Part shown: piece after piece, positions 1-64,000 of the stretch
Layout of the letters: each line of letters starts with the position of its first letter
How positions within the stretch are numbered: the stretch's first letter is position 1
From: Oscillospiraceae bacterium
GTDB lineage: Bacteria; Bacillota; Clostridia; Saccharofermentanales; Saccharofermentanaceae
Reading direction: 5' to 3'
Assembly (NCBI GenBank): GCA_902787975.1
Contig: CADAIP010000006.1
Span: 75,193-139,192, forward strand
DNA: 64,000 nt
Program-made: the position numbers and the translations under genes
The notes under the pieces: generated by a model
What the model was told of the DNA's origin: nothing
The model's database searches: none
Seen by the model: the letters and a program-made list of their open reading frames with translations, nothing else

Positions 1-1
1 C

Positions 2-532
2 AACAGGAACCTCGTTGCAAAGCATCTTGCACAGTTTAAGGACGGTCTCGTCAAGGCAATTGATGACGGCGTTCCGATGCTCTTTACGGGTAATGCTTAT
101 GACGTTCTGGGAAGCTGCATTGTGACTCCGGACCGTAATGAGGTCAGGTGTCTCGGCATATTTGATTTCAATGTCTTAGACCAGCTCGAAAAGCGCTATA
201 CCGGCGATGCCGTTCTGGCTGATCCGGATAAGAACGATATCTATGTCGGATTCGTTAACCGCGCGGGAACTCTTAAAGGGGACGGCGCACTTGCATTCGA
301 AGTTACTAAAGTTATCGGCAGCGTTCCGCTTACAAAAGACGGTGTCAGAAAGAATAATCTCTTAGGCATCAGCCTCATCGGCCCGCTGCTTTTAAAGAAT
401 CCCAAGATCGCCGAATCTTTCGTTAAGACCATTTGTGAGCGCAAGGGTACGGAGTATAAGGAAATCAGTTATCCTCACTCCGAGAAGAGCCACGATAAGA
501 CCAAAAAAGCGCTCCTGAACGCAGAGGCCTGA
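2..532 (+). CDS. GatD-like (CobQ-type) glutamine amidotransferase homologue, 5' partial, catalytic residues missing
   Basis: The frame is open from the left edge, so the N-terminus lies outside the window. The visible 176 residues align by eye with the C-terminal two thirds of GatD, the glutaminase subunit of the MurT/GatD lipid II amidating enzyme: VPMLFTGNAYDVLG matches the nucleophile elbow, GFVNRAG matches the GFENHxGR block and SLIGPLLLKNP matches the YLHGPLLPKNP block. At the elbow the catalytic Cys is replaced by Thr, and in the last block the catalytic His is replaced by Ile. The protein is therefore probably not a working glutaminase, although the fold is preserved. It could be a structural subunit paired with a MurT-like ligase encoded to the left. 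The family match is by eye only. Confidence 0.6.
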   Translation, partial: NRNLVAKHLAQFKDGLVKAIDDGVPMLFTGNAYDVLGSCIVTPDRNEVRCLGIFDFNVLDQLEKRYTGDAVLADPDKNDIYVGFVNRAGTLKGDGALAFEVTKVIGSVPLTKDGVRKNNLLGISLIGPLLLKNPKIAESFVKTICERKGTEYKEISYPHSEKSHDKTKKALLNAEA

Positions 533-584
533 TTCTTCAAATAAAAGATATTTTATGGTATCCTTTCAAGTTAGGAGGGATAGT

Positions 585-1691
585 ATGGCTGATACACTTA
601 AATGCCCGAATTGCGGGTCCAATCTCACACTTAATGCAGATACGGGACTTCTTGATTGTCCCAATTGCGGTTCTTATTTTGATCCGCAAAAACTTGCTGT
701 AACTGTAGAAGAACTTGAAGCGAAGCAGGCTGAACCTACGGATCCTTCACAGGCTCCTGCTCAGCCTGATGTACAGGCTCAGGCACAGGGGGAGGCGCAG
801 CCCCAGGAAGCACCCGAGCAGACAGAGTTCGTCTGCAATGCGTGCGGCGCAAAGCTTGTAACTGACAGCCACACCGCTGCTACTTTCTGTGCTTTCTGCG
901 GTTCGCCGGCGCTTGTCGGAAAGAGACTTACGGAGCAGTTCCAGCCGCAGTACATGATCCCTTTCAAGTATTCAAGGAAGTCTGCCGAAGAGGCTTTCAT
1001 CCAGTGGGCTGGCAAGGGTAAGTGGACACCGTTCGGATTTGTCTCAAAGAAGAACGTCCAGAAGATGACAGGTCTTTATGTACCGTTCTGGCTGTTTAAT
1101 ATCAACGCTACCATCGATGCCAAGGGAACGGCTACAAAGAGTCACTACAGAGGCGATGACGAGATCGTTGAATCTTTTAATTTTGAGAGAAAAGCACAGC
1201 TTTACTGGAATAACGTTCCGCTCGACGGCGAGACGAGGATCGACGATGCTCTCATGGAAGCCATCGAACCCTTCGATTTCAGAGCACTTATGCCTTATGA
1301 CTACAGATATCTTCCCGGCTTCTATGCCGACAGATATGACCAGACTCCGCAGGATCTTTCAGGACGCGCAACCAAGCGTGGAATCGACGGCATCAACCAG
1401 GCCCTCAACAGTTCTTTGAAGGGTACTTACGATAGATTCACTATCAAGGAGAACTTAAGCAGGATCGACTCGATGGAAGCAAATTATGCGTTGCTCCCCG
1501 TGTGGTTCCTTTCATACAAATACCGCAACAAGTATTACTACTTTGCCATGAACGGACAGACAGGCGAAGTTGCAGGACAGGTTCCTGTAAGCCCTGTTAA
1601 GAAGATGATGTTCTTCTTCATTGTTCTCGGCATCCTGGCCGTAATCACCAGATTTGCACTGGGTCTTATCATGAGGGGGTTCTGGGGATGA
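585..1691 (+). CDS. zinc-ribbon membrane protein (TFIIB-type zinc ribbon family)
   Basis: The start at 585 is chosen because AGGAGGG lies just upstream; an in-frame ATG at 555 lacks a good site. The 368-residue product begins with a zinc ribbon (CPNCG at about residue 7 and again near 27), continues through a Pro/Gln/Ala-rich linker, has a second ribbon (CNACG...CAFCG, about 85-110), a conserved soluble region and one C-terminal transmembrane helix (about 345-365). Proteins of this kind are often annotated as TFIIB-type zinc-ribbon or RNA-polymerase-P-like, but no enzymatic role is known to me. The stop overlaps the next start (ATGA), so it is translationally coupled to the TPM-domain gene. 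A paralogue lies at 8909-9982. Confidence 0.75.
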   Translation: MADTLKCPNCGSNLTLNADTGLLDCPNCGSYFDPQKLAVTVEELEAKQAEPTDPSQAPAQPDVQAQAQGEAQPQEAPEQTEFVCNACGAKLVTDSHTAATFCAFCGSPALVGKRLTEQFQPQYMIPFKYSRKSAEEAFIQWAGKGKWTPFGFVSKKNVQKMTGLYVPFWLFNINATIDAKGTATKSHYRGDDEIVESFNFERKAQLYWNNVPLDGETRIDDALMEAIEPFDFRALMPYDYRYLPGFYADRYDQTPQDLSGRATKRGIDGINQALNSSLKGTYDRFTIKENLSRIDSMEANYALLPVWFLSYKYRNKYYYFAMNGQTGEVAGQVPVSPVKKMMFFFIVLGILAVITRFALGLIMRGFWG

Positions 1692-2569
1692 GCGAAAACA
1701 TGGATATCAACGAGATGAACCAGAACCAGGGCAAGGGTCCCAAGCTCTCTGTCTTATCTGAGCTTAACGGAACTTCCATTGGTGTAGGAATCGGTCTTAT
1801 CTGCATCATCATTGCGAGCATAGTCTTCTACGTCTTCATGAACCTTTCTCCTAAAAAGACGGTGAAGGTTGTAGATGATGCAAACCTCTTTACGAGCGAA
1901 GAGTTCGAAGAAATTGAAGATGCTGCAAAGAAGCTCTCGAAGGAAAAGGACATCAACGTCGTTATCGTCACAACAAACGATAAGGGCAAGAAGTATTCCA
2001 ATTCCGACGAAGACGAGAAGAGATTTGCAGAAGACTTCTACATGGATAATGTTAAGACGGTTCCTTTGCAGAACAACTCCGGTGTCTGCATCCTGATCGA
2101 CGTAACACTTGATTACGAGGGCGGAAGATTCTTCTGGCTCTACACATACGGCACGGCTCATTTTGCGGTGGACGATGACGACTGCTACAGCCTTTTCAGA
2201 AAGTATCTTTCCGAGCTCGGAGCAGGTGAGTACGGTACGGCAGTAGAGGGAATCACAAAAGATCTCAGCAAATTCTCTTATCAGAGCTATGGCGCGATCG
2301 TATTCTTCACGATCATCATTCCCGTCGGCATGGGACTTGTTATTACAAGCATTGCGACTCCGAGGAGAAGACTCGATAAGCTCCCTGCGATCAGCACGTA
2401 TTCGAACCCCGGCACCAATAAAGTCGAAAAGCAGGACATTTTTACTGGCAAGAAGGTTATCCATCACGAATCATCTTCCGGCGGAGGCGGTTTCTCCGGC
2501 GGCGGTGGCGGTGGTTTCTCCGGTGGCGGCGGAGGAGGATTCTCCGGCGGTGGCGGCGGACGTTTCTGA
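1688..2569 (+). CDS. TPM-domain membrane protein with glycine-rich tail (YgcG-like)
   Basis: The gene starts inside the stop of the zinc-ribbon gene. The 293-residue product has a transmembrane helix at about residues 33-53, a TPM-type domain (DDANLFTSEEFEEIEDAAKKL onset, about 60-195) predicted to face outside, a second helix (about 205-225) and a tail of GGGGFSG repeats ending in GRF. TPM_phosphatase domains occur in YgcG-family proteins and in photosystem repair factors; the bacterial function is uncertain. The Gly-rich tail after a second helix is typical of YgcG-like proteins. Coupling to the zinc-ribbon gene suggests the two act at the same membrane site. Confidence 0.75.
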   Translation: MSENMDINEMNQNQGKGPKLSVLSELNGTSIGVGIGLICIIIASIVFYVFMNLSPKKTVKVVDDANLFTSEEFEEIEDAAKKLSKEKDINVVIVTTNDKGKKYSNSDEDEKRFAEDFYMDNVKTVPLQNNSGVCILIDVTLDYEGGRFFWLYTYGTAHFAVDDDDCYSLFRKYLSELGAGEYGTAVEGITKDLSKFSYQSYGAIVFFTIIIPVGMGLVITSIATPRRRLDKLPAISTYSNPGTNKVEKQDIFTGKKVIHHESSSGGGGFSGGGGGGFSGGGGGGFSGGGGGRF

Positions 2570-2611
2570 TGTGTTACAATATCACGAATTTGGTAATAGT
2601 GAAGGATAATA

Positions 2612-3337
2612 ATGCTCAGTATCGTCGTTCCTGCCTATAACGAAGGCGAACACATCTACGACAACCTGATGATCATCGACGAGGCGCTTAAGGCGTTTAC
2701 GTCGGACTATGAGATCATTGCAGTAAATGACGGCAGCTGTGACAACACGGGTGCAGAGATAAAACGCGCTGCAGCAGATAATCCCACCATCAAGGATTTC
2801 GGTTATGACGACAACCGCGGCAAGGGCGGCGCTGTCACCTGGGGTGCTGTCAACAGCAAGGGTGACATTGTCGGATTTATCGACGCCGATCTTGACCTTT
2901 CACCTAAGTTTCTCGGAACCTACTATGCCACCATGACTGCTGAGAATGCAGACATCGTTCTCGGTTCCAAGATGCATAAGGATTCCAAGCTCGAATACCC
3001 GTTCGCCAGAAAAGTATTCTCTTTTTGCTATTACATAATGCTCAAAGTTTTATTCGGTCTCAAGTGCCACGACACACAGACCGGCATCAAGCTTTACAAA
3101 GGTTCTCTTATCAGGGAGATCGCCCCTTTGAGAAAGATCGACGGTTATGCGTTTGATATCGAGCTTCTGGCACTCGCATCAAAGAAGAAGGCAAAGCTTC
3201 TTGAGATGCCTGTAGAGCTGAACTTTACGAGAGGCGAGTCTTTCGGCAGGATCAAGTTCAAGGACGTCTGGAAGATGTTCACCGACACCTGGAAGATCTG
3301 GTGGAATTTAAGAATTAAAAAATCTTATTTCAAATAA
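2612..3337 (+). CDS. glycosyltransferase family 2 (dolichyl-phosphate mannosyltransferase-like)
   Basis: The 241-residue product opens with IVVPAYNEGEHI, then NDGSCDNTG and IDADLDLSP, the nucleotide-sugar and metal-binding segments of GT-A family 2 enzymes. Length and motif order fit the soluble DPM1-like subfamily that moves a sugar from a nucleotide donor to a polyprenyl phosphate at the cytoplasmic face of the membrane. There is no long C-terminal membrane segment. The gene follows the TPM gene after 42 bases on the same strand and may share its transcript. The donor sugar cannot be told from sequence. Confidence 0.85.
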   Translation: MLSIVVPAYNEGEHIYDNLMIIDEALKAFTSDYEIIAVNDGSCDNTGAEIKRAAADNPTIKDFGYDDNRGKGGAVTWGAVNSKGDIVGFIDADLDLSPKFLGTYYATMTAENADIVLGSKMHKDSKLEYPFARKVFSFCYYIMLKVLFGLKCHDTQTGIKLYKGSLIREIAPLRKIDGYAFDIELLALASKKKAKLLEMPVELNFTRGESFGRIKFKDVWKMFTDTWKIWWNLRIKKSYFK

Positions 3338-3523
3338 AGATCCTTTGCGTTTTCAAGGCCAAAAACCCTCTAAAACTTAACTGTATTTGAGCACTTAAGG
3401 GCATCTTTAAGTCTCCTTTAAATTGCCACAGTTTTTTCCACACATTGATAGCAAATTGTCACTTATTTTTAGTTCCAAAATGCGTTCTTTGCGTTATACT
3501 GTTCAAGGTGTGAAAATTAGGCT

Positions 3524-4135
3524 TTGATATTGTCAAAGCACAAGAGGTATAAATTGGCTTTACATTTTGCTAAACGCATAACTGAATACAGACTCGCTAA
3601 AGACATGTTTACACGTGGCAAGAGTATTATCTTAAGTCCCGAAGCGCAGGCCATGAAGCAATTTACCCAGCACGGAGAGACTACTGTTTTCGAACATTGC
3701 GTATCTGTAGCGAAGTTCAGTCTCCTTATAGCATATTTCCTCGAGAGGACACTTAAGATCGAAGTTGACAAGGACAGCCTCGTACGCGGCGCGCTCCTTC
3801 ACGATTATTTCCTTTACGACTGGCACGTCAAGGATAAGTCCAGACGTTTCCACGGCTTCACACACGCATCTGTGGCAGCAGCCAATGCCAACAGGGATTT
3901 CGAATTAAACGATATCGAGAGAGACATAATAGCAAAGCACATGTTCCCGCTCACACCTTTCCCGCCCATGCACCGCGAGGGCTTCATCGTAAGCCTTGCA
4001 GACAAGTGGTGTGCATTGGCAGAGACTTTCAAGATCGATGTTTCTTCTTACATCATCTACCGTATCAATTTCCGTATCGCGCTTACAAACGGCGACTATT
4101 CTATCGATTACGGCGAGACAGCCATCGAAGCCTGA
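3524..4135 (+). CDS. HD-domain phosphohydrolase
   Basis: The 203-residue product has the HD pattern: EHCVSVAKFS (first His), LLHDYFLYDWH (His-Asp pair), KHMFPL and LADKW, consistent with a divalent-metal phosphohydrolase. The family occurs widely in Clostridia as a stand-alone protein with unknown substrate. The start is unsure: TTG at 3524 gives the full length, while TTG at 3554 follows AAGAGG at a good distance and would give 193 residues. The preceding 186 bases (3338-3523) are AT-rich, and I see no gene or clear terminator in them. Confidence 0.8.
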   Translation: MILSKHKRYKLALHFAKRITEYRLAKDMFTRGKSIILSPEAQAMKQFTQHGETTVFEHCVSVAKFSLLIAYFLERTLKIEVDKDSLVRGALLHDYFLYDWHVKDKSRRFHGFTHASVAAANANRDFELNDIERDIIAKHMFPLTPFPPMHREGFIVSLADKWCALAETFKIDVSSYIIYRINFRIALTNGDYSIDYGETAIEA

Positions 4136-4180
4136 TCCCTTATATTTTTAAACTGAAGATATCTCGTATATAATGTTTTC

Positions 4181-4672
4181 ATGCGTATCGGGAATCTTAC
4201 AACATTGATCTACATTACCAGAGGCAGCGACTGTCTCTTTATCCGCAAGACCAGAAAAGGCGACATGAACCTTGATAAGTATCTCGGTATCGGCGGACAT
4301 TTCGAGTCTGATGAATCACCTGAAGAATGCGTATTAAGAGAGCTTTACGAAGAAGCTCACATTTCATCTGAAGTTCTCGAAAAGTTTTCCTACAGAGGTC
4401 TTATCACATTCATCTCATCCGAATATCCGACCGAATACATGCATGTTTTCACGGCCTCGCTTCCTGAAGATTTTGTTCTTCCGGAAGATGCTTGTGACGA
4501 GGGCGAACTCTGCTGGGTTCCTCTGACGGATATAAAGGAACTGCCGATTTGGGAAGGCGATAAGATAATGTTTGATTATCTGTTTGGGGATATGAAGGAT
4601 TCCGGTATGTTTACGATGAAGTTCTGCTACGAAGGCAGCAGGCTTGCTTCTCATGTGGAGAAGAGCTGGTAA
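4181..4672 (+). CDS. NUDIX hydrolase
   Basis: The 163-residue product carries a Nudix box beginning GGHFESDESPEECVLREL and ending YEEAHI (about residues 38-62). It keeps the REL and EE metal-binding residues; only the usual Gly near the end of the box is replaced (EEAHI instead of EExGU). The N-terminal strand LTTLIYITRGSDCLFIRK and the overall length fit the MutT/8-oxo-dGTP-type subgroup that cleaves nucleoside diphosphate derivatives, but the substrate is not predictable. It sits 45 bases after the HD-domain gene on the same strand. Confidence 0.85.
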   Translation: MRIGNLTTLIYITRGSDCLFIRKTRKGDMNLDKYLGIGGHFESDESPEECVLRELYEEAHISSEVLEKFSYRGLITFISSEYPTEYMHVFTASLPEDFVLPEDACDEGELCWVPLTDIKELPIWEGDKIMFDYLFGDMKDSGMFTMKFCYEGSRLASHVEKSW

Positions 4673-4716
4673 CGTCTTTTGATTTAATCTGAAGATTATT
4701 GGGGAGGAATTAAACT

Positions 4717-5175
4717 ATGGCAATTGACAAAGCAGAATGGCAGTACGATTCGGCACAAAAAGAATATTGTGAGAAATACGGAAAGAATCCTGATTCACTG
4801 ACTGAACAGGATCAGGATATCATCTGGGAATATGCTGGCAATCACATCGCGTTCTTTATCACATGGTTGATAAGACATGATTATCTGGGTGAGATGCATT
4901 ATGAGGATGATTTCGAGACCAAGGATATTGAAGCAGTAAAGAATCAGGAAAAGACCGGAATGGATATCTTCAGCAAGTATTGTGATATGTCATTTACGAG
5001 TGAAGATATAACTGACATGATCGCAGATTTTATCACTGAATATTACGACAAAGAATATCTTAAAGATTATGGCGATTACATGGGCGATAAGGTCCTTTCC
5101 ACATCATTCTCATGGGATGACTATCTCGGCTTTGAACCGGTTATCGACAAGGCATTTGAGAAGTTCTGCGCTTAA
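4717..5175 (+). CDS. acidic protein of unknown function
   Basis: The start follows GGGGAGG at about 4700. The 152-residue product is soluble, acidic and rich in Trp, Tyr and Asp, with AEWQYDSAQ at the N-terminus, a hydrophobic helix HIAFFITWLIRHDYLG (about 48-62) and KTGMDIFSKYCDMSFTSEDI in the middle. It resembles the small proteins that appear in bacterial immunity or suppressor-type loci, but I do not recognise the family with confidence. It lies directly before the DUF4026-type gene and is likely co-transcribed with it. Confidence 0.6.
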   Translation: MAIDKAEWQYDSAQKEYCEKYGKNPDSLTEQDQDIIWEYAGNHIAFFITWLIRHDYLGEMHYEDDFETKDIEAVKNQEKTGMDIFSKYCDMSFTSEDITDMIADFITEYYDKEYLKDYGDYMGDKVLSTSFSWDDYLGFEPVIDKAFEKFCA

Positions 5176-5196
5176 TTGAATAAAGGAGACCACACT

Positions 5197-6432
5197 ATGA
5201 AAGAATCGTCATTCATGATCGTTATTCCGATGAATCCTCAGGACGTTGATGATCCCGAGATATTCTTGAAGAATGTTCAGGAAAGTGAACATGTCCGTGT
5301 TAAGGACCTTCACTTTGATGATGACCGCGGGATGATAATCAATTTTCTTGTTGACGATGCTGAATACGAAGCAGCAGTCGGACCCACACCGGTTGAAATA
5401 CCGAACATGTTCAGACCGGAGCATACGTTTACTGAAGAGGAATTCAAACTGATAGATGAAGCTGAAATGGGCATTTATGTCAGCATTGAATTCGAGGGCG
5501 ACTGCAATCAGTGTTTCTATGACCAGCTCCGAATAATAGATGCGATGTTCCCAGAGACACTTGCAGTTCTTGACTGTCCTTCCGAGAAGCTCCTGTCAGG
5601 CAAGTGGGTTGCTCTTGCTGCAAGTTCTTCAGTGCTTCCGGCACCGAGATATCTTTTCACGGTCCAGGCAATATCAGACGGCGGCGATGAAGTATGGCTT
5701 CACACGCACGGCCTTAAGCGCTGCGGCCTTTATGAACTTGAGATCTTAAATTCCAATAAAGAGTTTTTCAATGACCACTACAAGATGATCGAGTCTTTTG
5801 CTCTCCGCATGCTCGAGAGCGATGATCCCATCGAACCGGGCGACGGTGTTTTCGTAGCCCAGGCAGCAGGAAGAGTTCTTACGCTTACGGCGCTTGACTG
5901 GAAGGAAGCTCTAAAGTTCTATCCGGACGTTATGCTCGGGACAGAAGAAGACCGTAATGACGAAGTGCATGACAAAGACACATGCGTTCTCATGATCTAC
6001 AGAAACGATTATGAAGAGCAGAATAGGATCTTTACTCCCATCCAGGACTTCAACCAGTTCCTCGGCCAAAACCCGATGTTCATGTTCTCGACGGAAGAGA
6101 CAAAGCGTATGAGCGCCCTTGCGATCGAGAGGATCCCTTATATGCTCAAGGCTTTCGAGAACAAGGATAATACGGTCATCATCAAAGTCGGTCTTATAAC
6201 AGACAAGGAACACTGGAGCAGCGAGGACAAGCCTGAAAGAGAACACATCTGGTTTGAGTTAAAGGACATAAAAGACGGTTCGATCGTCGCTGAGCTTACT
6301 CAGGATCCTTACTATGTTTCAGGTATTAAGCAGGGCGACATTGGAACTTATCCGTTCTCTGACATCACGGACTGGTTAGTCTTTACCAAAGAGTGCCGGA
6401 TCTCGCCTGATGATGCATATCTTTTGAGCTAA
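5197..6432 (+). CDS. DUF4026-like protein
   Basis: The start at 5197 is preferred over the TTG at 5176 because AAAGGAG sits about 8 bases before it. The 411-residue product is soluble and begins with MIVIPMNPQDVDDPEIF. The block SSVLPAPRYLFTVQA and the WLHTHGLKRCG sequence match my recollection of DUF4026, a clostridial family of unknown function. The His-rich HTHGL block could bind metal, but no role is established. Only 21 bases separate it from the preceding small acidic gene. A GC-rich stem-loop follows at 6451-6480. Confidence 0.65.
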   Translation: MKESSFMIVIPMNPQDVDDPEIFLKNVQESEHVRVKDLHFDDDRGMIINFLVDDAEYEAAVGPTPVEIPNMFRPEHTFTEEEFKLIDEAEMGIYVSIEFEGDCNQCFYDQLRIIDAMFPETLAVLDCPSEKLLSGKWVALAASSSVLPAPRYLFTVQAISDGGDEVWLHTHGLKRCGLYELEILNSNKEFFNDHYKMIESFALRMLESDDPIEPGDGVFVAQAAGRVLTLTALDWKEALKFYPDVMLGTEEDRNDEVHDKDTCVLMIYRNDYEEQNRIFTPIQDFNQFLGQNPMFMFSTEETKRMSALAIERIPYMLKAFENKDNTVIIKVGLITDKEHWSSEDKPEREHIWFELKDIKDGSIVAELTQDPYYVSGIKQGDIGTYPFSDITDWLVFTKECRISPDDAYLLS

Positions 6433-6450
6433 CTGAAGAACACCAAACCG

Positions 6451-6480
6451 CACCGGCTATTGTCAGAAAATGGCCGGTGT
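6451..6480 (+). terminator. stem-loop after the DUF4026-like gene
   Basis: CACCGGC at 6451-6457 pairs with GCCGGTG at 6473-6479. The T-rich stretch after it is weak, so termination may be partial. The regulated leader of the next gene starts shortly downstream. Confidence 0.5.
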
Positions 6481-6523
6481 GTTATATTTCATCTGATTAA
6501 ATCTTTAGAAAGGCGCTTCTTAT

Positions 6524-6610
6524 ATGCATTGGATTACACCTAACGTCCATCTTATGTTTGGTTCCATCAAGGTGTCCTATGGGAGAAGTCTGCCTGTTTG
6601 TAGGAAATAA
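6524..6610 (+). CDS. leader peptide of the MFS transporter gene (28 aa)
   Basis: An ATG-to-TAA frame of 28 codons begins MHWITPNVHLMFG and ends LPVCRK. GAAAGG lies 11 bases before the ATG. The frame ends 69 bases before the MFS start and is woven into mutually exclusive inverted repeats (see the regulatory entry at 6536-6673). This is the layout of ribosome-stalling leaders that control drug-resistance genes. Its translation is inferred, not proven. Confidence 0.55.
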   Translation: MHWITPNVHLMFGSIKVSYGRSLPVCRK

Positions 6611-6673
6611 CACCTTAAAAACCAACTTATAAAACAGATTGCTTCTCCTTGATTTCGAATAGATTTTGAGGAG
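6536..6673 (+). promoter_or_regulatory. attenuator leader with competing stems before the MFS gene
   Basis: ACACCT (6536-6541) and ACACCTT (6610-6616) can each pair with AAGGTGT (6569-6575). GGAGAAG (6582-6588) can pair with CTTCTCC (6642-6648), and the same CTTCTCCTT can pair with the ribosome site GAGGAG (6668-6673). A ribosome stalled in the leader peptide would cover 6569-6588 and shift the balance between these pairings. The pairings are read from the sequence; the regulation is inferred. Confidence 0.5.
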
Positions 6674-6679
6674 TTTTTT

Positions 6680-7774
6680 ATGTCTAAATTAAATGTCAAA
6701 AAGCAGCTCGTTCTGCTTTATATGTCTAATTTTGTATCCAATATTTCGATAGCGGGAGCAGCGTGGGTATTGCTTTTGGTGTCAGATGGGTATTCGCTGG
6801 TGCAGGTCGGGTTTGCCGAGACTGTATTCCACATCGTAAGCCTTATGGCAGAGATACCGTCCGGCATGTTTGCCGATGTTATGGGCCGCAAGAAAAGTCT
6901 TATCGTAAGCTGCATCATGGGAATGCTGAGTGCGGCGGTCAGAGGTTTTTTGCCGGGCTTTCCTTGCGTGTTGATATCGATCGGTTTCGCGGCGCTATCG
7001 TATAATTTCGCATCGGGAAGTGACAGTGCGCTGGCTTACGATTCGCTTTTGGAAGAAGGGCAGGAGAGTAAGTACGACAAGTACATCTCGACACAGACGG
7101 CGATCTACAGAATATCGAACGGTATAGCAACGCTTTTCGCGGGCGTGGCGGTCATCATGGGCAACAGGAACGCGCAGATGCTCTCGCTCGGGATCTCTGC
7201 CGTGAATATGGTCTGCCTTCTTTGCCTTCGCGAGAATAAGGTCATCCAGAAGAAGAGCGGCGATTCGCTTGCAAAGAGAATAAAAGACGTCATCAGGGGC
7301 AGCTTCGGTTTCCTTAAGGGCAATAAGAAAGTTGCAGGACTCATCTTCCGTAACGCTTTGGTCGGAGGCATCGACGTATTGCTCTTATTCTTCCTTCAGG
7401 CAAAACTTCCGATGACAGGCATTCCCGACTGGGCTTTGGGACCTCTTCTGTTCATCATGTCGATGGGCGGAATAGCAGGTGCTTTTGCAGCCGGAAAAGT
7501 AAAGAAGATAACTCTCGGTAAGCTGTTTATCTTCTGTCTGTCGCTTGCTCTGACAGGCCTTGTAAGCGAGTTTACGGGCGTATGGTATCTGATGACGATA
7601 GGAGGATTTTTAACTGCATTTGCTGATGACCTTATTCAGATCAGATCCGACATTGCGTTAAATCAGATGGTACCGCCTGAGCAGAGAGCTACGCTGATAT
7701 CAGTCAATTCGTTTTGCTTCTCGGTCCTCATGATAGTCATGTCGCCTTTGGCAGGATGGATATTTTCGCTTTGA
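6680..7774 (+). CDS. MFS efflux transporter, drug-export type
   Basis: The start at 6680 follows GAGGAG. The 364-residue product has about ten to twelve hydrophobic helices. The MFS signature between helices 2 and 3 is GMFADVMGRKKS, preceded by FAETVFHIVSLMAEIPSG. Overall pattern and length resemble clostridial exporters of the Tet(40) or macrolide-efflux type, so a drug or toxic metabolite is a likely substrate; the exact one is unknown. Expression is probably controlled by the leader peptide and competing stems upstream. It is rather short for an MFS protein, and the C-terminus ends directly after the last helix. Confidence 0.8.
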   Translation: MSKLNVKKQLVLLYMSNFVSNISIAGAAWVLLLVSDGYSLVQVGFAETVFHIVSLMAEIPSGMFADVMGRKKSLIVSCIMGMLSAAVRGFLPGFPCVLISIGFAALSYNFASGSDSALAYDSLLEEGQESKYDKYISTQTAIYRISNGIATLFAGVAVIMGNRNAQMLSLGISAVNMVCLLCLRENKVIQKKSGDSLAKRIKDVIRGSFGFLKGNKKVAGLIFRNALVGGIDVLLLFFLQAKLPMTGIPDWALGPLLFIMSMGGIAGAFAAGKVKKITLGKLFIFCLSLALTGLVSEFTGVWYLMTIGGFLTAFADDLIQIRSDIALNQMVPPEQRATLISVNSFCFSVLMIVMSPLAGWIFSL

Positions 7775-7786
7775 TGAAAGGTGCGA

Positions 7787-7822
7787 ATTCTCTCACGGTA
7801 ACTGTCCAGACCGTGAGAGAAT
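7787..7822. terminator. bidirectional terminator stem
   Basis: ATTCTCTCACGGT (7787-7799) is a perfect inverted match of ACCGTGAGAGAAT (7810-7822). It lies between two convergent genes and could end both transcripts. T runs are short on both sides. Confidence 0.6.
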
Positions 7823-7862
7823 GCTGCACTTGTTTTTGAGTTTTATTGACAACAATGAATGG

Positions 7863-8768
7863 TTATCTGACCACGATCAGCATTACGCCGTCCTCAACAC
7901 TTTCAGGCACGTGACTTGGATCTCTCCGGTCATATTCCAGGACATGAATGTGCTTGTCGATATCGGCCTGCGCAGGATGAGGTGACAGTGTTTCATATCT
8001 GAATGTATAAGGCTTCTTGAAGACAAAACGGCTGTTGTCATCCGGTTCAAAAACCAGAGGGTGTACCTCAAAAGTGATCTGGTATTCACGGGAACTGTCC
8101 ATTTCATAAAGACCTTCAAGGAATTCATCCAGTTTGCTTATCTGTTCCTTGGAAGCTTCTGAGGAAACATAGATCCAGATTTCATAGTTGGTGTCCATCT
8201 GATAAATGAAATCTTCATCGATATCCATTACATCGAATGAGTATTCTTCCATCAGTTCTTCGATATCACTGTTCAGTTCTTCGGTAATCGTCTCTTCCTG
8301 GTTCAGCTTGTGTTCCTGTCCCTTTTTTACTACGATGGGGCTGAAAATCAATACAAACGCGAGTATAGCGACTGATAATATTATGTTGATCACAGCCCAT
8401 ATGCTTTTGCGGTGGAGAAATTTTGCAGCGATTGAAAAACCCAGAGCTATGAGAATGAAATATAAATACAGCCCTAATGAAAACATCGAATATGTTTCGA
8501 TGGTTGTTGCAGCGGTTCTGTGATCGGCAATTATCTCAAATGAAAATGCACCCCACAGTCCAAAGTATCCGGCCATCAGTACATTTGACAATGCACAAAA
8601 TATTGTTGCCAATATCCATTTGAGATTGGAATTCGTTGGTTTAACATTCCTGTCTTCAGGCTTGGCTATATAATTGTTGTAGAGTGTGGTGTACGGATTA
8701 TCGGCTGTGTTGATCGTTCCCGGATCATTGACCTGTACGTTTTGACCAATTCCTTTCTTCTGATACAT
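7863..8768 (-). CDS. membrane protein of unknown function
   Basis: The 301-residue product has a polar N-terminal tail of about 48 residues (MYQKKGIGQNVQVNDPG onset), then three hydrophobic helices (about 50-72, 93-113 and 120-148) and an acidic C-terminal domain of about 150 residues with EELNSDIEELMEEYSFD near its start. The C-terminal domain has no motif I recognise. It is divergent from the zinc-ribbon gene at 8909, with 140 bases of AT-rich shared promoter space. Confidence 0.65.
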   Translation of the reverse strand: MYQKKGIGQNVQVNDPGTINTADNPYTTLYNNYIAKPEDRNVKPTNSNLKWILATIFCALSNVLMAGYFGLWGAFSFEIIADHRTAATTIETYSMFSLGLYLYFILIALGFSIAAKFLHRKSIWAVINIILSVAILAFVLIFSPIVVKKGQEHKLNQEETITEELNSDIEELMEEYSFDVMDIDEDFIYQMDTNYEIWIYVSSEASKEQISKLDEFLEGLYEMDSSREYQITFEVHPLVFEPDDNSRFVFKKPYTFRYETLSPHPAQADIDKHIHVLEYDRRDPSHVPESVEDGVMLIVVR

Positions 8769-8908
8769 TCAATTTACCCTCTTATTCGCTTTGATCTTTG
8801 TCCGTAGTTTCTTGTAATTATCATTATACAAGCTACTTGTTAACATATGTTATTGGGCATGTGAATTTGTTAAAATATCATTGATAATCAGAATGAGGGA
8901 AGATAGAA

Positions 8909-9982
8909 ATGTCTGATAATAATAGTGTCATTGGCAGCATAAACGTTACTAGTACGCAAATTAAATGTCCGGGTTGCGGAACTTCGATCGGCATCCAGTT
9001 TGACCCTTCCACCGCGACTTTGACATGTCCTTTCTGCGGCTTGTCATCTAAGCTCGCTGCGGCTCAAAAAGGTGCCGTTGCCGAAGAACTTGATTTCAAT
9101 TCGGCTATTCAGCGCGCCAGTGTCAACTGGGGTAAGTACAAGAAGCTGATCGTGTGCTCTAACTGCGGCGGCCAGTCTGTTTACGATACGGAACAGGTTA
9201 CCGGTGCATGTCCTTTCTGCGGTTCAACAAGTGTTGCACCGGCAGCAGAGATTGACCAGATCATGGCTCCCAATGCAATTATTCCGTTTTCTGTCGGCAG
9301 GGAACAGGTACAGGATCTGTTTGTTAATTATGCAAAGAAAAAGACTCTGGTTAACAAAAAGGTATTGAACTGCAAGCTTGAAAATTTAGTTGGTATCTAT
9401 GTCCCATACTGGACATTCGATGCATTTACTGCTTCGTTTTACGATGCGTACAGAAATCTGGGTCAGGCAGGATTTGTCCCTGCTAACGGAAACTGGTATC
9501 AGTATATAGATGATATTCCGGTCTTCGCATCTGCCAGACTCCGTCATCCTTTTATTTCCAAGGTTCAGACATTTGACTTTGCCAAAGCCGTTCCTTATTC
9601 ACCGGAATATCTTGCAGGCATTCCTGCCGAGCGATATACATTCGGCTTAAATGACAGTTGGGAGTGTGCGAAAAAAGAGATCACCAAGATACTTAAGAAA
9701 GCAGTTCACCGTTTTAACCGGGATCTGAGAGTCGATGATATCTTCACGCGTTATTATGATGTCAAATTCAGATATGTTCTGGCTCCCATATACCTGGCCA
9801 CATATAAATTCGGGAAACTTACTTTCCCGGTAGCGATCAACGGACAGACCGGTGAGACATATTGCGATGTGCCCACACATATCAAAAAGCTGATAATACT
9901 CGCTATAATAGCATTTATCGTAGCATCCGTTCTCACTGTGCTCTATGTGGTTTTCTGTAGTAAATACATACCGTATTTCTGA
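8909..9982 (+). CDS. zinc-ribbon membrane protein, paralogue of the 585-1691 product
   Basis: The 357-residue product has the same plan as its paralogue: a first zinc ribbon (CPGCG...CPFCG, about residues 21-46), a second one (CSNCG...CPFCG, about 85-110), a soluble core containing LVGIYVPYWTFDAF (compare MTGLYVPFWLFNI in the paralogue) and AINGQTGE before a single C-terminal transmembrane helix. The ending VFCSKYIPYF is short. Function is unknown. The ribosome site is GAGGGAAG at about 8894. Here it stands alone, without the TPM partner seen beside the other copy. Confidence 0.75.
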   Translation: MSDNNSVIGSINVTSTQIKCPGCGTSIGIQFDPSTATLTCPFCGLSSKLAAAQKGAVAEELDFNSAIQRASVNWGKYKKLIVCSNCGGQSVYDTEQVTGACPFCGSTSVAPAAEIDQIMAPNAIIPFSVGREQVQDLFVNYAKKKTLVNKKVLNCKLENLVGIYVPYWTFDAFTASFYDAYRNLGQAGFVPANGNWYQYIDDIPVFASARLRHPFISKVQTFDFAKAVPYSPEYLAGIPAERYTFGLNDSWECAKKEITKILKKAVHRFNRDLRVDDIFTRYYDVKFRYVLAPIYLATYKFGKLTFPVAINGQTGETYCDVPTHIKKLIILAIIAFIVASVLTVLYVVFCSKYIPYF

Positions 9983-10104
9983 GTGATCTGCATTGATATC
10001 AGAACGGGTAGTCCTCATTAAGATTGGCCTGATTATCAAACATATTTGAAATTGGCGTAAAGCTCGATTATCATACTAATGTGTTTACTTGAACCGGAAG
10101 GTAT

Positions 10105-10440
10105 ATGGATATGAGATACAATTTGGCACAGGAAAGAATAATCATCATGGAGGAGATCCTCGACAATGGTACCGCTGTCATGGATAAGCTCGAAAAGGCT
10201 TTTGAAGCCGGTTCCGGTATCGATGAACTGATCCGGGAATTTGAGCAGATCCAGCCCGACATCCGGAAACTCGAGGAGTACTATACGGGCAAATATTGGC
10301 AGAATGATCTGAGGCTTGATGAGGAAGGAAAGCTTCCGCAGGACCTCAAAAGAGGGGTCCTTGCACAGGATTCGATACATGATCTGCTCGACAGAAATAG
10401 CGACTTGCTCGCCCGGATCCAAGATTATAAAAAGGCTTAA
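10105..10440 (+). CDS. DUF4298 protein
   Basis: The 111-residue product is a soluble, helical, acidic protein with ERIIIMEEILDNG at the start, LEEYYTGKYWQNDLRLDEEGKLPQ in two adjoining blocks and DLKRGVLAQDSIHDLLD near the end. This pattern matches DUF4298, a small family in Bacillota with no known activity. A likely ribosome site, GGAAGG, precedes the start. A strong terminator follows at 10451. Confidence 0.75.
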   Translation: MDMRYNLAQERIIIMEEILDNGTAVMDKLEKAFEAGSGIDELIREFEQIQPDIRKLEEYYTGKYWQNDLRLDEEGKLPQDLKRGVLAQDSIHDLLDRNSDLLARIQDYKKA

Positions 10441-10450
10441 ACCACTTATT

Positions 10451-10487
10451 AAACGGGCATAGTAACATTGTTACACGGCCCGTTTTT
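10451..10487 (+). terminator. intrinsic terminator after the DUF4298 gene
   Basis: AAACGGGC (10451-10458) pairs with GCCCGTTT (10478-10485), followed by a T run. Confidence 0.8.
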
Positions 10488-10519
10488 CATTTTATCACTC
10501 TTATTTCGGAGGTAAGAAC

Positions 10520-11125
10520 GTGAAGATCTACGACATTACCCAGGAACTGTTCGGATGTGCGGTTTATCCCGGTGATCCGGCTCCGGAAAAAGAGGTGAAG
10601 ATGAGGATAGCAGACGGTGAGGTCTGCAATCTTACAGCTTTCAGGATGTGTGCACATAACGGGACCCACGTTGATGCTCCTTACCACTTTATTGATGACG
10701 GCAAGACTATCGATCAGGTCGATATGAAGAGATTTATCGGTTACGCGTATGTCGTATCTCACGAAGGCGATATTACGGCTAAAGATGCTGAAGATATTCT
10801 GAAAAAGGCCAATAAGGCATCTACCGACGCTGACTGTGACTGCAACTTAAGGATCCTTGTAAAAGGCGATGCAACAATGACTGAGGAAGCTGCAAAGGTA
10901 TTTGCAGCCCACAATATCTTCTTATACGGTAATGAGTCACAGACGGTGGGTCCCCTTGATGCGCCTATGGCCGTGCATCTCGTTATGCTTGGCGCAGAGA
11001 TCGTGCTTCTTGAAGGAATCAGACTCGGCGGTGTTGAAGAGGGTGTATACTTCTTAAACGCTGCACCGATAAATCTGGGAGGCTCTGACGGAGCGCCATG
11101 CAGAGCAGTGCTGATAAGATTCTAA
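10520..11125 (+). CDS. cyclase-family (KynB-like) metal hydrolase
   Basis: The start is GTG at 10520 behind GGAGG. The 201-residue product has the family signature HNGTHVDAPYHF (about residues 48-59), whose His and Asp residues bind the metal in arylformamidase and isatin-hydrolase-like enzymes. The opening YDITQELFGCAVYPGDP is also typical. The real substrate is open: kynurenine formamidase is only the best known member, and there are no tryptophan-catabolism genes nearby. It appears to be a single-gene unit. Confidence 0.8.
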   Translation: MKIYDITQELFGCAVYPGDPAPEKEVKMRIADGEVCNLTAFRMCAHNGTHVDAPYHFIDDGKTIDQVDMKRFIGYAYVVSHEGDITAKDAEDILKKANKASTDADCDCNLRILVKGDATMTEEAAKVFAAHNIFLYGNESQTVGPLDAPMAVHLVMLGAEIVLLEGIRLGGVEEGVYFLNAAPINLGGSDGAPCRAVLIRF

Positions 11126-11257
11126 ATATCAGTGGATCGAGGCAACGTAATTTTCTTATTTGTAAATTAGGTTAACATTCGTTAAACATACGTGGAAATC
11201 GTAGAATGCATCTTAAATGAGCGTATAATTAAACTATTATTTTATTTGAAGGTGTGC

Positions 11258-12667
11258 ATGTTCGATTTCAAAAACATATTGGAAAGTTTTACAGGTGTTG
11301 CAGCCGTTCTGGCTGTCGATCTGACTGTTGAACATGGCGATGACAGGTATCGTGTAATAGATGGGAATGACGCTTATAAGAGGACTGTCGTTCAGTCTTT
11401 GGATGAGTTTGAAAAAGATGTCCCTTACACACGCTACATCGTAAAAGCTGCTAATTTTGAGGCTCTGTGCGACAGCGTGGCCAATACCGGAAAACCTGTA
11501 CACTCTTATTTTGATATCGAACTTTATAACTGCTGGATGGAAGTTTTCTATCTTCCTCTTGCATCTGATGATCCAAATCGGAAATATATCCTTTTCTCCT
11601 ATGAAATGAATCCCAAGGCTGATATAGACAAGCTTGCGGATATTTCTTCAGAGACAGCCACGAACGTTCTCAAGACATGTTTGAAGCTTCGTGAGACAGT
11701 TGATTTCCGTGAGTCAATGCAGTCGGTCATCAAAGATATCAGAAGACAGTGCGGCTCGGAAAGATGCAGTATCCTTCTTACTGATTATGAGAACAGGGAA
11801 TATTCGCTTCTTTGTGAAGACTATAATCATGACGATCCAAACCAGAGGCCTTTGGATTCTTTCCTCACGGAGGAATTCTATGCTGTTATCGATACATGGC
11901 CGAGACTGATCAATAAGAGCAACTGTTTCACGATCACAAATGTGAAGGATATGGAAGAAGCTCATAAGATCGCGCCTGAGTGGATCGATTCGTTGAGGTA
12001 TACAGGCGTGAATACTCTTGTTATCTATCCATTGAGATCAGATAACAAGACCATCGGCTATATCTGGGCAGGTAATTTCCCTGTAGAGAAAACTCTCATG
12101 ATAAAGGAAACACTGGGAGTTACAGCTTTCATTCTTTCAGCTGAGATCGCTAACGAACAGAACGTCCGTAAGATGAAGATCATGAGTTCTACTGACCTTC
12201 TTACCGGTGTATATAACCGTAATGCGATGAACAACAGGATCAGTGAAGATGTCAACGGAACCAGGCTTATCAAGAAGCCGTTCGGTGTGTTCTTCATCGA
12301 TGTAAACGGCCTTAAGACCATCAACGATACACAGGGTCACCTTGCAGGTGATAATCTCCTTAAGGATGTAGCTTTAACGCTCAAGGAACTTGAGGGTGAC
12401 AACATCGAGATCTACCGTGTAGGCGGCGATGAATTCCTTATCATCACTCCGCAAACATCACCTGCGGTATTTCTCAAGCTTGAAGAAGAACTTAAATCAA
12501 AGTGTGAACTTCCCAACAGAGCTCATTTCGCTGTCGGTTCATGCCACAGCGATGAGAATGATGATGTCCGCAAGGCGATGCAGAAGGCTGATGCCAGGAT
12601 GTATGAAGTAAAGGAAGAATATTACTCCAGACATCCCGAATACGAGTGGCACAGTAAGCCTGTATAA
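11258..12667 (+). CDS. GGDEF diguanylate cyclase with N-terminal sensor region
   Basis: The start at 11258 follows GAAGG and removes an unlikely N-terminal extension beginning at 11192. The 469-residue product has an N-terminal region without membrane helices (about 1-135), a GAF-like middle (about 140-300) and a GGDEF domain with an intact GGDEF motif near residue 389, so c-di-GMP synthesis is expected. FFIDVNGLKTINDTQGH is the metal/substrate-binding block. No RxxD inhibitory site is seen five residues upstream of GGDEF, so product feedback may be absent. A TATAAT-like -10 element lies about 35 bases upstream of the start. Confidence 0.85.
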   Translation: MFDFKNILESFTGVAAVLAVDLTVEHGDDRYRVIDGNDAYKRTVVQSLDEFEKDVPYTRYIVKAANFEALCDSVANTGKPVHSYFDIELYNCWMEVFYLPLASDDPNRKYILFSYEMNPKADIDKLADISSETATNVLKTCLKLRETVDFRESMQSVIKDIRRQCGSERCSILLTDYENREYSLLCEDYNHDDPNQRPLDSFLTEEFYAVIDTWPRLINKSNCFTITNVKDMEEAHKIAPEWIDSLRYTGVNTLVIYPLRSDNKTIGYIWAGNFPVEKTLMIKETLGVTAFILSAEIANEQNVRKMKIMSSTDLLTGVYNRNAMNNRISEDVNGTRLIKKPFGVFFIDVNGLKTINDTQGHLAGDNLLKDVALTLKELEGDNIEIYRVGGDEFLIITPQTSPAVFLKLEEELKSKCELPNRAHFAVGSCHSDENDDVRKAMQKADARMYEVKEEYYSRHPEYEWHSKPV

Positions 12668-12671
12668 CTTA

Positions 12672-13202
12672 TCAGAATTCGGTCAGATCCCATTTCATGG
12701 GCAGATACTTTCCTTCTCCGTCAACATGGGGGAAGGAATTTGTTTTTGAATTCCAGGTCATGAAAGTTCTCTCAGTCTGCGAACCATACCATGAATCGAC
12801 TGCGAGAACGTTGCCTGCGCAAAGATAGATGTAGTATCCGCTGCCTCCGCCGAGTAATTTATATGCACCGAAATCAGAATGCCATACGAGTACGTCTGTG
12901 AATTTGGTAGCCGTAGAACCATCGTTGAATCCGATGAGGAGTTCATCAACTCCGTCTTCATCAAGATCTACGAGAAGATAACCGATCTTTTTGTTGGGAT
13001 CGTTTCCCTTAAGGTCATCAGCTATGTTTAAGCTTTTATATTCTTCCTCGTTTGCCCAATTGGTCTTCAGGCTTTCACGGTAAACATCCAGGGACACATT
13101 GTACCAGTCCTTGAGTCTGCTTTTGCGGCTGCAGCCCGTCATTCCGGGAAGCGATGCGACTAACATTGTCACTACCAGAATAGTAACTAAGATCTTTTTC
13201 AT
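12672..13202 (-). CDS. lipoprotein with an acidic calcium-type loop
   Basis: The 176-residue product begins with a signal peptide ending MTGC (lipobox Cys near residue 24). Its middle contains YLLVDLDEDGVDELLIGF, a DxDxDGxDE loop of the kind that binds calcium in EF-hand-like and FG-GAP-like secreted proteins. The same loop occurs in the lipoprotein at 32362-33303 (LIDLDKDGTDELIFG), so the two are probably distant paralogues. It is divergent from the M13 peptidase gene. Function unknown. Confidence 0.7.
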   Translation of the reverse strand: MKKILVTILVVTMLVASLPGMTGCSRKSRLKDWYNVSLDVYRESLKTNWANEEEYKSLNIADDLKGNDPNKKIGYLLVDLDEDGVDELLIGFNDGSTATKFTDVLVWHSDFGAYKLLGGGSGYYIYLCAGNVLAVDSWYGSQTERTFMTWNSKTNSFPHVDGEGKYLPMKWDLTEF

Positions 13203-13304
13203 ATTAAATTACCCCTTATTCATAAATGTAAGTAATATTTTACATTGTTTTCTGAACTTTTCCATATTTACTGTATAATCTTACGCGGATTACACGGATT
13301 GTCA

Positions 13305-13347
13305 TATTAAGGTTAGGTTAAGGTTCGTGTGATTGTAGGTTAAGGTT
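13305..13347. repeat. short direct repeats of AGGTTAAGGTT upstream of the M13 peptidase gene
   Basis: In the divergent promoter region, TTAAGGTTAGGTTAAGGTT (from about 13308) is followed by AGGTTAAGGTT about 21 bases later. Such direct repeats may be a regulator site for one or both divergent lipoprotein genes. No specific factor can be named. Confidence 0.35.
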
Positions 13348-13393
13348 GCTTTTGTAAGATAAACCTGCAAAAAACAAGAAGGGGAGTAGGAGT

Positions 13394-15403
13394 ATGAAAA
13401 AAGTTGTAGCAATTGTTATTACAGCTGCGATGACTGTGCCTCTGTTGAACGGTTGTACTGCGGTAGTGGATGAGCCGGTGGCATCAACCACTGAGACAAC
13501 TGTAAAAGAGTTAGGTCCGGCCAGAGCAGAGGACGATTATTTCAGGTTCGTCAATCAGGAAAGATTCAATACTACGGAGATCAAGTACGGCGATGTCTCT
13601 TATGACTATGCTTTCAATACTGAACTTATTGATGACCAGATCGAAGCGGTAATAGATGATGTCGCAGCCGGCAGCGGTTATGTTAAGGGAAGCGAAGAAG
13701 ATATCATCAAGCACGCATATGATTATTATCAGGCATATGATTTTGAGAACGAGCCGATCCCTGAAGATCTCATGAACGTGATCGACAGGATCGACAATGC
13801 CGGCTCGGTTGATGAGCTTCTCGATATCGATGCGATGCTTGCGAGAGATTACGGTATGAGCAGCATGATCGGTCTCGTTCCGGATATCAATCCTTTCGAT
13901 CCGAATGAAAGAGTCATGACATTCGTTCCGCTTTCAGGCATCCTTGATGCCACATTCGTAGATATGCGCGAAGATAATTACGCATTGAATTATGTTAAGG
14001 AAGATGCGCAGATCGTACTGACTACGAGAGGCTACGATAAAGAGACTGCCGAGCAGTACGGAAAAGAACTTGCATTTGTGGCACTCGATATCTTCAGTGC
14101 GACAGATCTTGATATGGCTGAAGATGATATGATGTCGTTCAAGTATTCAAAGATCGTTCCTGCTGATGAAGTGAACGGATATCTGAGCAATATCGATCTT
14201 GAAAAGTATATGAAGACAGTGGGCATTGATACCTCAAAGGTTAATTCATACTGTGTGACAGATGAGGGACAGCTTAAAGCACTCAACGACATTTTCGTTG
14301 ACGAAAACATCAATGCTCTTAAGGCATGGGAATTATGCAATGTCTATAACGCTTTCATGAGATACATTGCGCCTCACTATGAGCTTTTGCAGTCTTATGT
14401 AGGCAGGAATTATGCTCCGGAGCATGACCAGATAATAGATGAGATCTCCGCAAATTTCTCGAAGGAGACTGATCCCATCTATGTTGAGCGTTATTATCTT
14501 CCCGAGACAGATGCGGCATTAAGAAGTATGTGTGACGACATCAGGGAAGGTTACAGAGGACTTATCGGAGGAGCAACATGGCTTTCCGAAGCAACCAGAA
14601 CCGAACTTTTAAAAAAGCTCGATAATATCTCTTACATCACAGCAACAGATCTTAAGAGACAGGATACGGCAAAGTACGCTGATATCTGCGGAAGCAACTA
14701 CTATGAGCTTTGCGTAAATTACAGAAGGCTGGACAGAAAAGAGCTTATCGATGATTTCAACAGCGGCAAGCCTGTATCAAGAACAGAGTCAAACATGCCG
14801 ATGCAGATGATGAACGCATGCTACGATCCTTCGGGAAATACGATCACGATCACGGCTGCGATCACCAACGCACCCTTCTTCGATAAGGATGCCGATTACT
14901 TTACAAATCTCGGCGGTCTCGGTGCGGTTATCGCACACGAGATGGGACATGCTTTCGACAGCAACTGCATTCTCTTTAATTCAGAAGGTGCATACGATCC
15001 TTCCTGGATAGCCCAGGCCGATATGGATGCTCTTGAAGAACGCAACGAGCAGGCAAAAAAATACTTTGAAGAGAACTTCACGGTGTTCGGTATCTACCAC
15101 GTTGACGGTGAGCAGACACTGGGTGAGAACTATGCTGACTTAGGCGGTGTTGAATGCATCTGCACACTCGCGAAAACAAATGAAGACAGAGTCAAGCTTT
15201 TCGAGAGCTATGCAACGATTTGGTGCGAGATCGCATCTGATGACGTTATCATCGATCAGATCGCATACGATGTGCACAGTCCGTCGTATATAAGAGTTAA
15301 TGCGATCCTTTCTACTGTCGATGCCTTCTATGAGACATACGGCATCAGCGAGGGAGACGGAATGTATATTGCGCCTGAAGAGAGAATTTCTCGCTGGTAT
15401 TAA
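13394..15403 (+). CDS. M13-family zinc metallopeptidase, lipoprotein (PepO/neprilysin-like)
   Basis: The start follows GGGGAGTAGGAG. The 669-residue product has a signal peptide with lipobox LLNGC, so it should be anchored outside the cell. The catalytic motif HEMGHAFD is near residue 514 and the downstream ENYADLGGVE supplies the third zinc ligand, as in neprilysin. Length fits the M13 family. It probably cleaves short peptides at the cell surface. Thirteen bases separate it from the FtsX-type permease gene, so peptidase and ABC transporter are likely one operon; this suggests a peptide substrate for the transporter, which is inference. Confidence 0.88.
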   Translation: MKKVVAIVITAAMTVPLLNGCTAVVDEPVASTTETTVKELGPARAEDDYFRFVNQERFNTTEIKYGDVSYDYAFNTELIDDQIEAVIDDVAAGSGYVKGSEEDIIKHAYDYYQAYDFENEPIPEDLMNVIDRIDNAGSVDELLDIDAMLARDYGMSSMIGLVPDINPFDPNERVMTFVPLSGILDATFVDMREDNYALNYVKEDAQIVLTTRGYDKETAEQYGKELAFVALDIFSATDLDMAEDDMMSFKYSKIVPADEVNGYLSNIDLEKYMKTVGIDTSKVNSYCVTDEGQLKALNDIFVDENINALKAWELCNVYNAFMRYIAPHYELLQSYVGRNYAPEHDQIIDEISANFSKETDPIYVERYYLPETDAALRSMCDDIREGYRGLIGGATWLSEATRTELLKKLDNISYITATDLKRQDTAKYADICGSNYYELCVNYRRLDRKELIDDFNSGKPVSRTESNMPMQMMNACYDPSGNTITITAAITNAPFFDKDADYFTNLGGLGAVIAHEMGHAFDSNCILFNSEGAYDPSWIAQADMDALEERNEQAKKYFEENFTVFGIYHVDGEQTLGENYADLGGVECICTLAKTNEDRVKLFESYATIWCEIASDDVIIDQIAYDVHSPSYIRVNAILSTVDAFYETYGISEGDGMYIAPEERISRWY

Positions 15404-15416
15404 TGGGGGATAGAAG

Positions 15417-17882
15417 ATGAATATTGTACTAAAGAATTCACTGAAAAATATATTCGGAAAACCTTTCCGTACGCTGCTGGTCGTTTTTGCGATCTTTGTA
15501 TGCAGCCTCTGCGCACTTTTGTGCTTCGACTTAAGTGAAAGTATCACGAAAGTCCTTACAAACTTCATGGGAAACATCTCGAGAGCTGACTTCATCCTGA
15601 TGGGAAGCGGAAGCGATGTATCAGTGCTTCCTGACGGATTCCCGGAAGCAGACACGATGAAGATCATCGGTAATTCCGAGACGCTCTATAAGCCGATCGA
15701 AGGCGAATACTGCTATGTCACAACAGAATCTTTAAGAATCTTCGGCCTTGATGTTGATGAGGCTGTCGATATGGAATTTATGGCACCGATCGATATCAAA
15801 GACGGCGAGATGTATGTTACCAGGACATTTGCCGAGACATACGGATATGAGGTCGGCGACAAGATCACTATCCATGACAGGGCAAGAGATGAAGTCGAGC
15901 TCACGATAGGAGGACTTCTTCCTGACGATAACAAGAACCCTCTTATCTACGGCAATACCGCGATCGTAAATCTTAACACGAGCGATATCATCTCCTGCGG
16001 ATACAGGGAAGCCGACATCATCATGATTGATCTTAAGGACAACACCATGATCGAGGATGCGAAAAAGATGCTTGAAGAAAAGTATCCTGACGCAAGCATC
16101 ACAGACTTGTTCCTGACAGATTCCGACATGGCAATGGTAAATGAGCTCAAGGCTGTCTTCTATATGCTTTTTGCGATCACATTCCTTCTCGTTATCTTCG
16201 TAACAGCATCTATCTGCAACAGGATCGTCAGCGAGAGAATGTCTTATATCGGAACGCTTAGAAGCCTTGGTATGAGCACCTCGAGAACAGGAAGGATCCT
16301 TCTTCTTGAGAATGTCCTCTACGCTGTTCTGGGAAGCGTTCCCGCAACTGTCCTTTATTCTTTTATCAGAGGACCGATCCTGGACCTTCTGTTCATTACG
16401 GATGACGGCACAGGCAATTCTATCCCGATCGAGCTCCCGCCTTATCCGGCAGCACTTGTTGCTGGTGTTATCATCGGTGCGGTCCTTATCGAATGCCTCA
16501 TCCCTTTGAAGGCGATATTAAAGGCGCTCAAGACATCCGTAAGAGATATCATTTTCGACAACAGAGACACAGCATACAGATTCAGTAAATCAACATTTAT
16601 CTTAGGTCTGGTATGCCTTGCAATTGCAATTGTGACATTCATCTTCAAGAAGAATCTCATCCTTGCAACTCTCTGCCTTGTATCATCAGTAGCAGCTCTT
16701 GCATTCCTTTTCCCGAGGATCTTGAAGCTTGTTACAGCCCTGATCAGGAAGATTGCCGACAAGAGCGAGAATGCTTCATGGTCACTCGCTGCAGTTGAAG
16801 CTATCTCACGTAAGAGTACTGTGGGAAGCGGTGTTCTCTGCGCAACTGCAGCTGCAATGTGCATCGTTGTTTACTCAGTATCAGGTGCGCTGACGGATTC
16901 CGTAAGCGATATTCCTTATGACTGTGATGTCGTTGCAGAAACAAGTGACAGCTACAAGTACTATACATATATCGATGACCTTGAAGGCGTGAATGATGTT
17001 GAGTTCGTATACCGTACAATGCAGGAATTCAGCATAGGCGATGAGGAAATGACAACGATCACATACTTCTATGGTCTTCCTGATGGCGGATATGAGCACT
17101 TCACAGGATTTAAGGATCTTCCTGCAACACTTGAGGAAGGCTCTGTCATCGTCGATAAGAAGTATGCAAACCGCAAGGGCCTTTCAGAAGGTGACACAAT
17201 TAAGATCACGATCAATCCTTTAAGTGTACTTCCATTCGAAAGAGAGTATAAGATTGCCAAGATCACTGAGGGCAATTCCTACGACGGCGGCATCGAAGCT
17301 TTGATCGTAAATCAGAATGAGTTCAAGGCACTTTTCCATGACGATCCGGGCATGGCACTTATCAAGTGCGAAGATCCCGATGCAGTAAAGACATTGCTCG
17401 AGACATACGGTAAGGGCAAATACAACAGTGTCGATACATTTGCTGATATCGTTGAACAGCAGGATTCCAATAATGCAAAGACAGTTGCGGTAGTTACTGC
17501 GATCCTGGTCATCGCACTCGGCATGACAGCTATCGGAATGATCTCCAATCAGCTTTTGGGTTTCGAAGGAAGAAAGAAGGAATGCGCAGTTATGCTTTCG
17601 ACCGCAATGGGAAAAGGCAAACTCTCAGGTATTCTTCTTAAGGAAGTATTTATCGCTTCCGTCACTGCATCCGGTGTCGGTGTGCTGGTCGGAACACTTC
17701 TTTCATTCGTTATCGATTCTGCTATGGCGAACGCACAGAGCATCGTTATGGAAGTAACGATCAACCCGCTTACAGTTTTGATCTTCTTTGCGGCAATGAC
17801 GCTGGTATTTACAGGCACAGTCCTGTTCCCGCTCAAGAACCTCAGGAAAATGAAGATCGCTGAACAGATCAAGTATGAGTAA
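15417..17882 (+). CDS. ABC transporter permease, FtsX type (two FtsX domains)
   Basis: The 821-residue product has an N-terminal helix (FRTLLVVFAIFVCSLCALLC, about 18-38), a large outside domain, a cluster of helices from about 240 to 365 including LFAITFLLVIFVTASICNRI, two more helices near 395-440, another near 475, a second outside domain and a last helix set after about 690. This duplicated FtsX/MacB-like plan is common in Clostridia for lipoprotein or peptide handling rather than nutrient import. The ATPase follows after 18 bases, and the M13 peptidase precedes it. Confidence 0.85.
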   Translation: MNIVLKNSLKNIFGKPFRTLLVVFAIFVCSLCALLCFDLSESITKVLTNFMGNISRADFILMGSGSDVSVLPDGFPEADTMKIIGNSETLYKPIEGEYCYVTTESLRIFGLDVDEAVDMEFMAPIDIKDGEMYVTRTFAETYGYEVGDKITIHDRARDEVELTIGGLLPDDNKNPLIYGNTAIVNLNTSDIISCGYREADIIMIDLKDNTMIEDAKKMLEEKYPDASITDLFLTDSDMAMVNELKAVFYMLFAITFLLVIFVTASICNRIVSERMSYIGTLRSLGMSTSRTGRILLLENVLYAVLGSVPATVLYSFIRGPILDLLFITDDGTGNSIPIELPPYPAALVAGVIIGAVLIECLIPLKAILKALKTSVRDIIFDNRDTAYRFSKSTFILGLVCLAIAIVTFIFKKNLILATLCLVSSVAALAFLFPRILKLVTALIRKIADKSENASWSLAAVEAISRKSTVGSGVLCATAAAMCIVVYSVSGALTDSVSDIPYDCDVVAETSDSYKYYTYIDDLEGVNDVEFVYRTMQEFSIGDEEMTTITYFYGLPDGGYEHFTGFKDLPATLEEGSVIVDKKYANRKGLSEGDTIKITINPLSVLPFEREYKIAKITEGNSYDGGIEALIVNQNEFKALFHDDPGMALIKCEDPDAVKTLLETYGKGKYNSVDTFADIVEQQDSNNAKTVAVVTAILVIALGMTAIGMISNQLLGFEGRKKECAVMLSTAMGKGKLSGILLKEVFIASVTASGVGVLVGTLLSFVIDSAMANAQSIVMEVTINPLTVLIFFAAMTLVFTGTVLFPLKNLRKMKIAEQIKYE

Positions 17883-17900
17883 TATATGGAGGATAATAAA

Positions 17901-18575
17901 ATGACTAAAATAATTGAAGTAAATAACGTAAACAAGTCTTTTGGTAAGAACGAGAACATCAACCACGTTTTAAACGGCGCTTCCATGAGCGTTGACCAGG
18001 GAGAATTTGTATCTCTGATGGGTGCTTCCGGTTCAGGTAAGTCCACACTCCTGTACCTGATCGGAGGCCTCGACAGAGATTTCCAGGGAAACATCTCAGT
18101 GTGCGGAAGTGACATCGGCTCATTGAAGGACAGTAAACTTTCTGACTTAAGACTCAAGAATATGGGATTCGTATTCCAGTTCTATAACCTTGTCATGAAC
18201 CTTAATGTCTCAGACAATATTCTTCTTCCTCAGACGATCAACGGAAAGAGAAAATCTGAACTCAAGAAAGATCTTGATGAGATACTTGAGATCACCGGCC
18301 TTACGGAGAAGAGAAAGGCTATGCCTAATACACTTTCAGGCGGTCAGCAGCAGAGAGTAGCGATTGCAAGAGCGGTTCTCGGTAACCCTTCGATCATTCT
18401 CGCGGACGAGCCTACAGGTAACCTCGATGCAACTTCAACAAAAGAGATTATGGAACTCTTCCAGAGACTTAACAAAGAAAAGGGAATGACCATTCTTCAG
18501 GTAACACACTCTGAGCAGTGTGCAGAATACGGTACACGTATCGTAAGGATCGAAGATGGTAAGACCATCGGTTAA
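17901..18575 (+). CDS. ABC transporter ATPase, LolD/MacB type
   Basis: The ATG at 17901 has GGAGG at the right distance; an upstream in-frame ATG at 17886 contains that ribosome site. The 224-residue product has Walker A GASGSGKST, Q-loop FQFYNLV, signature LSGGQQQR and Walker B IILADEPTGNLD. These fit the MacB/LolD family that works with FtsX-type permeases. It is the partner of the permease just upstream. Confidence 0.92.
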   Translation: MTKIIEVNNVNKSFGKNENINHVLNGASMSVDQGEFVSLMGASGSGKSTLLYLIGGLDRDFQGNISVCGSDIGSLKDSKLSDLRLKNMGFVFQFYNLVMNLNVSDNILLPQTINGKRKSELKKDLDEILEITGLTEKRKAMPNTLSGGQQQRVAIARAVLGNPSIILADEPTGNLDATSTKEIMELFQRLNKEKGMTILQVTHSEQCAEYGTRIVRIEDGKTIG

Positions 18576-18612
18576 TAAGTTACCCCTCACAACCCCAAGA
18601 CATAGATGCAGA

Positions 18613-18646
18613 AAGCAGCCTGTGCAACACGCACGGCTGCTTTTTG
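18613..18646 (+). terminator. intrinsic terminator of the peptidase-ABC operon
   Basis: AGCAGCC at 18614-18620 pairs with GGCTGCT at 18635-18641, followed by TTTTT. Confidence 0.85.
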
Positions 18647-18736
18647 TATATGCATAACCGCATTAATTGTTAGCAAAAATAATAACTGATATAATCTCGT
18701 CAACTGAAAAACAACGGAAAATATGGAGGATAGTTT

Positions 18737-19402
18737 ATGAAGATCTTGAAGAGGACCGTTGCAGCTTTGCTTGCTTCCGGAATGCTTGTTGCAATGACAT
18801 CATGCTCAAAAGTGGAGCAGAATTACAGGAAGGCCGGCGCTGATTGGGCTATCGAGGCATACAAAGAACTTCCTGCAGAGTTTAATGAAGATACATGCAA
18901 TCAGTTCTGGATCGGCGGAGATGTCTATGAATTCCCGATGAAGGCCGAGGAGTTTTTCGACAACGGCTGGGAGATCATCGATATATATCAGGAAGAAGTT
19001 AATGCGGATTTTCTCCTTGATCCCGAGAGCGTATATGAACTCTGCCTTAAGAAAAACCTTGGGCCCTCAGTAATGACGTGGATATATAACGAATCAGATA
19101 AACCGATGCCGGTCTCAGAATGTATGGTAATCTACGTTGCTCTTGCCTGGAATGAAGAGGCACTTCTCCCCGGAGGCGCATTGCTCTCAGCCAAGTATAA
19201 GACTTTGGATGATGCACTGGCAGCATTCAATAAAGATATGACCGAGTTCGATGCTGAGGATGATATCTACGGTTACGAATTCAAAGCTGATAACTGGGAA
19301 GAAACATGCGTCGTCAGGATTGATTTCTCTGAGGAACCCAGAGGCTATAAAGTCGGCTCTGTTAAGTACTATGCAGTCGACCCGGAACTGATCGAGCAGT
19401 AA
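18737..19402 (+). CDS. lipoprotein of unknown function
   Basis: The 221-residue product has a signal peptide with lipobox MTSC (Cys near residue 23) and an acidic outside domain. Recognisable local features are EFPMKAEEFFDNGW (about 67-80) and SAKYKTLDDALAAF, both of which recall small clostridial lipoproteins with a repeated alpha/beta unit, but I cannot name a family. The ribosome site is GGAGGA at about 18725. It is a single-gene unit, closed by a strong terminator at 19434. Confidence 0.7.
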   Translation: MKILKRTVAALLASGMLVAMTSCSKVEQNYRKAGADWAIEAYKELPAEFNEDTCNQFWIGGDVYEFPMKAEEFFDNGWEIIDIYQEEVNADFLLDPESVYELCLKKNLGPSVMTWIYNESDKPMPVSECMVIYVALAWNEEALLPGGALLSAKYKTLDDALAAFNKDMTEFDAEDDIYGYEFKADNWEETCVVRIDFSEEPRGYKVGSVKYYAVDPELIEQ

Positions 19403-19433
19403 TAAGATAGCTCTAATTTGAATTAGTGCAGTA

Positions 19434-19469
19434 CCCCTTATTCCGGTTTTGGAATAAGGGGTGCTTTTT
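19434..19469 (+). terminator. intrinsic terminator
   Basis: CCCCTTATTCC (19434-19444) is the inverted match of GGAATAAGGGG (19451-19461), followed by a T-rich run. Confidence 0.85.
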
Positions 19470-19592
19470 GTTGCTGAGAAACATTCACAAGTGCCTTGTA
19501 TAGCCAGTGCTAAAAAGGACACGATTTATATGAAAACGTGTCTTTATTTGACAATGAATAAGCTGAAGAATCAAATGACGTCAGCAATAAAC

Positions 19593-19620
19593 TTGACAAT
19601 GTAAAGATAGACGGTATAAT
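19593..19620 (+). promoter_or_regulatory. sigma-A type promoter of the hydrolase-TetR unit
   Basis: TTGACA at 19593-19598 and TATAAT at 19615-19620 are separated by 16 bases; both hexamers are perfect. The hydrolase gene starts 33 bases later. Another TTGACAATG occurs about 45 bases upstream. Confidence 0.75.
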
Positions 19621-19653
19621 CTCGAAATAGACAGTGTCAAGATTGGAGATGTC

Positions 19654-20730
19654 ATGAAGAATAAATTGATAGTTGCTGCAATAGTAATAGTGGCTATTCC
19701 GCTGCTTCTGTTTCTTGCCTGGCTTATAATGAGCCCGGGAAAGATAAGAACTTATTCAGAGCCAAACAGCATATCCGAGAAGTTCGTCATGGATATAAAT
19801 GGTGCTCCGAACGGATTCTTTATCAACAGTAAGGATATAAACAATCCCGTATTGCTTCTGGTATCGAGTGGTCCCGGAACAGACGATTATGTATTCACGG
19901 ATAAATATAAGGACATGCATATCGAAGATGAGTTTACGGTCGTATATTGGGACTACCGGTATATGGGCATTGCGTATAACAAAGACTTCGATGTGGACAG
20001 TGTAAATATCGATAATCTTCTTAATGATACGTATACAGTAACCGGGTATCTGAAGGAACGGTTCAATAAAGATAAGATCTTCATCATGGGATTCTCTGGC
20101 GGCAGTCATATCGCACTTATGGAAGCACAAAGACATCCGGAGAATTATTACGCATACATCGGTATGGCGCAGTGCGTTACCGACTCTGAAGAAAACGATA
20201 CGATAATGTATCATTTCATGAAGGATGTTTTCGGGAAGAGGGGAGATACTAAAAATCTTAAGAAACTTGAAGATTCTGTCAAGCATCTTGACAGTGGTAA
20301 TATTAAGTGTAAGGATTGGTATGTATATGTTGCTCTTCTTCATGAAGCCGGCGGCGGAACGATATATAACCAAAGTGAATTTGAAGGTATCGTCTGGCCG
20401 ATAATTACATGTAAGTGTTATACGGTAAAAGAGAAGATCAACTATGTTACTGCAATGAAGAAGTATCGCACGACTCCTCTTTCTGATGAGCTTGATGATT
20501 TCGATTACAGACAGAGCATTACAAGTTTTGATGTTCCGGTGTTCTTCATCAGTGGTGAATACGATTACAACTGTCCTTGGGAACTTGTGCGTGAATACTG
20601 CGATGTAATTGATGCACCGCAAAAAGGATTCTATAAAATCAGCGGAGCTGCACACAGTCCTTTGTGGGAGAATCCTGAAGAGACAGAGAAAGCATTAATT
20701 GAGATTAAGGAGATGACTTTAAATGGCTGA
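19654..20730 (+). CDS. membrane-anchored alpha/beta hydrolase
   Basis: The 358-residue product has an N-terminal transmembrane anchor (about 4-26) and an alpha/beta-hydrolase domain. The nucleophile elbow is GFSGGS, the acid is in ISGEYDYNCPW and the His is in GAAHSPLW. The SGPGTDD segment after strand 3 may form the oxyanion hole. It resembles proline-iminopeptidase-like hydrolases, though the substrate is unknown. Its end overlaps the start of the TetR gene by 8 bases, suggesting that the regulator controls this unit. Confidence 0.8.
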   Translation: MKNKLIVAAIVIVAIPLLLFLAWLIMSPGKIRTYSEPNSISEKFVMDINGAPNGFFINSKDINNPVLLLVSSGPGTDDYVFTDKYKDMHIEDEFTVVYWDYRYMGIAYNKDFDVDSVNIDNLLNDTYTVTGYLKERFNKDKIFIMGFSGGSHIALMEAQRHPENYYAYIGMAQCVTDSEENDTIMYHFMKDVFGKRGDTKNLKKLEDSVKHLDSGNIKCKDWYVYVALLHEAGGGTIYNQSEFEGIVWPIITCKCYTVKEKINYVTAMKKYRTTPLSDELDDFDYRQSITSFDVPVFFISGEYDYNCPWELVREYCDVIDAPQKGFYKISGAAHSPLWENPEETEKALIEIKEMTLNG

Positions 20731-21298
20731 CAGTTACCATCACGGAAATCTGAGACAGGCATTGATCGATGCGGGAATCAAGATAATAAACGAGAGCGGT
20801 GAAGAGAGCCTTTCTCTTCGTAAAGTTGCAGCGGAATGCAATGTATCTCATGCGGCGCCTTACGCTCATTTCAACAGCAAGGAAGAATTGATCGAAGCGA
20901 TAAAGAGCAGCGTTACTGATCAGTTTATGGAAGAGCTCGAAGCAGGTGTTGCAGAGTGCGCAACTGCTGAAGAAGCGATCCTTGCTATGGGCAGAACTTA
21001 TCTTACTTTCTTCAGCCGAAATCCTGATTATTTTGTGTTCCTTTTCGGTAAGCAGAATATCAATGCACATCTTCAGATGAATAAAGATTATAAAAACGAT
21101 TATCCTCCGTTTGCTTTGCTTAAGCGGATGTACAGACTCTATCTGGAAGAGAAGGGTATTGAGAAGTCTTTTGAAGAACAGGAGATCGATCTCATTAAGA
21201 TCTGGGCGATGGTTCACGGCATGGCTTCTATCGCATGCATGAAGGGCGTTAAGACCTCATTTAAATGGAACGACCCTGACGAGAGGTTGCTGGTATAA
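20723..21298 (+). CDS. TetR/AcrR-family transcriptional regulator
   Basis: The 191-residue product has an N-terminal TetR helix-turn-helix: YHHGNLRQALIDAG, then LSLRKVAAECNVSHAAPYAHF (helices 2 and 3, about residues 32-52). The C-terminal half is the ligand-binding domain, with WAMVHGMASIACMKG near the end, a WHG-type TetR_C pattern. It overlaps the hydrolase gene and is followed 16 bases later by a small gene, so the three are probably co-transcribed. Local autoregulation is likely. Confidence 0.88.
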   Translation: MADSYHHGNLRQALIDAGIKIINESGEESLSLRKVAAECNVSHAAPYAHFNSKEELIEAIKSSVTDQFMEELEAGVAECATAEEAILAMGRTYLTFFSRNPDYFVFLFGKQNINAHLQMNKDYKNDYPPFALLKRMYRLYLEEKGIEKSFEEQEIDLIKIWAMVHGMASIACMKGVKTSFKWNDPDERLLV

Positions 21299-21314
21299 AC
21301 AGGAGGAAACTGTT

Positions 21315-21788
21315 ATGGGTCTTTTCGGATCGAAGAAAGGTAATGCTGGACATTTAAGTTCTTTCAGTTACAGTCCAGGTTACTGCGATATGACCGGCGA
21401 GAGCCACAGCTGTGAACTCAAAAAGAACGATGCGGGTGAGTGGGTATTCATCTGCAGAGACCGCGATGTGCATTCAGATCCGTTTACTATCCTGACCTAT
21501 TCTGTTTCATCCGGAAGTGCTTCCGAATTTGAAGAACACATTAAGAAGATAAATTTCATCTCGCTCTCGAAAAGACTTAAGAGCAGTGAATTCGTTACAG
21601 ACTACAGCCCATGGCACTTCACTGTTGTTTTCGACTGTTCTGAAATAGGCGGCAGCAGTTACGATGATTACGGTATTTCACAGTACAGGGTTTATTCACC
21701 AATGGACCAGAATCTGATGAAAGAAGTAAAGGAAAAATTTTATGCCCTTAAGGGTGAATTGATCTCCGAAACGACGGAAGATGACTGA
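21315..21788 (+). CDS. small soluble protein of unknown function
   Basis: The ribosome site is AGGAGG at about 21301. The 157-residue product starts MGLFGSKKGNAGHL, has no signal peptide or membrane helix, and contains CDMTGESHSCELKKND and the aromatic block TDYSPWHFTVVFDCSE. I do not recognise the family. It is the third gene of the hydrolase-TetR unit. Confidence 0.6.
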   Translation: MGLFGSKKGNAGHLSSFSYSPGYCDMTGESHSCELKKNDAGEWVFICRDRDVHSDPFTILTYSVSSGSASEFEEHIKKINFISLSKRLKSSEFVTDYSPWHFTVVFDCSEIGGSSYDDYGISQYRVYSPMDQNLMKEVKEKFYALKGELISETTEDD

Positions 21789-21936
21789 TAATTTATACTT
21801 GTTAGGCTGTCTGTTGTTTAGCCAACATTTTCGCATGTAATTGTTTATTGGATTGTCCTGATCTGCCTGTAATAATGAAGCCGGAAGTAGAAATAAAAAT
21901 ACTTAAGGTTTCATAAATGGAAAGAAGGGCAAGAAA

Positions 21937-22659
21937 ATGAAAAACATAACAAGTAAGCTAATAGCACTCGGACTTACCGGTGCACTCGCGGTAGTAAGCT
22001 TTACCGCATGCAGCAAGGCAAAGGAAACAACAGCTGAAACAACATCAGATACGGTAGTTGAGAAAATGAGCGGAAACAAAAGAGTAGGCGGATGGTCCGT
22101 TCCTCAGGATACAAAGATCACAGAAGAGGAGCTTAAGATCTTCAACAAGGCGATCGAAGGACTTACAGGTGTCGGATATGAACCTGTAGCTTATCTCGGA
22201 TCCCAGGTGGTCGCAGGAACAAATCACTGCTTCCTTTGCAAATCCACAGTTATCTATCCCGGAGCAACGAACCGATACACACTCGTATATATCTACGAGA
22301 AGCTTGACGGAACAGAAGAGATCCTGAAATTCGAAGATGTTACTCTTCCCGGAACTGCAGATGCAGATGGCGCACCTATTGCAGGCGGATGGAACTATGC
22401 AGAAGATCCGTCAGTAGATGACAACATTAAGGCGGTTGTTGATAAAGCAACTGAAAAACTATTAGGTGCAGAATACGAACCGGTAGCATATATCGGATCA
22501 CAGGTCGTTGCAGGAATTAACCATGCACTGCTCTGCAGGATAACAGCGGTAACTCCTGATGCTGAGAGCGGATACGCACTCGTATACATTTACGAGGATC
22601 TGAACGGCGGAGTTGAGGTGCTGGAGATCAACGAGATTACACTTTCGATCGACGCATAA
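21937..22659 (+). CDS. lipoprotein with two tandem cystatin-like domains
   Basis: The 240-residue product has a signal peptide with lipobox FTAC (Cys near residue 25) and then two repeats of about 95 residues. Each has the three cystatin marks in order: a Gly-Gly start (RVGGW at 49-53; IAGGW at 148-152), the loop QVVAG (90-94 and 189-193) in the contexts GSQVVAGTNH and GSQVVAGINH, and a following strand YTLVYIYE or YALVYIYE. In eukaryotic cystatins the QxVxG loop and the N-terminal Gly enter the active site of papain-type proteases. Function here is inferred: a surface-bound inhibitor of cysteine proteases, from the host, a neighbour or the cell itself. Confidence 0.7.
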   Translation: MKNITSKLIALGLTGALAVVSFTACSKAKETTAETTSDTVVEKMSGNKRVGGWSVPQDTKITEEELKIFNKAIEGLTGVGYEPVAYLGSQVVAGTNHCFLCKSTVIYPGATNRYTLVYIYEKLDGTEEILKFEDVTLPGTADADGAPIAGGWNYAEDPSVDDNIKAVVDKATEKLLGAEYEPVAYIGSQVVAGINHALLCRITAVTPDAESGYALVYIYEDLNGGVEVLEINEITLSIDA

Positions 22660-22781
22660 TAAATATACGGAAGAAATCTAACAAATTCCCTCTGTTTTGT
22701 GGTAAAATTTCTTTAACAATTTGGAAGGCTATTTGCTTTTCCTGTTAGAGAGATCGGGTAATCACAACAGGGGGAATCATT

Positions 22782-23291
22782 ATGAAGAGATTATTGGCAC
22801 TGGTACTTGTAGGCGCAATGTCACTGGCATTGTTCGGATGCGGCAAGAAAGATTCCGGAAGCGGTAAAAACCGTGATGAAGATGATAAGCCTAAGGCTAC
22901 GACTGAAGAGGTAGAAGACGACGAATACGGAGATGATTCCGGAATCGGTTTCTCACAGAAAGGCGAGAAAACCGCATTTTCAGTGAGTGCTGATATCGAG
23001 CTGACACAGGGTGCTTGGATGGGCTTTATTCCCGGTACAAAGGGATACAAGGATGAAGAGGAAGCAGATGAATACGATGTCCTCTACACATATATCGAAA
23101 ACCCTGAGAAGAAGGATTCCGAAGATTATATCTTCCAGTTTGATAATGATTCAATAAATGCTTTGGATGACGGAGATTACATCATTGTCCTTTGTGATGA
23201 CGATGACAACGGAAAAGTCATTCTTTATATCCCTGCAGTTATCAAGGGTTCAAAGGTAACCTGCGATTTCGATAAGATCGTTATCAACTGA
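22782..23291 (+). CDS. acidic lipoprotein of unknown function
   Basis: The ribosome site is a GGGGGA stretch ending about 10 bases before the start. The 169-residue product has a signal peptide with lipobox LFGC (Cys near residue 20), a charged Lys/Asp/Glu-rich linker and a C-terminal domain with YDVLYTYIENPEKKD and DDGDYIIVLCDDDDNGK. The family is not recognised. It is followed 15 bases later by an acetyltransferase gene. Confidence 0.65.
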   Translation: MKRLLALVLVGAMSLALFGCGKKDSGSGKNRDEDDKPKATTEEVEDDEYGDDSGIGFSQKGEKTAFSVSADIELTQGAWMGFIPGTKGYKDEEEADEYDVLYTYIENPEKKDSEDYIFQFDNDSINALDDGDYIIVLCDDDDNGKVILYIPAVIKGSKVTCDFDKIVIN

Positions 23292-23306
23292 TAAGGCACG
23301 AATCTT

Positions 23307-23753
23307 ATGACTGTTCTCAAAGCTGAACAAAAAGATCTTCAGGAGATCCTGGAGCTTCAATACCTCGCTTATCAAAGCGAGGCAGCTTTGTTTGGCAATA
23401 AAGATATTCCGCCGTTGAAGGAAACGATCGAAGAACTGACTGAAGAATTCAATAAGGGCACGATCCTGAAACTGGTAGAAGACGGTAAAATCATCGGTTC
23501 TGTCAGGGCATATGCGAAGAACGGAACTGCATATATAGGAAAGCTTATGGTCCATCCTGATCACAGATGCAAAGGCTATGGAACGCTGCTCTTAAATGAG
23601 ATCGAGAAATGTTTTCCTGACTGCAGGTTTGAATTATTTACGAGTACGAGAAGTGAAGACAATATCCGTCTTTACAAAAAACTCGGTTACATGATCTTCG
23701 ACACCAAGAAGATAACCGACGAACTGGTTTTCGTATATCTGGAAAAACAATAA
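23307..23753 (+). CDS. GNAT-family N-acetyltransferase
   Basis: The 148-residue product has the GNAT acetyl-CoA-binding motif A: IGKLMVHPDHRCKGYGTLLL, with RCKGYG forming the pyrophosphate loop, and a motif B ending FTSTRSEDNIRLYKKLGY. The substrate is unknown. It ends three bases before the stop of the convergent membrane gene at 23757. Confidence 0.88.
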   Translation: MTVLKAEQKDLQEILELQYLAYQSEAALFGNKDIPPLKETIEELTEEFNKGTILKLVEDGKIIGSVRAYAKNGTAYIGKLMVHPDHRCKGYGTLLLNEIEKCFPDCRFELFTSTRSEDNIRLYKKLGYMIFDTKKITDELVFVYLEKQ

Positions 23754-23756
23754 AGA

Positions 23757-24185
23757 TCAGTCAACTCTTTTATAGATAGTTCCGTCGTAGGCGAAAAGGA
23801 CATAGATGTATTCGTCTGTGCCTTTTATTTCCCATACAAACTTGGGATCTGTTTTATAGTCGTTCTGATCTATGTAGACTACGCTGCCGAGATAATGTCC
23901 TTTGTCGGAGGCGGAGTAGTCATTGTCATAGTTTTCCGCATATGTGACACCGTCAATGACTATTTCATCAGATTCATGTCCGTTGTATGTGCCGATGACA
24001 TGGTTGATGTCATAACTGAATTTGATGACGGCTCCGATGATTATGCATGCGATAGAGACGGCAACATATATGGCTGCCTGTCTTCTTTTGCCGCCTGCCT
24101 TTATGCCTTTTACAAAAAAGATGATTGCAGGGACGATTATTCCTGCCGCCAGATGCATTAAAAACATGAGCGTGAAGCCGAACAT
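23757..24185 (-). CDS. small membrane protein of unknown function
   Basis: The 142-residue product has two N-terminal hydrophobic helices (about 3-25 and 36-54) and an outside domain ending PKFVWEIKGTDEYIYVLF. It may be membrane-linked with a C-terminal sensor-like fold, but no family is recognised. It lies 11 bases downstream of the gene ending at 24197 and probably shares its transcript. Confidence 0.6.
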   Translation of the reverse strand: MFGFTLMFLMHLAAGIIVPAIIFFVKGIKAGGKRRQAAIYVAVSIACIIIGAVIKFSYDINHVIGTYNGHESDEIVIDGVTYAENYDNDYSASDKGHYLGSVVYIDQNDYKTDPKFVWEIKGTDEYIYVLFAYDGTIYKRVD

Positions 24186-24196
24186 GTGAATTCCTT

Positions 24197-24517
24197 TCAG
24201 ATCTTCTCGAAGATTTTATTCTCGTCCTTTATGGACTCATGAAAATCTTCGATCATACGGAGATGTTTTTCTTTCTTTTTACGTGCGACAAATATGCCGA
24301 TGATAAGATCGAGAGCCGTTATGACCAGGGGAGACCTGCGGAAACAGTCGATCCAAAAGTTGGCCGTTGTAACATCCATTTCTCCTCTGGCAACAAGCAT
24401 GTAAAAATATATATTGGCCCATACATATACGATGCACAACAATACAAACAGGATAGGAGCAGCAATAACAAACGGCCTATAAAATCTGTAAAATGAAACT
24501 TTAGATTGTTTGTTCAT
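24197..24517 (-). CDS. small membrane protein of unknown function
   Basis: The start at 24517 has AGGAGG at good distance on the minus strand; an upstream ATG at 24601 lies inside the preceding gene. The 106-residue product has two predicted membrane helices (about 14-44 and 64-82) and ends in a charged tail KEKHLRMIEDFHESIKDENK. No family recognised. It lies between two other minus-strand envelope genes. Confidence 0.6.
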   Translation of the reverse strand: MNKQSKVSFYRFYRPFVIAAPILFVLLCIVYVWANIYFYMLVARGEMDVTTANFWIDCFRRSPLVITALDLIIGIFVARKKKEKHLRMIEDFHESIKDENKIFEKI

Positions 24518-24548
24518 TGATTTCTGCCTCCTTTTGTATTTGTTCGGT

Positions 24549-25349
24549 TTAGATGTCTTCGTAAAGAATGTATCCGCCGTTTCCGTCTTCTCTGATCTCA
24601 AGGTCAGAAAGCGATGCGCCGAGCATCATTTCACGTGTGTATTCGCCGTCGATCTCGTGAACTTTGCCGTCGGTGTCAATGACGCTGAAGGTGAGTGTAA
24701 GTTCGAATGTGTCTCCTGTTGCGACCTGATTGCCGATCATCTGTTCGGTGAATTCGAAGTAAAGCAGCTCGCCCTTTTTGAATGCTGATTTATCTGCATT
24801 TTCCACACCGCCGGTTCTCTCTGATTCTCCGTTGATCGCAAGATCATAGCAGACGCTCATAACGTTCTCCGCGTTACAGACAACATCGATATTTACTGCG
24901 GACATCTCGTAATGAATTCCCGAAGAACCCCATGATTCAAAACTGCCTGACCTGATGTAGGAGGGAGTATAGATATCCTTGTTCTTCGTGTCGGTTGCCC
25001 TTAAGAATTCAGGCTGGTCCATGATGCCGCCGACGTGCTTGATCATGAGGTAGTTATCGAGAGGATCTTCATTAAGTGAATAGATGCGTGTGTTCTTGTC
25101 GTCGTCCATGTAACCGACGCATTCTCTGATGGAGTCATCAGACATCTTATCGTTCAGTTTTCCGAAGTAGGAATATGTCCTTCCCTGATAATTGAACAAT
25201 GTCTCTCCCTGGTCTTTGTCGTAGGAACTTTCGATCGATGTCGCATTTGGAGGGAGCTCCAGGCTGCCGTTATCCCTGTTAAACATTGAACAGCCTGAAA
25301 GCAGTACCGCTCCGCACAAACTCACTATCAAAACCTTATTCCATTTCAT
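24549..25349 (-). CDS. lipoprotein of unknown function
   Basis: The start at 25349 is chosen because it places a signal peptide at the N-terminus (MKWNKVLIVSLCG, lipobox LSGC) and has GGGGA upstream. The 266-residue product has an outside domain with GETLFNYQGRTYSYFGKL and an end LSDLEIREDGNGGYILYEDI. No family recognised. It is the first gene of a likely three-gene minus-strand unit (24549, 24197, 23757). Confidence 0.65.
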   Translation of the reverse strand: MKWNKVLIVSLCGAVLLSGCSMFNRDNGSLELPPNATSIESSYDKDQGETLFNYQGRTYSYFGKLNDKMSDDSIRECVGYMDDDKNTRIYSLNEDPLDNYLMIKHVGGIMDQPEFLRATDTKNKDIYTPSYIRSGSFESWGSSGIHYEMSAVNIDVVCNAENVMSVCYDLAINGESERTGGVENADKSAFKKGELLYFEFTEQMIGNQVATGDTFELTLTFSVIDTDGKVHEIDGEYTREMMLGASLSDLEIREDGNGGYILYEDI

Positions 25350-25602
25350 TTTTCTATTCCCCGCTAATCCCTTTGCACTTGTTATGCTGAGGTAATGATA
25401 CACCTCGAAAACTCGTTTTGCAACATAAATTTATCGCAAAACAATAATTATTTGTTGTTTGACTTGACAAAAGAACTTTGCTGCTTCCGGGATGTAAGGA
25501 TTAATTTATACACGCACGGGAACAAAAAAGACTCATTTTCTACAATGCTTATTCATAAGTTACGTTTATAATCGTCTTATAAGGAATAAGGAGGCTGTAA
25601 TT

Positions 25603-26775
25603 ATGCAACAGCGAAAAGGTATCTCCATTTTAGGTTACGGATGTATGAGGTTTACAAAGAGCGGCGCTAGCATCGACTTTGATAAGGCTGAGAAGGAATT
25701 CATGCGTGCGTTCGAACTCGGAGTCAATTATTACGATACCGCATATATCTATCCGGGAAGTGAAGAACTCGTCGGCCGCATAATCGAGAAGAACGGCATC
25801 CGCGACAAGATCAATCTCGCTACCAAGCTCCCGCAGTATCTCATCAACAACCGCGCAGGTCTGGATAAATATTTCAATGAGGAATTAAAGCGCCTCAGGA
25901 CCGATTATGTCGATTACTACCTGATGCACCATATGACTGATTTCCAGCAGTGGGAAAAGCTTCAGGCACTGGGCATTGAGGAGTGGATCGCTGAGAAAAA
26001 GAAGAGCGGCCAGATCAGAAACGTCGGCTTCTCTTTTCACGGCGACACGGCAACATTCAAGAAGATCCTGAACGCATATGACTGGGACAGCTGTCTTGTC
26101 CAGTATAACTATTTCGATGAGCACACACAGGCCGGCCGTGCAGGTATTCAGGCTGCTGCTGAGAAGGGCGTCAAGGTGTTCATCATGGAGCCTTTGCGCG
26201 GAGGTAAACTTGTTGACCTTCTTCCTGAAAAAGCCAAGAAAGAGATTGCCAACGAGCGTCACGGAAGAACACCTGCCGAGTGGGCCTTCAGATGGCTCTG
26301 GGACCAGCCCGAGATCACATGTGTTTTGTCCGGCATGAACTCCATTGCAATGGTCGAAGAGAACTGCCGCATCGCATCTGAAGCCAAAGCCGGAGATTAC
26401 GGTCCTGAAGAAAAAGAATTCATCGAGAAGATCAAGTCTTACATTATCGAGAGCACGAAGGTAAACTGCACCGGCTGCAGATACTGCATGCCTTGTCCCA
26501 AGGGTGTCGACATCCCTACGATCTTCTCGTGCTATAACCACATGTATTCCGAGAGCAAGAGCTCCGGCCGTCTCGAGTATTTCCAGACGATAGGCCTTCG
26601 AATGACACCCGCCGATGCCTCGCTCTGCGTTAAGTGCGGCAAGTGTGAGAAGCATTGCCCCCAGAACATCCCGATCAGGGAAAAGCTCGTGGAAGCAGAC
26701 AAGCATCTCCGCCCCTGGTGGCAGAAGATCTACCTCAAGGCTGCTCGCCGTGTCATGGTCGGAAAGAAAAAATAA
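25603..26775 (+). CDS. aldo/keto reductase with C-terminal 2x[4Fe-4S] ferredoxin domain
   Basis: The ribosome site is AAGGAGG at about 25588. The 390-residue product has an aldo/keto reductase barrel (1 to about 285) with LGYGCMRF, the catalytic Asp-Tyr pair in NYYDTAYIY and the following LATKLPQYL, then a ferredoxin-type tail with CTGCRYCMPCPKG (about 293-305) and CVKCGKCEKHCPQ (about 347-359). This architecture is common in anaerobes and links a carbonyl reduction to iron-sulfur electron transfer. The substrate is unknown. It lies upstream of the hydrogenase maturation operon but has its own upstream region. Confidence 0.88.
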   Translation: MQQRKGISILGYGCMRFTKSGASIDFDKAEKEFMRAFELGVNYYDTAYIYPGSEELVGRIIEKNGIRDKINLATKLPQYLINNRAGLDKYFNEELKRLRTDYVDYYLMHHMTDFQQWEKLQALGIEEWIAEKKKSGQIRNVGFSFHGDTATFKKILNAYDWDSCLVQYNYFDEHTQAGRAGIQAAAEKGVKVFIMEPLRGGKLVDLLPEKAKKEIANERHGRTPAEWAFRWLWDQPEITCVLSGMNSIAMVEENCRIASEAKAGDYGPEEKEFIEKIKSYIIESTKVNCTGCRYCMPCPKGVDIPTIFSCYNHMYSESKSSGRLEYFQTIGLRMTPADASLCVKCGKCEKHCPQNIPIREKLVEADKHLRPWWQKIYLKAARRVMVGKKK

Positions 26776-26884
26776 GATAATCACCCGTGCTGATTAAATT
26801 CAAATTAACCATTGAAACGTGACATCTTTTCATAAGCTCGCGCGGGCACATTGCTTTTGTATCTGCAAGGTGTTACTTTATGCT

Positions 26885-26994
26885 CAATAGTTCTGAATGC
26901 GGAAGGTATTTCCTGACGCGGAAGGCTTTAAGTAAATTTTCATACTTAATTGCTTCAGAACCTTGTTTGCGTTAGAGGCGCAAAAGGAGGTCAA
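26885..26994 (+). promoter_or_regulatory. structured leader of the hydrogenase maturation operon
   Basis: GTTCTGAA at 26890-26897 pairs with TTCAGAAC at 26954-26961. Inside it TTAAGTA pairs with TACTTAA, and a smaller GGAA...TTCC stem may form near 26901. The maturation operon begins at 26995. The pairing is clear on paper; no riboswitch class fits. Confidence 0.35.
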
Positions 26995-27252
26995 ATGGAG
27001 ACGAGAGTTGCAATTATCGGCATCATTGTCGAGAATCCCGATTCAGTGTCACAGATCAACGACATCCTACACGAAGTGAGGGATTATGTCGTCGGCAGAA
27101 TGGGTATTCCTTATCGTGAAAGGAATATCTCCATTATCAGCGTCGTCGTCGATGCGCCGGAGAGCCTGATAAGTTCAGTGTCTGGCAAGATCGGCATGCT
27201 CGAAGGCGTCTCGGCCAAGATCACTTATTCGAGACTGACCAATGGCATCTGA
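26995..27252 (+). CDS. TM1266-family iron-only hydrogenase system regulator (ACT-like)
   Basis: The start at 26995 follows AAAGGAGG. The 85-residue product METRVAIIGIIVENPDSV is typical of the TM1266 group: a small ACT-like or NikR-C-like domain protein found with [FeFe]-hydrogenase maturases and thought to be regulatory. Its end overlaps the start of hydE by 11 bases, consistent with translational coupling. No hydrogenase structural gene is in the window. Confidence 0.8.
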   Translation: METRVAIIGIIVENPDSVSQINDILHEVRDYVVGRMGIPYRERNISIISVVVDAPESLISSVSGKIGMLEGVSAKITYSRLTNGI

Positions 27253-28306
27253 TGTTCAGAGCGTATTAGAAAAGCTCGTTTCAGGCGGAGATATCTCACG
27301 CGAAGAGATCATCTTACTTCTCGAAAACCGTAACGGAGAAATACAGTCTTATCTGGCTCAAAAAGCTTCCGCGGTTGCAAGAGAAAACTATGGCAACAAG
27401 GTCTTTGTAAGAGGTCTTATCGAGTTCACCAATTACTGCAAAAACGATTGTTATTACTGCGGCATAAGATGCAGCAATAAGAATGCATCCAGATACAGGC
27501 TTACCCGTGAAGAGATACTTGAATGTGCTTCTCATGGATACGATCTGGGTTTCAGGACGATAGTCATGCAGGGCGGTGAAGATCAGTTTTACAAAGACGA
27601 TCTCATAGCGGATATCGTAAAGTCAATTAAGAGTGAACATCCTGACTGCGCAGTCACATTGTCTATCGGCGAGAAGAGTTTTGAATCCTACAAAAAGTTT
27701 TTCGATGCCGGCGCGGACAGATACCTGTTAAGACATGAGACAGCAGATGCTGAACACTATGCAAAACTTCATCCGTCTAATCTTTCTTCAGAGAACAGAA
27801 AGCAGTGCCTTTTTAACCTCAAGAAGATCGGATTCCAGACAGGTGCGGGATTCATGGTCGGATCACCTTATCAGACTAATGAGAACATCGCTGACGATCT
27901 TTTATTCCTGAAAAAACTCGATCCCGAGATGATTGGTATCGGCCCGTTCATTCCACATAAGGAGACGCCTTTTGCGGACATGACGGCAGGTTCGCTCGAA
28001 CTCACGCTTTATCTGCTGAGCATTATCAGACTGATGCTTCCGACGGTCCTTCTGCCGGCAACGACGGCGCTCGGCACGATCGATCCCAGAGGAAGAGAAC
28101 TTGGAATACTTGCAGGAGCAAACGTAGTAATGCCGAATCTGTCGCCTGTAAGCGTTAGGAAGAAATACGATCTTTATGACAACAAAATATGCACAGGTGA
28201 AGAAGCTGCCGAATGCATGAACTGTCTTAAGAGAAGAATCGAAAGTATCGGCTACGAGATCGTCACCGACAGAGGCGACAACGTCAGATATATTAAAGAA
28301 CATTAA
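27242..28306 (+). CDS. hydE: [FeFe]-hydrogenase H-cluster radical SAM maturase HydE
   Basis: The 354-residue product has the radical SAM motif CKNDCYYCG (CxxxCxxC, about residues 63-70) following FVRGLIEFTNY, and typical HydE blocks: MQGGEDQFY, YLLRHETAD and GIGPFIPHKETPF. HydE is thought to act on a cysteine-derived iron complex during synthesis of the diiron subcluster. Neighbours are the TM1266-like gene upstream and hydG and hydF downstream, so one operon supplies all three maturases. Confidence 0.93.
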   Translation: MASDVQSVLEKLVSGGDISREEIILLLENRNGEIQSYLAQKASAVARENYGNKVFVRGLIEFTNYCKNDCYYCGIRCSNKNASRYRLTREEILECASHGYDLGFRTIVMQGGEDQFYKDDLIADIVKSIKSEHPDCAVTLSIGEKSFESYKKFFDAGADRYLLRHETADAEHYAKLHPSNLSSENRKQCLFNLKKIGFQTGAGFMVGSPYQTNENIADDLLFLKKLDPEMIGIGPFIPHKETPFADMTAGSLELTLYLLSIIRLMLPTVLLPATTALGTIDPRGRELGILAGANVVMPNLSPVSVRKKYDLYDNKICTGEEAAECMNCLKRRIESIGYEIVTDRGDNVRYIKEH

Positions 28307-28349
28307 GCTTCAACATCACATCGATTTATTTAAGAAAGAGGTATGGAAT

Positions 28350-29765
28350 ATGTACGATCCTAAATCATTAAAAGCAGAAGAATTCATCGACAACGAAGAG
28401 ATACTGGAATCTCTTAAGTATGCAGACGAGAACAAGAGCAACGTCGAAGTCATCGACGCAATCCTCGAGAAAGCCAAGGAGCGCAAGGGCCTTTCTCACC
28501 GTGACGCATCCGTTTTGCTCGCATGCGACATCCCCGAAAAGAACGAGGAGATCTATGCACTTGCAGAGCAGATCAAGAAGGATTTCTACGGCAACAGAAT
28601 CGTTCTTTTCGCACCCTTGTATCTTTCCAACTACTGTATCAACGGATGCACATACTGCCCTTATCACGGAAAGAACAAGACCATTCCGAGAGTTAAGCTC
28701 ACACAGGAGCAGATCAAGGCTGAGGTTATCGCATTGCAGGACATGGGTCACAAGAGACTTGCGATCGAAGCAGGTGAGGACCCGGTAAACAATCCTATCG
28801 AATACATCCTCGAGAGCATCAAGACGATCTACTCAATCAAGCATAAGAACGGCGCCATCAGACGAGTAAACGTTAACATCGCAGCTACTACAGTAGAGAA
28901 CTACAGAAAGCTTCACGAAGCAGGAATCGGAACATACATCCTCTTCCAGGAAACATATCACAAAGAGTCTTATGAGGTTCTTCATCCGACAGGACCCAAG
29001 CACGATTACGCTTACCACACAGAGGCTATGGACAGAGCGATGGAAGGCGGCATCGATGACGTCGGACTCGGCGTTCTCTTCGGACTCGATAAGTACCGTT
29101 ATGAATTCGCTGGACTTCTCATGCATGCAGAGCACCTTGAGGCAGTTCACGGCGTAGGTCCCCACACGATCTCAGTTCCCCGTCTTTGCCCCGCTGACGA
29201 TATCGACGTAAACGATTTCTCCAATGCGATTGACGATGATATTTTCGCAAAGATCGTAGCATGCATAAGGATCGCAGTTCCTTACACCGGCATGATCGTT
29301 TCCACACGTGAATCACAGAAGTCCAGAGAGCGTGTTCTCCACCTCGGTATCTCACAGATCTCCGGCGGCTCCAGAACATCCGTCGGCGGTTACACACACG
29401 AGGAAAGAGTCGACGAGACAGCACAGTTCGACGTATCCGACACGCGTACTCTTGACCAGGTAATGAAGTGGCTCATCGACATGGATTACGTTCCTTCATT
29501 CTGCACCGCATGCTACCGCGAAGGCAGGACCGGCGACAGATTCATGGCCCTTTGCAAAGCAAAGCAGATCCAGAACTGCTGTCTGCCTAACGCCCTCATG
29601 ACACTTAAGGAATATCTCGTTGACTACGCATCTCCCGAGACACGCGAAGTCGGCGAAAAGCTCATTGAGAAGAACATTCCTGACGTTACAAACGAGAAGG
29701 CAAGAGCAGTGCTCAGAGACAGACTCGTTAAGATCGAGAACGGTGAGCGTGACTTCAGATTCTGA
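28350..29765 (+). CDS. hydG: [FeFe]-hydrogenase H-cluster radical SAM maturase HydG
   Basis: The 471-residue product has the radical SAM motif CINGCTYC (about 91-98) and the C-terminal auxiliary-cluster ligands in CTACYREGRTGDRFM with a third Cys in QNCC. HydG cleaves tyrosine to make the CO and CN ligands. Length and the sequence around ISQISGGSRTSVGGY fit HydG rather than the related ThiH. It is 43 bases downstream of hydE. A long inverted repeat separates it from hydF. Confidence 0.95.
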   Translation: MYDPKSLKAEEFIDNEEILESLKYADENKSNVEVIDAILEKAKERKGLSHRDASVLLACDIPEKNEEIYALAEQIKKDFYGNRIVLFAPLYLSNYCINGCTYCPYHGKNKTIPRVKLTQEQIKAEVIALQDMGHKRLAIEAGEDPVNNPIEYILESIKTIYSIKHKNGAIRRVNVNIAATTVENYRKLHEAGIGTYILFQETYHKESYEVLHPTGPKHDYAYHTEAMDRAMEGGIDDVGLGVLFGLDKYRYEFAGLLMHAEHLEAVHGVGPHTISVPRLCPADDIDVNDFSNAIDDDIFAKIVACIRIAVPYTGMIVSTRESQKSRERVLHLGISQISGGSRTSVGGYTHEERVDETAQFDVSDTRTLDQVMKWLIDMDYVPSFCTACYREGRTGDRFMALCKAKQIQNCCLPNALMTLKEYLVDYASPETREVGEKLIEKNIPDVTNEKARAVLRDRLVKIENGERDFRF

Positions 29766-29844
29766 TGTTCTGATATTTTTGCGCTCGCTAAGGTCCTCCG
29801 TGCTTCGCTTGTGCGGAATCGCTCGCACAATAAATATCAGAACA
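29766..29844. repeat. 79-bp inverted-repeat element between hydG and hydF
   Basis: TGTTCTGATATTT (29766-29778) is a perfect inverted match of AAATATCAGAACA (29832-29844). Inside, a second stem is formed by TTGTGCG and CGCACAA (about 29809-29830). It could be a small mobile repeat, an mRNA processing stem or a partial terminator inside the operon. Confidence 0.5.
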
Positions 29845-29907
29845 ACGGAAGATCAAACACTGGAAGCAGATAAAAACTCTTTTTAGGTTTCAAACTTGAG
29901 GTAGAAA

Positions 29908-31050
29908 ATGGAACGCACACACATCGCTTTTTTCGGACGCAGAAATGCAGGCAAATCGAGCCTTGTAAACAGGTTTACTTCACAGGAACTGTCGATCGTA
30001 TCTGATGTTGCAGGTACGACGACCGACCCTGTCAGAAAGACCATGGAGCTTCTTCCGCTGGGACCTGTCGTAATCATTGACACGCCCGGAATCGACGACG
30101 AAGGACAGCTCGGTTCACAAAGGATCGAGAGGAGTCTTCGTGTGATCGACGAGACTGACATTGCCATTCTCGTTGTAGATGCAAGTGCGGGCTTGGGAGA
30201 TGACGAGAAGAGCCTGATCGATGCTTTTACCAAGCGCAAGATTCCTTATCTTGTCGTGTTCAACAAGAGCGATCTAGACGTCACCATTCCGGATGTTGAG
30301 AATTCAATGTCCGTTAGCGCCCTTAAAGGCGAAGGCATTGAGGAGCTCAAGGAAAGAGTTGCAGTCATCATCCGTGAACGCAAAACGCGTCCCCTTGTAT
30401 CCGATCTCGTTGATGAAGGCGACCTTGTAGTGCTCGTCGTTCCCATCGACAAATCAGCGCCGAAGGACAGACTCATCCTTCCGCAGCAGATGGTAATAAG
30501 AGATCTTCTTGGCAAGGGCGCGATCCCTGTAGTCGTTAAGGATACAGAGCTTGCAATAGCTCTCGAAAAGGTCGGCAAGGTAAGAATGGTCATTACCGAC
30601 AGCCAGGCTTTCGGCAAGGTGTCGAAGATCGTACCTCCCGAGATCCCTCTTACATCTTTTTCTATCCTGATGGCAAGATTCAAAGGCATTCTCGACCAGT
30701 CAATAGAAGGCGCGAACATGCTTGATAAACTTGAGAGCGGAGCCAAGATCCTCATCAGCGAAGGCTGTACCCATCACCGCCAGTGCGAAGACATCGGAAC
30801 AGTAAAGCTCCCCGGCTGGGTCAGGGAATATACAGGCAAGGATTTTGAGTTTTCGTTTACTTCAGGACTCGAGTTCCCCAAAGACCTGTCGGGCTTTGAT
30901 CTCATAATCCACTGCGGAGCATGCATGCTCGGCGAGACCGAAGTAGCGAGCCGTTACCGCAAAGCTTCTGAGCAAGGTGTGCCCATGACAAATTACGGTA
31001 TAGCCATAGGTAAGATGAAGGGAATACTTGCAAGGGTTATCGATTTCTGA
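29908..31050 (+). CDS. hydF: [FeFe]-hydrogenase H-cluster maturation GTPase HydF
   Basis: The ribosome site is GAGGTAG. The 380-residue product has an N-terminal GTPase domain with P-loop GRRNAGKSS, DTPG and FNKSDLD, a dimerisation middle, and the C-terminal [4Fe-4S]-binding domain with EGCTHHRQCEDIG and IIHCGACMLG. HydF is the scaffold on which the diiron subcluster is assembled before transfer to the hydrogenase. It is the last gene of the maturation operon and is followed by a clear terminator. Confidence 0.94.
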   Translation: MERTHIAFFGRRNAGKSSLVNRFTSQELSIVSDVAGTTTDPVRKTMELLPLGPVVIIDTPGIDDEGQLGSQRIERSLRVIDETDIAILVVDASAGLGDDEKSLIDAFTKRKIPYLVVFNKSDLDVTIPDVENSMSVSALKGEGIEELKERVAVIIRERKTRPLVSDLVDEGDLVVLVVPIDKSAPKDRLILPQQMVIRDLLGKGAIPVVVKDTELAIALEKVGKVRMVITDSQAFGKVSKIVPPEIPLTSFSILMARFKGILDQSIEGANMLDKLESGAKILISEGCTHHRQCEDIGTVKLPGWVREYTGKDFEFSFTSGLEFPKDLSGFDLIIHCGACMLGETEVASRYRKASEQGVPMTNYGIAIGKMKGILARVIDF

Positions 31051-31063
31051 ATATGAATTTGCT

Positions 31064-31093
31064 AAAGGGATGCTATTAACGGCATCCCTTTTT
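31064..31093 (+). terminator. intrinsic terminator of the hydrogenase maturation operon
   Basis: AAGGGATGC (31065-31073) pairs with GCATCCCTT (31082-31090), followed by a T run. Confidence 0.85.
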
Positions 31094-31107
31094 CGCCATG
31101 TTGCAAC

Positions 31108-31370
31108 TTTACGTACCTAAAAACGAAAATGTTCGTTTAGGTACGTAATTTTCTTGGTTTTGACACCTGACAAGTGTTCCATTTACGTACCTGAAAAGGG
31201 AAAATGCAAATTAGGTACGTAAATTTCTCTTTGAAAACGTCAGATGACTGGCTAATTTACGTACCTAAAACAGAAAAAGACTTTTTAGGTACGTAATTCT
31301 CGAAAATTAGTCTTATGAATTTAGGAATTTTACGTACCTAATTGAAGAAAATGTTTTTCAGGTACGTAAA
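31108..31370. repeat. array of four palindromes with constant spacing
   Basis: Each unit is TTTACGTACCT, a loop with a GAAAATG-like core, then AGGTACGTAA. Units start at 31108, 31182, 31256 and 31329 (periods 74, 74, 73) and are 41-42 bases long. The three segments between them are 31-33 bases and unrelated to each other. The array fills most of the 376-base gap after hydF (31051-31426). It contains no gene. Unlike a CRISPR array, the loops vary and the units are long palindromes. Confidence 0.85.
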
Positions 31371-31426
31371 CATTGAAGTGCTTTACTTACTGAAATTCGA
31401 AAAACTGATTTCAGTAAATAATTAAC

Positions 31427-32140
31427 TTATCTCGATAGTTTTATAGCAGCCAAGTGTGCTACTTCATGAACTGTATATTCGATGATAAGTATTGCTGTAA
31501 TAAGGGCAAGCAGTCCCAAAAGGTAAAACTTTTCGCCGGTAAAGCTAAGCAGCCATTTCAGTGGCGTATCAGAAGGCGGGTAAGACAGGAACATGTAGTT
31601 CTGGCCTGTCCTGCTGTTAAAAAGGTATATCGGAGGAACCGTGATAAGAAGGAAAAGATATGAGTACCAGAAATGTCTGAAAGTTACATATATCTTTCCG
31701 CGGAAGAGGAAGACTAAGGATATAAAAACGGTCAGAGAATGAGTAAAGAAGCAGAGCAGTGGCAGATAAGACCAGAAAGGTCTGTAGGTCCAGTCCGGGA
31801 AAATAAGTGCAGCAACGGATCCGGGCATGATCAGCACCAGGGATATCTCGGCAAAGAACGACTGGATCTTTCCACGCGATAAAACAGCGATCAGGTTAAC
31901 GAATAATCCGAGATTGCAAAGGTGAAGCGGCAAGAAACCAATGATGTCGCCTCCTTCTCTTATGAGCAGGATGTCCTGGACCACTTCACCTGCAAGTGCT
32001 GCTATGGACAGGAGGATTACTGCGATGGAAACTTTCTGTTTTGACAGATTCCGCATGAACAGAAGCCCTGCAGTAATTGCAACAGCGATAAAAATGAGCA
32101 TTCCGATGTGCTCGGGACAGAAGTGCCTGAATGAGTCCAT
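31427..32140 (-). CDS. TIGR02206-family (YwaF-like) membrane protein
   Basis: The 237-residue product has about six to seven membrane helices. FLPLHLCNLGLFVNL (about residues 71-85) and the late block SRTGQNYMFLSYPPSDTP are typical of the YwaF/TIGR02206 integral membrane family. Function is unknown. The start is the first ATG after an A/T-rich region; no strong ribosome site is seen. It is convergent with the hydrogenase operon across the palindrome array. Confidence 0.75.
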   Translation of the reverse strand: MDSFRHFCPEHIGMLIFIAVAITAGLLFMRNLSKQKVSIAVILLSIAALAGEVVQDILLIREGGDIIGFLPLHLCNLGLFVNLIAVLSRGKIQSFFAEISLVLIMPGSVAALIFPDWTYRPFWSYLPLLCFFTHSLTVFISLVFLFRGKIYVTFRHFWYSYLFLLITVPPIYLFNSRTGQNYMFLSYPPSDTPLKWLLSFTGEKFYLLGLLALITAILIIEYTVHEVAHLAAIKLSR

Positions 32141-32361
32141 CTGTAAAACCGCTTTCAGTATTGATTGATTTCATTGTATCACTTAGCTTTTGTGCAATAA
32201 AAAGGGGCGTGCAAAAAAGAGTAATTCCAATAGCCGATACTACAACATTATTCCCATATGCCTGTCGCTTTTTGGTCAATCGTTTTCATCAGTTAACATG
32301 TTCAAAGTGATATTTTTACTGTGGGTTTTATACCCGGGATAATAACGTTGAGGTAAAAACA

Positions 32362-33303
32362 ATGAAGAAAACGATACTTACAAAGGTTGTTTCAGCAGTT
32401 CTCTGTGCTTCCATGGCTGTATCATTTGCATCCTGCGCGACAAGCAGCCCTAAAGATACTGACGACGTGGAAGAGACAACTCTTTTATCAAAACCTGAAA
32501 ATGAGGGAACTACTGAGACCTCAGAGGGGACTTCTGAGACCACAGCTGAGACTACGGAGACAGAGGCTGCAACTGAAGTTACAACAGAAGCTACAACCGA
32601 GGCAACGACTGAGGCTACAACAACGGCGACTACGGCTCCAAAGGTCAATCCTTATGAGAGATTCATTGAAGATTACATAAACGCGATCAAAAATCAGTCG
32701 GACACCTGGTATTATGGACCTGATTACGATGGTGATACCGTCATTCCTCCGGAAGGTACGGTCGGACTTCTTCTCGTTCCGGAACGCGAATCTGTCAGCT
32801 ATACGCTCATTGACCTCGATAAGGACGGAACAGATGAACTCATTTTCGGCAGTACATGTGAGTTTAGTAACGGAGAGAAATTTGTGAATGTTACCGGTGT
32901 TGTTGTCCTGACCGGTGAGGATGAGTACAAGATCGTTGCGGCCGGGTGGGATAGAAGCACTCTCACTTATGCCGGCGGAGTCATGTTCGTTAACTCCGGA
33001 TCAGGCGGAGCAGCCCTTCATGTCGACACGATTTATCAATATAACAGTGTTACAAAGTCGATGGATACGGTATGTGAGCTCATTACCGAGTATCTTGAGG
33101 AAGATTCTAAAGGAATTCCGATTCCGAGCTATTCATTGTTCGAAGGCGACAATTTTCACTATGACGGATCGGCTTATGAGAGCGCAGATGCCACCTGCCA
33201 CGACGATGAAGCTCTGAACAGATATAATCAGATGCTGGATGCTGCCAACCAGAACATAAAAGACATTTCCGTGATCGAGTGGACCAAAGTCCCGATAAAC
33301 TAA
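32362..33303 (+). CDS. lipoprotein with Thr/Glu linker and acidic calcium-type loop
   Basis: The 313-residue product has a signal peptide with lipobox FASC (Cys near residue 29) and a linker rich in TTEATTEATTE-type repeats (about 50-95), encoded by a near-repetitive stretch at 32510-32640. The outside domain has LIDLDKDGTDELIFG (about 152-166), the same type of loop as in the lipoprotein at 12672-13202. Such long Thr/Glu linkers push a domain away from the cell wall. Function is unknown. Confidence 0.75.
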   Translation: MKKTILTKVVSAVLCASMAVSFASCATSSPKDTDDVEETTLLSKPENEGTTETSEGTSETTAETTETEAATEVTTEATTEATTEATTTATTAPKVNPYERFIEDYINAIKNQSDTWYYGPDYDGDTVIPPEGTVGLLLVPERESVSYTLIDLDKDGTDELIFGSTCEFSNGEKFVNVTGVVVLTGEDEYKIVAAGWDRSTLTYAGGVMFVNSGSGGAALHVDTIYQYNSVTKSMDTVCELITEYLEEDSKGIPIPSYSLFEGDNFHYDGSAYESADATCHDDEALNRYNQMLDAANQNIKDISVIEWTKVPIN

Positions 33304-33323
33304 GGATTAAACAAAACCTATCG

Positions 33324-33358
33324 AAGCCCTTGGATTATTCCGATTCAAGGGCTTTTTT
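33324..33358 (+). terminator. intrinsic terminator
   Basis: AAGCCCTTG (33324-33332) pairs with CAAGGGCTT (33346-33354), followed by a T run. Confidence 0.85.
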
Positions 33359-33479
33359 ATTGCAGTTTGCGCGAAAAATCCTTCTGCAAAAGCAAATTTC
33401 CATTTTATTCATCAAAACAGATTGAAAAGTGATTTTATTCATATAATAATTATATAGAAATTAAATTGTTTTGAGGAAC

Positions 33480-36035
33480 ATGATGAAGACCAACAGAAGG
33501 ACGCTATTTCTCACACTTGGCGCAACATTTGTTTTAATAGCATTGCTTGTTACTTATACGTCCAGCCTGGTGTATATATCGTCTTATACATATATCAATG
33601 AGCTTGGTAATGACAAGACTTCAGCCGTTGCATCTGATCTTGAGAATTATCTTGAGAACGCAAGCTCGGTCCTCTGGATTACTGCCGATACAGTTGACCA
33701 CATGGTTGCCAATGGTGCCACCAAAGAAGAAATCGTCGAATACATCACCCGTGAGTCCACAAATGCTGCAGACCAGTTCGATGACAGCTATACGGGATAT
33801 TACGGTGTTATTAACGGCGAATACGTAGACGGTGTCGGCTGGGTACCTCCGGATAATTACGATGTCACAGAAAGAGACTGGTATAAGGATGCTATTGCCG
33901 CAGACGGCCAGACGCTGGTCGTATCTCCGTATGTCGATTCGCAGACGGGTGATGTCATTCTCTCGGTATGCAAGGCTCTTTCAGATAATAAGAGCGTTCT
34001 GGGCATGGATCTCATGCTTTCAGATGTTCAGGAAAGAGTTGAAGATATAACGATCAACGGCAACGGATATGCGTTTATCGTTGATTACGAAGGTACTGTC
34101 ATTGCCCACTGTGACAGCAAAGAAAAGGGTAAGAACTACTACGAAGATCCTGACAAGGATGAGATCTTCGACCAGATCATGAGTTCCAATAAGGATAATT
34201 TCGTCATGGAGCTGGACGGCAAAAAGTGCACCGTCTTTGTCGATGATATCCTTTCACAGTGGCACATTGCGATCGTAGTCGAGAACAGCGCGCTCTATAA
34301 AGATACGAGAAATGTCCTTATCGTAAGTTTGCTCATCGGAGTCGTTGCTTTCTCGTTGATTGCCGGTTTCTACATCATCGGTTACAACTATGAACGCAGG
34401 GTCAATAAGCGTATGGAAGAAGTTAATGCGCTTGAGCAGAAGAGAGAATACGAGGCTAAGATCCTCATGCTCGAGAAGGCTGCCGCTGACAGTGCTAACA
34501 AAGCGAAAAGTGATTTCCTTGCAGATATGTCACACGAGATCAGAACGCCTATCAATGCCGTTCTTGGTATGAATGAAATGATCTTAAGAGAGTCAAAAGA
34601 TGACCAGATCCTCGAGTATTCATCCAACATCAAGAGCGCGGGCAATACGCTGTTATCGATCATAAATAACATTCTTGATTTCTCTAAGATCGAAGACGGC
34701 AAGATGTCTCTGGTGCCCGTTGAATTCGACTTTGCAGAACTCATTAGCAGTCTTGTTAATTCGATAAGTGAACGTGCACGTTCCAAGAAACTCGGCTTCC
34801 TTGTTGATATCGATGAATCAGTTCCTTCGAAGCTTTATGGTGATGATGTAAGGATCAGTCAGGTAATAATGAACCTCCTTACAAATGCCGTTAAATATAC
34901 GGAGACCGGCAGCGTTACGCTTATGGTCCGTAACATCGGAATCAATGAGGGTAATGTCAAGCTCAGCTTCGATGTAATCGATACAGGTATCGGAATCAAG
35001 GAAGAAGATCTGGGCAAGCTCTTTGAGTCTTTCGAGAGAATCGAAGAAAAGCGCAACCGTCATATCGAAGGAACGGGTCTTGGTATTTCAATCGTCACCA
35101 AGCTCCTTGCGATGATGGACAGTAAGTTGGATGTTGAGAGTAAATACGGTGTCGGTTCGGTATTCGGTTTTGAGCTGGAACTCCGCGTAATCGATGAAAC
35201 ACCTATCGGCAAATACGAGGAGAAGAGAAAGGCCGGTCAGTACAACCGTGACGATTCCGAACGTCTCTATGCGCCCGGTGCAAAGGTTATCGTTACTGAC
35301 GATAACGCAATGAATCTCAAGGTTGCTGTCAACTTCCTGAAGATCTTCGGTATTGATCCTGTCACAAGTTCTTCCGGTATGGAAACCATTGAGCTTATGA
35401 AAAATGATAGGTACGACATTCTTTTCCTTGACCACATGATGCCTGTTCTGGACGGTTTTGAGACACTTAAAGCATTGAAGGACGAAGACATTCTTAATGA
35501 TACAAAGGTTATCGCCCTGACTGCAAATGCCGTTGTAGGAGCAGAAGAAATGTATCTTAATGCAGGTTTTGACGGCTATCTTTCAAAGCCTGTTACGATA
35601 GATAATTTCGAGAAGGCACTCAGGAATTATCTGCCGCCTTATCTTATCTCGGATGCGAAAAGAGTTACTGAAAAGCAGGAAGATGCTCACTCTCTGGATA
35701 AGATGCGTGCTCTCGGACTTAACGTTGACGCAGCTCTCGGATATGCCGGCGGCGAGGAAGACTTCTATCTGGAACTTCTTACCGACTATGCAAACAGCGC
35801 AGATGAGAAGTGCGAATCACTCGATTCTTTCCTTGCAAATAACGACCTTAATAACTATGAGATCCTTATTCATTCTCTTAAGAGTACATCCAGGATGGTC
35901 GGTGCCGACGATCTGTCTGATATGGCCAGGGACCTTCAGGATGCTGCAGGCAAAGAGGAGATTGAATATGTAAAGGATCATCATGCAATATTTGTCAGGG
36001 ACTTTAAGGCTTTGTCAGAGAAGATCCTGGACTGA
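33480..36035 (+). CDS. hybrid sensor histidine kinase (Cache - HisKA - HATPase - REC - Hpt)
   Basis: The ATG at 33480 (or the next one at 33483) follows TTTGAGG. The 851-residue product has a membrane helix (about 10-32), an outside Cache-type sensor (about 35-275), a second helix (about 280-300), a coiled coil, HisKA with FLADMSHEIRTP (phospho-His 352), an HATPase with LLTNAVKYTE and DTGIGI and GTGLGIS, a receiver domain with LDHMMPVLDG and SKPV, and a C-terminal Hpt with LIHSLKSTSRMVG. It is a complete phosphorelay in one chain. The final response regulator is not adjacent, so its target is unknown. Confidence 0.92.
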   Translation: MMKTNRRTLFLTLGATFVLIALLVTYTSSLVYISSYTYINELGNDKTSAVASDLENYLENASSVLWITADTVDHMVANGATKEEIVEYITRESTNAADQFDDSYTGYYGVINGEYVDGVGWVPPDNYDVTERDWYKDAIAADGQTLVVSPYVDSQTGDVILSVCKALSDNKSVLGMDLMLSDVQERVEDITINGNGYAFIVDYEGTVIAHCDSKEKGKNYYEDPDKDEIFDQIMSSNKDNFVMELDGKKCTVFVDDILSQWHIAIVVENSALYKDTRNVLIVSLLIGVVAFSLIAGFYIIGYNYERRVNKRMEEVNALEQKREYEAKILMLEKAAADSANKAKSDFLADMSHEIRTPINAVLGMNEMILRESKDDQILEYSSNIKSAGNTLLSIINNILDFSKIEDGKMSLVPVEFDFAELISSLVNSISERARSKKLGFLVDIDESVPSKLYGDDVRISQVIMNLLTNAVKYTETGSVTLMVRNIGINEGNVKLSFDVIDTGIGIKEEDLGKLFESFERIEEKRNRHIEGTGLGISIVTKLLAMMDSKLDVESKYGVGSVFGFELELRVIDETPIGKYEEKRKAGQYNRDDSERLYAPGAKVIVTDDNAMNLKVAVNFLKIFGIDPVTSSSGMETIELMKNDRYDILFLDHMMPVLDGFETLKALKDEDILNDTKVIALTANAVVGAEEMYLNAGFDGYLSKPVTIDNFEKALRNYLPPYLISDAKRVTEKQEDAHSLDKMRALGLNVDAALGYAGGEEDFYLELLTDYANSADEKCESLDSFLANNDLNNYEILIHSLKSTSRMVGADDLSDMARDLQDAAGKEEIEYVKDHHAIFVRDFKALSEKILD

Positions 36036-36067
36036 TCTTGCTGATTCAATAATGAACTGATTTATGC

Positions 36068-36100
36068 GGGGTGTCTCAAGCAGATGAGACACCCTGTTTT
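36068..36100 (+). terminator. intrinsic terminator, GGGTGTCTCA family
   Basis: GGGTGTCTCA (36069-36078) is a perfect inverted match of TGAGACACCC (36085-36094), followed by a T-rich run. Near-identical stems follow the genes ending at 45644 and 47163. Confidence 0.85.
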
Positions 36101-36216
36101 ATTTGGTTGAGTCATTCTCAACTGCACGTTGTTTGAAAAAGAACCCGATTAGCAATACGATATCATCAAGATGCATGCACGACTAAAACATTACGACAAC
36201 AGAAGGAGATATAAAG

Positions 36217-37266
36217 ATGGGAAAGACAATAGGAAATAACATTAAATCTTTCAGAAAGAACAAGGGTTTTACTCAGGAAGAATTAGCAGACCTGTTAAGC
36301 GTTACACCACAGGCGGTAAGCAAGTGGGAATCAGAGAACAGCCTTCCTGATGTATCGATGCTGATCCCCCTTGCGCAAGTCCTCGGAGTAAGTACTGATG
36401 CTCTTCTGGGATACGATTCGCTGTCAGAGAATGAAGCGGTTATAGCACGTGTCAGAGAGACTGTCGCAGGCATGGACAGCAGTGATGAAGGCAGGGCTCA
36501 AAGAGCACTACGCATAAGCGAATACCTCTCGACTGAGACAGCACTTAATCCCGGATGCTTCGAGATAATCAAGGACTTCGCAGAAGAGACGGCAAACCTT
36601 AGTATGTACGCTGATCCGGTCCTTGAAGGCGCATTCCCTGATGACATGGACCGCATCGAAAAACTCTATAAAGATGCCATCCGCAAAGGAGCATATCTTA
36701 TCGGTCACTGCACTGATAAAGTGCTTATCGACCAGACGCATTATGCACTTGCATGGATCTACATTCACGAGAAAGATTTTGATAACGCGAGAGCGCACCT
36801 CAATGTTCTGTCTGATATTTCTACTAACAGGATCAAGGAAAAGCTCAGCATGGAGCTGACATTTTTCGAGAGCGGATTCGGAAAGATGAAGGAAGACATT
36901 GAAGCAAATTCGATCGTGTTGTTCGACCTCGTTGCCAGCATGCTCAACACTTACGGCGAGAACTACGGATGGTGGGGAGAAAAGGAAGAGGCACTAGAGA
37001 TGTGCGAGTGGTGCGAGAGAATTGTGGATGCGTTCGAATCAAGAAAAGGTGCAGTTGATATGAATCATTATATGAGAGTAAAAAGAAGCCTTGCCTTCTT
37101 CAAGATGGTGGCAGTCAAGAGAGCCGGTGACGACGAAGGAGCCGAAAAGCTTTATGGGGATTATGCAAAAGAAGTTGCGGCATCGGATCTGACTGACGAG
37201 CAGAAGCAGGTGATGATGGATCTCATGAATAATGACATCGCGCACTATGGAAAGTATTCACAGTGA
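36217..37266 (+). CDS. XRE-family transcriptional regulator with helical C-terminal domain
   Basis: The ribosome site is AGAAGGAG. The 349-residue product has an N-terminal XRE helix-turn-helix (FRKNKGFTQEELADLLSVTP, then AVSKWE, about 10-36) and the LPDVSMLIPLAQVLGVSTDALLG block that often follows it. The rest (about 80-349) is helical and TPR-like, suggesting control by a peptide or protein ligand. It is not next to an obvious target gene. Confidence 0.85.
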   Translation: MGKTIGNNIKSFRKNKGFTQEELADLLSVTPQAVSKWESENSLPDVSMLIPLAQVLGVSTDALLGYDSLSENEAVIARVRETVAGMDSSDEGRAQRALRISEYLSTETALNPGCFEIIKDFAEETANLSMYADPVLEGAFPDDMDRIEKLYKDAIRKGAYLIGHCTDKVLIDQTHYALAWIYIHEKDFDNARAHLNVLSDISTNRIKEKLSMELTFFESGFGKMKEDIEANSIVLFDLVASMLNTYGENYGWWGEKEEALEMCEWCERIVDAFESRKGAVDMNHYMRVKRSLAFFKMVAVKRAGDDEGAEKLYGDYAKEVAASDLTDEQKQVMMDLMNNDIAHYGKYSQ

Positions 37267-37274
37267 AAAGGAAA

Positions 37275-37841
37275 TTAAACTCCTGATTTGATCCTGCTCA
37301 CGTCCATGACTGCCTTGCGGTCCGGATCCGGCATGACCTTGACCTTTCGGCCTGCTTTGACGACGAGTACGCCGTCGCCGGGTTCGACTTCTTTGAAGAC
37401 TTCAGGACTTACGGAAAAACTCATGAGAGATTCGTCTTTGTCTTCCATGTAGATATCGAAAATATACTGGTAAGAAGAGTTCCTTCCATCCCTATTTTCC
37501 ATCTCTCTTGAAGCAGTGAGAACGACACCTTTCCTTATGCCTTTGATGCCGGCGATGATCTCATAAACCAGCATGCCGCAGCCGAACATTCCGGCACCTA
37601 AAATGATTAAAGAAAGCAGCTTAATGATCAGAGTGTCTGAAGGCGTGATGAGGAATGCGGTAAAGAAATATGTGCAGGCAGTAAACCCGATCGAAAAGAT
37701 TACGAGAAAGCCCATGTTAGCTTTAATGTGGGCTTTCTTTACTCTTTTCAAAAGAGCCTTGTCTTCCTCTCGGATCTCGTCAAAAACAAGATCTTTTACT
37801 GATACGTTTTTCTTCAGATAATATGAATAGTGATTGCCCAT
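37275..37841 (-). CDS. small membrane protein of unknown function
   Basis: The 188-residue product has two membrane helices (about 43-65 and 72-95) between a charged N-terminus (LVFDEIREEDKALLKRVKKA) and a soluble C-terminal domain with MSFSVSPEVFKEVEPGDGVLV, a small beta-barrel-like domain. No specific family is recognised. It is convergent with the XRE gene, 8 bases apart, without room for a separate terminator. Confidence 0.65.
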   Translation of the reverse strand: MGNHYSYYLKKNVSVKDLVFDEIREEDKALLKRVKKAHIKANMGFLVIFSIGFTACTYFFTAFLITPSDTLIIKLLSLIILGAGMFGCGMLVYEIIAGIKGIRKGVVLTASREMENRDGRNSSYQYIFDIYMEDKDESLMSFSVSPEVFKEVEPGDGVLVVKAGRKVKVMPDPDRKAVMDVSRIKSGV

Positions 37842-38028
37842 GTTACCGCCTTAAGGTTTTCCTGAATAATACCCGCAGCCCAATTATATCATTGTATATT
37901 TCCGGCTATATTTATCGGATTTTCCTGATAAATATGCCGCTGTAGTTAATTATACAGAAAAATATAGTATACTTTGAAACTGTAATTCCTTTGTCGGGAT
38001 TCAGATTATCAAGGGTGGTCAGGTCTTA

Positions 38029-39054
38029 ATGGTACTTGCTTATTATGTTTCCATGTTAGCGCTGTCTCTTTTGTGCTGTGCCATATATTTTTTCATTAAG
38101 CGCAAGTATTTTCCTTTCCGTTATGCGACGGTATTCATCCTGGCTCTCTTATCGCAGTTTTGCTATGTTCTTCTCGCGCTTTCCAAGGATGTCAGGGAAG
38201 CGCTGGTCATTTATAAATTCCTTTACATCGGCGGATGCTTTTTGCCTTTGGCAGGCCTTTTCATGATCTTGTCCGTATGCAAGATCGAGCTGCCGAAGTG
38301 GGTGAGATTCCTTCTGGTATTATTTTCCGGAGCAACCTATTGTCTTGTTTTATCTGCCGGTTACAGCCCGCTGTTTTACAAGAGTGTCGACATTGAATTC
38401 AAAAACGGTGTTACCGTGCTCGTAAAAGATTACGGTCCGCTTCACATCCTTTTCTATATCGAGATAGGTATCTTCCTTGTGCTGACAATTTCTGCCGTCG
38501 TTTACGGATGGATAGAAAAACCTAACGCATCAAGAAAGAATCTTGTGTTAGGCTCTTGCCTCGAGATCATCGCGATCATTGCATTCTTCGTCGGAAGAAT
38601 ATTCACTAAGGATGTCGAGTGGATGGCATTGGCTGACCTGATCATCGAGATCGGGTTCCTCTTCATCATGAATAACATCGGCCTTTACACTGTTGATGAC
38701 ATGGTCAGCAGTTCCATTTTCGCTGATGGCGGATTCGGATATATTTCTCTCGATTTCAAGAAGCGTTATTTAAGCTCAACTGATGTGGCTAAGAAGTTTA
38801 TCCCTGAGATAGCGGATAACCACGCCGATCATCACATTGAAGATGAAGAACTGAGAATGCTCTTTGAAGGCTGGATTGATGAATTTAAAGAAAATAACGC
38901 ATCACAGAATCACAAATTCAAAAATGGTGATACCGAATATTATGTCCGTGTAAGTTTCCTTTACGACGGAATGAAAAAGCGCGGATATCTTCTGGAGATC
39001 GCAAAGGAAGCTATTAATCATCCGGTACCTGCACCGGTTGAAACTAAAATTTAA
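38029..39054 (+). CDS. 7TM sensor protein without an output domain
   Basis: The 341-residue product has seven to eight predicted helices (1 to about 225) of the type seen at the N-terminus of 7TM histidine kinases and diguanylate cyclases, followed by a PAS-like soluble part (GFGYISLDFKKRYLSSTD onset). It ends there, with no GGDEF, EAL or kinase domain. It overlaps tail-to-tail by 4 bases with the GGDEF-EAL gene, which carries a similar 7TM-PAS arrangement. It may be a stand-alone sensor or a truncated homologue. Confidence 0.7.
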   Translation: MVLAYYVSMLALSLLCCAIYFFIKRKYFPFRYATVFILALLSQFCYVLLALSKDVREALVIYKFLYIGGCFLPLAGLFMILSVCKIELPKWVRFLLVLFSGATYCLVLSAGYSPLFYKSVDIEFKNGVTVLVKDYGPLHILFYIEIGIFLVLTISAVVYGWIEKPNASRKNLVLGSCLEIIAIIAFFVGRIFTKDVEWMALADLIIEIGFLFIMNNIGLYTVDDMVSSSIFADGGFGYISLDFKKRYLSSTDVAKKFIPEIADNHADHHIEDEELRMLFEGWIDEFKENNASQNHKFKNGDTEYYVRVSFLYDGMKKRGYLLEIAKEAINHPVPAPVETKI

Positions 39055-41327
39055 TCGAACCACTGCTTCTCGAAATCTTCGAGCGGAACAGGCTTGGAGA
39101 AGTAATATCCCTGATAAAGTTTGCATCCCATTGCGTAGAGTATCTCAAACTGTTTTGCAGTCTCAACACCTTCCGTGAGCGTTGCGATGTTGAGCTCTTC
39201 GGACATGTTGATTATGTTCTTGATGATTATTCCGGACTTCATGTTGCGCTCGGAATCTTTCAAAAATTTCATGTCGATCTTGATGACGTCGATGTTCATG
39301 TCCTTAAGCAGGTTAAGGGATGAGAAGCCGCTTCCGAAGTCGTCCATCTCAACGATGAATCCTGATGCGCGAAGTTCGTCGACCGTCTTCAGGATATCCA
39401 TGGAATCAGACATCATGACAGTCTCAGTTATCTCGACTCTGAGCTTGACAGGGTCGATCCCGTGTTCTTCAACGAGTGATTTAAGTGTCGGGACAACATC
39501 CATGTAGTAGAAATCTTTAGGTGAGATGTTGATCGAGATGAAAGCTTCGATGCCTCGCTCTTTCCAGTTTGCAAGTATCTCGCATGCGCATCTCCACATG
39601 TGCCTGTCGACTTCTGCGATAAGTCCGTTGCGCTCGAAAACAGGGATGAACATTCCCGGGTTCATGAAGCCTTCATCAGGATGTATCCATCTTACAAGTG
39701 CTTCTGCACCTGCGAGCATTCCGCGTGAATCTACGATGGGCTGGAGGTAAGGTCTGATCTGTCTTGTCTCGATCGCGTTCTTGAGCTGGTTTGTGATCAG
39801 CTGGTTATGGATGATCTCGTTCCTCAGTTTATCGTCATAGTAAACGATTATGTCGTGATAGTAGTCGCGTATCATCGTTGTGGCAAGACGGGCACTGTCG
39901 AAGAAGAGCGGAACATCGATATCGTCTTCGGGTGTGATGTCATAGATTCCGAAGTGCATAAGGATCTGATGCTCGAGATTGTCATCCTTGACGGTAAAGT
40001 TCTCAAGATGTGTCTTGACCACGTCTTCATCGAACTTTGACTTGTCAAACAATATGCCGAATGAATCATCGGAAAGTCTGCCGTAAAGACATTTGCTGCT
40101 GACGTTGCCTGTGATGAATCCGGCGATCTTCTTTATCGTGAGTTCGGCGAATTCTTTTCCGAAGACATCGTTGATCATCTTGTAATTTGAGACTTCAATA
40201 TAACCGATCATGTAGTCTGTCTCATGATCATCCTTAAGCCTCTTGCTTATGTTCTCGTAAAGGTATTCTTTTGTATAAAGGCCCGTCAGGTAATCGTGAG
40301 TTGACCTGTACATCTCACGTTTGATCTCGCGCTGATCATCGGTAATATCACGTATGCTCAAATAGGAACCCGTAATCTTTCCCTTTTCATCAACAGTGGA
40401 ACGCATTGCAAGATGCGTGTACTGTTTGTCATCGCCCGTACCCAAAGTGACTCTCTTAAACCATCCGCTGCTTTCGAGATCGAGTTCATCACCAAACAGA
40501 TACTTGAGATTATCTTTTACGTTATCGTAATTATCTTTGGACACGCCGATGAGTTGTCTCCCGGGTTCGTTTGTCCAAATGCATTTGCCGTTCTTGTCGA
40601 AGAAGAAAAGTGCATCCGGCATGTCTGATGCCATTCCGGCAAGCATTCTGTCCAGAACTTTCATTGATCTGAAATGTATCGAGAAAAAGTATACAAGCAG
40701 ACCCAAAAGACCGAATCCTATCATGGACATGTCCATCGGCTTTCTTGAGAAGATGTAATAGGATTCTACTGCACCGGTCATGATGATCGACAAAACGATT
40801 ACCCCGTACTTGTCTCTATATACCTTGGGTGACTGTATCATCTTAACGACGAAAACCACGAGCACCGCCAGGAACAAACCGTAACATACGATCCTGTGAT
40901 AAGTCTGTCCGAGCTTTGGGATGAGTCTGAAATATGATTTGTTCTCAACAAGGATCTTCTCTGTTGTGAAACTAAACTTCAGGAACGGGTTCATGGCGTA
41001 CTGGATTAAATCAGCAACGAAAAGGGTACATACAAGGATATTCAGTCCTCTCTTCGGCTTGCCCATGTCGCAATAGACATGTGTGAAATACCACAGAGAG
41101 TAGATCGCGCAGTCCATTCCGATAAAGTAGATATAGTAGCCTACAGTCGATATAGTTTTTTGAGTGGAAAGGATAAGTATGAGGTTGCCCAGCACCGGAA
41201 TGGCAAGTCCGGCAAGGAGGAATGACAGGGCATTACCGATAGGCTTCCTGGATTTTTTTGCAATAACCATACAAACAAGAAGTGCAATTATCAGTATTCC
41301 GAATGCTACTGACAACCCGGTTCTCAT
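39051..41327 (-). CDS. 7TM-PAS-GGDEF(degenerate)-EAL protein, c-di-GMP phosphodiesterase
   Basis: The 758-residue product has about seven N-terminal helices (1 to about 215), a PAS domain (about 220-330), a GGDEF domain in which the motif reads SDDSF, so it cannot make c-di-GMP, and a C-terminal EAL domain with EALVRW, INISPKDF, EITETVMM, DDFGSGFSSL and EGVETAKQ. The EAL metal ligands are present, so it should hydrolyse c-di-GMP, with the GGDEF part possibly sensing GTP. The start has a ribosome site AGGGTGG. No c-di-GMP riboswitch is evident upstream. Confidence 0.9.
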   Translation of the reverse strand: MRTGLSVAFGILIIALLVCMVIAKKSRKPIGNALSFLLAGLAIPVLGNLILILSTQKTISTVGYYIYFIGMDCAIYSLWYFTHVYCDMGKPKRGLNILVCTLFVADLIQYAMNPFLKFSFTTEKILVENKSYFRLIPKLGQTYHRIVCYGLFLAVLVVFVVKMIQSPKVYRDKYGVIVLSIIMTGAVESYYIFSRKPMDMSMIGFGLLGLLVYFFSIHFRSMKVLDRMLAGMASDMPDALFFFDKNGKCIWTNEPGRQLIGVSKDNYDNVKDNLKYLFGDELDLESSGWFKRVTLGTGDDKQYTHLAMRSTVDEKGKITGSYLSIRDITDDQREIKREMYRSTHDYLTGLYTKEYLYENISKRLKDDHETDYMIGYIEVSNYKMINDVFGKEFAELTIKKIAGFITGNVSSKCLYGRLSDDSFGILFDKSKFDEDVVKTHLENFTVKDDNLEHQILMHFGIYDITPEDDIDVPLFFDSARLATTMIRDYYHDIIVYYDDKLRNEIIHNQLITNQLKNAIETRQIRPYLQPIVDSRGMLAGAEALVRWIHPDEGFMNPGMFIPVFERNGLIAEVDRHMWRCACEILANWKERGIEAFISINISPKDFYYMDVVPTLKSLVEEHGIDPVKLRVEITETVMMSDSMDILKTVDELRASGFIVEMDDFGSGFSSLNLLKDMNIDVIKIDMKFLKDSERNMKSGIIIKNIINMSEELNIATLTEGVETAKQFEILYAMGCKLYQGYYFSKPVPLEDFEKQWFD

Positions 41328-41640
41328 AAAATGCCCACCCTTTCGCTATTTTATACATATTTTAACATCGTATATATAAATACTCATTCACACGCGTGTT
41401 ACTTATTATTAATAATCTGTATTTACCAGCGGCAGTTTTTAGACGTGGAAACTAAGCGACATAAGGGTTTGACGCTGATAAGCGACGGCAGAGCCTTTTC
41501 CGGAGTTGTTAATGAGTGAGTGAAATTTTTGTGTCCGACTTTCAGGTAGCATATGCTAACAAGTCTTACAAATGTTTTTTCATATATCAGGATTATTAGT
41601 ACAAAATGTCTGTTTGACACATGTTTTCCTAAATGTTAAA
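41328..41640. other. AT-rich intergenic region
   Basis: This holds the promoter of the minus-strand GGDEF-EAL gene and that of the plus-strand riboswitch transcript (TTGACA near 41613). AAGCGAC occurs twice (about 41453 and 41480) and CGCTGATAAGCG may form a hairpin. I see no convincing gene here. Confidence 0.5.
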
Positions 41641-41649
41641 TTCAATATG

Positions 41650-41760
41650 TAATTCCCATGGGGGAGTAGCAAGCGCTCCGGCGTAGCAAGTCAACATCCT
41701 GGCATCACTGCCTGGCTTGTTTTAAATTGCGAGACTCATGTATAGCTTAACTATACATGT
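41650..41760 (+). ncRNA. probable yybP-ykoY (manganese) riboswitch
   Basis: The characteristic parts appear in order: GGGGAGTAGC (41661-41670), GTCAACAT (41690-41697), a GGCA/TGCC hairpin (41701-41712) and GCGAGACT (41729-41736). These match the conserved loops of the yybP-ykoY Mn(II) riboswitch as I recall them. A stem ATGTATAG/CTATACAT (41738-41758) lies before the terminator, and ACTATAC (41750-41756) can instead pair with GTATAGT inside the terminator (41800-41806), giving an on/off switch. Identification is by eye. Confidence 0.6.
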
Positions 41761-41793
41761 GTTATAAATTGCAAAACATATTTACGATTAATA

Positions 41794-41830
41794 GCCCAAG
41801 TATAGTCCCGCTGTACTTGGGTCTTTTGTT
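41794..41830 (+). terminator. riboswitch-controlled terminator before the ABC operon
   Basis: CCCAAGTA (41795-41802) pairs with TACTTGGG (41814-41821), followed by TCTTTTGTT. The first arm can alternatively pair with an upstream segment, so termination is probably conditional. Confidence 0.7.
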
Positions 41831-41882
41831 GTTTAAAGGCTTTAGGGAATTGAAAAATCTATAAAGTCAGGAGAACAGCAGT

Positions 41883-42590
41883 ATGGAAGAAAATTTCCTG
41901 GAGATCAAAGATCTCAAGAAGAGTTTTGGCACGGGTGAAGCAAAGCAGGATGTTTTAAGGGGCATGAACTTCACTGTCAAGAAAGGCGAGTTCTGTGTCC
42001 TTTTGGGACCCTCAGGTTCCGGCAAATCCACGCTTCTTAACATCATCGGAGGAATCGACACACCGGATTCGGGCTTTGTAAGCATCAGGGGAGACAAGCT
42101 CGAAGACATGGATGAAAAGCAGCTTACGATATACAGAAGAAAGCACTTGGGTTATGTTTTCCAGATGTATAACCTCATTCCCAACCTCAACGTAAAAGAG
42201 AATATCGAAGTCGGCGCATACCTTTCAGACAAGCCTCTGGATGTTGAAGAAGTAATCACTACATTAGGACTTCAGGATCACAAATACAAATATCCGAACC
42301 AGCTCTCAGGCGGACAGCAGCAGAGAGTATCTATCGGACGTGCGGTAGTAAAGAATCCGGACATCCTCATGTGTGACGAGCCTACAGGCGCGCTCGACTA
42401 CAAGACGAGTAAAGAGATCCTCTCACTCATCGAAGACTGCAACAGTAAATACGGCAGCACGATCATAATGGTTACCCACAACGAGGCGATCAAGTATATG
42501 GCAGACCACGTCATCAAGTTAAGAGACGGTGTCGTACGCCACAACGACATTAACGACAAGAAAATTCCGGCTTCCGAGCTCGAGTGGTAA
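41883..42590 (+). CDS. ABC transporter ATPase, LolD/MacB type
   Basis: The ribosome site is AGGAGA. The 235-residue product has Walker [11 protein letters not shown]-loop FQMYNLI, signature LSGGQQQR and Walker [13 protein letters not shown]. These features fit the FtsX-partner family. The permease begins 12 bases downstream. The leader carries a probable Mn riboswitch, so expression may depend on manganese. Confidence 0.92.
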
Positions 42591-42602
42591 GGAGGCGTGT
42601 CT

Positions 42603-45296
42603 ATGAGAAATCCTTTGATAAAGCGAATTCCCAAAGAACTCGCTTCAGACTGGCATAAATATCTTGTAATCATTCTCTTCATGGTCGGCATGATCGGTGT
42701 CATCTCCGGTATGTATGTTGGCCGTGAGAGCATGGTCTCCGCCATTAATGCAGGAAAGACAGAACTTAATCTTGAAGACGGCTGCTTTGAATTATCGCAC
42801 CGCGCCACACCCGAACTTCTCGAGAACATAAGCTCCGGAAAGAAGGCTGACGTAAGACAATACTTCATCGACAAGGGGTTTGAAGAAGCCGATAAGGAAG
42901 TTGCCGATGCGGTTGAAAAAGAACTTAATGAGCAGGTCAAAAAAGCAATAGAAGACGGCGTCCGCGCACAGTGCACGGCTATGGGTATAACTGACGAAGA
43001 TGTGATCTCCGGCTACATTGATGTGGCCATGGAAGAAAACTTCGACACTGCTCTAGAGGAAGCAAGAAAATCAGATGAGTTCAAAGAAGCAGTTGATGAA
43101 GCATATTCCGAAGCTCACGATGCCGTTATTGAAGCAGTCGATGAAGAGTGGAATGACATCTCTGAAGAATACAAACTCAATGACGATAACTTCAGACCGG
43201 TAACGGTTACCATCTACGAGCACTTTTACCGCAACGAGTCAGAAGATAACAATAACGACGGCGTTGAAGATGCAACCGTAAGGATCTTTAAGAGCGATTC
43301 TGAGATCGACCTCGCATCGTTCGTTGAAGGCCGTGCGCCTGAGAGTAAAAACGAGATCGCGATCGACAGAAACCACGCAGATACTGTCGGTGTGAAGATA
43401 GGTGACAAGATCACCGTAGGCGGCAAGGAATATGAGGTTGTAGGCCTTCTTTCCTACGTCAACTATCTTACGATGCATGAGTCAAATACTGATCTCATGT
43501 TCGACGCATTCGGATTCGACGTTGCAATGCTGACACCTGAAGCGTTCAATGAACTTACTTCAAGACTTCACTACAACTATTCGTTCCTTTACGACGTAAA
43601 GCCTGACGGTAAAGTTGCTCAGGCAGATTATTCGGAAAACTTCCTTAAAGCTCTTATCACACAGACGCTTGTTGATGATAATGAGATCAAGGATTACCTC
43701 CCGACTTATTTGAGCCAGGCAAGAAATTTTGCCCCTTCCGATATCGAAGGCGACTCTGTAGGAACGGCAATCTTCTGCTACATTCTTATCGCAGTAATCG
43801 CATTTATTTTCGCTATCACGATCAGCAACACCATTGATAAGGAAGCATCCGTAATCGGCACCCTGCGCGCATCAGGATACAGCAAAGGCGAGCTTATCGT
43901 TCACTACATGTCCATGCCTGTCATCGTGACTTTGGCAGGTGCTGCGATAGGTAATGCCCTGGGATATACGGTCTTCCGTGACATGGCGGTTAAGCTTTAT
44001 TTCAACACATACAGTCTTCCTCTTCCGGAAGTCGTATGGAGCCCTTCGGCACTTGTTAAGACAACAGTCATTCCGCTATTGCTGATGTTCTTTATCAACC
44101 TTTTCGTGATCGTAAAGAAACTTCAGTTAAGTCCTTTGAAATTCTTAAGACACGACCTTACAAAATCAAGACGCACAAAGGCGAGAAGGATCCCTGCATG
44201 GTCATTCTTAAGCCGCTTCAGATTAAGAGTATTGTTCCAGAATATGCCGAACTATGCTGTCCTTATCTTCGGTGTCATACTCTCGGAACTCATGCTCTGC
44301 TTCGGATTCGGAATCGTTGATTCCCTCGAAAACTACGGCAACAGGGCTCCTGAAATGATATTCGCAGAATACCAGTACATGCTCATGGGATATAAGGACG
44401 AAGACGGAAACGTGATCGTTACTGATGAGAAAAGCGCAGAGAGGTTCAGCTGCACGAATCTCCTTTATCCCAAGGAGAAGACTTCAATGCGTGAAGGCAT
44501 GGGAAGCGGCGGTGATGAGAGTGTAACCATATACGGCATTTCTGACGGCAGTGCATATGTCGATCTTGCTCCGGATATTCCTGAAGGTCATGTATACATC
44601 TCCAGTGCATTCGGAAACAAGTTCTATATTAAGAATGGTGATGTCATTACTCTTCACGAGGAATACGAGAACAAGTCATATGAATTCACGGTTGACGGAA
44701 TCGTTGATTATGAAGGCGGTATCGCCGTATTCATGGACAATGAAAGCTTCAACAGGACATTTGATAAGAAGGATGACGAATTCTCCGGATACTTCTCCAG
44801 AAACGAGATCACCGATATCGACGAACAGGACATTGCGACAGTCATTACCGCTGAAGACATCTCAAAGGTCACAACACAGCTGATGCACTCTGTCGGTGAA
44901 TTCATGAATATATTCAAGTATGCGATGATCGTCCTTGCCGCAGCTCTTATCTATCTGCTTGCTAAGATCATTATTGAACGTAACGAGCATTCGATATCAA
45001 TGGTTAAGATCTTAGGCTTCAAGAATGGCGAGATCGGATCTCTTTACATCGTTCCGACTGCTATCGTGGTAACCTTTTTTACCGTTATCAGCCTTGGCAT
45101 CGGCTACTTCATGATGATCTGGATCTTCCATGAGTTTCTCATGCAGATGGACGGCTACTTCGCATTCTACATGAGACCTGTATCGATGGTATTGTCGGTG
45201 GTATATCTGCTCTTGGGCTATGCCTTCGTATCAGTGATCGACTTTATCAGGATCAAGAAGATCCCCATGGATGTTGCACTCAAAAATGCAGATTAA
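42603..45296 (+). CDS. ABC transporter permease, FtsX type, with acidic helical insert
   Basis: The start at 42603 has GGAGG 7 bases before it; a GTG at 42597 is too close. The 897-residue product has an N-terminal helix (about 20-42), then an unusual acidic, helical region of about 160 residues (about 70-205, with KKADVRQYFIDKGFEEADKE and EARKSDEFKEAVDEAYSEA), an outside beta domain, and helices near 390-420, 435-460 and 485-505, with a second FtsX set after about 770. It is probably an exporter or a mechanotransmission-type ABC protein. If the riboswitch call holds, a role in Mn or envelope homeostasis is likely. Confidence 0.85.
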   Translation: MRNPLIKRIPKELASDWHKYLVIILFMVGMIGVISGMYVGRESMVSAINAGKTELNLEDGCFELSHRATPELLENISSGKKADVRQYFIDKGFEEADKEVADAVEKELNEQVKKAIEDGVRAQCTAMGITDEDVISGYIDVAMEENFDTALEEARKSDEFKEAVDEAYSEAHDAVIEAVDEEWNDISEEYKLNDDNFRPVTVTIYEHFYRNESEDNNNDGVEDATVRIFKSDSEIDLASFVEGRAPESKNEIAIDRNHADTVGVKIGDKITVGGKEYEVVGLLSYVNYLTMHESNTDLMFDAFGFDVAMLTPEAFNELTSRLHYNYSFLYDVKPDGKVAQADYSENFLKALITQTLVDDNEIKDYLPTYLSQARNFAPSDIEGDSVGTAIFCYILIAVIAFIFAITISNTIDKEASVIGTLRASGYSKGELIVHYMSMPVIVTLAGAAIGNALGYTVFRDMAVKLYFNTYSLPLPEVVWSPSALVKTTVIPLLLMFFINLFVIVKKLQLSPLKFLRHDLTKSRRTKARRIPAWSFLSRFRLRVLFQNMPNYAVLIFGVILSELMLCFGFGIVDSLENYGNRAPEMIFAEYQYMLMGYKDEDGNVIVTDEKSAERFSCTNLLYPKEKTSMREGMGSGGDESVTIYGISDGSAYVDLAPDIPEGHVYISSAFGNKFYIKNGDVITLHEEYENKSYEFTVDGIVDYEGGIAVFMDNESFNRTFDKKDDEFSGYFSRNEITDIDEQDIATVITAEDISKVTTQLMHSVGEFMNIFKYAMIVLAAALIYLLAKIIIERNEHSISMVKILGFKNGEIGSLYIVPTAIVVTFFTVISLGIGYFMMIWIFHEFLMQMDGYFAFYMRPVSMVLSVVYLLLGYAFVSVIDFIRIKKIPMDVALKNAD

Positions 45297-45339
45297 GGCG
45301 GCCGTGAGATTCAAATAACAACGACTTTTTGGTTGAAAA

Positions 45340-45365
45340 GCAACACACCGGCCATGATGTGTTGC
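45340..45365 (+). terminator. stem-loop after the ABC operon
   Basis: GCAACACA (45340-45347) pairs with TGTGTTGC (45358-45365). The T run is weak. Confidence 0.5.
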
Positions 45366-45473
45366 TTAATCAACATTTCCCTCAAACATTGGTCATAGTA
45401 TGCCCTGCGTATAGGTGTTTTAATGAGCTCAAGTTAAAACAAACAAAACTTAAAACACAGGGAGGACATGAAA

Positions 45474-45644
45474 ATGAAGAAGTCAATTAAGTCAAAGAAG
45501 GGTATGACACTCGTAGAGATCGTAACAGTAATTGCAATCATCGTAATTCTCGCATCTGCAGCACTCTACGGATATCTCAATATCTATAAGCAGCTTCATC
45601 TCGAAGAATACTTCGTAGAACAGACAGACGATCAGCGTTTTTGA
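45474..45644 (+). CDS. orphan type IV prepilin-like peptide (56 aa)
   Basis: The start at 45474 has GGAGG 8 bases upstream. The product begins MKKSIKSKKGMTLVEIVTV: a basic leader, a prepilin cleavage site (G/MTLVE with Glu at +5) and a hydrophobic helix through ASAALYG, then only about 25 residues ending DDQRF. This is the N-terminal part of a type IV pilin or pseudopilin without a head domain. It is closed by its own terminator and has no pilus genes nearby, so it may be a minor pilin or a short membrane peptide. Confidence 0.7.
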   Translation: MKKSIKSKKGMTLVEIVTVIAIIVILASAALYGYLNIYKQLHLEEYFVEQTDDQRF

Positions 45645-45667
45645 TCAGGACAACATATAAGATATAA

Positions 45668-45698
45668 GGGGTGTCTCATAGGTGAGGCACCCCTTTTT
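45668..45698 (+). terminator. intrinsic terminator, GGGTGTCTCA family
   Basis: GGGGTGTCTCA (45668-45678, with the first G paired) and TGAGGCACCCC (45683-45693), followed by a T run. It ends the prepilin-like gene. Confidence 0.88.
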
Positions 45699-45970
45699 AT
45701 ATGAACGGCTTACTTGTATTGCGCCCGCTGCTAAGGACAGTTCCAAGATTATCAATTATTAGAAGCGTTTTTGGAATTTCATGGCAATAATACCATTTTC
45801 ACTTCCAATTTATGCGGAAAACGGAATTGAATTAAGAATCAGGCTATCAGGCTAATAGTCCGGCTATAGCCGTATTTCGCAGTTTCTTTTACAAAGACAA
45901 ATCCATATAATTAAATTGTATGGTTACACGCGTTGTGTATTAGAGAGGATTATCTGATTAGGGTGTATGT
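45699..45970. other. intergenic region with short GGCTAT repeats
   Basis: Within 45838-45890 GGCTAT and its inverse occur several times (GGCTATCAGGCTAATAG, then GGCTATAGCC). CCATA and TATGG form a loose palindrome near 45903-45923, just before the next gene. No gene is seen. Confidence 0.4.
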
Positions 45971-46696
45971 ATGGCGGAAAACCAAGATAAAAAACCTAAA
46001 ACAATAAGCAAGTGGAAATTCGCGTTGACTATCTTTGTCACGTACTTTTTCAGGTCGTTTATATTCCTGACCGTACCCGCATTGATCTGCCTTATTTTCG
46101 GTGCTTTCCGGAAAGAATTGTTCATAGTCGGAGGAGTGCTTTTAGCACTTGACCTGTTTATAACTATCTTCTTCACGGTTAAGACTGTCAGACTTAAGGG
46201 CAGCCACGAGATGTTCAATGCGATCGTCAATGCTGCCAATGATGAAGATTCTTTAGACGATTCCTATGATGCCTTCAGCAAGCCCGATAAGGAAGATCTC
46301 TATAGTGAGAAAGCACATGAACTCAGAAGGGAAGCTACTTCTGCTAAATCAGTAAGAGAGGTTTTCGAGCTGTATAAAAAAGACATTGCAGACATGGCTC
46401 TCACGGATGAGACGTACACGGTGTATATCAAGAAGGAAAAGTATTTCTTCGATGATAAGATGCATTATGTGATCTCTTTTGACCGCATGCGTGAGATCAA
46501 TGACGATATTGAGCAGCATATGTATATGGACATTCTCTTTGAGCCTGACAGATTTGAAAGCAGTATAGAGAAGTCATTTGAAAGTGACGTGGATGGCGAT
46601 GCTACTGCATTTTTTGAGACGGTCGGCACATACCTCGAATCAAATGAACTCATGGATCTTCCGGTCGACGATATCAATGTCGGCGCATCTTACTGA
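45971..46696 (+). CDS. membrane protein of unknown function
   Basis: The 241-residue product has two membrane helices (about 17-45 and 50-72, with LICLIFGAFRKELFIVGG between) and a long cytoplasmic acidic domain with EKAHELRREATSAKSVREVF and KKEKYFFDDKMHYVISFDRM. No family recognised. It ends with a stem-loop at 46723. Confidence 0.65.
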   Translation: MAENQDKKPKTISKWKFALTIFVTYFFRSFIFLTVPALICLIFGAFRKELFIVGGVLLALDLFITIFFTVKTVRLKGSHEMFNAIVNAANDEDSLDDSYDAFSKPDKEDLYSEKAHELRREATSAKSVREVFELYKKDIADMALTDETYTVYIKKEKYFFDDKMHYVISFDRMREINDDIEQHMYMDILFEPDRFESSIEKSFESDVDGDATAFFETVGTYLESNELMDLPVDDINVGASY

Positions 46697-46722
46697 TCTT
46701 TCTTCCGCAAAAATGAGATTCC

Positions 46723-46751
46723 ACAACACTCTGATTTCCGAGTGTTGTTTA
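46723..46751 (+). terminator. stem-loop terminator
   Basis: ACAACACTC (46723-46731) pairs with GAGTGTTGT (46740-46748), followed by TT. A moderate terminator. Confidence 0.6.
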
Positions 46752-46839
46752 TGCATCACATCCGTCTGTTATTAATGGTTGGATTGACTCCTTTTGATTG
46801 TGATAATGAAGCCAACAAAAAGCAAAGGAGGATTTCAAT

Positions 46840-47163
46840 ATGACTACTACATTAGATTTAGAACTCTTACCTGAGAATAAAGAGTTGGATAGAGTCGTCG
46901 GCGGAGGATACGAGCGTATCCCTTTGGATCCTAACAGAAAGATAAACGGCTGGTCATACACCGAATTACATTCTGTTCTGTGCTGGACTTATGAATCCTA
47001 TTTTACCGGCACAAAACCTTGTGATTACGCAAAGTACCTTACTGTCGATGTGGCAGACAGTATTATCTCTTCTGTGCATTGGGACGAATGCCTTATTTAC
47101 GATTATCCGGAATTTATAAACGAGGCAATGTACAGAATCTGGTGTCCTTACGCTTGGACATAA
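46840..47163 (+). CDS. small protein with a double-glycine-type leader
   Basis: The ribosome site is AAAGGAGG at about 46823. The 107-residue product begins MTTTLDLELLPENKELDRV followed by VGGG. Counting back from the first Gly-Gly gives Val at -4, Leu at -7 and Glu at -8, which fits leaders cut by C39-peptidase ABC exporters. The remainder (about 83 residues) is Trp/Tyr-rich with four Cys (WCPY near the end). It could be a bacteriocin or another exported RiPP-like peptide. No C39 exporter is in the window, so the call rests on the leader. It has its own terminator. Confidence 0.55.
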   Translation: MTTTLDLELLPENKELDRVVGGGYERIPLDPNRKINGWSYTELHSVLCWTYESYFTGTKPCDYAKYLTVDVADSIISSVHWDECLIYDYPEFINEAMYRIWCPYAWT

Positions 47164-47190
47164 CACAAGTGAATATTTGAACCGCTATAA

Positions 47191-47226
47191 GGGATGTCTC
47201 AAAGCAATGAGGCATCCTTTATTCTT
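47191..47226 (+). terminator. intrinsic terminator, GGGTGTCTCA family
   Basis: GGATGTCTCA (47192-47201) pairs with TGAGGCATCC (47208-47217), followed by a T-rich run. Confidence 0.75.
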
Positions 47227-47256
47227 GTTTCTCAAGTCTTATATTCCGAATAGACT

Positions 47257-47350
47257 CTGTAATTGTTCCTCAATTTTAACGGCAACAATTACAGAAAATG
47301 GCGATTTTCTGTAATTGTCGGTCCTGTTTTGAGCAAACAATTACAGAAAG
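47257..47350. repeat. palindrome array with CTGTAATTGTT words
   Basis: CTGTAATTGTT (47257-47267) is followed by a perfect 34-base palindrome (47285-47318; arms ACAATTACAGAAAAT, loop GGCG), then AACAATTACAGAAAG (47336-47350). The order is an inverted half, a full palindrome and a half, with 16-17 base spacers. The AGAAAATG core is also found in the loops of the array at 31108-31370. No gene here. Confidence 0.75.
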
Positions 47351-47435
47351 GTTCAAACCGGAAAAATGATTTCAAAGTAGAAATGCTATAATGAACTGAA
47401 ATATAGGAAACATAGTGTTTAGGGGATACAGGAAT

Positions 47436-47939
47436 ATGGATACATTTTCAGATGCATTATTAAGCGAAAAGACAGATAAGATTCCGGAGTCATTTGACTG
47501 GTTTGCGCCGCTTTTGGGAGACTGGAATTGCGATTATTACGATGAGTATGTTAAGGGCGAGAAGCGTCACGTAAAAGGCGAATGGATCTTCAGACGCGTG
47601 CTGGAAGGCACAGGGATCCAGGACATTTTCATCTTCCCGTCCAGAGCTACCAAGGAAGCTGAACCGCAGCCTGACGGCGAATACGGATCATCACTTCGAA
47701 TGTTTAACAAAAACAAAGAATGGTACGATGTTGTTTATACCTGTGCCGGTACTATGAAGAGGCTTACCTTTAAAAAAGAAGGCGACAGGTTAGTCGGTAA
47801 GGTTTTGGATGAGGAGGCCACATACTGGATCTTCTCAGATATTACGGGAAACAGCTTCCACTGGGAGTATGTGATGGATCAGCAGGACGGTTCTCGTGAA
47901 CTTGTTTGTGAGATATTGGGAAAAAGAATCAATGAATGA
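47436..47939 (+). CDS. DUF1579-like / lipocalin-like protein
   Basis: The ATG at 47436 is preferred over a GTG at 47415. The 167-residue product has PLLGDWNCDYYDEY near the start, GEWIFRRVLEGTGIQDIFIF in the middle and WEYVMDQQDG late, consistent with an antiparallel beta-barrel of the DUF1579 type. Function unknown. Its last codons overlap the start of the next gene. Confidence 0.65.
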   Translation: MDTFSDALLSEKTDKIPESFDWFAPLLGDWNCDYYDEYVKGEKRHVKGEWIFRRVLEGTGIQDIFIFPSRATKEAEPQPDGEYGSSLRMFNKNKEWYDVVYTCAGTMKRLTFKKEGDRLVGKVLDEEATYWIFSDITGNSFHWEYVMDQQDGSRELVCEILGKRINE

Positions 47940-48480
47940 ATGCAAGTCTGTTGGTGTCAGAACTTTCGATTCTTTTAAATGGGTATTGCTGATTATGATG
48001 ATTTCACTTTTTTCATTTTTCTCGTTCGGATGCGGCAAACAAGTTGAAACGGAAACTACGGTTCCGCCGTCTTCGCCTGAAGAATGCATTACTGCAGAAA
48101 ACCAGGTTTTCTCATATTATGAAGCCGTCGTGGGAACACAGGACGGAGATGAGAGCATTTCATACAGACTGTATAAATACACTGATTCTGAATTGGTGCT
48201 TGTAAGAACCGATAGTGATACTGATGATAAAGTGACCACGAATTACCGTATCGTTCCTTCATCTGTTCTTGATGACTGCCTGAAGCTCGCTAAGAAATAT
48301 AAGATGGGCAAAGGCAAGTGGATTGATGGCGACGGGATTGTCGGTGGAGAGCTTTCGATCAGTTTTGTTAAGGATGGGGAAGTAATATCCGTCAGTTCGT
48401 CTCACATGCCTGATAATGGTATGGAAGCTTTTCATGCTGTCAGAAAGGTTCTTGGAGAAGCCTGGAGCCAGGGAAAGTAA
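47932..48480 (+). CDS. lipoprotein of unknown function
   Basis: The start at 47932 overlaps the end of the preceding gene by 8 bases. The 182-residue product has a hydrophobic N-terminal segment with lipobox SFGC (Cys near residue 36), a Thr/Pro-rich linker and an outside domain with VVGTQDGDESISYRLYKYT. No family recognised. It is convergent with the acetyltransferase gene after 4 bases. Confidence 0.65.
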   Translation: MNECKSVGVRTFDSFKWVLLIMMISLFSFFSFGCGKQVETETTVPPSSPEECITAENQVFSYYEAVVGTQDGDESISYRLYKYTDSELVLVRTDSDTDDKVTTNYRIVPSSVLDDCLKLAKKYKMGKGKWIDGDGIVGGELSISFVKDGEVISVSSSHMPDNGMEAFHAVRKVLGEAWSQGK

Positions 48481-48484
48481 GGCA

Positions 48485-49012
48485 TCAAATTGCAGCATGG
48501 TCTCCGATGAGTTTTTCCATCCAGATCATGCTGTACCATTTATTGAATTTTCTTCCGCAGTTATTAAATGTTCCTACGGTCCTGTAGCCCATATGACTGT
48601 GGAAATCCCTGCTGTTGTTTGTGAGGTATCCGTCTTCTTCCGAAGGCACTCCGATGCATGCGTAAAGGTTGATTATCCCCATCTGTTTGAGCCGGTCTTC
48701 CAGTGCTTCATAAAGCAGTTTTCCGAGACCGCATCTTTTGGAATCGTGATCTAGATAGATGGTGGTCTCAGCAGAGTATGAATAAGCATCCCTGCCTACG
48801 AAAAGATGTGCATACGCATAGCCTTTGACATCGCCGTCTTTTTCGATGACAAGGTAAGGGTAATTCTTTTGGATCTCGGTCAGGCGGCGCTTGAATTCAG
48901 AGAGCGAAGGCGTAGTGAGTTCAAAAGATATTGCCGTGTGTTCCACATAATATGAATAGATCTCAAGAAGAACTTTGGCATCTTCTTCTCTGGCATCACG
49001 GATGGTGATCAT
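48485..49012 (-). CDS. GNAT-family acetyltransferase (phosphinothricin-acetyltransferase-like)
   Basis: The 175-residue product begins MITIRDAREEDAKVLLEIYSYY and has VKGYAYAH, then RCGLGKLLYEALEDRL as the acetyl-CoA loop, and FHSHMGYRTVGTFNNCGRKF near the end. These match the PAT/BAR-like GNAT subgroup, which acetylates amino-acid analogues such as phosphinothricin or methionine sulfone. It lies just downstream of the nitrogenase-like operon terminator on the same strand, so it is probably a separate unit. Confidence 0.88.
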   Translation of the reverse strand: MITIRDAREEDAKVLLEIYSYYVEHTAISFELTTPSLSEFKRRLTEIQKNYPYLVIEKDGDVKGYAYAHLFVGRDAYSYSAETTIYLDHDSKRCGLGKLLYEALEDRLKQMGIINLYACIGVPSEEDGYLTNNSRDFHSHMGYRTVGTFNNCGRKFNKWYSMIWMEKLIGDHAAI

Positions 49013-49042
49013 TTAATAACCTCGTTTCTATAATATACAGAA

Positions 49043-49068
49043 GGGGTGCCCCAGATGAGACAGCCCCT
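49043..49068 (-). terminator. terminator of the nitrogenase-like operon
   Basis: On the minus strand, GGGG, a bulged C, TGTCTC, a short loop, GGGGCA and CCCC form a stem with G-U pairs, followed by TTCTGT. It resembles the GGGTGTCTCA terminators elsewhere in the window, in altered form. It lies 27 bases after the last gene of the operon. Confidence 0.55.
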
Positions 49069-49094
49069 CCTGCGAAAGAAGAAACACACGAAAG

Positions 49095-49850
49095 CTAGCT
49101 GAATCTAACTTCGGTATGTTGTGTATCAAACCAAACGTTCAGGTCGTTTGCACCCCTCAATCCTACGGATCCTTTGCCAAGATAGATGATAAGCGGAGAA
49201 CGGTAATCACCGGCTTTATATATCTTGCCGTCTGCCTCTACGCGGGTCTGAAAAGTGGTGAAACTTAAGAGGTTGCCGTCTTCATCAAATCTTGCGGAAG
49301 CATCTTCGGAGTGAAGCATATGCTTTCTTACCTTGAACGGTTTGGCATCGCCGTATTCGGTTTTAAATATCGTTCCAAATGAAGGTTCGATACTTCTTAT
49401 TTTTTTGTCTTCGTAGATCTCGATTCCGAGTTTTGTCGCAACCGGACCCTTAGGCGTGTTAACGGTAATCTGATCACCGGGCCACAATGTTATGCTTCTG
49501 ATCTTTCCTGAAGGGTAAAAGTAGATGCATTGCGGGCGGATATTTATCATCTCGTCACCGACGGTAAAGACATATCCGGGAGCATTTACGATCTCATCTT
49601 CGACACTCCAGTAACTGCTTAACTGACCGTAAAGAGGGAAGAGTCTTTTTATGTTTCCGTCTTCGTAAAATGTGATCAGTTCTGCCTGGAACTTACCTTC
49701 CGGAAGTGATATCTCTTCGGGTTCCTGAAGGTAGATGCTCTTGATATTTCCGTTCAGGTGGTATTCCACCGGGCAGCGATACTTTTTTCGAAGATCGGAA
49801 GCATCGTTGCACGCGGTGAATTCACCATATTTTGTCTTTACCTTATCCAT
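49095..49850 (-). CDS. YwqK/MORN-like repeat protein, last gene of the nitrogenase-like operon
   Basis: The 251-residue soluble product consists of repeats with the core YxxGxIKSI: LNGNIKSI (about 32-39), YEDGNIKRL, YPSGKIRSI, YEDKKIRSI and DEDGNLLSF, most followed by a strand and ITVNTPKGP-type turns. It starts 9 bases after metQ and is therefore co-transcribed with the transporter and the nitrogenase-like genes. I recall similar proteins beside other nitrogenase-like clusters, but the role is unknown. It could be a scaffold or a sensor. It carries only a few Cys residues and no iron-sulfur motif. Confidence 0.7.
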   Translation of the reverse strand: MDKVKTKYGEFTACNDASDLRKKYRCPVEYHLNGNIKSIYLQEPEEISLPEGKFQAELITFYEDGNIKRLFPLYGQLSSYWSVEDEIVNAPGYVFTVGDEMINIRPQCIYFYPSGKIRSITLWPGDQITVNTPKGPVATKLGIEIYEDKKIRSIEPSFGTIFKTEYGDAKPFKVRKHMLHSEDASARFDEDGNLLSFTTFQTRVEADGKIYKAGDYRSPLIIYLGKGSVGLRGANDLNVWFDTQHTEVRFS

Positions 49851-49859
49851 TGCTCCTTA

Positions 49860-50768
49860 TCAGCCGAGATCTACAACAGGGATTACTGCACCATTGTAGT
49901 TATCCTGGATCCACTGCTGTGTTTCTTCTGAGAGAAGAGCATCAACGAGTGCCTTGACTGCAGGATTGTCCAGATCTTCTGTTCTTACTGCGATGATGTT
50001 TGCGTAAGGGCTGTCTTCACCTTCGCTGAAGAGCTTGTTTGATGTGATGCCTGCTTCGAGTGCTTTGTTTGTGTTTGTGATGAAGAAATCATAGTCATCC
50101 TTTGTAGGAATGATCTGTGCTGAATCGATCTCTACGATCTCGATGGGCTTAACATAAGAAACGATATCATCTACTGAAGCGGAGAGAGAATCTCTTGCTG
50201 CATCATCGAGCTTGATGAATCCGTTGAGCTCAAGGATCCTGAGTGCCCTGTATTCGTTTGTGCCGTCATTGGGGATTGCGACTATAGCGTTGTCGGGTAC
50301 TTCGTCAACAGAAGCATACTTATCAGAATATGCTGTGATGGGTTCGATGTGGATACCGCCTGCGCTTGCAAGATCATAGCCGTTTGCTTCTATTTCGCTC
50401 TCGAGATAAGGAAGATGCTGGAAGTAGTTGAAATCGATCTCGCCGGAATTAAGTCTCTCGTTTGTTGTTGAATCTGCAGCCGTAGAAACGAGCTCGATGT
50501 AGATACCCTGTTCTTCAAGCTGGGGTCTTACGTGTTCGATGATCTCAGAGTGGGGAACGAGGTCAACGATACCTCTCAAAACGATCTTTTCTGTTGTTTC
50601 TTCGCCGGAAGTTTCTGCTTCAGACTGCTGCTCTTGTGTAGCAGAAGTATCTACCTCAGCTGCATTGAGTGAAGTGCCTGTGCTCTTTGAAGAGCAGCCT
50701 GCAAGGCCTAATGCGAATGACGCAATCGTTGCGATTGAAATAAATTTTGTTGCAATGTTCTTATTCAT
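49860..50768 (-). CDS. metQ: substrate-binding lipoprotein of a MetNIQ-type transporter
   Basis: The 302-residue product has a signal peptide with lipobox LAGC (Cys at 25), a Ser/Thr/Glu linker and an NlpA/MetQ domain with VDLVPHSEIIEHV, FNYFQHLPYL and AIPNDGTNEYRALRIL. MetQ proteins bind methionine or related sulfur compounds. Here it is the third transporter gene, downstream of metI- and metN-like genes and the nitrogenase-like genes. The actual ligand may be a methylated sulfur compound rather than methionine; that is inference from context. Confidence 0.85.
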   Translation of the reverse strand: MNKNIATKFISIATIASFALGLAGCSSKSTGTSLNAAEVDTSATQEQQSEAETSGEETTEKIVLRGIVDLVPHSEIIEHVRPQLEEQGIYIELVSTAADSTTNERLNSGEIDFNYFQHLPYLESEIEANGYDLASAGGIHIEPITAYSDKYASVDEVPDNAIVAIPNDGTNEYRALRILELNGFIKLDDAARDSLSASVDDIVSYVKPIEIVEIDSAQIIPTKDDYDFFITNTNKALEAGITSNKLFSEGEDSPYANIIAVRTEDLDNPAVKALVDALLSEETQQWIQDNYNGAVIPVVDLG

Positions 50769-50789
50769 AATGTTTTTCTCCTTTGGTTG

Positions 50790-51500
50790 TTAAATAAGAT
50801 TTCTTGTTTTTAGTATTTGTTTTGATATAAGATTTCCGATCCCCTGGATCAGCTGAACCAGAATGACCAGGATATATACACAGGCGAAAAGTTTGTCGTG
50901 CTGGAATCTCTGGTAACCGTATCTGACTGCAATGTCTCCGATACCGCCTGCACCGAACATTCCCGCGAGTGCCGTCATGGAAAGGACCGTGATGACCGAT
51001 ACTGTGAATCCTCTGATCAGGGAAGGTAATGTCTCCGGAATAAGTATCCTGAAGATGATATTAAGATTTGAGCTTCCCATAGCTTTGGCTGCTTCGATCT
51101 TTCCTTTCTCGATCTCCAGAAGGCTGCTCTCGACGATCCTCGCATACATTGGGATACAGCTTGCTGCGATGGCAATAATGCATGCATTTGTACCGTATGC
51201 TTTACCGAAGATGAGTCTTGCTACAGGTATCATGAGAATGATCATTATCATCTGCGGCAGTGATCTCAAACAGTTGATTATCCAGCCTGATACCGAGTAG
51301 GAGATCTTGAGCGGTACGAGTCCGTCAGGATTGGTAACAGTGAAGAAGACTCCGATTACCAATCCGAAGACGAGCATTATCAGAGAAGATATCGCCGTCA
51401 TGTAAAGCGTCTCGCCGATCGGACCCCAAAGATCTTTCCAGATTTCAGGGGAGAAGGATGCTACGATAACATCCCATAAAGATGAATCCAATAAACTCAT
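50790..51500 (-). CDS. metI: MetI-type ABC permease
   Basis: The 236-residue product has about five to six membrane helices and the permease loop EAAKAMGSSNLNIIFRILIPE (about 133-153), with ALAGMFGAGGIGDIAVRYGY near the end. These match MetI, the permease of methionine importers. It lies 10 bases after the ATPase and 21 bases before metQ, in one operon with the nitrogenase-like genes. Confidence 0.88.
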   Translation of the reverse strand: MSLLDSSLWDVIVASFSPEIWKDLWGPIGETLYMTAISSLIMLVFGLVIGVFFTVTNPDGLVPLKISYSVSGWIINCLRSLPQMIMIILMIPVARLIFGKAYGTNACIIAIAASCIPMYARIVESSLLEIEKGKIEAAKAMGSSNLNIIFRILIPETLPSLIRGFTVSVITVLSMTALAGMFGAGGIGDIAVRYGYQRFQHDKLFACVYILVILVQLIQGIGNLISKQILKTRNLI

Positions 51501-51510
51501 TTTCTCCTCC

Positions 51511-52296
51511 TCAAATACCGCCGCCGTGGGTCAGCTCGACATTCTGCATCTGCATGAATACTCTTGCAAATAGTTCTCCGGTCTTGCTGTGCGGATTCTC
51601 AAAGATATCTCTTACCGAACCGCTTTCCGTTATCTTGCCTTCTTCAAGAACAGCCATCCTCTTACATGAATATCTGATGGCATCAAGTTCATGAGTGATC
51701 ATAAGGATCGTTATGCCTTGCTTTCTGTTTATCTCCTTAAGAAGGTCAAGTATCTGGATGGTGGTCTGCGGATCGAGTGCTGATGTCGCCTCATCTGAAA
51801 TGATGAAATCAGGATTGGTGACGATTGCTCTTGCGATTCCGACTCTTTGCTTCTGTCCTCCGGAGAGTGCTCCGGGATGGGCTTTGAGCTTATCTGTAAG
51901 ACCTACCAGTTCTGCTGTTTCCAAAACTCTCTTTTTGATCTCGTTCTTGGGAACACCTGCGATCTCAAGCGGGTAAGCTATGTTCTTGTAAACAGACAAA
52001 CAGTCGAAAAGATTGAAACTCTGAAATATCATTCCGATCTTATGACGTTTTTTGAGGATCTCTTTATTAGAGAGCGACAATATGTCTGTTCCACCGAGTT
52101 TTACCGATCCGCTGTCAGGCTTTTCCAAGCCGTTGATGCATCTGGCAAGTGTTGATTTTCCTGCGCCGGAGAATCCGATGATTCCGAAGATCTCGCCTTT
52201 CTCAATCTCAAGATCGATACCTTCCAATACTTTCAGCGGCTGACCATGAGGATAAAAAGTTTTGTGCAGATCTTTTATCTTAAGATATGTACTCAT
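51511..52296 (-). CDS. metN: MetN-type ABC ATPase, short form without NIL domain
   Basis: The start at 52296 lies 4 bases after the nifB-like stop; a longer frame would overlap the nifB-like gene by 55 codons. The 261-residue product has Walker A GFSGAGKST, signature LSGGQKQR, Walker B FIISDEATSALD and Switch His in THELD. MetN is usually about 340 residues with a C-terminal NIL (ACT-like) domain that binds methionine and shuts off transport. Here the protein ends about 20 residues after the ATPase core, so that control should be missing. It is joined to the nitrogenase-like genes by near-overlap. Confidence 0.88.
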   Translation of the reverse strand: MSTYLKIKDLHKTFYPHGQPLKVLEGIDLEIEKGEIFGIIGFSGAGKSTLARCINGLEKPDSGSVKLGGTDILSLSNKEILKKRHKIGMIFQSFNLFDCLSVYKNIAYPLEIAGVPKNEIKKRVLETAELVGLTDKLKAHPGALSGGQKQRVGIARAIVTNPDFIISDEATSALDPQTTIQILDLLKEINRKQGITILMITHELDAIRYSCKRMAVLEEGKITESGSVRDIFENPHSKTGELFARVFMQMQNVELTHGGGI

Positions 52297-52300
52297 TGTC

Positions 52301-53575
52301 TTAACCGTGGCTGAAAGTATCAGCGGCCCTTTCTTTCCTGTCTTTGTAAAGTTCGTTATGAAGGTCTTTGCCTTTGCCCGGAATTCCGAGACTGTCTGCA
52401 CGGCAGTGCTGGCAGTGGCGGAAGACTTCAAGATATTTGCCTGCTTCCTGTCTGACTTCTTCAAGATCAGCGCAGGAGGGAGCCTTGATATCTTTCATCT
52501 CGTTTTGCGGGATAAGAGGAATGATATTCAGTATGGAAGCGCCGAGTTCGGCAGTTTTCTTTGCTACTTCGGGTATATGCTTATCGTTAATGCCCGGCAC
52601 AAGCACACTGTTTATCTTTACTACTATTCCTTTCTGGGCTGCTAGGCGGATGCCTTCCAATTGCTTCTCGATGAGAAGCTTTGCACCTTCTACGCCATCG
52701 TGTCTCTTGCCTTCGGAATCGATTACGAAGTTGTTTATCTGAGCTTCGATCTCAGGATCTATGGCATTGACTGTGACAGTAAGTGTCTCGATTCCGATTT
52801 TGGCGATCTCCTCGACCTTATCGGGAAGACGGAATCCGTTTGTGGAAAGACAGCAGATAAGGTCGGGAAAGTTTTCTTTTACTAATCTGAATGTCTCAAG
52901 AGCGCTGTCCGTAGCAAGCGTATCGCCGGGACCTGCAATTCCGACCACTGTTAGTTCAGGGCAGATCTCTCTTGCTTTCTTAACTGTTTCCACTGCTTCT
53001 TCCGGCTTCAATACGAGTGAACTTACACCCGGTCTGATAACCGATTTGTCAAACCCTCTGCTGCAGAACCTGCATCCGATGTTGCACACGGGGCTGACGG
53101 GAAGGTGAAGCCTTCCGGCGGTCACATTCGAATGGCCTCCCAGGCATGGATGTCTTTTTTGAAGGTTTTCAAAAGAATGGTTTTTATTGTCTCCATTGTT
53201 TTGTTTCCTTTCTTTCTCTTCTTTGTATCGTGGATCTACAATGTCCACACGGGCAGTGAAGAGTTTGTTGATAACAAATTCAACTTCACGCTCAATGTCG
53301 ACGCTTTGTATTTTTCTGTCGTAAAGGATCTTTCTTGCGTGCTCGCCTGATCTTGCTGAGAAAACGATGTTGCAGTCATCTATCTCGTCAGCGAGTCGTT
53401 CAAGAAGGGAATCGTCATGCTGCAGGCTTACACCGAGGCTGTCGATCCTTCTGGTATCGACCTTGACGAATGACTTGTTATCTCTGTCAATCTCATAGAT
53501 ATCAAATCTGTCAGCCACACCGAAGTGCCGGTTGATATTGATTCCGTCTCCTGTTGCAAATGCTGCTCTTAACAT
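52301..53575 (-). CDS. NifB-like radical SAM protein with N-terminal NifX-like domain
   Basis: The 424-residue product has an N-terminal NifX/NafY-like domain (about 1-105; FATGDGININRHFGVADRF) and then a NifB-type radical SAM domain with HPC (142-144), CNIGCRFC (Cys 164, 168, 171), AGPGDTLA and HCRADS near the C-terminus. NifB makes the iron-sulfur-carbide core of nitrogenase cofactors. In known two-domain NifB the NifX-like domain is C-terminal; here the order is reversed. It follows nifH after 10 bases and precedes the transporter. It suggests that the D/K proteins hold a complex cofactor. Confidence 0.88.
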   Translation of the reverse strand: MLRAAFATGDGININRHFGVADRFDIYEIDRDNKSFVKVDTRRIDSLGVSLQHDDSLLERLADEIDDCNIVFSARSGEHARKILYDRKIQSVDIEREVEFVINKLFTARVDIVDPRYKEEKERKQNNGDNKNHSFENLQKRHPCLGGHSNVTAGRLHLPVSPVCNIGCRFCSRGFDKSVIRPGVSSLVLKPEEAVETVKKAREICPELTVVGIAGPGDTLATDSALETFRLVKENFPDLICCLSTNGFRLPDKVEEIAKIGIETLTVTVNAIDPEIEAQINNFVIDSEGKRHDGVEGAKLLIEKQLEGIRLAAQKGIVVKINSVLVPGINDKHIPEVAKKTAELGASILNIIPLIPQNEMKDIKAPSCADLEEVRQEAGKYLEVFRHCQHCRADSLGIPGKGKDLHNELYKDRKERAADTFSHG

Positions 53576-53585
53576 GTTTACTTCC

Positions 53586-55778
<2,193 letters not shown>

Positions 55779-55797
55779 TTTAGAATCCTCCGTTTTC

Positions 55798-57282
55798 TTA
55801 TCTTGCGCAGCCTCTGCCGGAACCGTCGCCCTGGAAGTAACCGGGATCCTGTTCAAGCCACCACTTTGTGTAGGGGTTTGAAGCGTGCTTGGAGTAATTC
55901 TTTATGAACTCAATTGAGTCCAATGTATCTTCAATTCTTCTTGCATAATTCAATGCGCCCTGGTAACCGATACCAAACTGCTCGTCACCGATGAGAAGGG
56001 AAGGAATGCCGAACTTTGCTCCCCAGAGTGTCATTCCGCCGTGTCTTGCGAGAATGAAGTCAGGCTTGATCCTGTTGAGTGCATTTACGAGCTCACATGC
56101 CTGCTTGTTGCATACCCTGTAATCGGGTACGTCACCATAGTTTTTAACTGCCTGGCCTAAGATATCGAGCTTATCGTCACCGCTGTCATATACCGGATCG
56201 TGATGGAATACGGCAGCACCGACAACTTCAAATCCGAGTTCGTTGAGAAGTGTTATGAGAGCCTGACCATGTGCGGCACCTGCTGTTACATATGCTCTCT
56301 TGCCCTTGAACTTTTCCTTGAGTTTATCGATCTCGGGAACGTACTTTTCGTGGCCTTCCTTGATGATCTCTTCAGCGATATCTTCTTTGCCAAGTACCTT
56401 GCCCAGAGCTCTGAGCCATCTGTCTGTTCCTGCGACACCATATGCCGGAGGCACGAGGACTTCAGGTACTCCGTGGAGCTGGTTCAATCCGGCTCCCATG
56501 TATGTTGAAAGTGAAGGGCAGATGTGGATCGTAGCAGCAGCTTCGCTTGCGTGTGAGAGCTGTTCTACTGTTGAGAAAGGTACGATATACTGTGCTTCGT
56601 AACCGAATCTCTCGATGATCTCATCGAAAACATGGCTGCCCCAGAAATTGATGATGTTGATCTTGTTTGTTTTCTTTTCTGCAGGCTTTACTATGCCTCT
56701 TAACACTGTATGGTATGCAGCATCAAAACCTGTTGTCCAGATCTTTGATCGGAAGCCTTCGCAGTTGCATGTGACAACCGGGATTCCGAGTTCTTCTGAA
56801 GCTTTTTCAACTACTGCTTCAATGTCTTCTCCGATGATGCCTGATGCGCATGAAGTTGTTACGAAGATTGCATTCGGATGAACTCTGTCATATGCAAGCT
56901 TGATTGTTTCTTCGAGCTTTTTTGCAGCTCCGAAAACAGTATCCTTCTCAGTAATGTTAGATGAGAAGTATCGTCCTAATTCGGGAGGAAGATTTCTTCT
57001 TGCCTGTTCTACTCTGTATGTGAAATTGAAATCTGCAAATTCTCCTGAGCAGCCGATGGGAGCGTGGTTGATAACTGCTGCATCCCTGATCATTGCGAGC
57101 TGGCAGAAAGCCTGCTGCTGGTTGCAGCCGAGGCACTGTGAGAATTTTCTCTTGCAATCTTTGAGTTCACCCTTGGCAGACTTTTCTACGATTTCAGAAG
57201 CTGTACCTGTGAACGCGTTGATCGTTCCGAGTCTCTTTTCGCGTATCACTACGCTGGGCTCTTTAATGTTTATTGTTGACAT
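55798..57282 (-). CDS. nitrogenase-like component 1, NifD-type subunit
   Basis: The start at 57282 has AGGAG; the upstream ATG at 57327 lacks one. The 494-residue product keeps P-cluster ligand candidates Cys53 (LGCNQQQ), Cys78 (APIGCSG) and Cys145 (TTSCASGIIGED). Cys255 (IHICPSLS) aligns by eye with the cofactor cysteine of NifD (Cys275). The position of the cofactor histidine (His442) falls at Gly432 in LLIGDEQFGIGYQG. So a cofactor is probably bound, but not in the normal way. It is the first gene of the operon; the operator and promoter are described separately. It may be a methylthio-alkane-reductase-type or another uncharacterised enzyme. Confidence 0.9.
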   Translation of the reverse strand: MSTINIKEPSVVIREKRLGTINAFTGTASEIVEKSAKGELKDCKRKFSQCLGCNQQQAFCQLAMIRDAAVINHAPIGCSGEFADFNFTYRVEQARRNLPPELGRYFSSNITEKDTVFGAAKKLEETIKLAYDRVHPNAIFVTTSCASGIIGEDIEAVVEKASEELGIPVVTCNCEGFRSKIWTTGFDAAYHTVLRGIVKPAEKKTNKINIINFWGSHVFDEIIERFGYEAQYIVPFSTVEQLSHASEAAATIHICPSLSTYMGAGLNQLHGVPEVLVPPAYGVAGTDRWLRALGKVLGKEDIAEEIIKEGHEKYVPEIDKLKEKFKGKRAYVTAGAAHGQALITLLNELGFEVVGAAVFHHDPVYDSGDDKLDILGQAVKNYGDVPDYRVCNKQACELVNALNRIKPDFILARHGGMTLWGAKFGIPSLLIGDEQFGIGYQGALNYARRIEDTLDSIEFIKNYSKHASNPYTKWWLEQDPGYFQGDGSGRGCAR

Positions 57283-57362
57283 GTGTTTCTCCTTCTTCGA
57301 TATGCGCACATTGTGTTTGCATCGCAATTTTCGAATGAGGAGATAATAACGCTGTGATCCGG

Positions 57363-57380
57363 TTTGCGATAATACGCAAA
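57363..57380. promoter_or_regulatory. palindrome TTTGCG-N6-CGCAAA
   Basis: A perfect 6+6 base palindrome with a 6-base centre between the MET-box-like operator and the -10 element of the nitrogenase-like operon. It overlaps the -35 area, so it could be a repressor site. No such palindrome is seen upstream of the second operon. Confidence 0.45.
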
Positions 57381-57390
57381 AGCGATACTG

Positions 57391-57413
57391 GGTTATAGAC
57401 GCAGCCTATAACC
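57391..57413. promoter_or_regulatory. MET-box-like LysR operator, nitrogenase-like operon
   Basis: GGTTATAG and CTATAACC flank a 7-base centre, giving TATAG-N7-CTATA (centre 57402). This equals the form of the streptococcal MET-box. The centre is about 66 bases before the predicted start of transcription, the usual activation site of LysR-type regulators. The same motif, with the same symmetry and distance, lies upstream of the amidotransferase operon. Confidence 0.65.
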
Positions 57414-57583
57414 TGTAAAGGAGTTTTTACCTCTTTGTTTGAGAGCTTATAAAGTGCTGAAAATAAAGCATGTTACAATACATAAACAACACTGCTTGAC
57501 ACGTATTATTTACTTGGATATAAACATATTCACAAGATGATATGGATGATGATTTGAAAGCAGGATTATGGGGATAAAAACAG

Positions 57584-58795
57584 ATGACGGACACAATTAC
57601 AAAACAACAGGCTAGACAGTTCATACTTGCAAAACAGGGTCTGATAGGGACTTACCGTTTCACGGGAAAACAGGGAGCTTACGAGTATGTCCGTCAGGCA
57701 GGATGCATACAGTACGATCCCGTTGACGTATGCGGTAAAAATGCTGAACTTACCTTGCAGTCAAGGGTAAAGGGTTTTAAGAAGACGATGCTTCATGAGC
57801 TCCTTTATAAAGACCGCCTTTTTGTGGATTATCCGGATAAGGAATTATCCATCTGGCCTTCGGAAGACTGGTCGTATTTCTCGTCTTACAGGGAGAGAAG
57901 CATTAAGTCCGGCAAGTCATTTAAGGGACTTAAGAGACTTGAGAAAGAGGCAATCGAATATATAGATAAGCACGGTCCCGTAAGCAGTGATACGCTCCCG
58001 ATCGAAGGTGAGATATTCTGGCATTCTTCGATGCATTGGAGCGGAAACTGGGACAAGAAATCTCCTGCGGCAAGATCAGTTCTTGAGCAGCTTTATACGG
58101 ACGGAGTCCTAGTTATACACCATAAGAAAGGAAGCCGTAAGTTTTACGATCTTGCGGAAAAACATTTGCCGAAGAATTATCTTGAAGCTGACAATCCCTG
58201 TAAGGATGAAGAGAGTTTTCTTTCATGGAGAGTGTTAAGAAGGATCGGTGCCGTGGGACTTCTTTGGGATAAAAACAGTACGGCATATCTGGGTTTGTAT
58301 CTGAATGCTGAAACGCGCAAAACGATTCTTTCTGATCTGCTGTCTTCGGGAAAGATCATTGCTGTCATGGTAGAAGATATCAAGCAGCCGTTTTATTATC
58401 TATCTTCCGATGATGAACTTATGCAGAAGGTGAAGAGTGGAAGTGCGGATCTTAAACCGCGCATGGCTTTTGTAGCGCCGCTCGATCCGTTGTTCTGGGA
58501 TAAGTCATTGATACAGGCATTATGGGATTTTCAATACACCTGGGAAATCTATACTCCTGCTGCAAAAAGAAAGTATGCGTACTATACTTTGCCGGTCCTT
58601 TACGGTGAAAGGTTTGTGGGACGCATCTACGTCGTTCCGGATAAGGACAGATCTGTTCTTATGGTCAAAGGTCTTTGGTGGGAACCAGGTGTCAGACAGA
58701 CCAAAAAGCTGGGAGCTGCTTTGGAGAAGACTCTTAATACCTTCAGTAAGTTTAATTGCTGCAATGACTTTGAGATAAGTACTGATTTACTTTAA
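57584..58795 (+). CDS. YcaQ/AlkZ-family DNA glycosylase-like winged-helix protein
   Basis: The 403-residue product has the family motif in GCIQYDPVDV (IQxD, about residues 39-48) and the following ELTLQSRVKGF, then LAPLDPLFWDKSL-type block (written FVAPLDPLFWDKSLIQ here) and PVLYGERFVGRI. The QxD motif residues are needed for unhooking of DNA crosslinks in AlkZ/YcaQ; here it is QYD, so activity is plausible. It is divergent from the nitrogenase-like operon and convergent with the glutamate-cysteine-ligase-like gene, with an overlap of 4 bases. Confidence 0.8.
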   Translation: MTDTITKQQARQFILAKQGLIGTYRFTGKQGAYEYVRQAGCIQYDPVDVCGKNAELTLQSRVKGFKKTMLHELLYKDRLFVDYPDKELSIWPSEDWSYFSSYRERSIKSGKSFKGLKRLEKEAIEYIDKHGPVSSDTLPIEGEIFWHSSMHWSGNWDKKSPAARSVLEQLYTDGVLVIHHKKGSRKFYDLAEKHLPKNYLEADNPCKDEESFLSWRVLRRIGAVGLLWDKNSTAYLGLYLNAETRKTILSDLLSSGKIIAVMVEDIKQPFYYLSSDDELMQKVKSGSADLKPRMAFVAPLDPLFWDKSLIQALWDFQYTWEIYTPAAKRKYAYYTLPVLYGERFVGRIYVVPDKDRSVLMVKGLWWEPGVRQTKKLGAALEKTLNTFSKFNCCNDFEISTDLL

Positions 58796-60081
58796 ATATT
58801 TGAAGTTACAGTTTTAAGTCCGTTGCCCAGAAAATCATTGCCGTAATCTTCCAGAACACGCTCGGCATATCTTTTGCCCGTGCCGTCGATCTTGGCTTTC
58901 TGGTAAGCGATGATCTCAGTTATTTCAGATGCCTGCTTTTCGGATAATTCTGAATATAAACCGCCGTAGAATTTCTCAATGTTTTCGAGCAATTCCAGTG
59001 AGGCTTCCCTCAAAGTTACAAACCTTCCGTCACTTAACATTATGCGGTTTGTATCCAGATTAAAATGAGCAGCATTCTTGAAATTGATCGCGCTTTTTAT
59101 CTGGCGTTCCTCGCTAAGTGTTTCAGCGGGCCTGGATGCTTCGTAAAGCGCGAGCATTCTTATGAACTTAAGATCACGGACATCAAGTCCGCCGTATGCA
59201 TAGGGATTGATGTCGATGTTGCGGAGCTCTATGTGGTTAATGCCTTTTTCTTCCAGGATCTCAAGTGAATTCGGACCTCTAGGCTTGATCCTTACAGGAT
59301 AGTAAAGTTCCGTCTGGGAAGTGATCAGGCCATCGTTAATGTATTTCCTGATGCTGTCTGCATAAGCTTTTGTGCCGGTGTAATCAAGCACGGGTATGAA
59401 CAGATTCCAGTAACCCAGTTCGCTGCAACGGACAGAAGCCATGCCGAGGAAATCCGTTTTCCCTTTGACACCCTGTTCCAGAAATGAACCGTCCAATACA
59501 GGTGAAGCAGACAAGAGTACGTTGATAATCCAGCCGTCGGATACGAGGTTCGATGCAAGATCCAGATAGATCCTGTCTTTAAATTCTCGTAACGGCAGAT
59601 CAGATCTTGAGGCATCGTATTCAGCCATGATCAGTTCTTCGCCTAACGAGAAGTTTACATGTATGCCGCTGAACGTCATCTTGTATTTACCGTACATTTT
59701 CGCAAGGTAATCCCTGTAGAGCGTCTTGTCGTATAACGGACCTGTGAAAGTTGCAACCGGAATGTCTTCTTCATCTTTTATATATGGCGGATTGGAAAAG
59801 TGCCATACATATTCTTTTTCAGGAAGATTGCGTAAGACTTCACGAACATGACGTTCGTAAGATTCGAGTTCATTTATTGTGTCCTCTTCATTTGACGATA
59901 CACCCGTATTTATCTCAATCTGGTTCTCGCAAAAGTCTCTTACTATATATTTGTCGACAGGGAATGGGTGAGGAGTATGCGCGAAAGTTCCGTCTCCCAA
60001 AACTCTGAGAGATTCTTTTTCCAAACCGAATTCGTATTTGGAGAATTTGGCGGCTACTCCCGGATCTTTGTAGTGCAACAT
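58792..60081 (-). CDS. glutamate-cysteine ligase (GshA/GshF-type)
   Basis: The ribosome site is AAAGGAG. The 429-residue product has FGLEKESLRVL near the start, CENQIEINTGVSSNEED (ATP/Glu-binding region), FSGIHVNFSLGEE (about 143-155) and YPVRIKPRGPNSLEILEEKG. These match the GshA and N-terminal GshF ligases that join glutamate to cysteine. The glutathione synthetase half of GshF is missing, so the product would be gamma-glutamylcysteine or a related gamma-glutamyl amide. It is the last gene of the operon, 21 bases after the second ligase-like gene. Confidence 0.85.
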   Translation of the reverse strand: MLHYKDPGVAAKFSKYEFGLEKESLRVLGDGTFAHTPHPFPVDKYIVRDFCENQIEINTGVSSNEEDTINELESYERHVREVLRNLPEKEYVWHFSNPPYIKDEEDIPVATFTGPLYDKTLYRDYLAKMYGKYKMTFSGIHVNFSLGEELIMAEYDASRSDLPLREFKDRIYLDLASNLVSDGWIINVLLSASPVLDGSFLEQGVKGKTDFLGMASVRCSELGYWNLFIPVLDYTGTKAYADSIRKYINDGLITSQTELYYPVRIKPRGPNSLEILEEKGINHIELRNIDINPYAYGGLDVRDLKFIRMLALYEASRPAETLSEERQIKSAINFKNAAHFNLDTNRIMLSDGRFVTLREASLELLENIEKFYGGLYSELSEKQASEITEIIAYQKAKIDGTGKRYAERVLEDYGNDFLGNGLKTVTSNI

Positions 60082-60102
60082 ATGGAGCTCCTTTTATTGC
60101 AG

Positions 60103-61482
60103 TCAGATCTCGGCGTATGCCTTAATGATCTCGGTAAGAGTCTTGCCCTCAGAAAGCATCTTGAGCTTATCTTTTCCGGCAGAAGACAATCTGTCGGCGC
60201 GGTCGTAAACAGGAGACAGGAGTGACTCTTCGCCCAAGCCTCTTTCCTTAAGGCCTTCTTCTGACAGATTAACGATCTTGATGAGTAATGATCTCAGATC
60301 ATCACGGTTTACAAAAGCCGGGAGCTCTTTATAGCTGAACAGTCTTCTTAATTCATTTGCGTTATAGCTGTGTCCGTAGATGACTTTATCATTGGATAAA
60401 ATCTCATCCAATTCCGGGAGCTTAGATGCAAGACCCAGCTGGAATGCGATTCCTGCCAGTGCTTCGCTGAATGGCTGAGTGCACATGCTCCTGTATTCGA
60501 TAGTTCCTCTTGCAGTAAGTTCGATGAACTTGTAAGAACGCAAAAGTCCGATGTCTTTCTCGGCGTCGGGCACGAACAGAGTTTTATGGTATTCACCGTT
60601 ATTATAGAATTCGCCGTCTATGAAGTTGCGCGTTGCATATTCGGTAAAAGGAACAGGGCGGAAGAAGATATATCTTTTATCTCTTTCAGCACAAAAGATG
60701 CTTGTCGTTGAGATGTAATCGACAAGAGCATCGATGTCTCTAATGTCGACATCATATATGCCGATATTATGAGGATTGATGCCGTGTGTGCTGTATTCCC
60801 ACAGCATGTCGCGGGCCAGTATAAGATCAGGCTCGTCTTCGGGCATGTCTGAATTTGCGAACAGGACTGCTTTAAGCGGTTCGAGAAGTGAGAATACCCT
60901 GAGTGTTTCTGCAAGGTTTTCTTTCTTTACATCCAACTGGATCTGGGTCGCACTTGCAAAGGTTCCAAAGCCCGGATACTTATGGAATCCGCCGATCCTT
61001 TTCCATGCATCAGCTTTGCGCAGATACCCTTCAAGCATCTTATAACGACCGCAGTCGATATAATCCTGTCTGCACTTTTTGTAGTAAGGCTGAATGCCGA
61101 GGCCGGTCAGAATGTGATTGTCTTTTCCGAGTTCTTTGTTAAATAGTGTGATGTATTCCCTGAGTCTCTCATTGACATCCAGAAGACTGCCTTCTTTGCC
61201 GAATGAGATCTCGAGATTGTTGTACGAACAGTCAAAAGAGAACAGGTCGCCGTTTTTCTCGTTCAGCGCCTCATGATTGTAACCGCGGTTATCGAACTTG
61301 ACCTGTTTGAGGCCGAGCTGTTCAACAACGCTGCTGAATGCCTTTCTGCTGACATTGTGGGATGTAGCTTCACCTGAGAGGTTTACTACGGGCATCTCGA
61401 TCTCAACGCCGACATATGTTTTTCTGTCAGCTTCAGTAGGTTTGATGTATTTGTCGTAGATTAATTCTCTTATGTCTTTCAT
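60103..61482 (-). CDS. glutamate-cysteine ligase family 2 (GCS2-like) protein
   Basis: The 459-residue product has TYVGVEIEMPVVNLSGE (about 21-37), FDCSYNNLEISFG (acidic metal-binding strand), FATATQ-type sequence (written TFASATQIQLDVKK) and IELTARGTIEYRSMCTQPF. These fit the GCS2/EgtA group of gamma-glutamyl ligases. It is a different family branch from the 58792 product, so the operon has two distinct gamma-glutamyl ligases. It starts 15 bases after the amidotransferase gene. Substrate unknown; cysteine or another amine is possible. Confidence 0.8.
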   Translation of the reverse strand: MKDIRELIYDKYIKPTEADRKTYVGVEIEMPVVNLSGEATSHNVSRKAFSSVVEQLGLKQVKFDNRGYNHEALNEKNGDLFSFDCSYNNLEISFGKEGSLLDVNERLREYITLFNKELGKDNHILTGLGIQPYYKKCRQDYIDCGRYKMLEGYLRKADAWKRIGGFHKYPGFGTFASATQIQLDVKKENLAETLRVFSLLEPLKAVLFANSDMPEDEPDLILARDMLWEYSTHGINPHNIGIYDVDIRDIDALVDYISTTSIFCAERDKRYIFFRPVPFTEYATRNFIDGEFYNNGEYHKTLFVPDAEKDIGLLRSYKFIELTARGTIEYRSMCTQPFSEALAGIAFQLGLASKLPELDEILSNDKVIYGHSYNANELRRLFSYKELPAFVNRDDLRSLLIKIVNLSEEGLKERGLGEESLLSPVYDRADRLSSAGKDKLKMLSEGKTLTEIIKAYAEI

Positions 61483-61497
61483 AAGCTCACCCCACTA

Positions 61498-62271
61498 TTA
61501 AAGTCCCGCATAAGCCAGATAGAGAGCCCTGATAGCCTGCTCGTCCGGAATGTATTCGCCTTCGTGTTCCCTGCCTGACAGATATGGCTCTCCGTCCTTG
61601 TAAGATACGAGCGTCTTGAAGGGCAGGTGATCCCATGTTCCTTCTGACAGGGGATTGGTGGAAAAGATCGCGCCGTCATCAGTCTGATTAACGTAAAGTG
61701 AATCTTTATAGTTGGTGTGAAGATAAGTCTGTTCACCATCGAAAAGGATTATGTTCAGTTTGTTTTTGGGAGAAAGCTTTGTGACGATGGCATCGATCAC
61801 GTCAAATCTCTCTTTTGAGGTAAGCTCGCGGCCGGCATCATCTATCTTCGCGTTGATCTTGTCGATCAGATAAAGGAAGACTCTCTCACTGTCCGTGTGT
61901 CCTTTCTGCTTATACGAGTAGATGCTTAAGTCATCACATTCGAATATCGTACCGTTATGCGCGAAAGTCCAAAGCCTTCCGGACTTGTCATAGCCGGAAA
62001 AAGGGTGGGAGTTGTTGTAGTCATCCATGCCTATCGTGGCAAGTCTTATGTGTCCGATAAGGTTTTGGGATTTACCGGTCTCTTTGATTATTCTCTCGAG
62101 ATTGCTGCTCTTATAAGCTGCAACGCGTTCTTTGTATATGAAGGATTGTCCGGCATCGAAAGAAGCCAGGCCCCAGCCGTCGGGATTATTTACCGAATGC
62201 GAGAAAAACTCGGTAAGCAGACCAGTGAGGTCTGTTCTTTTCTTGCCTGAAAAACCGAATATCTCGCACAT
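61498..62271 (-). CDS. class II glutamine amidotransferase (EgtC/YafJ-like)
   Basis: The 257-residue product begins MCEIFGFSG, so Cys2 would be the N-terminal nucleophile after Met removal. VNNPDGWGLASF (about 28-39), GHIRLATIG and the FAHNGTIFE block (about 107-115) complete the Ntn-hydrolase glutaminase or amidase site. YafJ and EgtC enzymes hydrolyse gamma-glutamyl bonds; in ergothioneine synthesis EgtC removes a gamma-glutamyl group put on by EgtA. With two gamma-glutamyl ligases downstream, the same logic may apply here. It is the first gene of the operon, with a MET-box-like operator before it. Confidence 0.85.
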   Translation of the reverse strand: MCEIFGFSGKKRTDLTGLLTEFFSHSVNNPDGWGLASFDAGQSFIYKERVAAYKSSNLERIIKETGKSQNLIGHIRLATIGMDDYNNSHPFSGYDKSGRLWTFAHNGTIFECDDLSIYSYKQKGHTDSERVFLYLIDKINAKIDDAGRELTSKERFDVIDAIVTKLSPKNKLNIILFDGEQTYLHTNYKDSLYVNQTDDGAIFSTNPLSEGTWDHLPFKTLVSYKDGEPYLSGREHEGEYIPDEQAIRALYLAYAGL

Positions 62272-62319
62272 AACTTACTAATCCTCTAATTAATAAACAC
62301 CAATTAAATCAATAGGAAT

Positions 62320-62349
62320 ATTCTATGTGTTTGTACTGTCGTGTGCCAA
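62320..62349 (-). promoter_or_regulatory. promoter of the amidotransferase operon
   Basis: Minus-strand -35 TTGGCA (62344-62349) and -10 TAGAAT (62320-62325) with an 18-base spacer. The operator centre at 62379 lies about 66 bases before the expected start. Confidence 0.6.
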
Positions 62350-62367
62350 TACAGAGTGCCAATTAAG

Positions 62368-62390
62368 AGTTATAGGTAAAACCTATAGCT
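62368..62390. promoter_or_regulatory. MET-box-like LysR operator, amidotransferase operon
   Basis: TATAGGT and ACCTATA flank AAA: a perfect TATAG-N7-CTATA palindrome centred at 62379, next to the end of the LysR gene. The arrangement is identical to the one upstream of the nitrogenase-like operon. Confidence 0.7.
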
Positions 62391-62394
62391 CGCA

Positions 62395-63312
62395 TCAGAC
62401 CTTATTCAGATACTCGTTGATCTTCTCGATATAGAGTTTTCCCAGTCTGCTCGGAACGGTGTTTTTGCGGGTGATGTAACCGATCTGCATCTTGCTCTCG
62501 CTGTCGTCTTCTTCAGCTTTGAATGGAATGGCAAGATAGTCGTCACCGTTTAATTCTTCGCAGATGATTCCGGAGCAGAGCGTATAGCCGTTAAGGCCTA
62601 CCATGAGGTTTAATATCGTAGCTCTGTCGCACGCTTTTATGATCCTTGAATAATCTTTTGTACTGAGTATCTCTTCCGCATAATAAAAAGACGAATCGCC
62701 CTGCTCAAAAGACAGACACGGATATTCTTTTAAGTCTTCAAAAGTAATGGATTTCTTTTTCGCCAGAGGGTGACCCGACCAAAGATAAACATATGCATCG
62801 CAGTTGATCAGCGGATGGAATTCAAGACCGGCTGCCCTGAGAAGTTTGCCGATCGCTCTTTTATTGAATTCGCTTAAGTAGATGATGCCGATCTCGCTCT
62901 TAAGATTTGAGACGTCAGAGATTACTTCCTGTGTTCTGGTTTCCCTGATGGCAAGCTCATATCTGGATGTATCGTTATCTCTTACCAGTTCGACGAAAGC
63001 CTTTACGGCGAAAGAATAGTGCTGTGTGGAAACGCCGAACTTCTTTTTGAAGTTCTTTGAACTGTCAAAGCGCTCAACAAGTTCTGAATAGTCGTTTATT
63101 ACCTGTCTGGCATAAAGGATAAAATCAGAACCTTCGGGCGTCAGGGTAACGCCTCTTCCGCTTCTGATGAAGATGGAGATGCCAAGCTCTTTTTCCAGTT
63201 CCTTAACTGATTCTGTCAGGGATGGCTGTGAGACATACAGAACCTCAGAAGCCTTGTTGAGAGAACCGGCTTCAGAGATGGCAATGGCATAGCTGAGCTG
63301 TTGCAGAGTCAT
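62395..63312 (-). CDS. LysR-family transcriptional regulator
   Basis: The start at 63312 has AAAGGA and gives the usual LysR beginning MTLQQLSYAIAISEAGSLNK; an ATG at 63378 is less likely. The 305-residue product has the N-terminal winged helix (ASEVLYVSQPSLTESVKELE) and a LysR substrate domain typical of the CysB/MetR/CmbR-like range, with CLSFEQGDSS and VGLNGYTLCSGII. It is encoded upstream on the same strand as the amidotransferase operon, with the operator just after its stop. I infer that it binds the two TATAG-N7-CTATA sites. Confidence 0.88.
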   Translation of the reverse strand: MTLQQLSYAIAISEAGSLNKASEVLYVSQPSLTESVKELEKELGISIFIRSGRGVTLTPEGSDFILYARQVINDYSELVERFDSSKNFKKKFGVSTQHYSFAVKAFVELVRDNDTSRYELAIRETRTQEVISDVSNLKSEIGIIYLSEFNKRAIGKLLRAAGLEFHPLINCDAYVYLWSGHPLAKKKSITFEDLKEYPCLSFEQGDSSFYYAEEILSTKDYSRIIKACDRATILNLMVGLNGYTLCSGIICEELNGDDYLAIPFKAEEDDSESKMQIGYITRKNTVPSRLGKLYIEKINEYLNKV

Positions 63313-63525
63313 GGCAGTAGATCCTTTTCTGATAATTTTTAAGCAAGTATAATACATTTTGCGCGAAAAACCTATCAAAATAGTATGATAATAATGCCGA
63401 TTTCTTTAGGCAATTTCTATAAGCCTGGTTTCATGGTCGGATCGGTGAACTAAAAAAATAAATCAAGCATTTGATATAATGATTGCGTGTATATAAGCCC
63501 TTTTAGTTAACCTTTGGAGAGATAA

Positions 63526-64000
63526 ATGGACAGGCCGGTAACGACTCTTTTTATGCTGGTGTCAGTAGACGGTAAGATCAGCACGGGTTCTACGGATAAC
63601 ATGGATGTGGATAAGGATCTTCCCATGGTCGAAGGCGTCAGGGAAGGACTCCATCAATACTATGATATCGAACAGACAACGGATCTGTGGTCATTTAATA
63701 CCGGACGTGTCCAGGCAAAGATGGGCGTCAATGAAAAGCCCGCCCCCGGCAAAACACCAGTGTCTTTTGTGATCCTGGATAACCATCATCTGACAGAACA
63801 AGGAGTGCATTACTTCTGTGAATTCTCCAAAGAGTTTGTTCTTGTAACGACTAATCCCGAGCATCCTGCATTCGGCATCAAGGCTGATAATCTTCACATA
63901 ATCCTTCAACAGGAATTATCGCTTGCGGATATGCTTAGGACCCTTAAGTCAGATTATGGATGTGAGCGCATTACGATCCAGTCAGGCGGAACTCTGAACA
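63526..64000 (+). CDS. RibD C-terminal-domain reductase-like protein, 3' partial
   Basis: The start at 63526 has GGAGAG upstream, and the frame runs off the right edge. The visible 158 residues begin with TTLFMLVSVDGKISTGSTDN, the dihydrofolate-reductase-like NADPH fold opening of RibD_C proteins, and continue with SFNTGRVQAKMG and CERITIQSGGTLN. These are features of the pyrimidine reductases related to riboflavin synthesis. Whether it acts in riboflavin synthesis or on another substrate cannot be told without the rest of the gene. Confidence 0.75.
   Translation, partial: MDRPVTTLFMLVSVDGKISTGSTDNMDVDKDLPMVEGVREGLHQYYDIEQTTDLWSFNTGRVQAKMGVNEKPAPGKTPVSFVILDNHHLTEQGVHYFCEFSKEFVLVTTNPEHPAFGIKADNLHIILQQELSLADMLRTLKSDYGCERITIQSGGTLN

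Follow-up and report, generated by a model that had tools for sequence, protein, structure and literature searches.

The catalytic subunits D and K encoded by the operon described here are nearest to methylthio-alkane reductase (MAR) of Rhodospirillum rubrum, and not to NifDK or NifEN, in sequence, tree position and predicted fold. The operon lies within a stretch of 64,000 nucleotides from a rumen-type Oscillospiraceae bacterium (hereafter the window). Judging by homology, ligand residues, clade, gene context and an altered MetQ pocket, we suggest that its lineage probably encodes an anaerobic sulfur-scavenging system, in which an ATP-driven C-S reductase would act on an amino-acid-like thioether and the resulting thiol would be converted to methionine. 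From these features we infer the cofactor content, the reaction and the substrate class. An earlier note on this DNA had considered that the substrate might be a new, imported organosulfur compound, and we judge this right as a candidate reading.

Organization of the operon

Eight genes (D, K, H, B, MetN, MetI, MetQ and MORN_2) lie in a row on the minus strand, 4-26 bases apart (Table 1; start codons were picked by us). The order, strand and spacing are those given in the earlier note, whose observation is partly confirmed and whose interpretation is partly supported. H, however, is not one open frame. Besides this frameshift, the note had overlooked that the gene set is widespread, not unique, and that MetNIQ is optional. 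Pfam assigns PF00148 to D and K, PF00142 to both pieces of H, radical SAM and Nitro_FeMo-Co to B, and Lipoprotein_9 to MetQ; the NCBIfam families agree in kind, yet all of them score below curated cut-offs. Among 115 genomes of the family, 27 encode a D homologue of at least 56% identity, so the operon is not a chance arrangement.

Table 1. Features of the operon and its flanks (positions within the window)
Feature	Positions	Strand	Basis
D, catalytic alpha subunit, MAR-like sister clade	55798..57282	-	ATG 57282, stop ends 55798; homology, tree, fold, residues
K, catalytic beta subunit	54447..55778	-	ATG 55778; homology to MarK
H, NifH-type ATP-dependent reductase, frameshifted	53586..54420	-	PF00142 on both pieces
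B, NifB-type radical SAM enzyme for the cofactor core, with a fused NifX-like domain	52301..53575	-	Pfam, NCBIfam, NifB match
MetN-type importer ATPase	51511..52296	-	ATG 52296; NCBIfam
MetI-type permease	50790..51500	-	NCBIfam
MetQ-type binding lipoprotein, reductase-linked clade	49860..50768	-	NEYR motif, Asp at Tyr81 position
MORN_2 protein	49095..49850	-	Pfam; 16/16 same-genus loci
Candidate LysR-type operator, interrupted dyad GGTTATAG-N7-CTATAACC	57391..57413	-	Dyad in relatives
GNAT acetyltransferase, same strand, after MORN gene	48485..49012	-	Homologues in 9/21 clustered loci

The two pieces of H (53941-54420 and 53586-54041) result from a frameshift near 54006, and 8 bases are missing relative to the related locus L056. 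Full-length H is found in 78 loci, a count that includes some contigs fetched twice. At another locus, L061, the H match is likewise incomplete and reaches residue 246 of 280. No second full NifH was found in the window's own genome, which is 90.7% complete; the one other NifH-family match above cut-off is partial (33 bits, positions 6-76) and of a kind also triggered in control genomes. A broken H with no other full NifH could mean that the operon is decaying and that the system has no current function in this genome, which would be compatible with the function we propose for the lineage. We consider such decay somewhat unlikely. At locus L036 H is intact, and D, K, B, MetI and MetQ, all of them open in the window, share 97-99% identity with their counterparts there; the MORN gene product is 87% identical to its L036 copy. 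Further, the genome is a draft of 51 contigs, so the break in H could come from an assembly error or a mixture of strains. As H is broken in this assembly, function is argued here for the lineage and not for this genome.

A LysR operator had also been proposed upstream of D. It is plausible, since a like dyad precedes D in four of the 12 relatives inspected (L056, L037, L066 and L070) and in 13 of the 16 same-genus loci a LysR gene is the immediate upstream neighbour of D, which is not so in the window. At the other end, the single terminator described earlier was not recovered: a scan of 48350-49200 gave none after the MORN gene, and a GNAT gene on the same strand, with which the transcript may end, begins 82 bases on. 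Rfam models, applied at their gathering scores, had no match in 48000-58000. The MORN_2 gene (30 bits in Pfam, cut-off 29.6) is single-copy in the genome and kept in all 16 same-genus loci (the window and L036-L050); its product belongs to no PADLOC family, and its model (pLDDT 77) has no Foldseek match at E <=0.001.

Relationship to methylthio-alkane reductase

Searched against the PDB, D matches MarD with 436 bits, followed by the best nitrogenase with 125, and K matches MarK with 422 bits, followed by a hit of 60. The identity of D to MarD is 43-44%. With the AlphaFold model of D, Foldseek places 9fmg_A first (E 9e-44, TM 0.88/0.93), while the best NifD reaches 2e-22. In the careful D tree, where canonical MAR is sampled thinly (2 rows), the window clade groups with the MarD clade with support 97/92; the quick tree (73 rows, 72 different) gives the same grouping with support 94, and in both the NifD and NifE outgroups sit on long branches. 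Both trees place window D outside the R. rubrum MarD clade, in a separate sister clade. MAR is thus the nearest characterised system, as the earlier note had it, and the phylogeny that it named as a check places D with the MarD clade and not within NifDK or NifEN. Its wording, an analogue in logic, was an understatement, because the bit scores for D make MAR a homologue in the same superclade.

The residues involved point in the same direction. With roles of MarD residues taken from PMC12552129, D keeps the [Fe8S9C] ligands Cys270 and His429 together with Arg428, as well as the pocket residues Trp195, Phe199 and His375. Cys66, Cys91 and Cys158 (MarD positions) are also kept, and we take them as P-cluster ligands because they are Cys in the NifD of locus L055 too; three of the four Cys positions in MarK are also Cys in K, where they would presumably serve as P-cluster ligands as well. 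MarD His194 is replaced by Ile181 in window D. This position adjoins the MAR active site; it carries an aliphatic residue in 48/48 window-clade rows and His in 6/6 canonical rows (again a thin sample). At 13 further positions fixed in canonical MAR, the window clade differs.

As a system, the operon shares with MarBHDK (R. rubrum; PDB 9fmg, 9d9u; PMC12552129) the D/K/H/B set, a NifB-type maturase, the absence of NifEN and a link to methionine. It differs in its D-K-H-B order, in the NifX-like domain fused to NifB, and in the dedicated MetNIQ, LysR and MORN protein of its lineage; order, transporter and repeat protein were correctly singled out before. Canonical MarD and window-type D are both present in four of the five canonical-MAR genomes found. 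In a plasmid collection 253 records matched; among the 30 matches listed, 27 are annotated NifE, one is unannotated and two are group-IV-like (Chlorohelix, 61%; Treponema saccharophilum, 42.5%).

Sulfur genes and the MetNIQ importer

The suggested link to sulfur is borne out: across Clostridia, the neighbours of D are methionine and cysteine genes. Neighbourhoods were counted in 81 loci (the window and the best 80), 47 of them with full flanks. MetI and MetQ occur in 35 of the 81 (23/47 with full flanks), OAH sulfhydrylase or cystathionine lyase in 47 (31/47), and any of these or CysK in 62 (40/47), leaving seven full-flank loci with none of the counted sulfur genes. Two further proteins of OAH-sulfhydrylase size are encoded in the window's own genome, as judged by size and Pfam family only.

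Reductase-linked MetQs form one clade (SH-aLRT 99), and their signature is accordingly one inherited trait, not 41 independent events. The NE[YF]R motif occurs in 41 of 43 of them, some contigs having been fetched twice, and in one of 63 control ORFs; for the controls, 30 loci were top scorers and 30 were picked by us from lower rows, with the matches known to adjoin a D (G304 and G172 contig 6) and the operon's own copy left out. By the residue roles of PMC6739813, the amino-acid clamp is retained; Arg156, Asn213, Asn238, Phe98, His100 and Tyr103 are kept in 39-41 of the 41 motif-bearing MetQs. At the Tyr81 position in the side-chain pocket, where the alignment is gapped in some rows, 38 of 41 have Asp or Glu; the genome's own housekeeping MetQ also lacks Tyr81 (Ser). 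The Glu of the motif was dropped as a special mark, the same housekeeping MetQ having it too (NEAR). What distinguishes the groups is only the aromatic residue after this Glu and the altered Tyr81 position, and the aromatic difference exists by construction, because the groups were divided using the motif itself. In comparison with the MetNIQ methionine importer, then, the MetN, MetI and MetQ homologues and the amino and carboxyl clamp of MetQ are alike, while the linked MetQ has its own clade, an acidic residue at Tyr81 and an aromatic one before Arg156.

MetNIQ is absent from six of the 16 same-genus loci, in which D, K, H and B are still there, so the importer is not obligatory; MetQs elsewhere in these six genomes are only 37-39% identical. 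Together with the retained MAR ligands, such loci would fit an ordinary MAR that acts on known volatiles (DMS, 2-(methylthio)ethanol, ethyl methyl sulfide), with MetNIQ merely co-regulated for methionine uptake. We regard this as unlikely, given the separate clade, the changes at position 194 and the 13 other positions, the coexistence of canonical MarD with window-type D, and linked MetQs that are unlike ordinary ones.

The question of nitrogen fixation

B matches solved NifB with E 7e-85. The window's own genome has a single DK pair and therefore no NifEN, and at 90.7% completeness it gave no NifV match above cut-off. The earlier note was right that nifE, nifN and nifV are missing, but their lack alone is not enough to exclude nitrogen fixation, as it had concluded. 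NifDK of Roseiflexus matures without NifEN (PMC11573651), and incorporation of 15N2 has been reported for Endomicrobium proavitum, whose only nif-like genes are of group IV (PMC9147875). A better argument is the replacement in window D of NifD Gln191 and His195, residues needed for N2 reduction, by Trp and Phe. Mo, V and Fe nitrogenases thus differ from the window system in these two residues, NifEN and NifV.

The window clade is probably the subgroup IV-A (Nfa) of the literature, as assigned through taxa, a gene context with MetY and CysK, and the available parts of PMC9147875 and PMC10418091. It would then include NfaDK of Endomicrobium, Heliophilum (NflDK1) and Paenibacillus (PMC9147875), as well as MarHDK-like genes that neighbour mlp clusters (PMC10418091). 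The parts available propose N2 fixation or methionine salvage for these proteins and hold no mention of the MetNIQ subclade. Among the papers listed for nitrogenase-like genes of the rumen and for nitrogenase together with MetNIQ, nothing was recognised as this system; PMC10418091 is related.

An Nfa-type nitrogenase would reduce N2 without NifEN, and the nearby sulfur genes would supply cofactor sulfur or be coincidental. Subgroup IV-A does contain E. proavitum and Nfa proteins of a Paenibacillus, Paenibacillus rows fall inside the window clade in the careful D tree, and Roseiflexus can dispense with NifEN. We nevertheless find this very improbable. Besides Trp and Phe at the two positions, D has Arg at the site of a Gly strictly conserved in nitrogenases (PMC12552129), NifV has no match above cut-off, the neighbours are Met/Cys genes and the linked MetQ clade has an altered pocket; moreover MAR, which has the same ligands, does not reduce N2, and PMC12552129 describes it as the only nitrogenase-like enzyme to carry large nitrogenase cofactors.

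To sulfonate desulfonation with release of sulfite, as by isethionate reductase IsrBHDK (PMC11423573), we give next to no weight. Isr likewise combines an nflBHDK set with an organosulfur ABC importer, and of the 81 loci 14 have SsuA-type and 13 SsuC-type genes close to D. But in IsrD just one of the three P-cluster Cys remains and the cofactor Cys is gone, whereas window D has them all, and IsrB is nearest BciD where window B is NifB-like.

Proposed function and its significance

A probable model of the C-S reductase, which we favour, is as follows. B would build the [Fe8S9C] core (L-cluster), which would pass directly into D without a NifEN step. The resulting D2K2 protein would carry P-clusters and the [Fe8S9C] cofactor, and H would supply it with electrons using ATP. 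D2K2 would then reductively cleave a C-S bond in an organosulfur compound imported by the dedicated MetNIQ; the likeliest such substrate is a thioether or sulfonium that resembles an amino acid. The freed thiol (methanethiol or similar) would be converted to methionine by O-acetylhomoserine sulfhydrylase, and to cysteine via cystathionine lyase and CysK.

A more specific version, offered as a quite unlikely long shot, is that the lineage represents one more branch of the nitrogenase superfamily that cleaves C-S bonds, spread among anaerobes of rumen, termite gut and soil. It would act on an imported cationic or otherwise decorated thioether amino acid and release a thiol for methionine and possibly a small hydrocarbon, e.g. 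methane. S-methylmethionine, a sulfonium amino acid of plants, would fit the acidic residue that the MetQ pocket has gained. If this is true, the enzymes claimed as nitrogenases of group IV-A would turn out to be sulfur enzymes.

MAR and this second clade, which shares its ligands but has a different residue in the pocket and an importer of its own, form a natural pair for the study of substrate choice, and the role of group IV-A enzymes becomes a concretely testable question. MAR is known to release methane and ethylene. Because many of the organisms concerned are gut anaerobes, gut gas could be affected if a hydrocarbon is formed as a by-product.

Identity and phylogeny of the reductase

Among solved structures in the PDB, the best match of D is MarD at 436 bits, ahead of the next nitrogenase at 125; for K, MarK leads at 422 bits and the next match reaches 60. 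This bears out the earlier note, which named methylthio-alkane reductase (MAR) as the nearest characterised analogue. The AlphaFold model of D (pLDDT 80, pTM 0.83) retrieves 9fmg_A first in Foldseek (E 9e-44, TM 0.88/0.93), with the best NifD at 2e-22. B aligns to solved NifB with E 7e-85 and has what we take to be the NifB motifs, one as a variant.

In MarD numbering, window D keeps Cys66, Cys73, Gln74, Cys91, Cys158, Trp195, Phe199, Cys270, His375, Arg428 and His429; its position 194 is Ile. PMC12552129 gives Cys270 and His429 as the MAR cofactor ligands, Arg428 with His429 as a possible MAR hallmark, and His194, Trp195 and His375 as residues around a likely substrate site. We assign Cys66, Cys91 and Cys158 as P-cluster ligands, since NifD of L055, a locus in the same family, has cysteines at these places as well. 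Of the four cysteines in MarK, K retains three.

The phylogenetic check proposed in the earlier note places window D in a clade joined with canonical MAR (97/92 in a careful tree of 53 rows, SH-aLRT 94 in a concordant quick tree of 73). In the careful tree, the canonical clade (2 rows) is supported at 100/100, the window clade (38 rows) at 99/98 (SH-aLRT 98 in the quick tree), and a third clade (4 rows) lies outside both, all three uniting at 98/98. In counts that leave out the NifD and NifE sequences, three duplicate rows, TreponemaA with its Thr at 194 and six copies of D lacking the Arg-His pair, position 194 is His in 6/6 canonical rows, whereas it is aliphatic throughout the window clade (Ile/Val/Met/Leu 33/10/4/1 of 48) and Ile in 10/10 third-clade rows. 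In the same rows, Cys73 is kept in 6/6 canonical and 47/48 window-clade rows (one gap) and lost in 10/10 of the third clade, and 13 further positions that are identical in 6/6 canonical rows differ in 90% or more of the window clade; four, namely 371, 427, 432 and 436, are near His375 and the Arg-His pair.

A canonical MarD-like query finds a match at E 1e-60 in 14 of 291 genomes of the class. Five genomes carry a His194 copy, four of them together with a window-clade copy and the fifth with a third-clade copy; such coexistence argues for different jobs. In the cluster of L174, the canonical D is 71% identical to that of R. rubrum, Opp-type and MetNIQ genes are included, and H is frameshifted too. 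Three loci of the same family (L052-L054) have a third-clade D in clusters that contain CysK, NifB, NifX, H, D, K and NifX; L052 and L054 add a second D-K pair, and the D of this pair lacks the Arg-His residues and may serve as a scaffold or as a different reductase. At least two DK-like copies, some without the MAR ligand pair, lie close together in L111, L081, L083, L093 and L094.

Coordinates of the operon and of features in related loci
Feature	Sequence	Position	Strand
D, K, H, B, MetN, MetI, MetQ, MORN_2 protein, in this order	window	57282 to 49095	minus
8 bases absent from H	window	near 54006	
LysR-family gene	window	62395-63378	
nif cluster	L055 (G003, same family)	5951-18585	
Canonical MarDK and window-clade DK in one cluster	L174 (L114, G319; Clostridium metagenome contig)	8453-17535	

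Operon, genome and neighbourhood

The earlier note's eight tightly packed genes of one strand stand, with gaps of 4-26 bases, but the reading of H is divided between two overlapping frames. The end terminator it described is not upheld: a GNAT gene begins 82 bases past the MORN_2 gene, and a terminator scan found none between the two. The absence of nifE, nifN and nifV agrees with the source genome (a 2.72 Mb draft of 51 contigs, the window within contig C6), which has a single DK pair and no match over the NifV cut-off. It also holds two MetQ genes, one MORN homologue, and three strong and one weaker Cys/Met-metabolism PLP genes above cut-off. Besides H, it has one partial NifH-family match, of 33 bits at positions 6-76, that passes the Pfam cut-off, in a search that also yields matches in 14/14 control genomes. 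Several of the named close relatives were recovered from metagenomes of rumen or omasum.

The H gene is broken in this assembly, as read from its sequence. The missing bases are present in L056, whose D is 99% identical, and H is intact in L036 on the same contig; D, K, B, MetI and MetQ of the window are 97-99% identical to the L036 copies, MORN 87%. H is full-length in 78 loci, a count that includes some contigs fetched twice. It is partial in the window and its copy L164, in L114/L174 (one genome) by a different frameshift, in L061, where the match ends at residue 246, and in L058, L115, L134, L135, L138 and L152, where it reaches the end of the stretch. The deletion in the window may be real or an assembly error.

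Among 16 same-genus loci (the window and L036-L050, the short L051 omitted), the MORN protein occurs in 16, MetNIQ in 10, and a LysR-cluster gene immediately upstream of D in 13, the LysR identity being backed by Pfam on two cluster members. In the six genomes without operon MetNIQ, MetQs elsewhere are just 37-39% identical. The window's own LysR gene, which lies roughly 5 kb from D on the upstream side, is 53-59% identical to other near-D LysR genes of relatives and 50-52% to D-adjacent ones. In L063 and L064, perfect hairpins with arms of 10-11 bp, different in sequence, lie some 48 bases ahead of D, immediately preceding the ribosome-binding site, and are a possible leader control. In L055, NifD scores 628 bits to TIGR01282 (cut-off 654). 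A distant MORN_2 homologue lies close to this nif cluster, so the MORN protein may have a broader link to systems of the nitrogenase type.

In a wider set of 81 loci (the window together with the top 80 among 561 related stretches), MetI with MetQ occurs in 35, OAH sulfhydrylase or cystathionine lyase in 47, CysK in 24, and any of these in 62; 7 of the 47 full-flank loci have none. The long PLP type is nearest to OAH-sulfhydrylase models in NCBIfam (TIGR01326 over cut-off in 2/5 scanned), the short type to a cystathionine gamma-lyase model (2/2 under cut-off). From two MetQ genes in 2.7 Mb, the chance of a MetQ in a 16 kb stretch would be about 1%.

The linked importer

Reductase-linked MetQs carry the motif NE[YF]R in 41/43 cases, against 1/63 ORFs from 61 control loci, which have NEAR, NGGR and similar; the linked set includes contigs fetched twice and represents one lineage, not independent events. 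The lone control with the motif lies beside MetN, MetI, two OAH-sulfhydrylase-type genes and one SsuA-type gene, in a 14 kb contig part that has no D match. After thinning at 85% (25 rows), motif-bearing MetQs form one clade (SH-aLRT 99).

In Neisseria MetQ, as described in PMC6739813, Arg156, Asn213 and Asn238 grip the amino and carboxyl groups, and the thioether is packed by Tyr81, Phe98, His100 and Tyr103. Linked MetQs with the motif, 41 in number, share this clamp (40-41/41, otherwise gaps) as well as Phe98 (39/41), His100 (41/41) and Tyr103 (41/41), whereas the Tyr81 position is Asp or Glu in 38/41; it is Tyr in 53/63 control rows, which count the genome's own housekeeping MetQ, with Ser there, twice. 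Because the clamp is kept and this position is mostly acidic, our best guess for the cargo is an alpha-amino acid whose side chain is altered.

Proposed function

We suggest the following scheme as most likely. The cofactor core would be made by NifB-type synthesis through B and inserted directly in DK; H would deliver ATP-gated electrons, DK would cleave a C-S bond reductively, and the released thiol would be captured as methionine or cysteine. The steps up to cofactor type draw on conserved ligands, while reaction and substrate are presumed from MAR and gene context. Classical nitrogen fixation, which the earlier note had also rejected, is an unlikely identity on residue grounds.

PMC9147875 assigns NfaDK of E. 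proavitum and P. riograndensis to subgroup IV-A and MarDK to IV-C, and reports 15N2 incorporation for E. proavitum. Since the window clade of the careful tree includes rows from Paenibacillus and Treponema, this clade is probably IV-A. PMC10418091 reports IV-A genes of MarHDK-like type within mlp clusters or close to them, names MetY and CysK in its Figure 7 legend, and suggests methionine salvage. Given these two papers, both the clade and its connection to methionine have been partly anticipated in print; the literature searched, the 2020 MAR paper lying outside it, yielded no mention of the residue change in the sister clade or of the MetQ subclade. Taken together, this is a real variant of the MAR-like enzymes that occurs widely and often comes with an importer dedicated to it.

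Follow-up and report, generated by a model that had tools for sequence, protein, structure and literature searches.

The window, that is the whole stretch of 64,000 nucleotides which was analysed, comes from a rumen bacterium and carries the inverted repeat TATAG-N7-CTATA in front of two operons, one labelled nitrogenase-like and one predicted to serve gamma-glutamyl thiols. The question is whether a LysR-type regulator encoded beside the second site ties both operons into one sulfur regulon, as the original prediction proposed from a likeness to the streptococcal MET-box. The proposal is supported: the signal is conserved in many genomes, nearly every target is a sulfur gene, and the operator changes in parallel with the regulator. 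With considerable confidence the two sites can be regarded as LysR operators of a common sulfur regulon, and since the signal in relatives is kept or exchanged according to the LysR gene present, a genuine regulatory switch is very probable and coincidence is not.

The two operons and their probable operators

The features concerned are the following.

62395-63312, minus strand: LysR-type regulator, named LysR1 (HTH_1 and LysR_substrate domains; tree)
61498-62271, minus strand: class II glutamine amidotransferase (GATase_4; EgtC-like, the EgtC model being far under its cut-off)
60103-61482, minus strand: remote glutamate-cysteine-ligase-like protein (weak matches, to plant-type GCL only; same operon in L210)
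58792-60081, minus strand: GshA-type glutamate-cysteine ligase (Glu_cys_ligase 1.2e-55)
55798-57282, minus strand: marD-like, nitrogenase-like alpha subunit (PDB 9fmg 1e-129; MAR ligands conserved)
54447-55778, minus strand: marK-like (PDB 9d9u/9fmg 1.2e-124; three MarK P-cluster cysteines conserved)
53586-54420, minus strand: marH-like reductase (broken into two frames, 8 bp being missing compared with G027)
52301-53575, minus strand: marB/nifB-like radical SAM protein (Radical_SAM and Nitro_FeMo-Co; NifB model 1.2e-94)
51511-52464, minus strand: MetN-like ABC ATPase (ABC_MetN 3.6e-86; real start probably about 52300)
50790-51500, minus strand: MetI-like permease (ORF and position within the met transporter)
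49860-50768, minus strand: MetQ/NlpA-like lipoprotein (Lipoprotein_9 7.3e-69)
57391-57413, no strand: operator 1, upstream of marD (exact match to TATAG-N7-CTATA)
62368-62390, no strand: operator 2, upstream of the GATase gene (exact match to TATAG-N7-CTATA)
57342-57374, minus strand: putative mar promoter (TATTATC at 57374-57368 and TATTATC at 57348-57342, 26 bp spacing)
62320-62349, minus strand: putative thiol-operon promoter TTGGCA-N18-TAGAAT (scan match, 10/12)
63405-63421, no strand: TTTAGGCAATTTCTATA, a copy with one mismatch, in front of the LysR gene in the interval to the divergent gene at 63526 (mismatch scan)

With an HTH_1 and a LysR_substrate domain together, LysR1 qualifies as a LysR-type regulator. 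Methylthio-alkane reductases (MAR), which by definition turn methylthio-alkanes into methanethiol and a hydrocarbon, set free ethylene, methane or ethane from organic sulfur. The label nitrogenase-like holds for the first operon and can be refined to this family, as the marD-like protein matches 9fmg at 1e-129 compared with 1.9e-35 for the best true nitrogenase. In the alignment to 9fmg all the MarD cluster ligands, as defined in PMC12552129, are kept (C66, C91, C158, C270, and H429, together with R428), and in the active site C73, Q74, W195, F199, and H375 are conserved and H194 is replaced by isoleucine. The genes marB, H, D, and K are all present; marH is frameshifted in this assembly and intact in relatives. 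By sequence the proteins are members of the MAR family, and the enzyme probably frees sulfur from methylthio compounds.

Both sites were found, in exact form, where they had been described. Operator 1 reads GGTTATAG-ACGCAGC-CTATAACC, with arms perfect over 8 bp and its core at 57394-57410. Operator 2, with the core TATAGGT-AAA-ACCTATA at 62371-62387, lies 7 bases past the LysR stop, between the LysR gene and the GATase/gamma-glutamyl-ligase operon. A LysR box, T-N11-A, is contained within TATAG-N7-CTATA, and the spacing fits a predicted site near -65. The distance of about 66 bases to the start of transcription claimed for both sites is a fair estimate for site 2, where a promoter can be made out (62349-62320), and for site 1 is valid only if the TATTATC at 57348-57342 is the -10 element. 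Both TATTATC elements are kept in the aligned mar promoters across the genus; a scan found no sigma-70 consensus near operator 1.

From these data we infer a switch in which LysR1 would bind the inverted repeat, some 66 bp before the point where transcription begins, and activate both operons when methionine/cysteine-type sulfur is scarce. The products of marD-marK-marH-marB with the MetNIQ transporter would then allow methanethiol to be freed from methylthio compounds, and the GATase/gamma-glutamyl-ligase operon would make or process gamma-glutamyl thiols.

LysR paralogues and operator types

LysR1 itself is a likely binder of TATAG-N7-CTATA, its binding being no more than probable because LysR2, which is closer to the probable MtaR/CmhR of streptococci and is encoded beside metE-metF on another contig (G000:C25), has its own near-MET-box before metE. 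In the tree the metE-linked LysR2, a metH-linked LysR, and a Streptococcus-like LysR fall into one MET-box-linked group (91/81) and LysR1 into a separate one (83/82), so that LysR1 is by its place in the tree a paralogue and no orthologue of the probable MtaR/CmhR of streptococci, to which LysR2 stands closer. With its similar site before metE, and with CATAG-N7-CTATA/TATAG-N7-CTATG close to its own start in 10 of 29 relatives, LysR2 could bind or share the sites of the window, where it might even be the main binder of operators which are real, LysR1 then regulating something else or only modulating. This is nevertheless unlikely, as LysR1 is physically linked to both target operons, as genomes with LysR2 and without LysR1 have the A-type operator (TATAA/CATAA-N7-TTATA) at mar, and as the sites beside LysR1 carry G6...C12 (TATAGG-N5-CCTATA) in 6/6 cases whereas LysR2 sites carry A6...T12 in 10/11.

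In G000, G089, G027, G091, G035, and G077 a gene of the LysR1 type is found close to the mar operon. No genome has both a LysR1 orthologue (60-99%) and a LysR3 gene, and the operator base changes along with the regulator. The TATAG type was found in four LysR1 genomes, and TATAA/CATAA-N7-TTATA in 19 promoters where LysR3 immediately precedes marD; these LysR3-linked A-type operators occupy the same position in the mar promoter as the TATAG type, in species without a LysR1-type regulator. In a sister genus the A-type stands at the thiol operon. This operator code has exceptions: among operons linked to LysR4 both types are mixed, and the proximal mar site in G089 is a hybrid. No simple rule relating recognition-helix residues to G-type and A-type operators was seen.

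Tentatively, an anaerobic sulfur-scavenging regulon with MAR and the gamma-glutamyl-thiol operon as targets may have swapped its regulator and its operator together, so that in rumen bacteria which are close relatives paralogous LysR proteins use either TATAG-N7-CTATA or TATAA-N7-TTATA at one and the same place in the promoter, the same difference being found at both targets (at mar within Saccharofermentans, at the thiol operon between Saccharofermentans and the sister genus). Such an exchange at a fixed promoter position would be a natural experiment on how the operator specificity of LysR proteins evolves.

Conservation of the sites

Measured from the ATG, the mar-promoter operator begins 125-136 bp upstream in every congener tested (Saccharofermentans), operator 1 holding the same position in G089, G027, and G077. 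As operator 1 lies between two divergent genes, it might belong to the AlkZ-like gene at 57584 and not to mar; this is very unlikely, and the AlkZ gene was rejected as target, because in G089 and G027 it is found elsewhere while the site stays with marD. Operator 2 is exact and in the same place in G015, G089, and G027, where much of the surrounding sequence has diverged. The identical 17-mer TATAGACGCAGCCTATA precedes marD in L160, a member of the Lachnospiraceae, and exact copies stand before mar in Butyrivibrio (MB2005 and WCD3002), in another two Lachnospiraceae, and in one Oscillospiraceae, as well as before the thiol operon of L210 (43% identical), before metNI adjoining LysR1 orthologues (L085, L087), and before Cys/Met PLP enzymes (L092, L093). 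Sites of this type lie upstream of the mar-metNIQ and gamma-glutamyl ligase operons in the window and, elsewhere, upstream of metNI, of Cys/Met PLP enzymes, and of metE. Across 2.31 Mb of loci the exact form was counted 29 times compared with 2.0 expected, nearly all copies being intergenic and before sulfur genes, and nine of 213 control upstream regions contained a perfect-core palindrome, eight of them at sulfur genes or at the promoter of mar and one elsewhere; as the genomes compared are related to each other, these counts are not independent. There is no such site at the thiol operons of G011, G012, and G085 nor before mar in Clostridium, Paenibacillus, Heliobacteria etc.

It is this comparison of genomes which decides the matter. 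The window holds two exact copies where 0.05 are expected, a number reached by none of 100 dinucleotide shuffles; with up to one mismatch there are three matches compared with 1.5 expected, which 19 of 100 shuffles equal, so that only the exact form is significant. The remark that no further N7 copy was noticed in the window is correct for the exact form and overlooks the copy at 63405-63421. This copy, a weak candidate for autoregulation of the LysR gene, was dropped, being kept in the near-identical G015 only and absent in G089. The genome-wide search, which had been expected to hit cysteine and methionine genes, gave few matches at chance level in this single genome: six exact copies in 2.72 Mb where base composition predicts about five (an estimate). 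The motif is therefore without global enrichment, and counting alone proves little. One of these copies, a perfect palindrome before a suf-like ABC/SufBD operon (G000:C18), was not accepted as marking a regulon member because it survives in the near-identical G015 but is lost in G089, G074, and G091, is incomplete in G027, and is of the A-type in G082; the remaining ones (C30, inside a glycosyltransferase gene, C5, and C23) have no sulfur context.

The genome-wide and one-mismatch counts would agree with two unrelated AT-rich palindromes meeting in one window by chance, but conservation of position and sequence across genera and the enrichment at sulfur genes make this extremely improbable. 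It is hardly credible either that the repeats are RNA elements such as terminators, attenuators or riboswitches, as the place of operator 2 just past the LysR stop codon might suggest, since terminator and Rfam scans gave no match at either operator or in the window, respectively, no gene ends before operator 1, and both repeats lie upstream of the putative promoters.

Comparison with known systems

No account of MAR control in Bacillota was found in the literature searched; for rumen bacteria the present findings name a probable regulator, define its operator, and add a second, probably co-regulated operon, which makes this control directly testable. The MET-box of the streptococcal regulators MtaR, MetR, and CmhR is the 17-bp palindrome TATAGTTTnAAACTATA, and there as in the window a LysR-type regulator is assigned to sulfur amino acid genes (PMC2627894, PMC5359408). 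The claimed MET-box form stands for the outer arms TATAG-N7-CTATA, which are identical, but not for the inner TT/AA, which are missing at both window sites. Streptococcal targets include metQ-type transporters and metEF, whereas MAR and the gamma-glutamyl-ligase operon are absent among the targets given in these papers (PMC2627894, PMC5359408). LysR1 is 43% identical to the probable streptococcal MtaR/CmhR protein, its paralogue. The exact canonical MET-box is absent from this genome and was present in only four of 398 genomes of the phylum, two of them informative; in G117 a LysR gene is followed by the canonical MET-box and metH in the same layout.

The site of CmbR, a LysR regulator of cysteine genes which acts as a repressor in Streptococcus pneumoniae, is GYGATAAAAAWWAYTTATMAC; it contains ATAA-N7-TTAT and resembles the A-type operators found in relatives that carry LysR3 (PMC5131005). 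On the tree LysR3 stands apart from the CmbR-like row, a placement made unsure by its long branch.

In Rhodospirillum rubrum a LysR regulator for mar is SalR. MarBHDK of this organism shares with the window the MarD and MarK homologues, the residues that ligate the clusters, and a radical SAM protein of the NifB kind (PMC12552129). In contrast to it the mar operon of the window comes together with a MetNIQ transporter and an operator of the MET-box type, and His194 of R. rubrum MarD is isoleucine in the window protein. The isethionate reductase IsrBHDK of Rhodobacter capsulatus is likewise nitrogenase-like, works in sulfur assimilation, and is induced by its sulfur source; IsrD keeps one of the three P-cluster cysteines, whereas the window protein has all three (PMC11423573).

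Two probable palindromic operators

Both TATAG-N7-CTATA palindromes of the original prediction, one before the nitrogenase-like operon of the methylthio-alkane reductase family (mar, MAR) and one before the gamma-glutamyl-ligase (thiol) operon, were found in the sequence.

57391-57413: site 1, before mar, a perfect 8+7+8 inverted repeat, GGTTATAG-ACGCAGC-CTATAACC
62371-62387: core of site 2, before the thiol operon, TATAGGT-AAA-ACCTATA
62395-63312: LysR1, LysR-type regulator
53586-54420: marH (NifH-like), in two frames, split by an 8-bp gap relative to the related genome G027

The exact motif occurs twice in the 64-kb window against 0.05 copies expected, and two copies were seen in none of 100 shuffles. 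With one mismatch allowed there are three against 1.5 expected, which is unremarkable; the additional copy (63405-63421), flanked by the LysR gene on one side and the divergent gene at 63526 on the other, had been overlooked originally. The genome-wide search proposed with the prediction yielded six exact copies, about the number expected from composition. As neither this count nor the one-mismatch count stands out, motif statistics within one genome are only suggestive of operators.

LysR recognition sites usually lie about 66 bp before the start of transcription. The 66 bp claimed for both sites holds for the centre of operator 2, measured from the start implied by TTGGCA-N18-TAGAAT, and for site 1 only if the second TATTATC is taken as the -10 box. 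A promoter scan found no sigma-70 consensus in the mar promoter, which carries a conserved pair of TATTATC boxes. Elsewhere in this genome a perfect palindrome, TATAGGC-GGC-GCCTATA (contig C18, 11814-11830; L225), lies 47 bp upstream of a SufC/SufBD-like operon; its conservation among relatives is inconsistent.

Genes behind the sites

The alpha and beta subunits behind site 1 match the MAR structures 9fmg/9d9u with 1e-129 and 1e-124; for the alpha subunit the best match to a true nitrogenase reaches 1.9e-35. The reported cluster ligands of MarD, C66, C91, C158, C270, and H429 (PMC12552129), are all kept in the aligned window homologue together with R428; among further residues from the same paper C73, Q74, W195, F199, and H375 are kept and H194 is replaced by isoleucine. 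Further genes of the operon encode a NifB-like protein and a MetNIQ transporter. Intact marH in relatives encodes 280 amino acids; the gap in the window copy may render the enzyme non-functional, or may stem from faulty assembly. Genomes of the sister genus g5 and of some congeners encode one or two additional nitrogenase-like DK pairs (32-45% identity), accompanied by NifB and NifH and located beside Cys/Met PLP enzymes and LysR genes (L120-L128).

Behind site 2 follow a class II glutamine amidotransferase (GATase), a remote glutamate-cysteine-ligase-like protein, and a GshA-type ligase. The ligase-like protein (60103-61482) has no Pfam match; its neighbours are an EgtC-like GATase and usually GshA.

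Conservation of operator and regulator

Named relatives place the genome with rumen MAGs of the Saccharofermentans type. An exact copy of the operator separates the LysR1 orthologue from the GATase gene in G015, G089, and G027. A TATAG-type site is kept before mar in G089, G027, and G077 at about the window's distance to the ATG, in G089 and G027 despite relocation of the AlkZ neighbour. Outside the family exact sites precede mar in Lachnospiraceae (L156, L157, L159, and L160, the last with a 17-mer identical to the window's) and Oscillospiraceae (L207), and a thiol operon 43% identical to the window's (L210). Further exact sites precede metNI adjoining LysR1 orthologues (G041, G060) and PLP enzymes of Cys/Met metabolism (L092, L093). 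Altogether 29 exact copies, 22 of them distinct, were counted in 2.31 Mb of loci where 2.0 would be expected, and almost all are intergenic and 5' of sulfur genes; since the loci had been picked for LysR or mar, this tests placement and is not an unbiased count. As a control, 213 regions upstream of other genes in these loci were scanned: nine contained a perfect-core palindrome, of which eight belonged to sulfur genes or were the mar site, and the ninth lay at an unrelated LanC-like gene. No such site was found at the thiol operons of G011, G012, and G085 or at the majority of distant mar operons, and the operator-operon link is therefore restricted to certain lineages.

Regulator and operator vary together. 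In about 20 congeners the gene immediately upstream of marD encodes a different regulator, LysR3 (about 50% identical), and none of these genomes has a LysR1 orthologue at 60% identity or above. All 19 distinct LysR3-linked mar promoters have TATAA-N7-TTATA or a one-base variant (e.g., CATAA) at the same position; where the mar promoter of a LysR1 genome could be read (four genomes), it carries the TATAG type, in G089 as a hybrid proximal and an exact distal site. An uncorrected Fisher test (4 vs 18) gave 1.4e-4, shared ancestry leaving few independent events. In g5 the corresponding site of the thiol operon reads TATAA-CCCATGC-TTATA (three genomes). As operons linked to a further type, LysR4, mix operator types, the code is imperfect. 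In two LysR clades (L085, L087, L093, L107, L109-L117) the LysR stop codon, TAG or TAA, doubles as a piece of the following operator half-site. In L101-L106, L111-L113, and L119 a MET-box-like site precedes an NMT1-like substrate-binding protein/ABC operon with DUF4418 and FtsX-like genes, which ends with LysR4.

Relation to known LysR regulators

A literature search, mostly of papers outside subscription, found none on regulation of mar in Bacillota. The operator would most likely serve LysR-dependent activation under methionine or cysteine limitation, by analogy with CmhR and MtaR, both of which activate methionine genes; ligand and binding are likewise what we infer. The A-type (TATAA) operator is similar to the site of streptococcal CmbR, in which ATAA-N7-TTAT is found (PMC5131005).

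G406, a genome drawn from the phylum, is probably a Streptococcus, as canonical MET-boxes precede its metB-csd-like genes; of its LysR proteins the best-matching one shares 43% identity with the window LysR and 52-56% with LysR2, which in the family sits next to metE-metF (Pfam assignments) and is the one closest to the probable streptococcal MtaR/CmhR. In the window genome LysR2 (contig C25; L129:4368-8544) belongs to the same family as LysR1 and is divergent from metE-metF; a near-MET-box, CATAG-ATAAAAT-CTATA, accompanies it. G117 shows the layout of site 2, with a LysR gene, then a canonical MET-box, then metH. Of 11 sites belonging to LysR2 itself, 10 have A6...T12, against G6...C12 in all six LysR1-linked sites, which favours LysR1 as the putative binder at the thiol operon; at mar the site combines one half of each kind. 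In the tree LysR2 groups with the G406 and G117 regulators (91/81) and the window LysR falls in a separate group (83/82), so that it is a paralogue of the MtaR/CmhR-like regulator.
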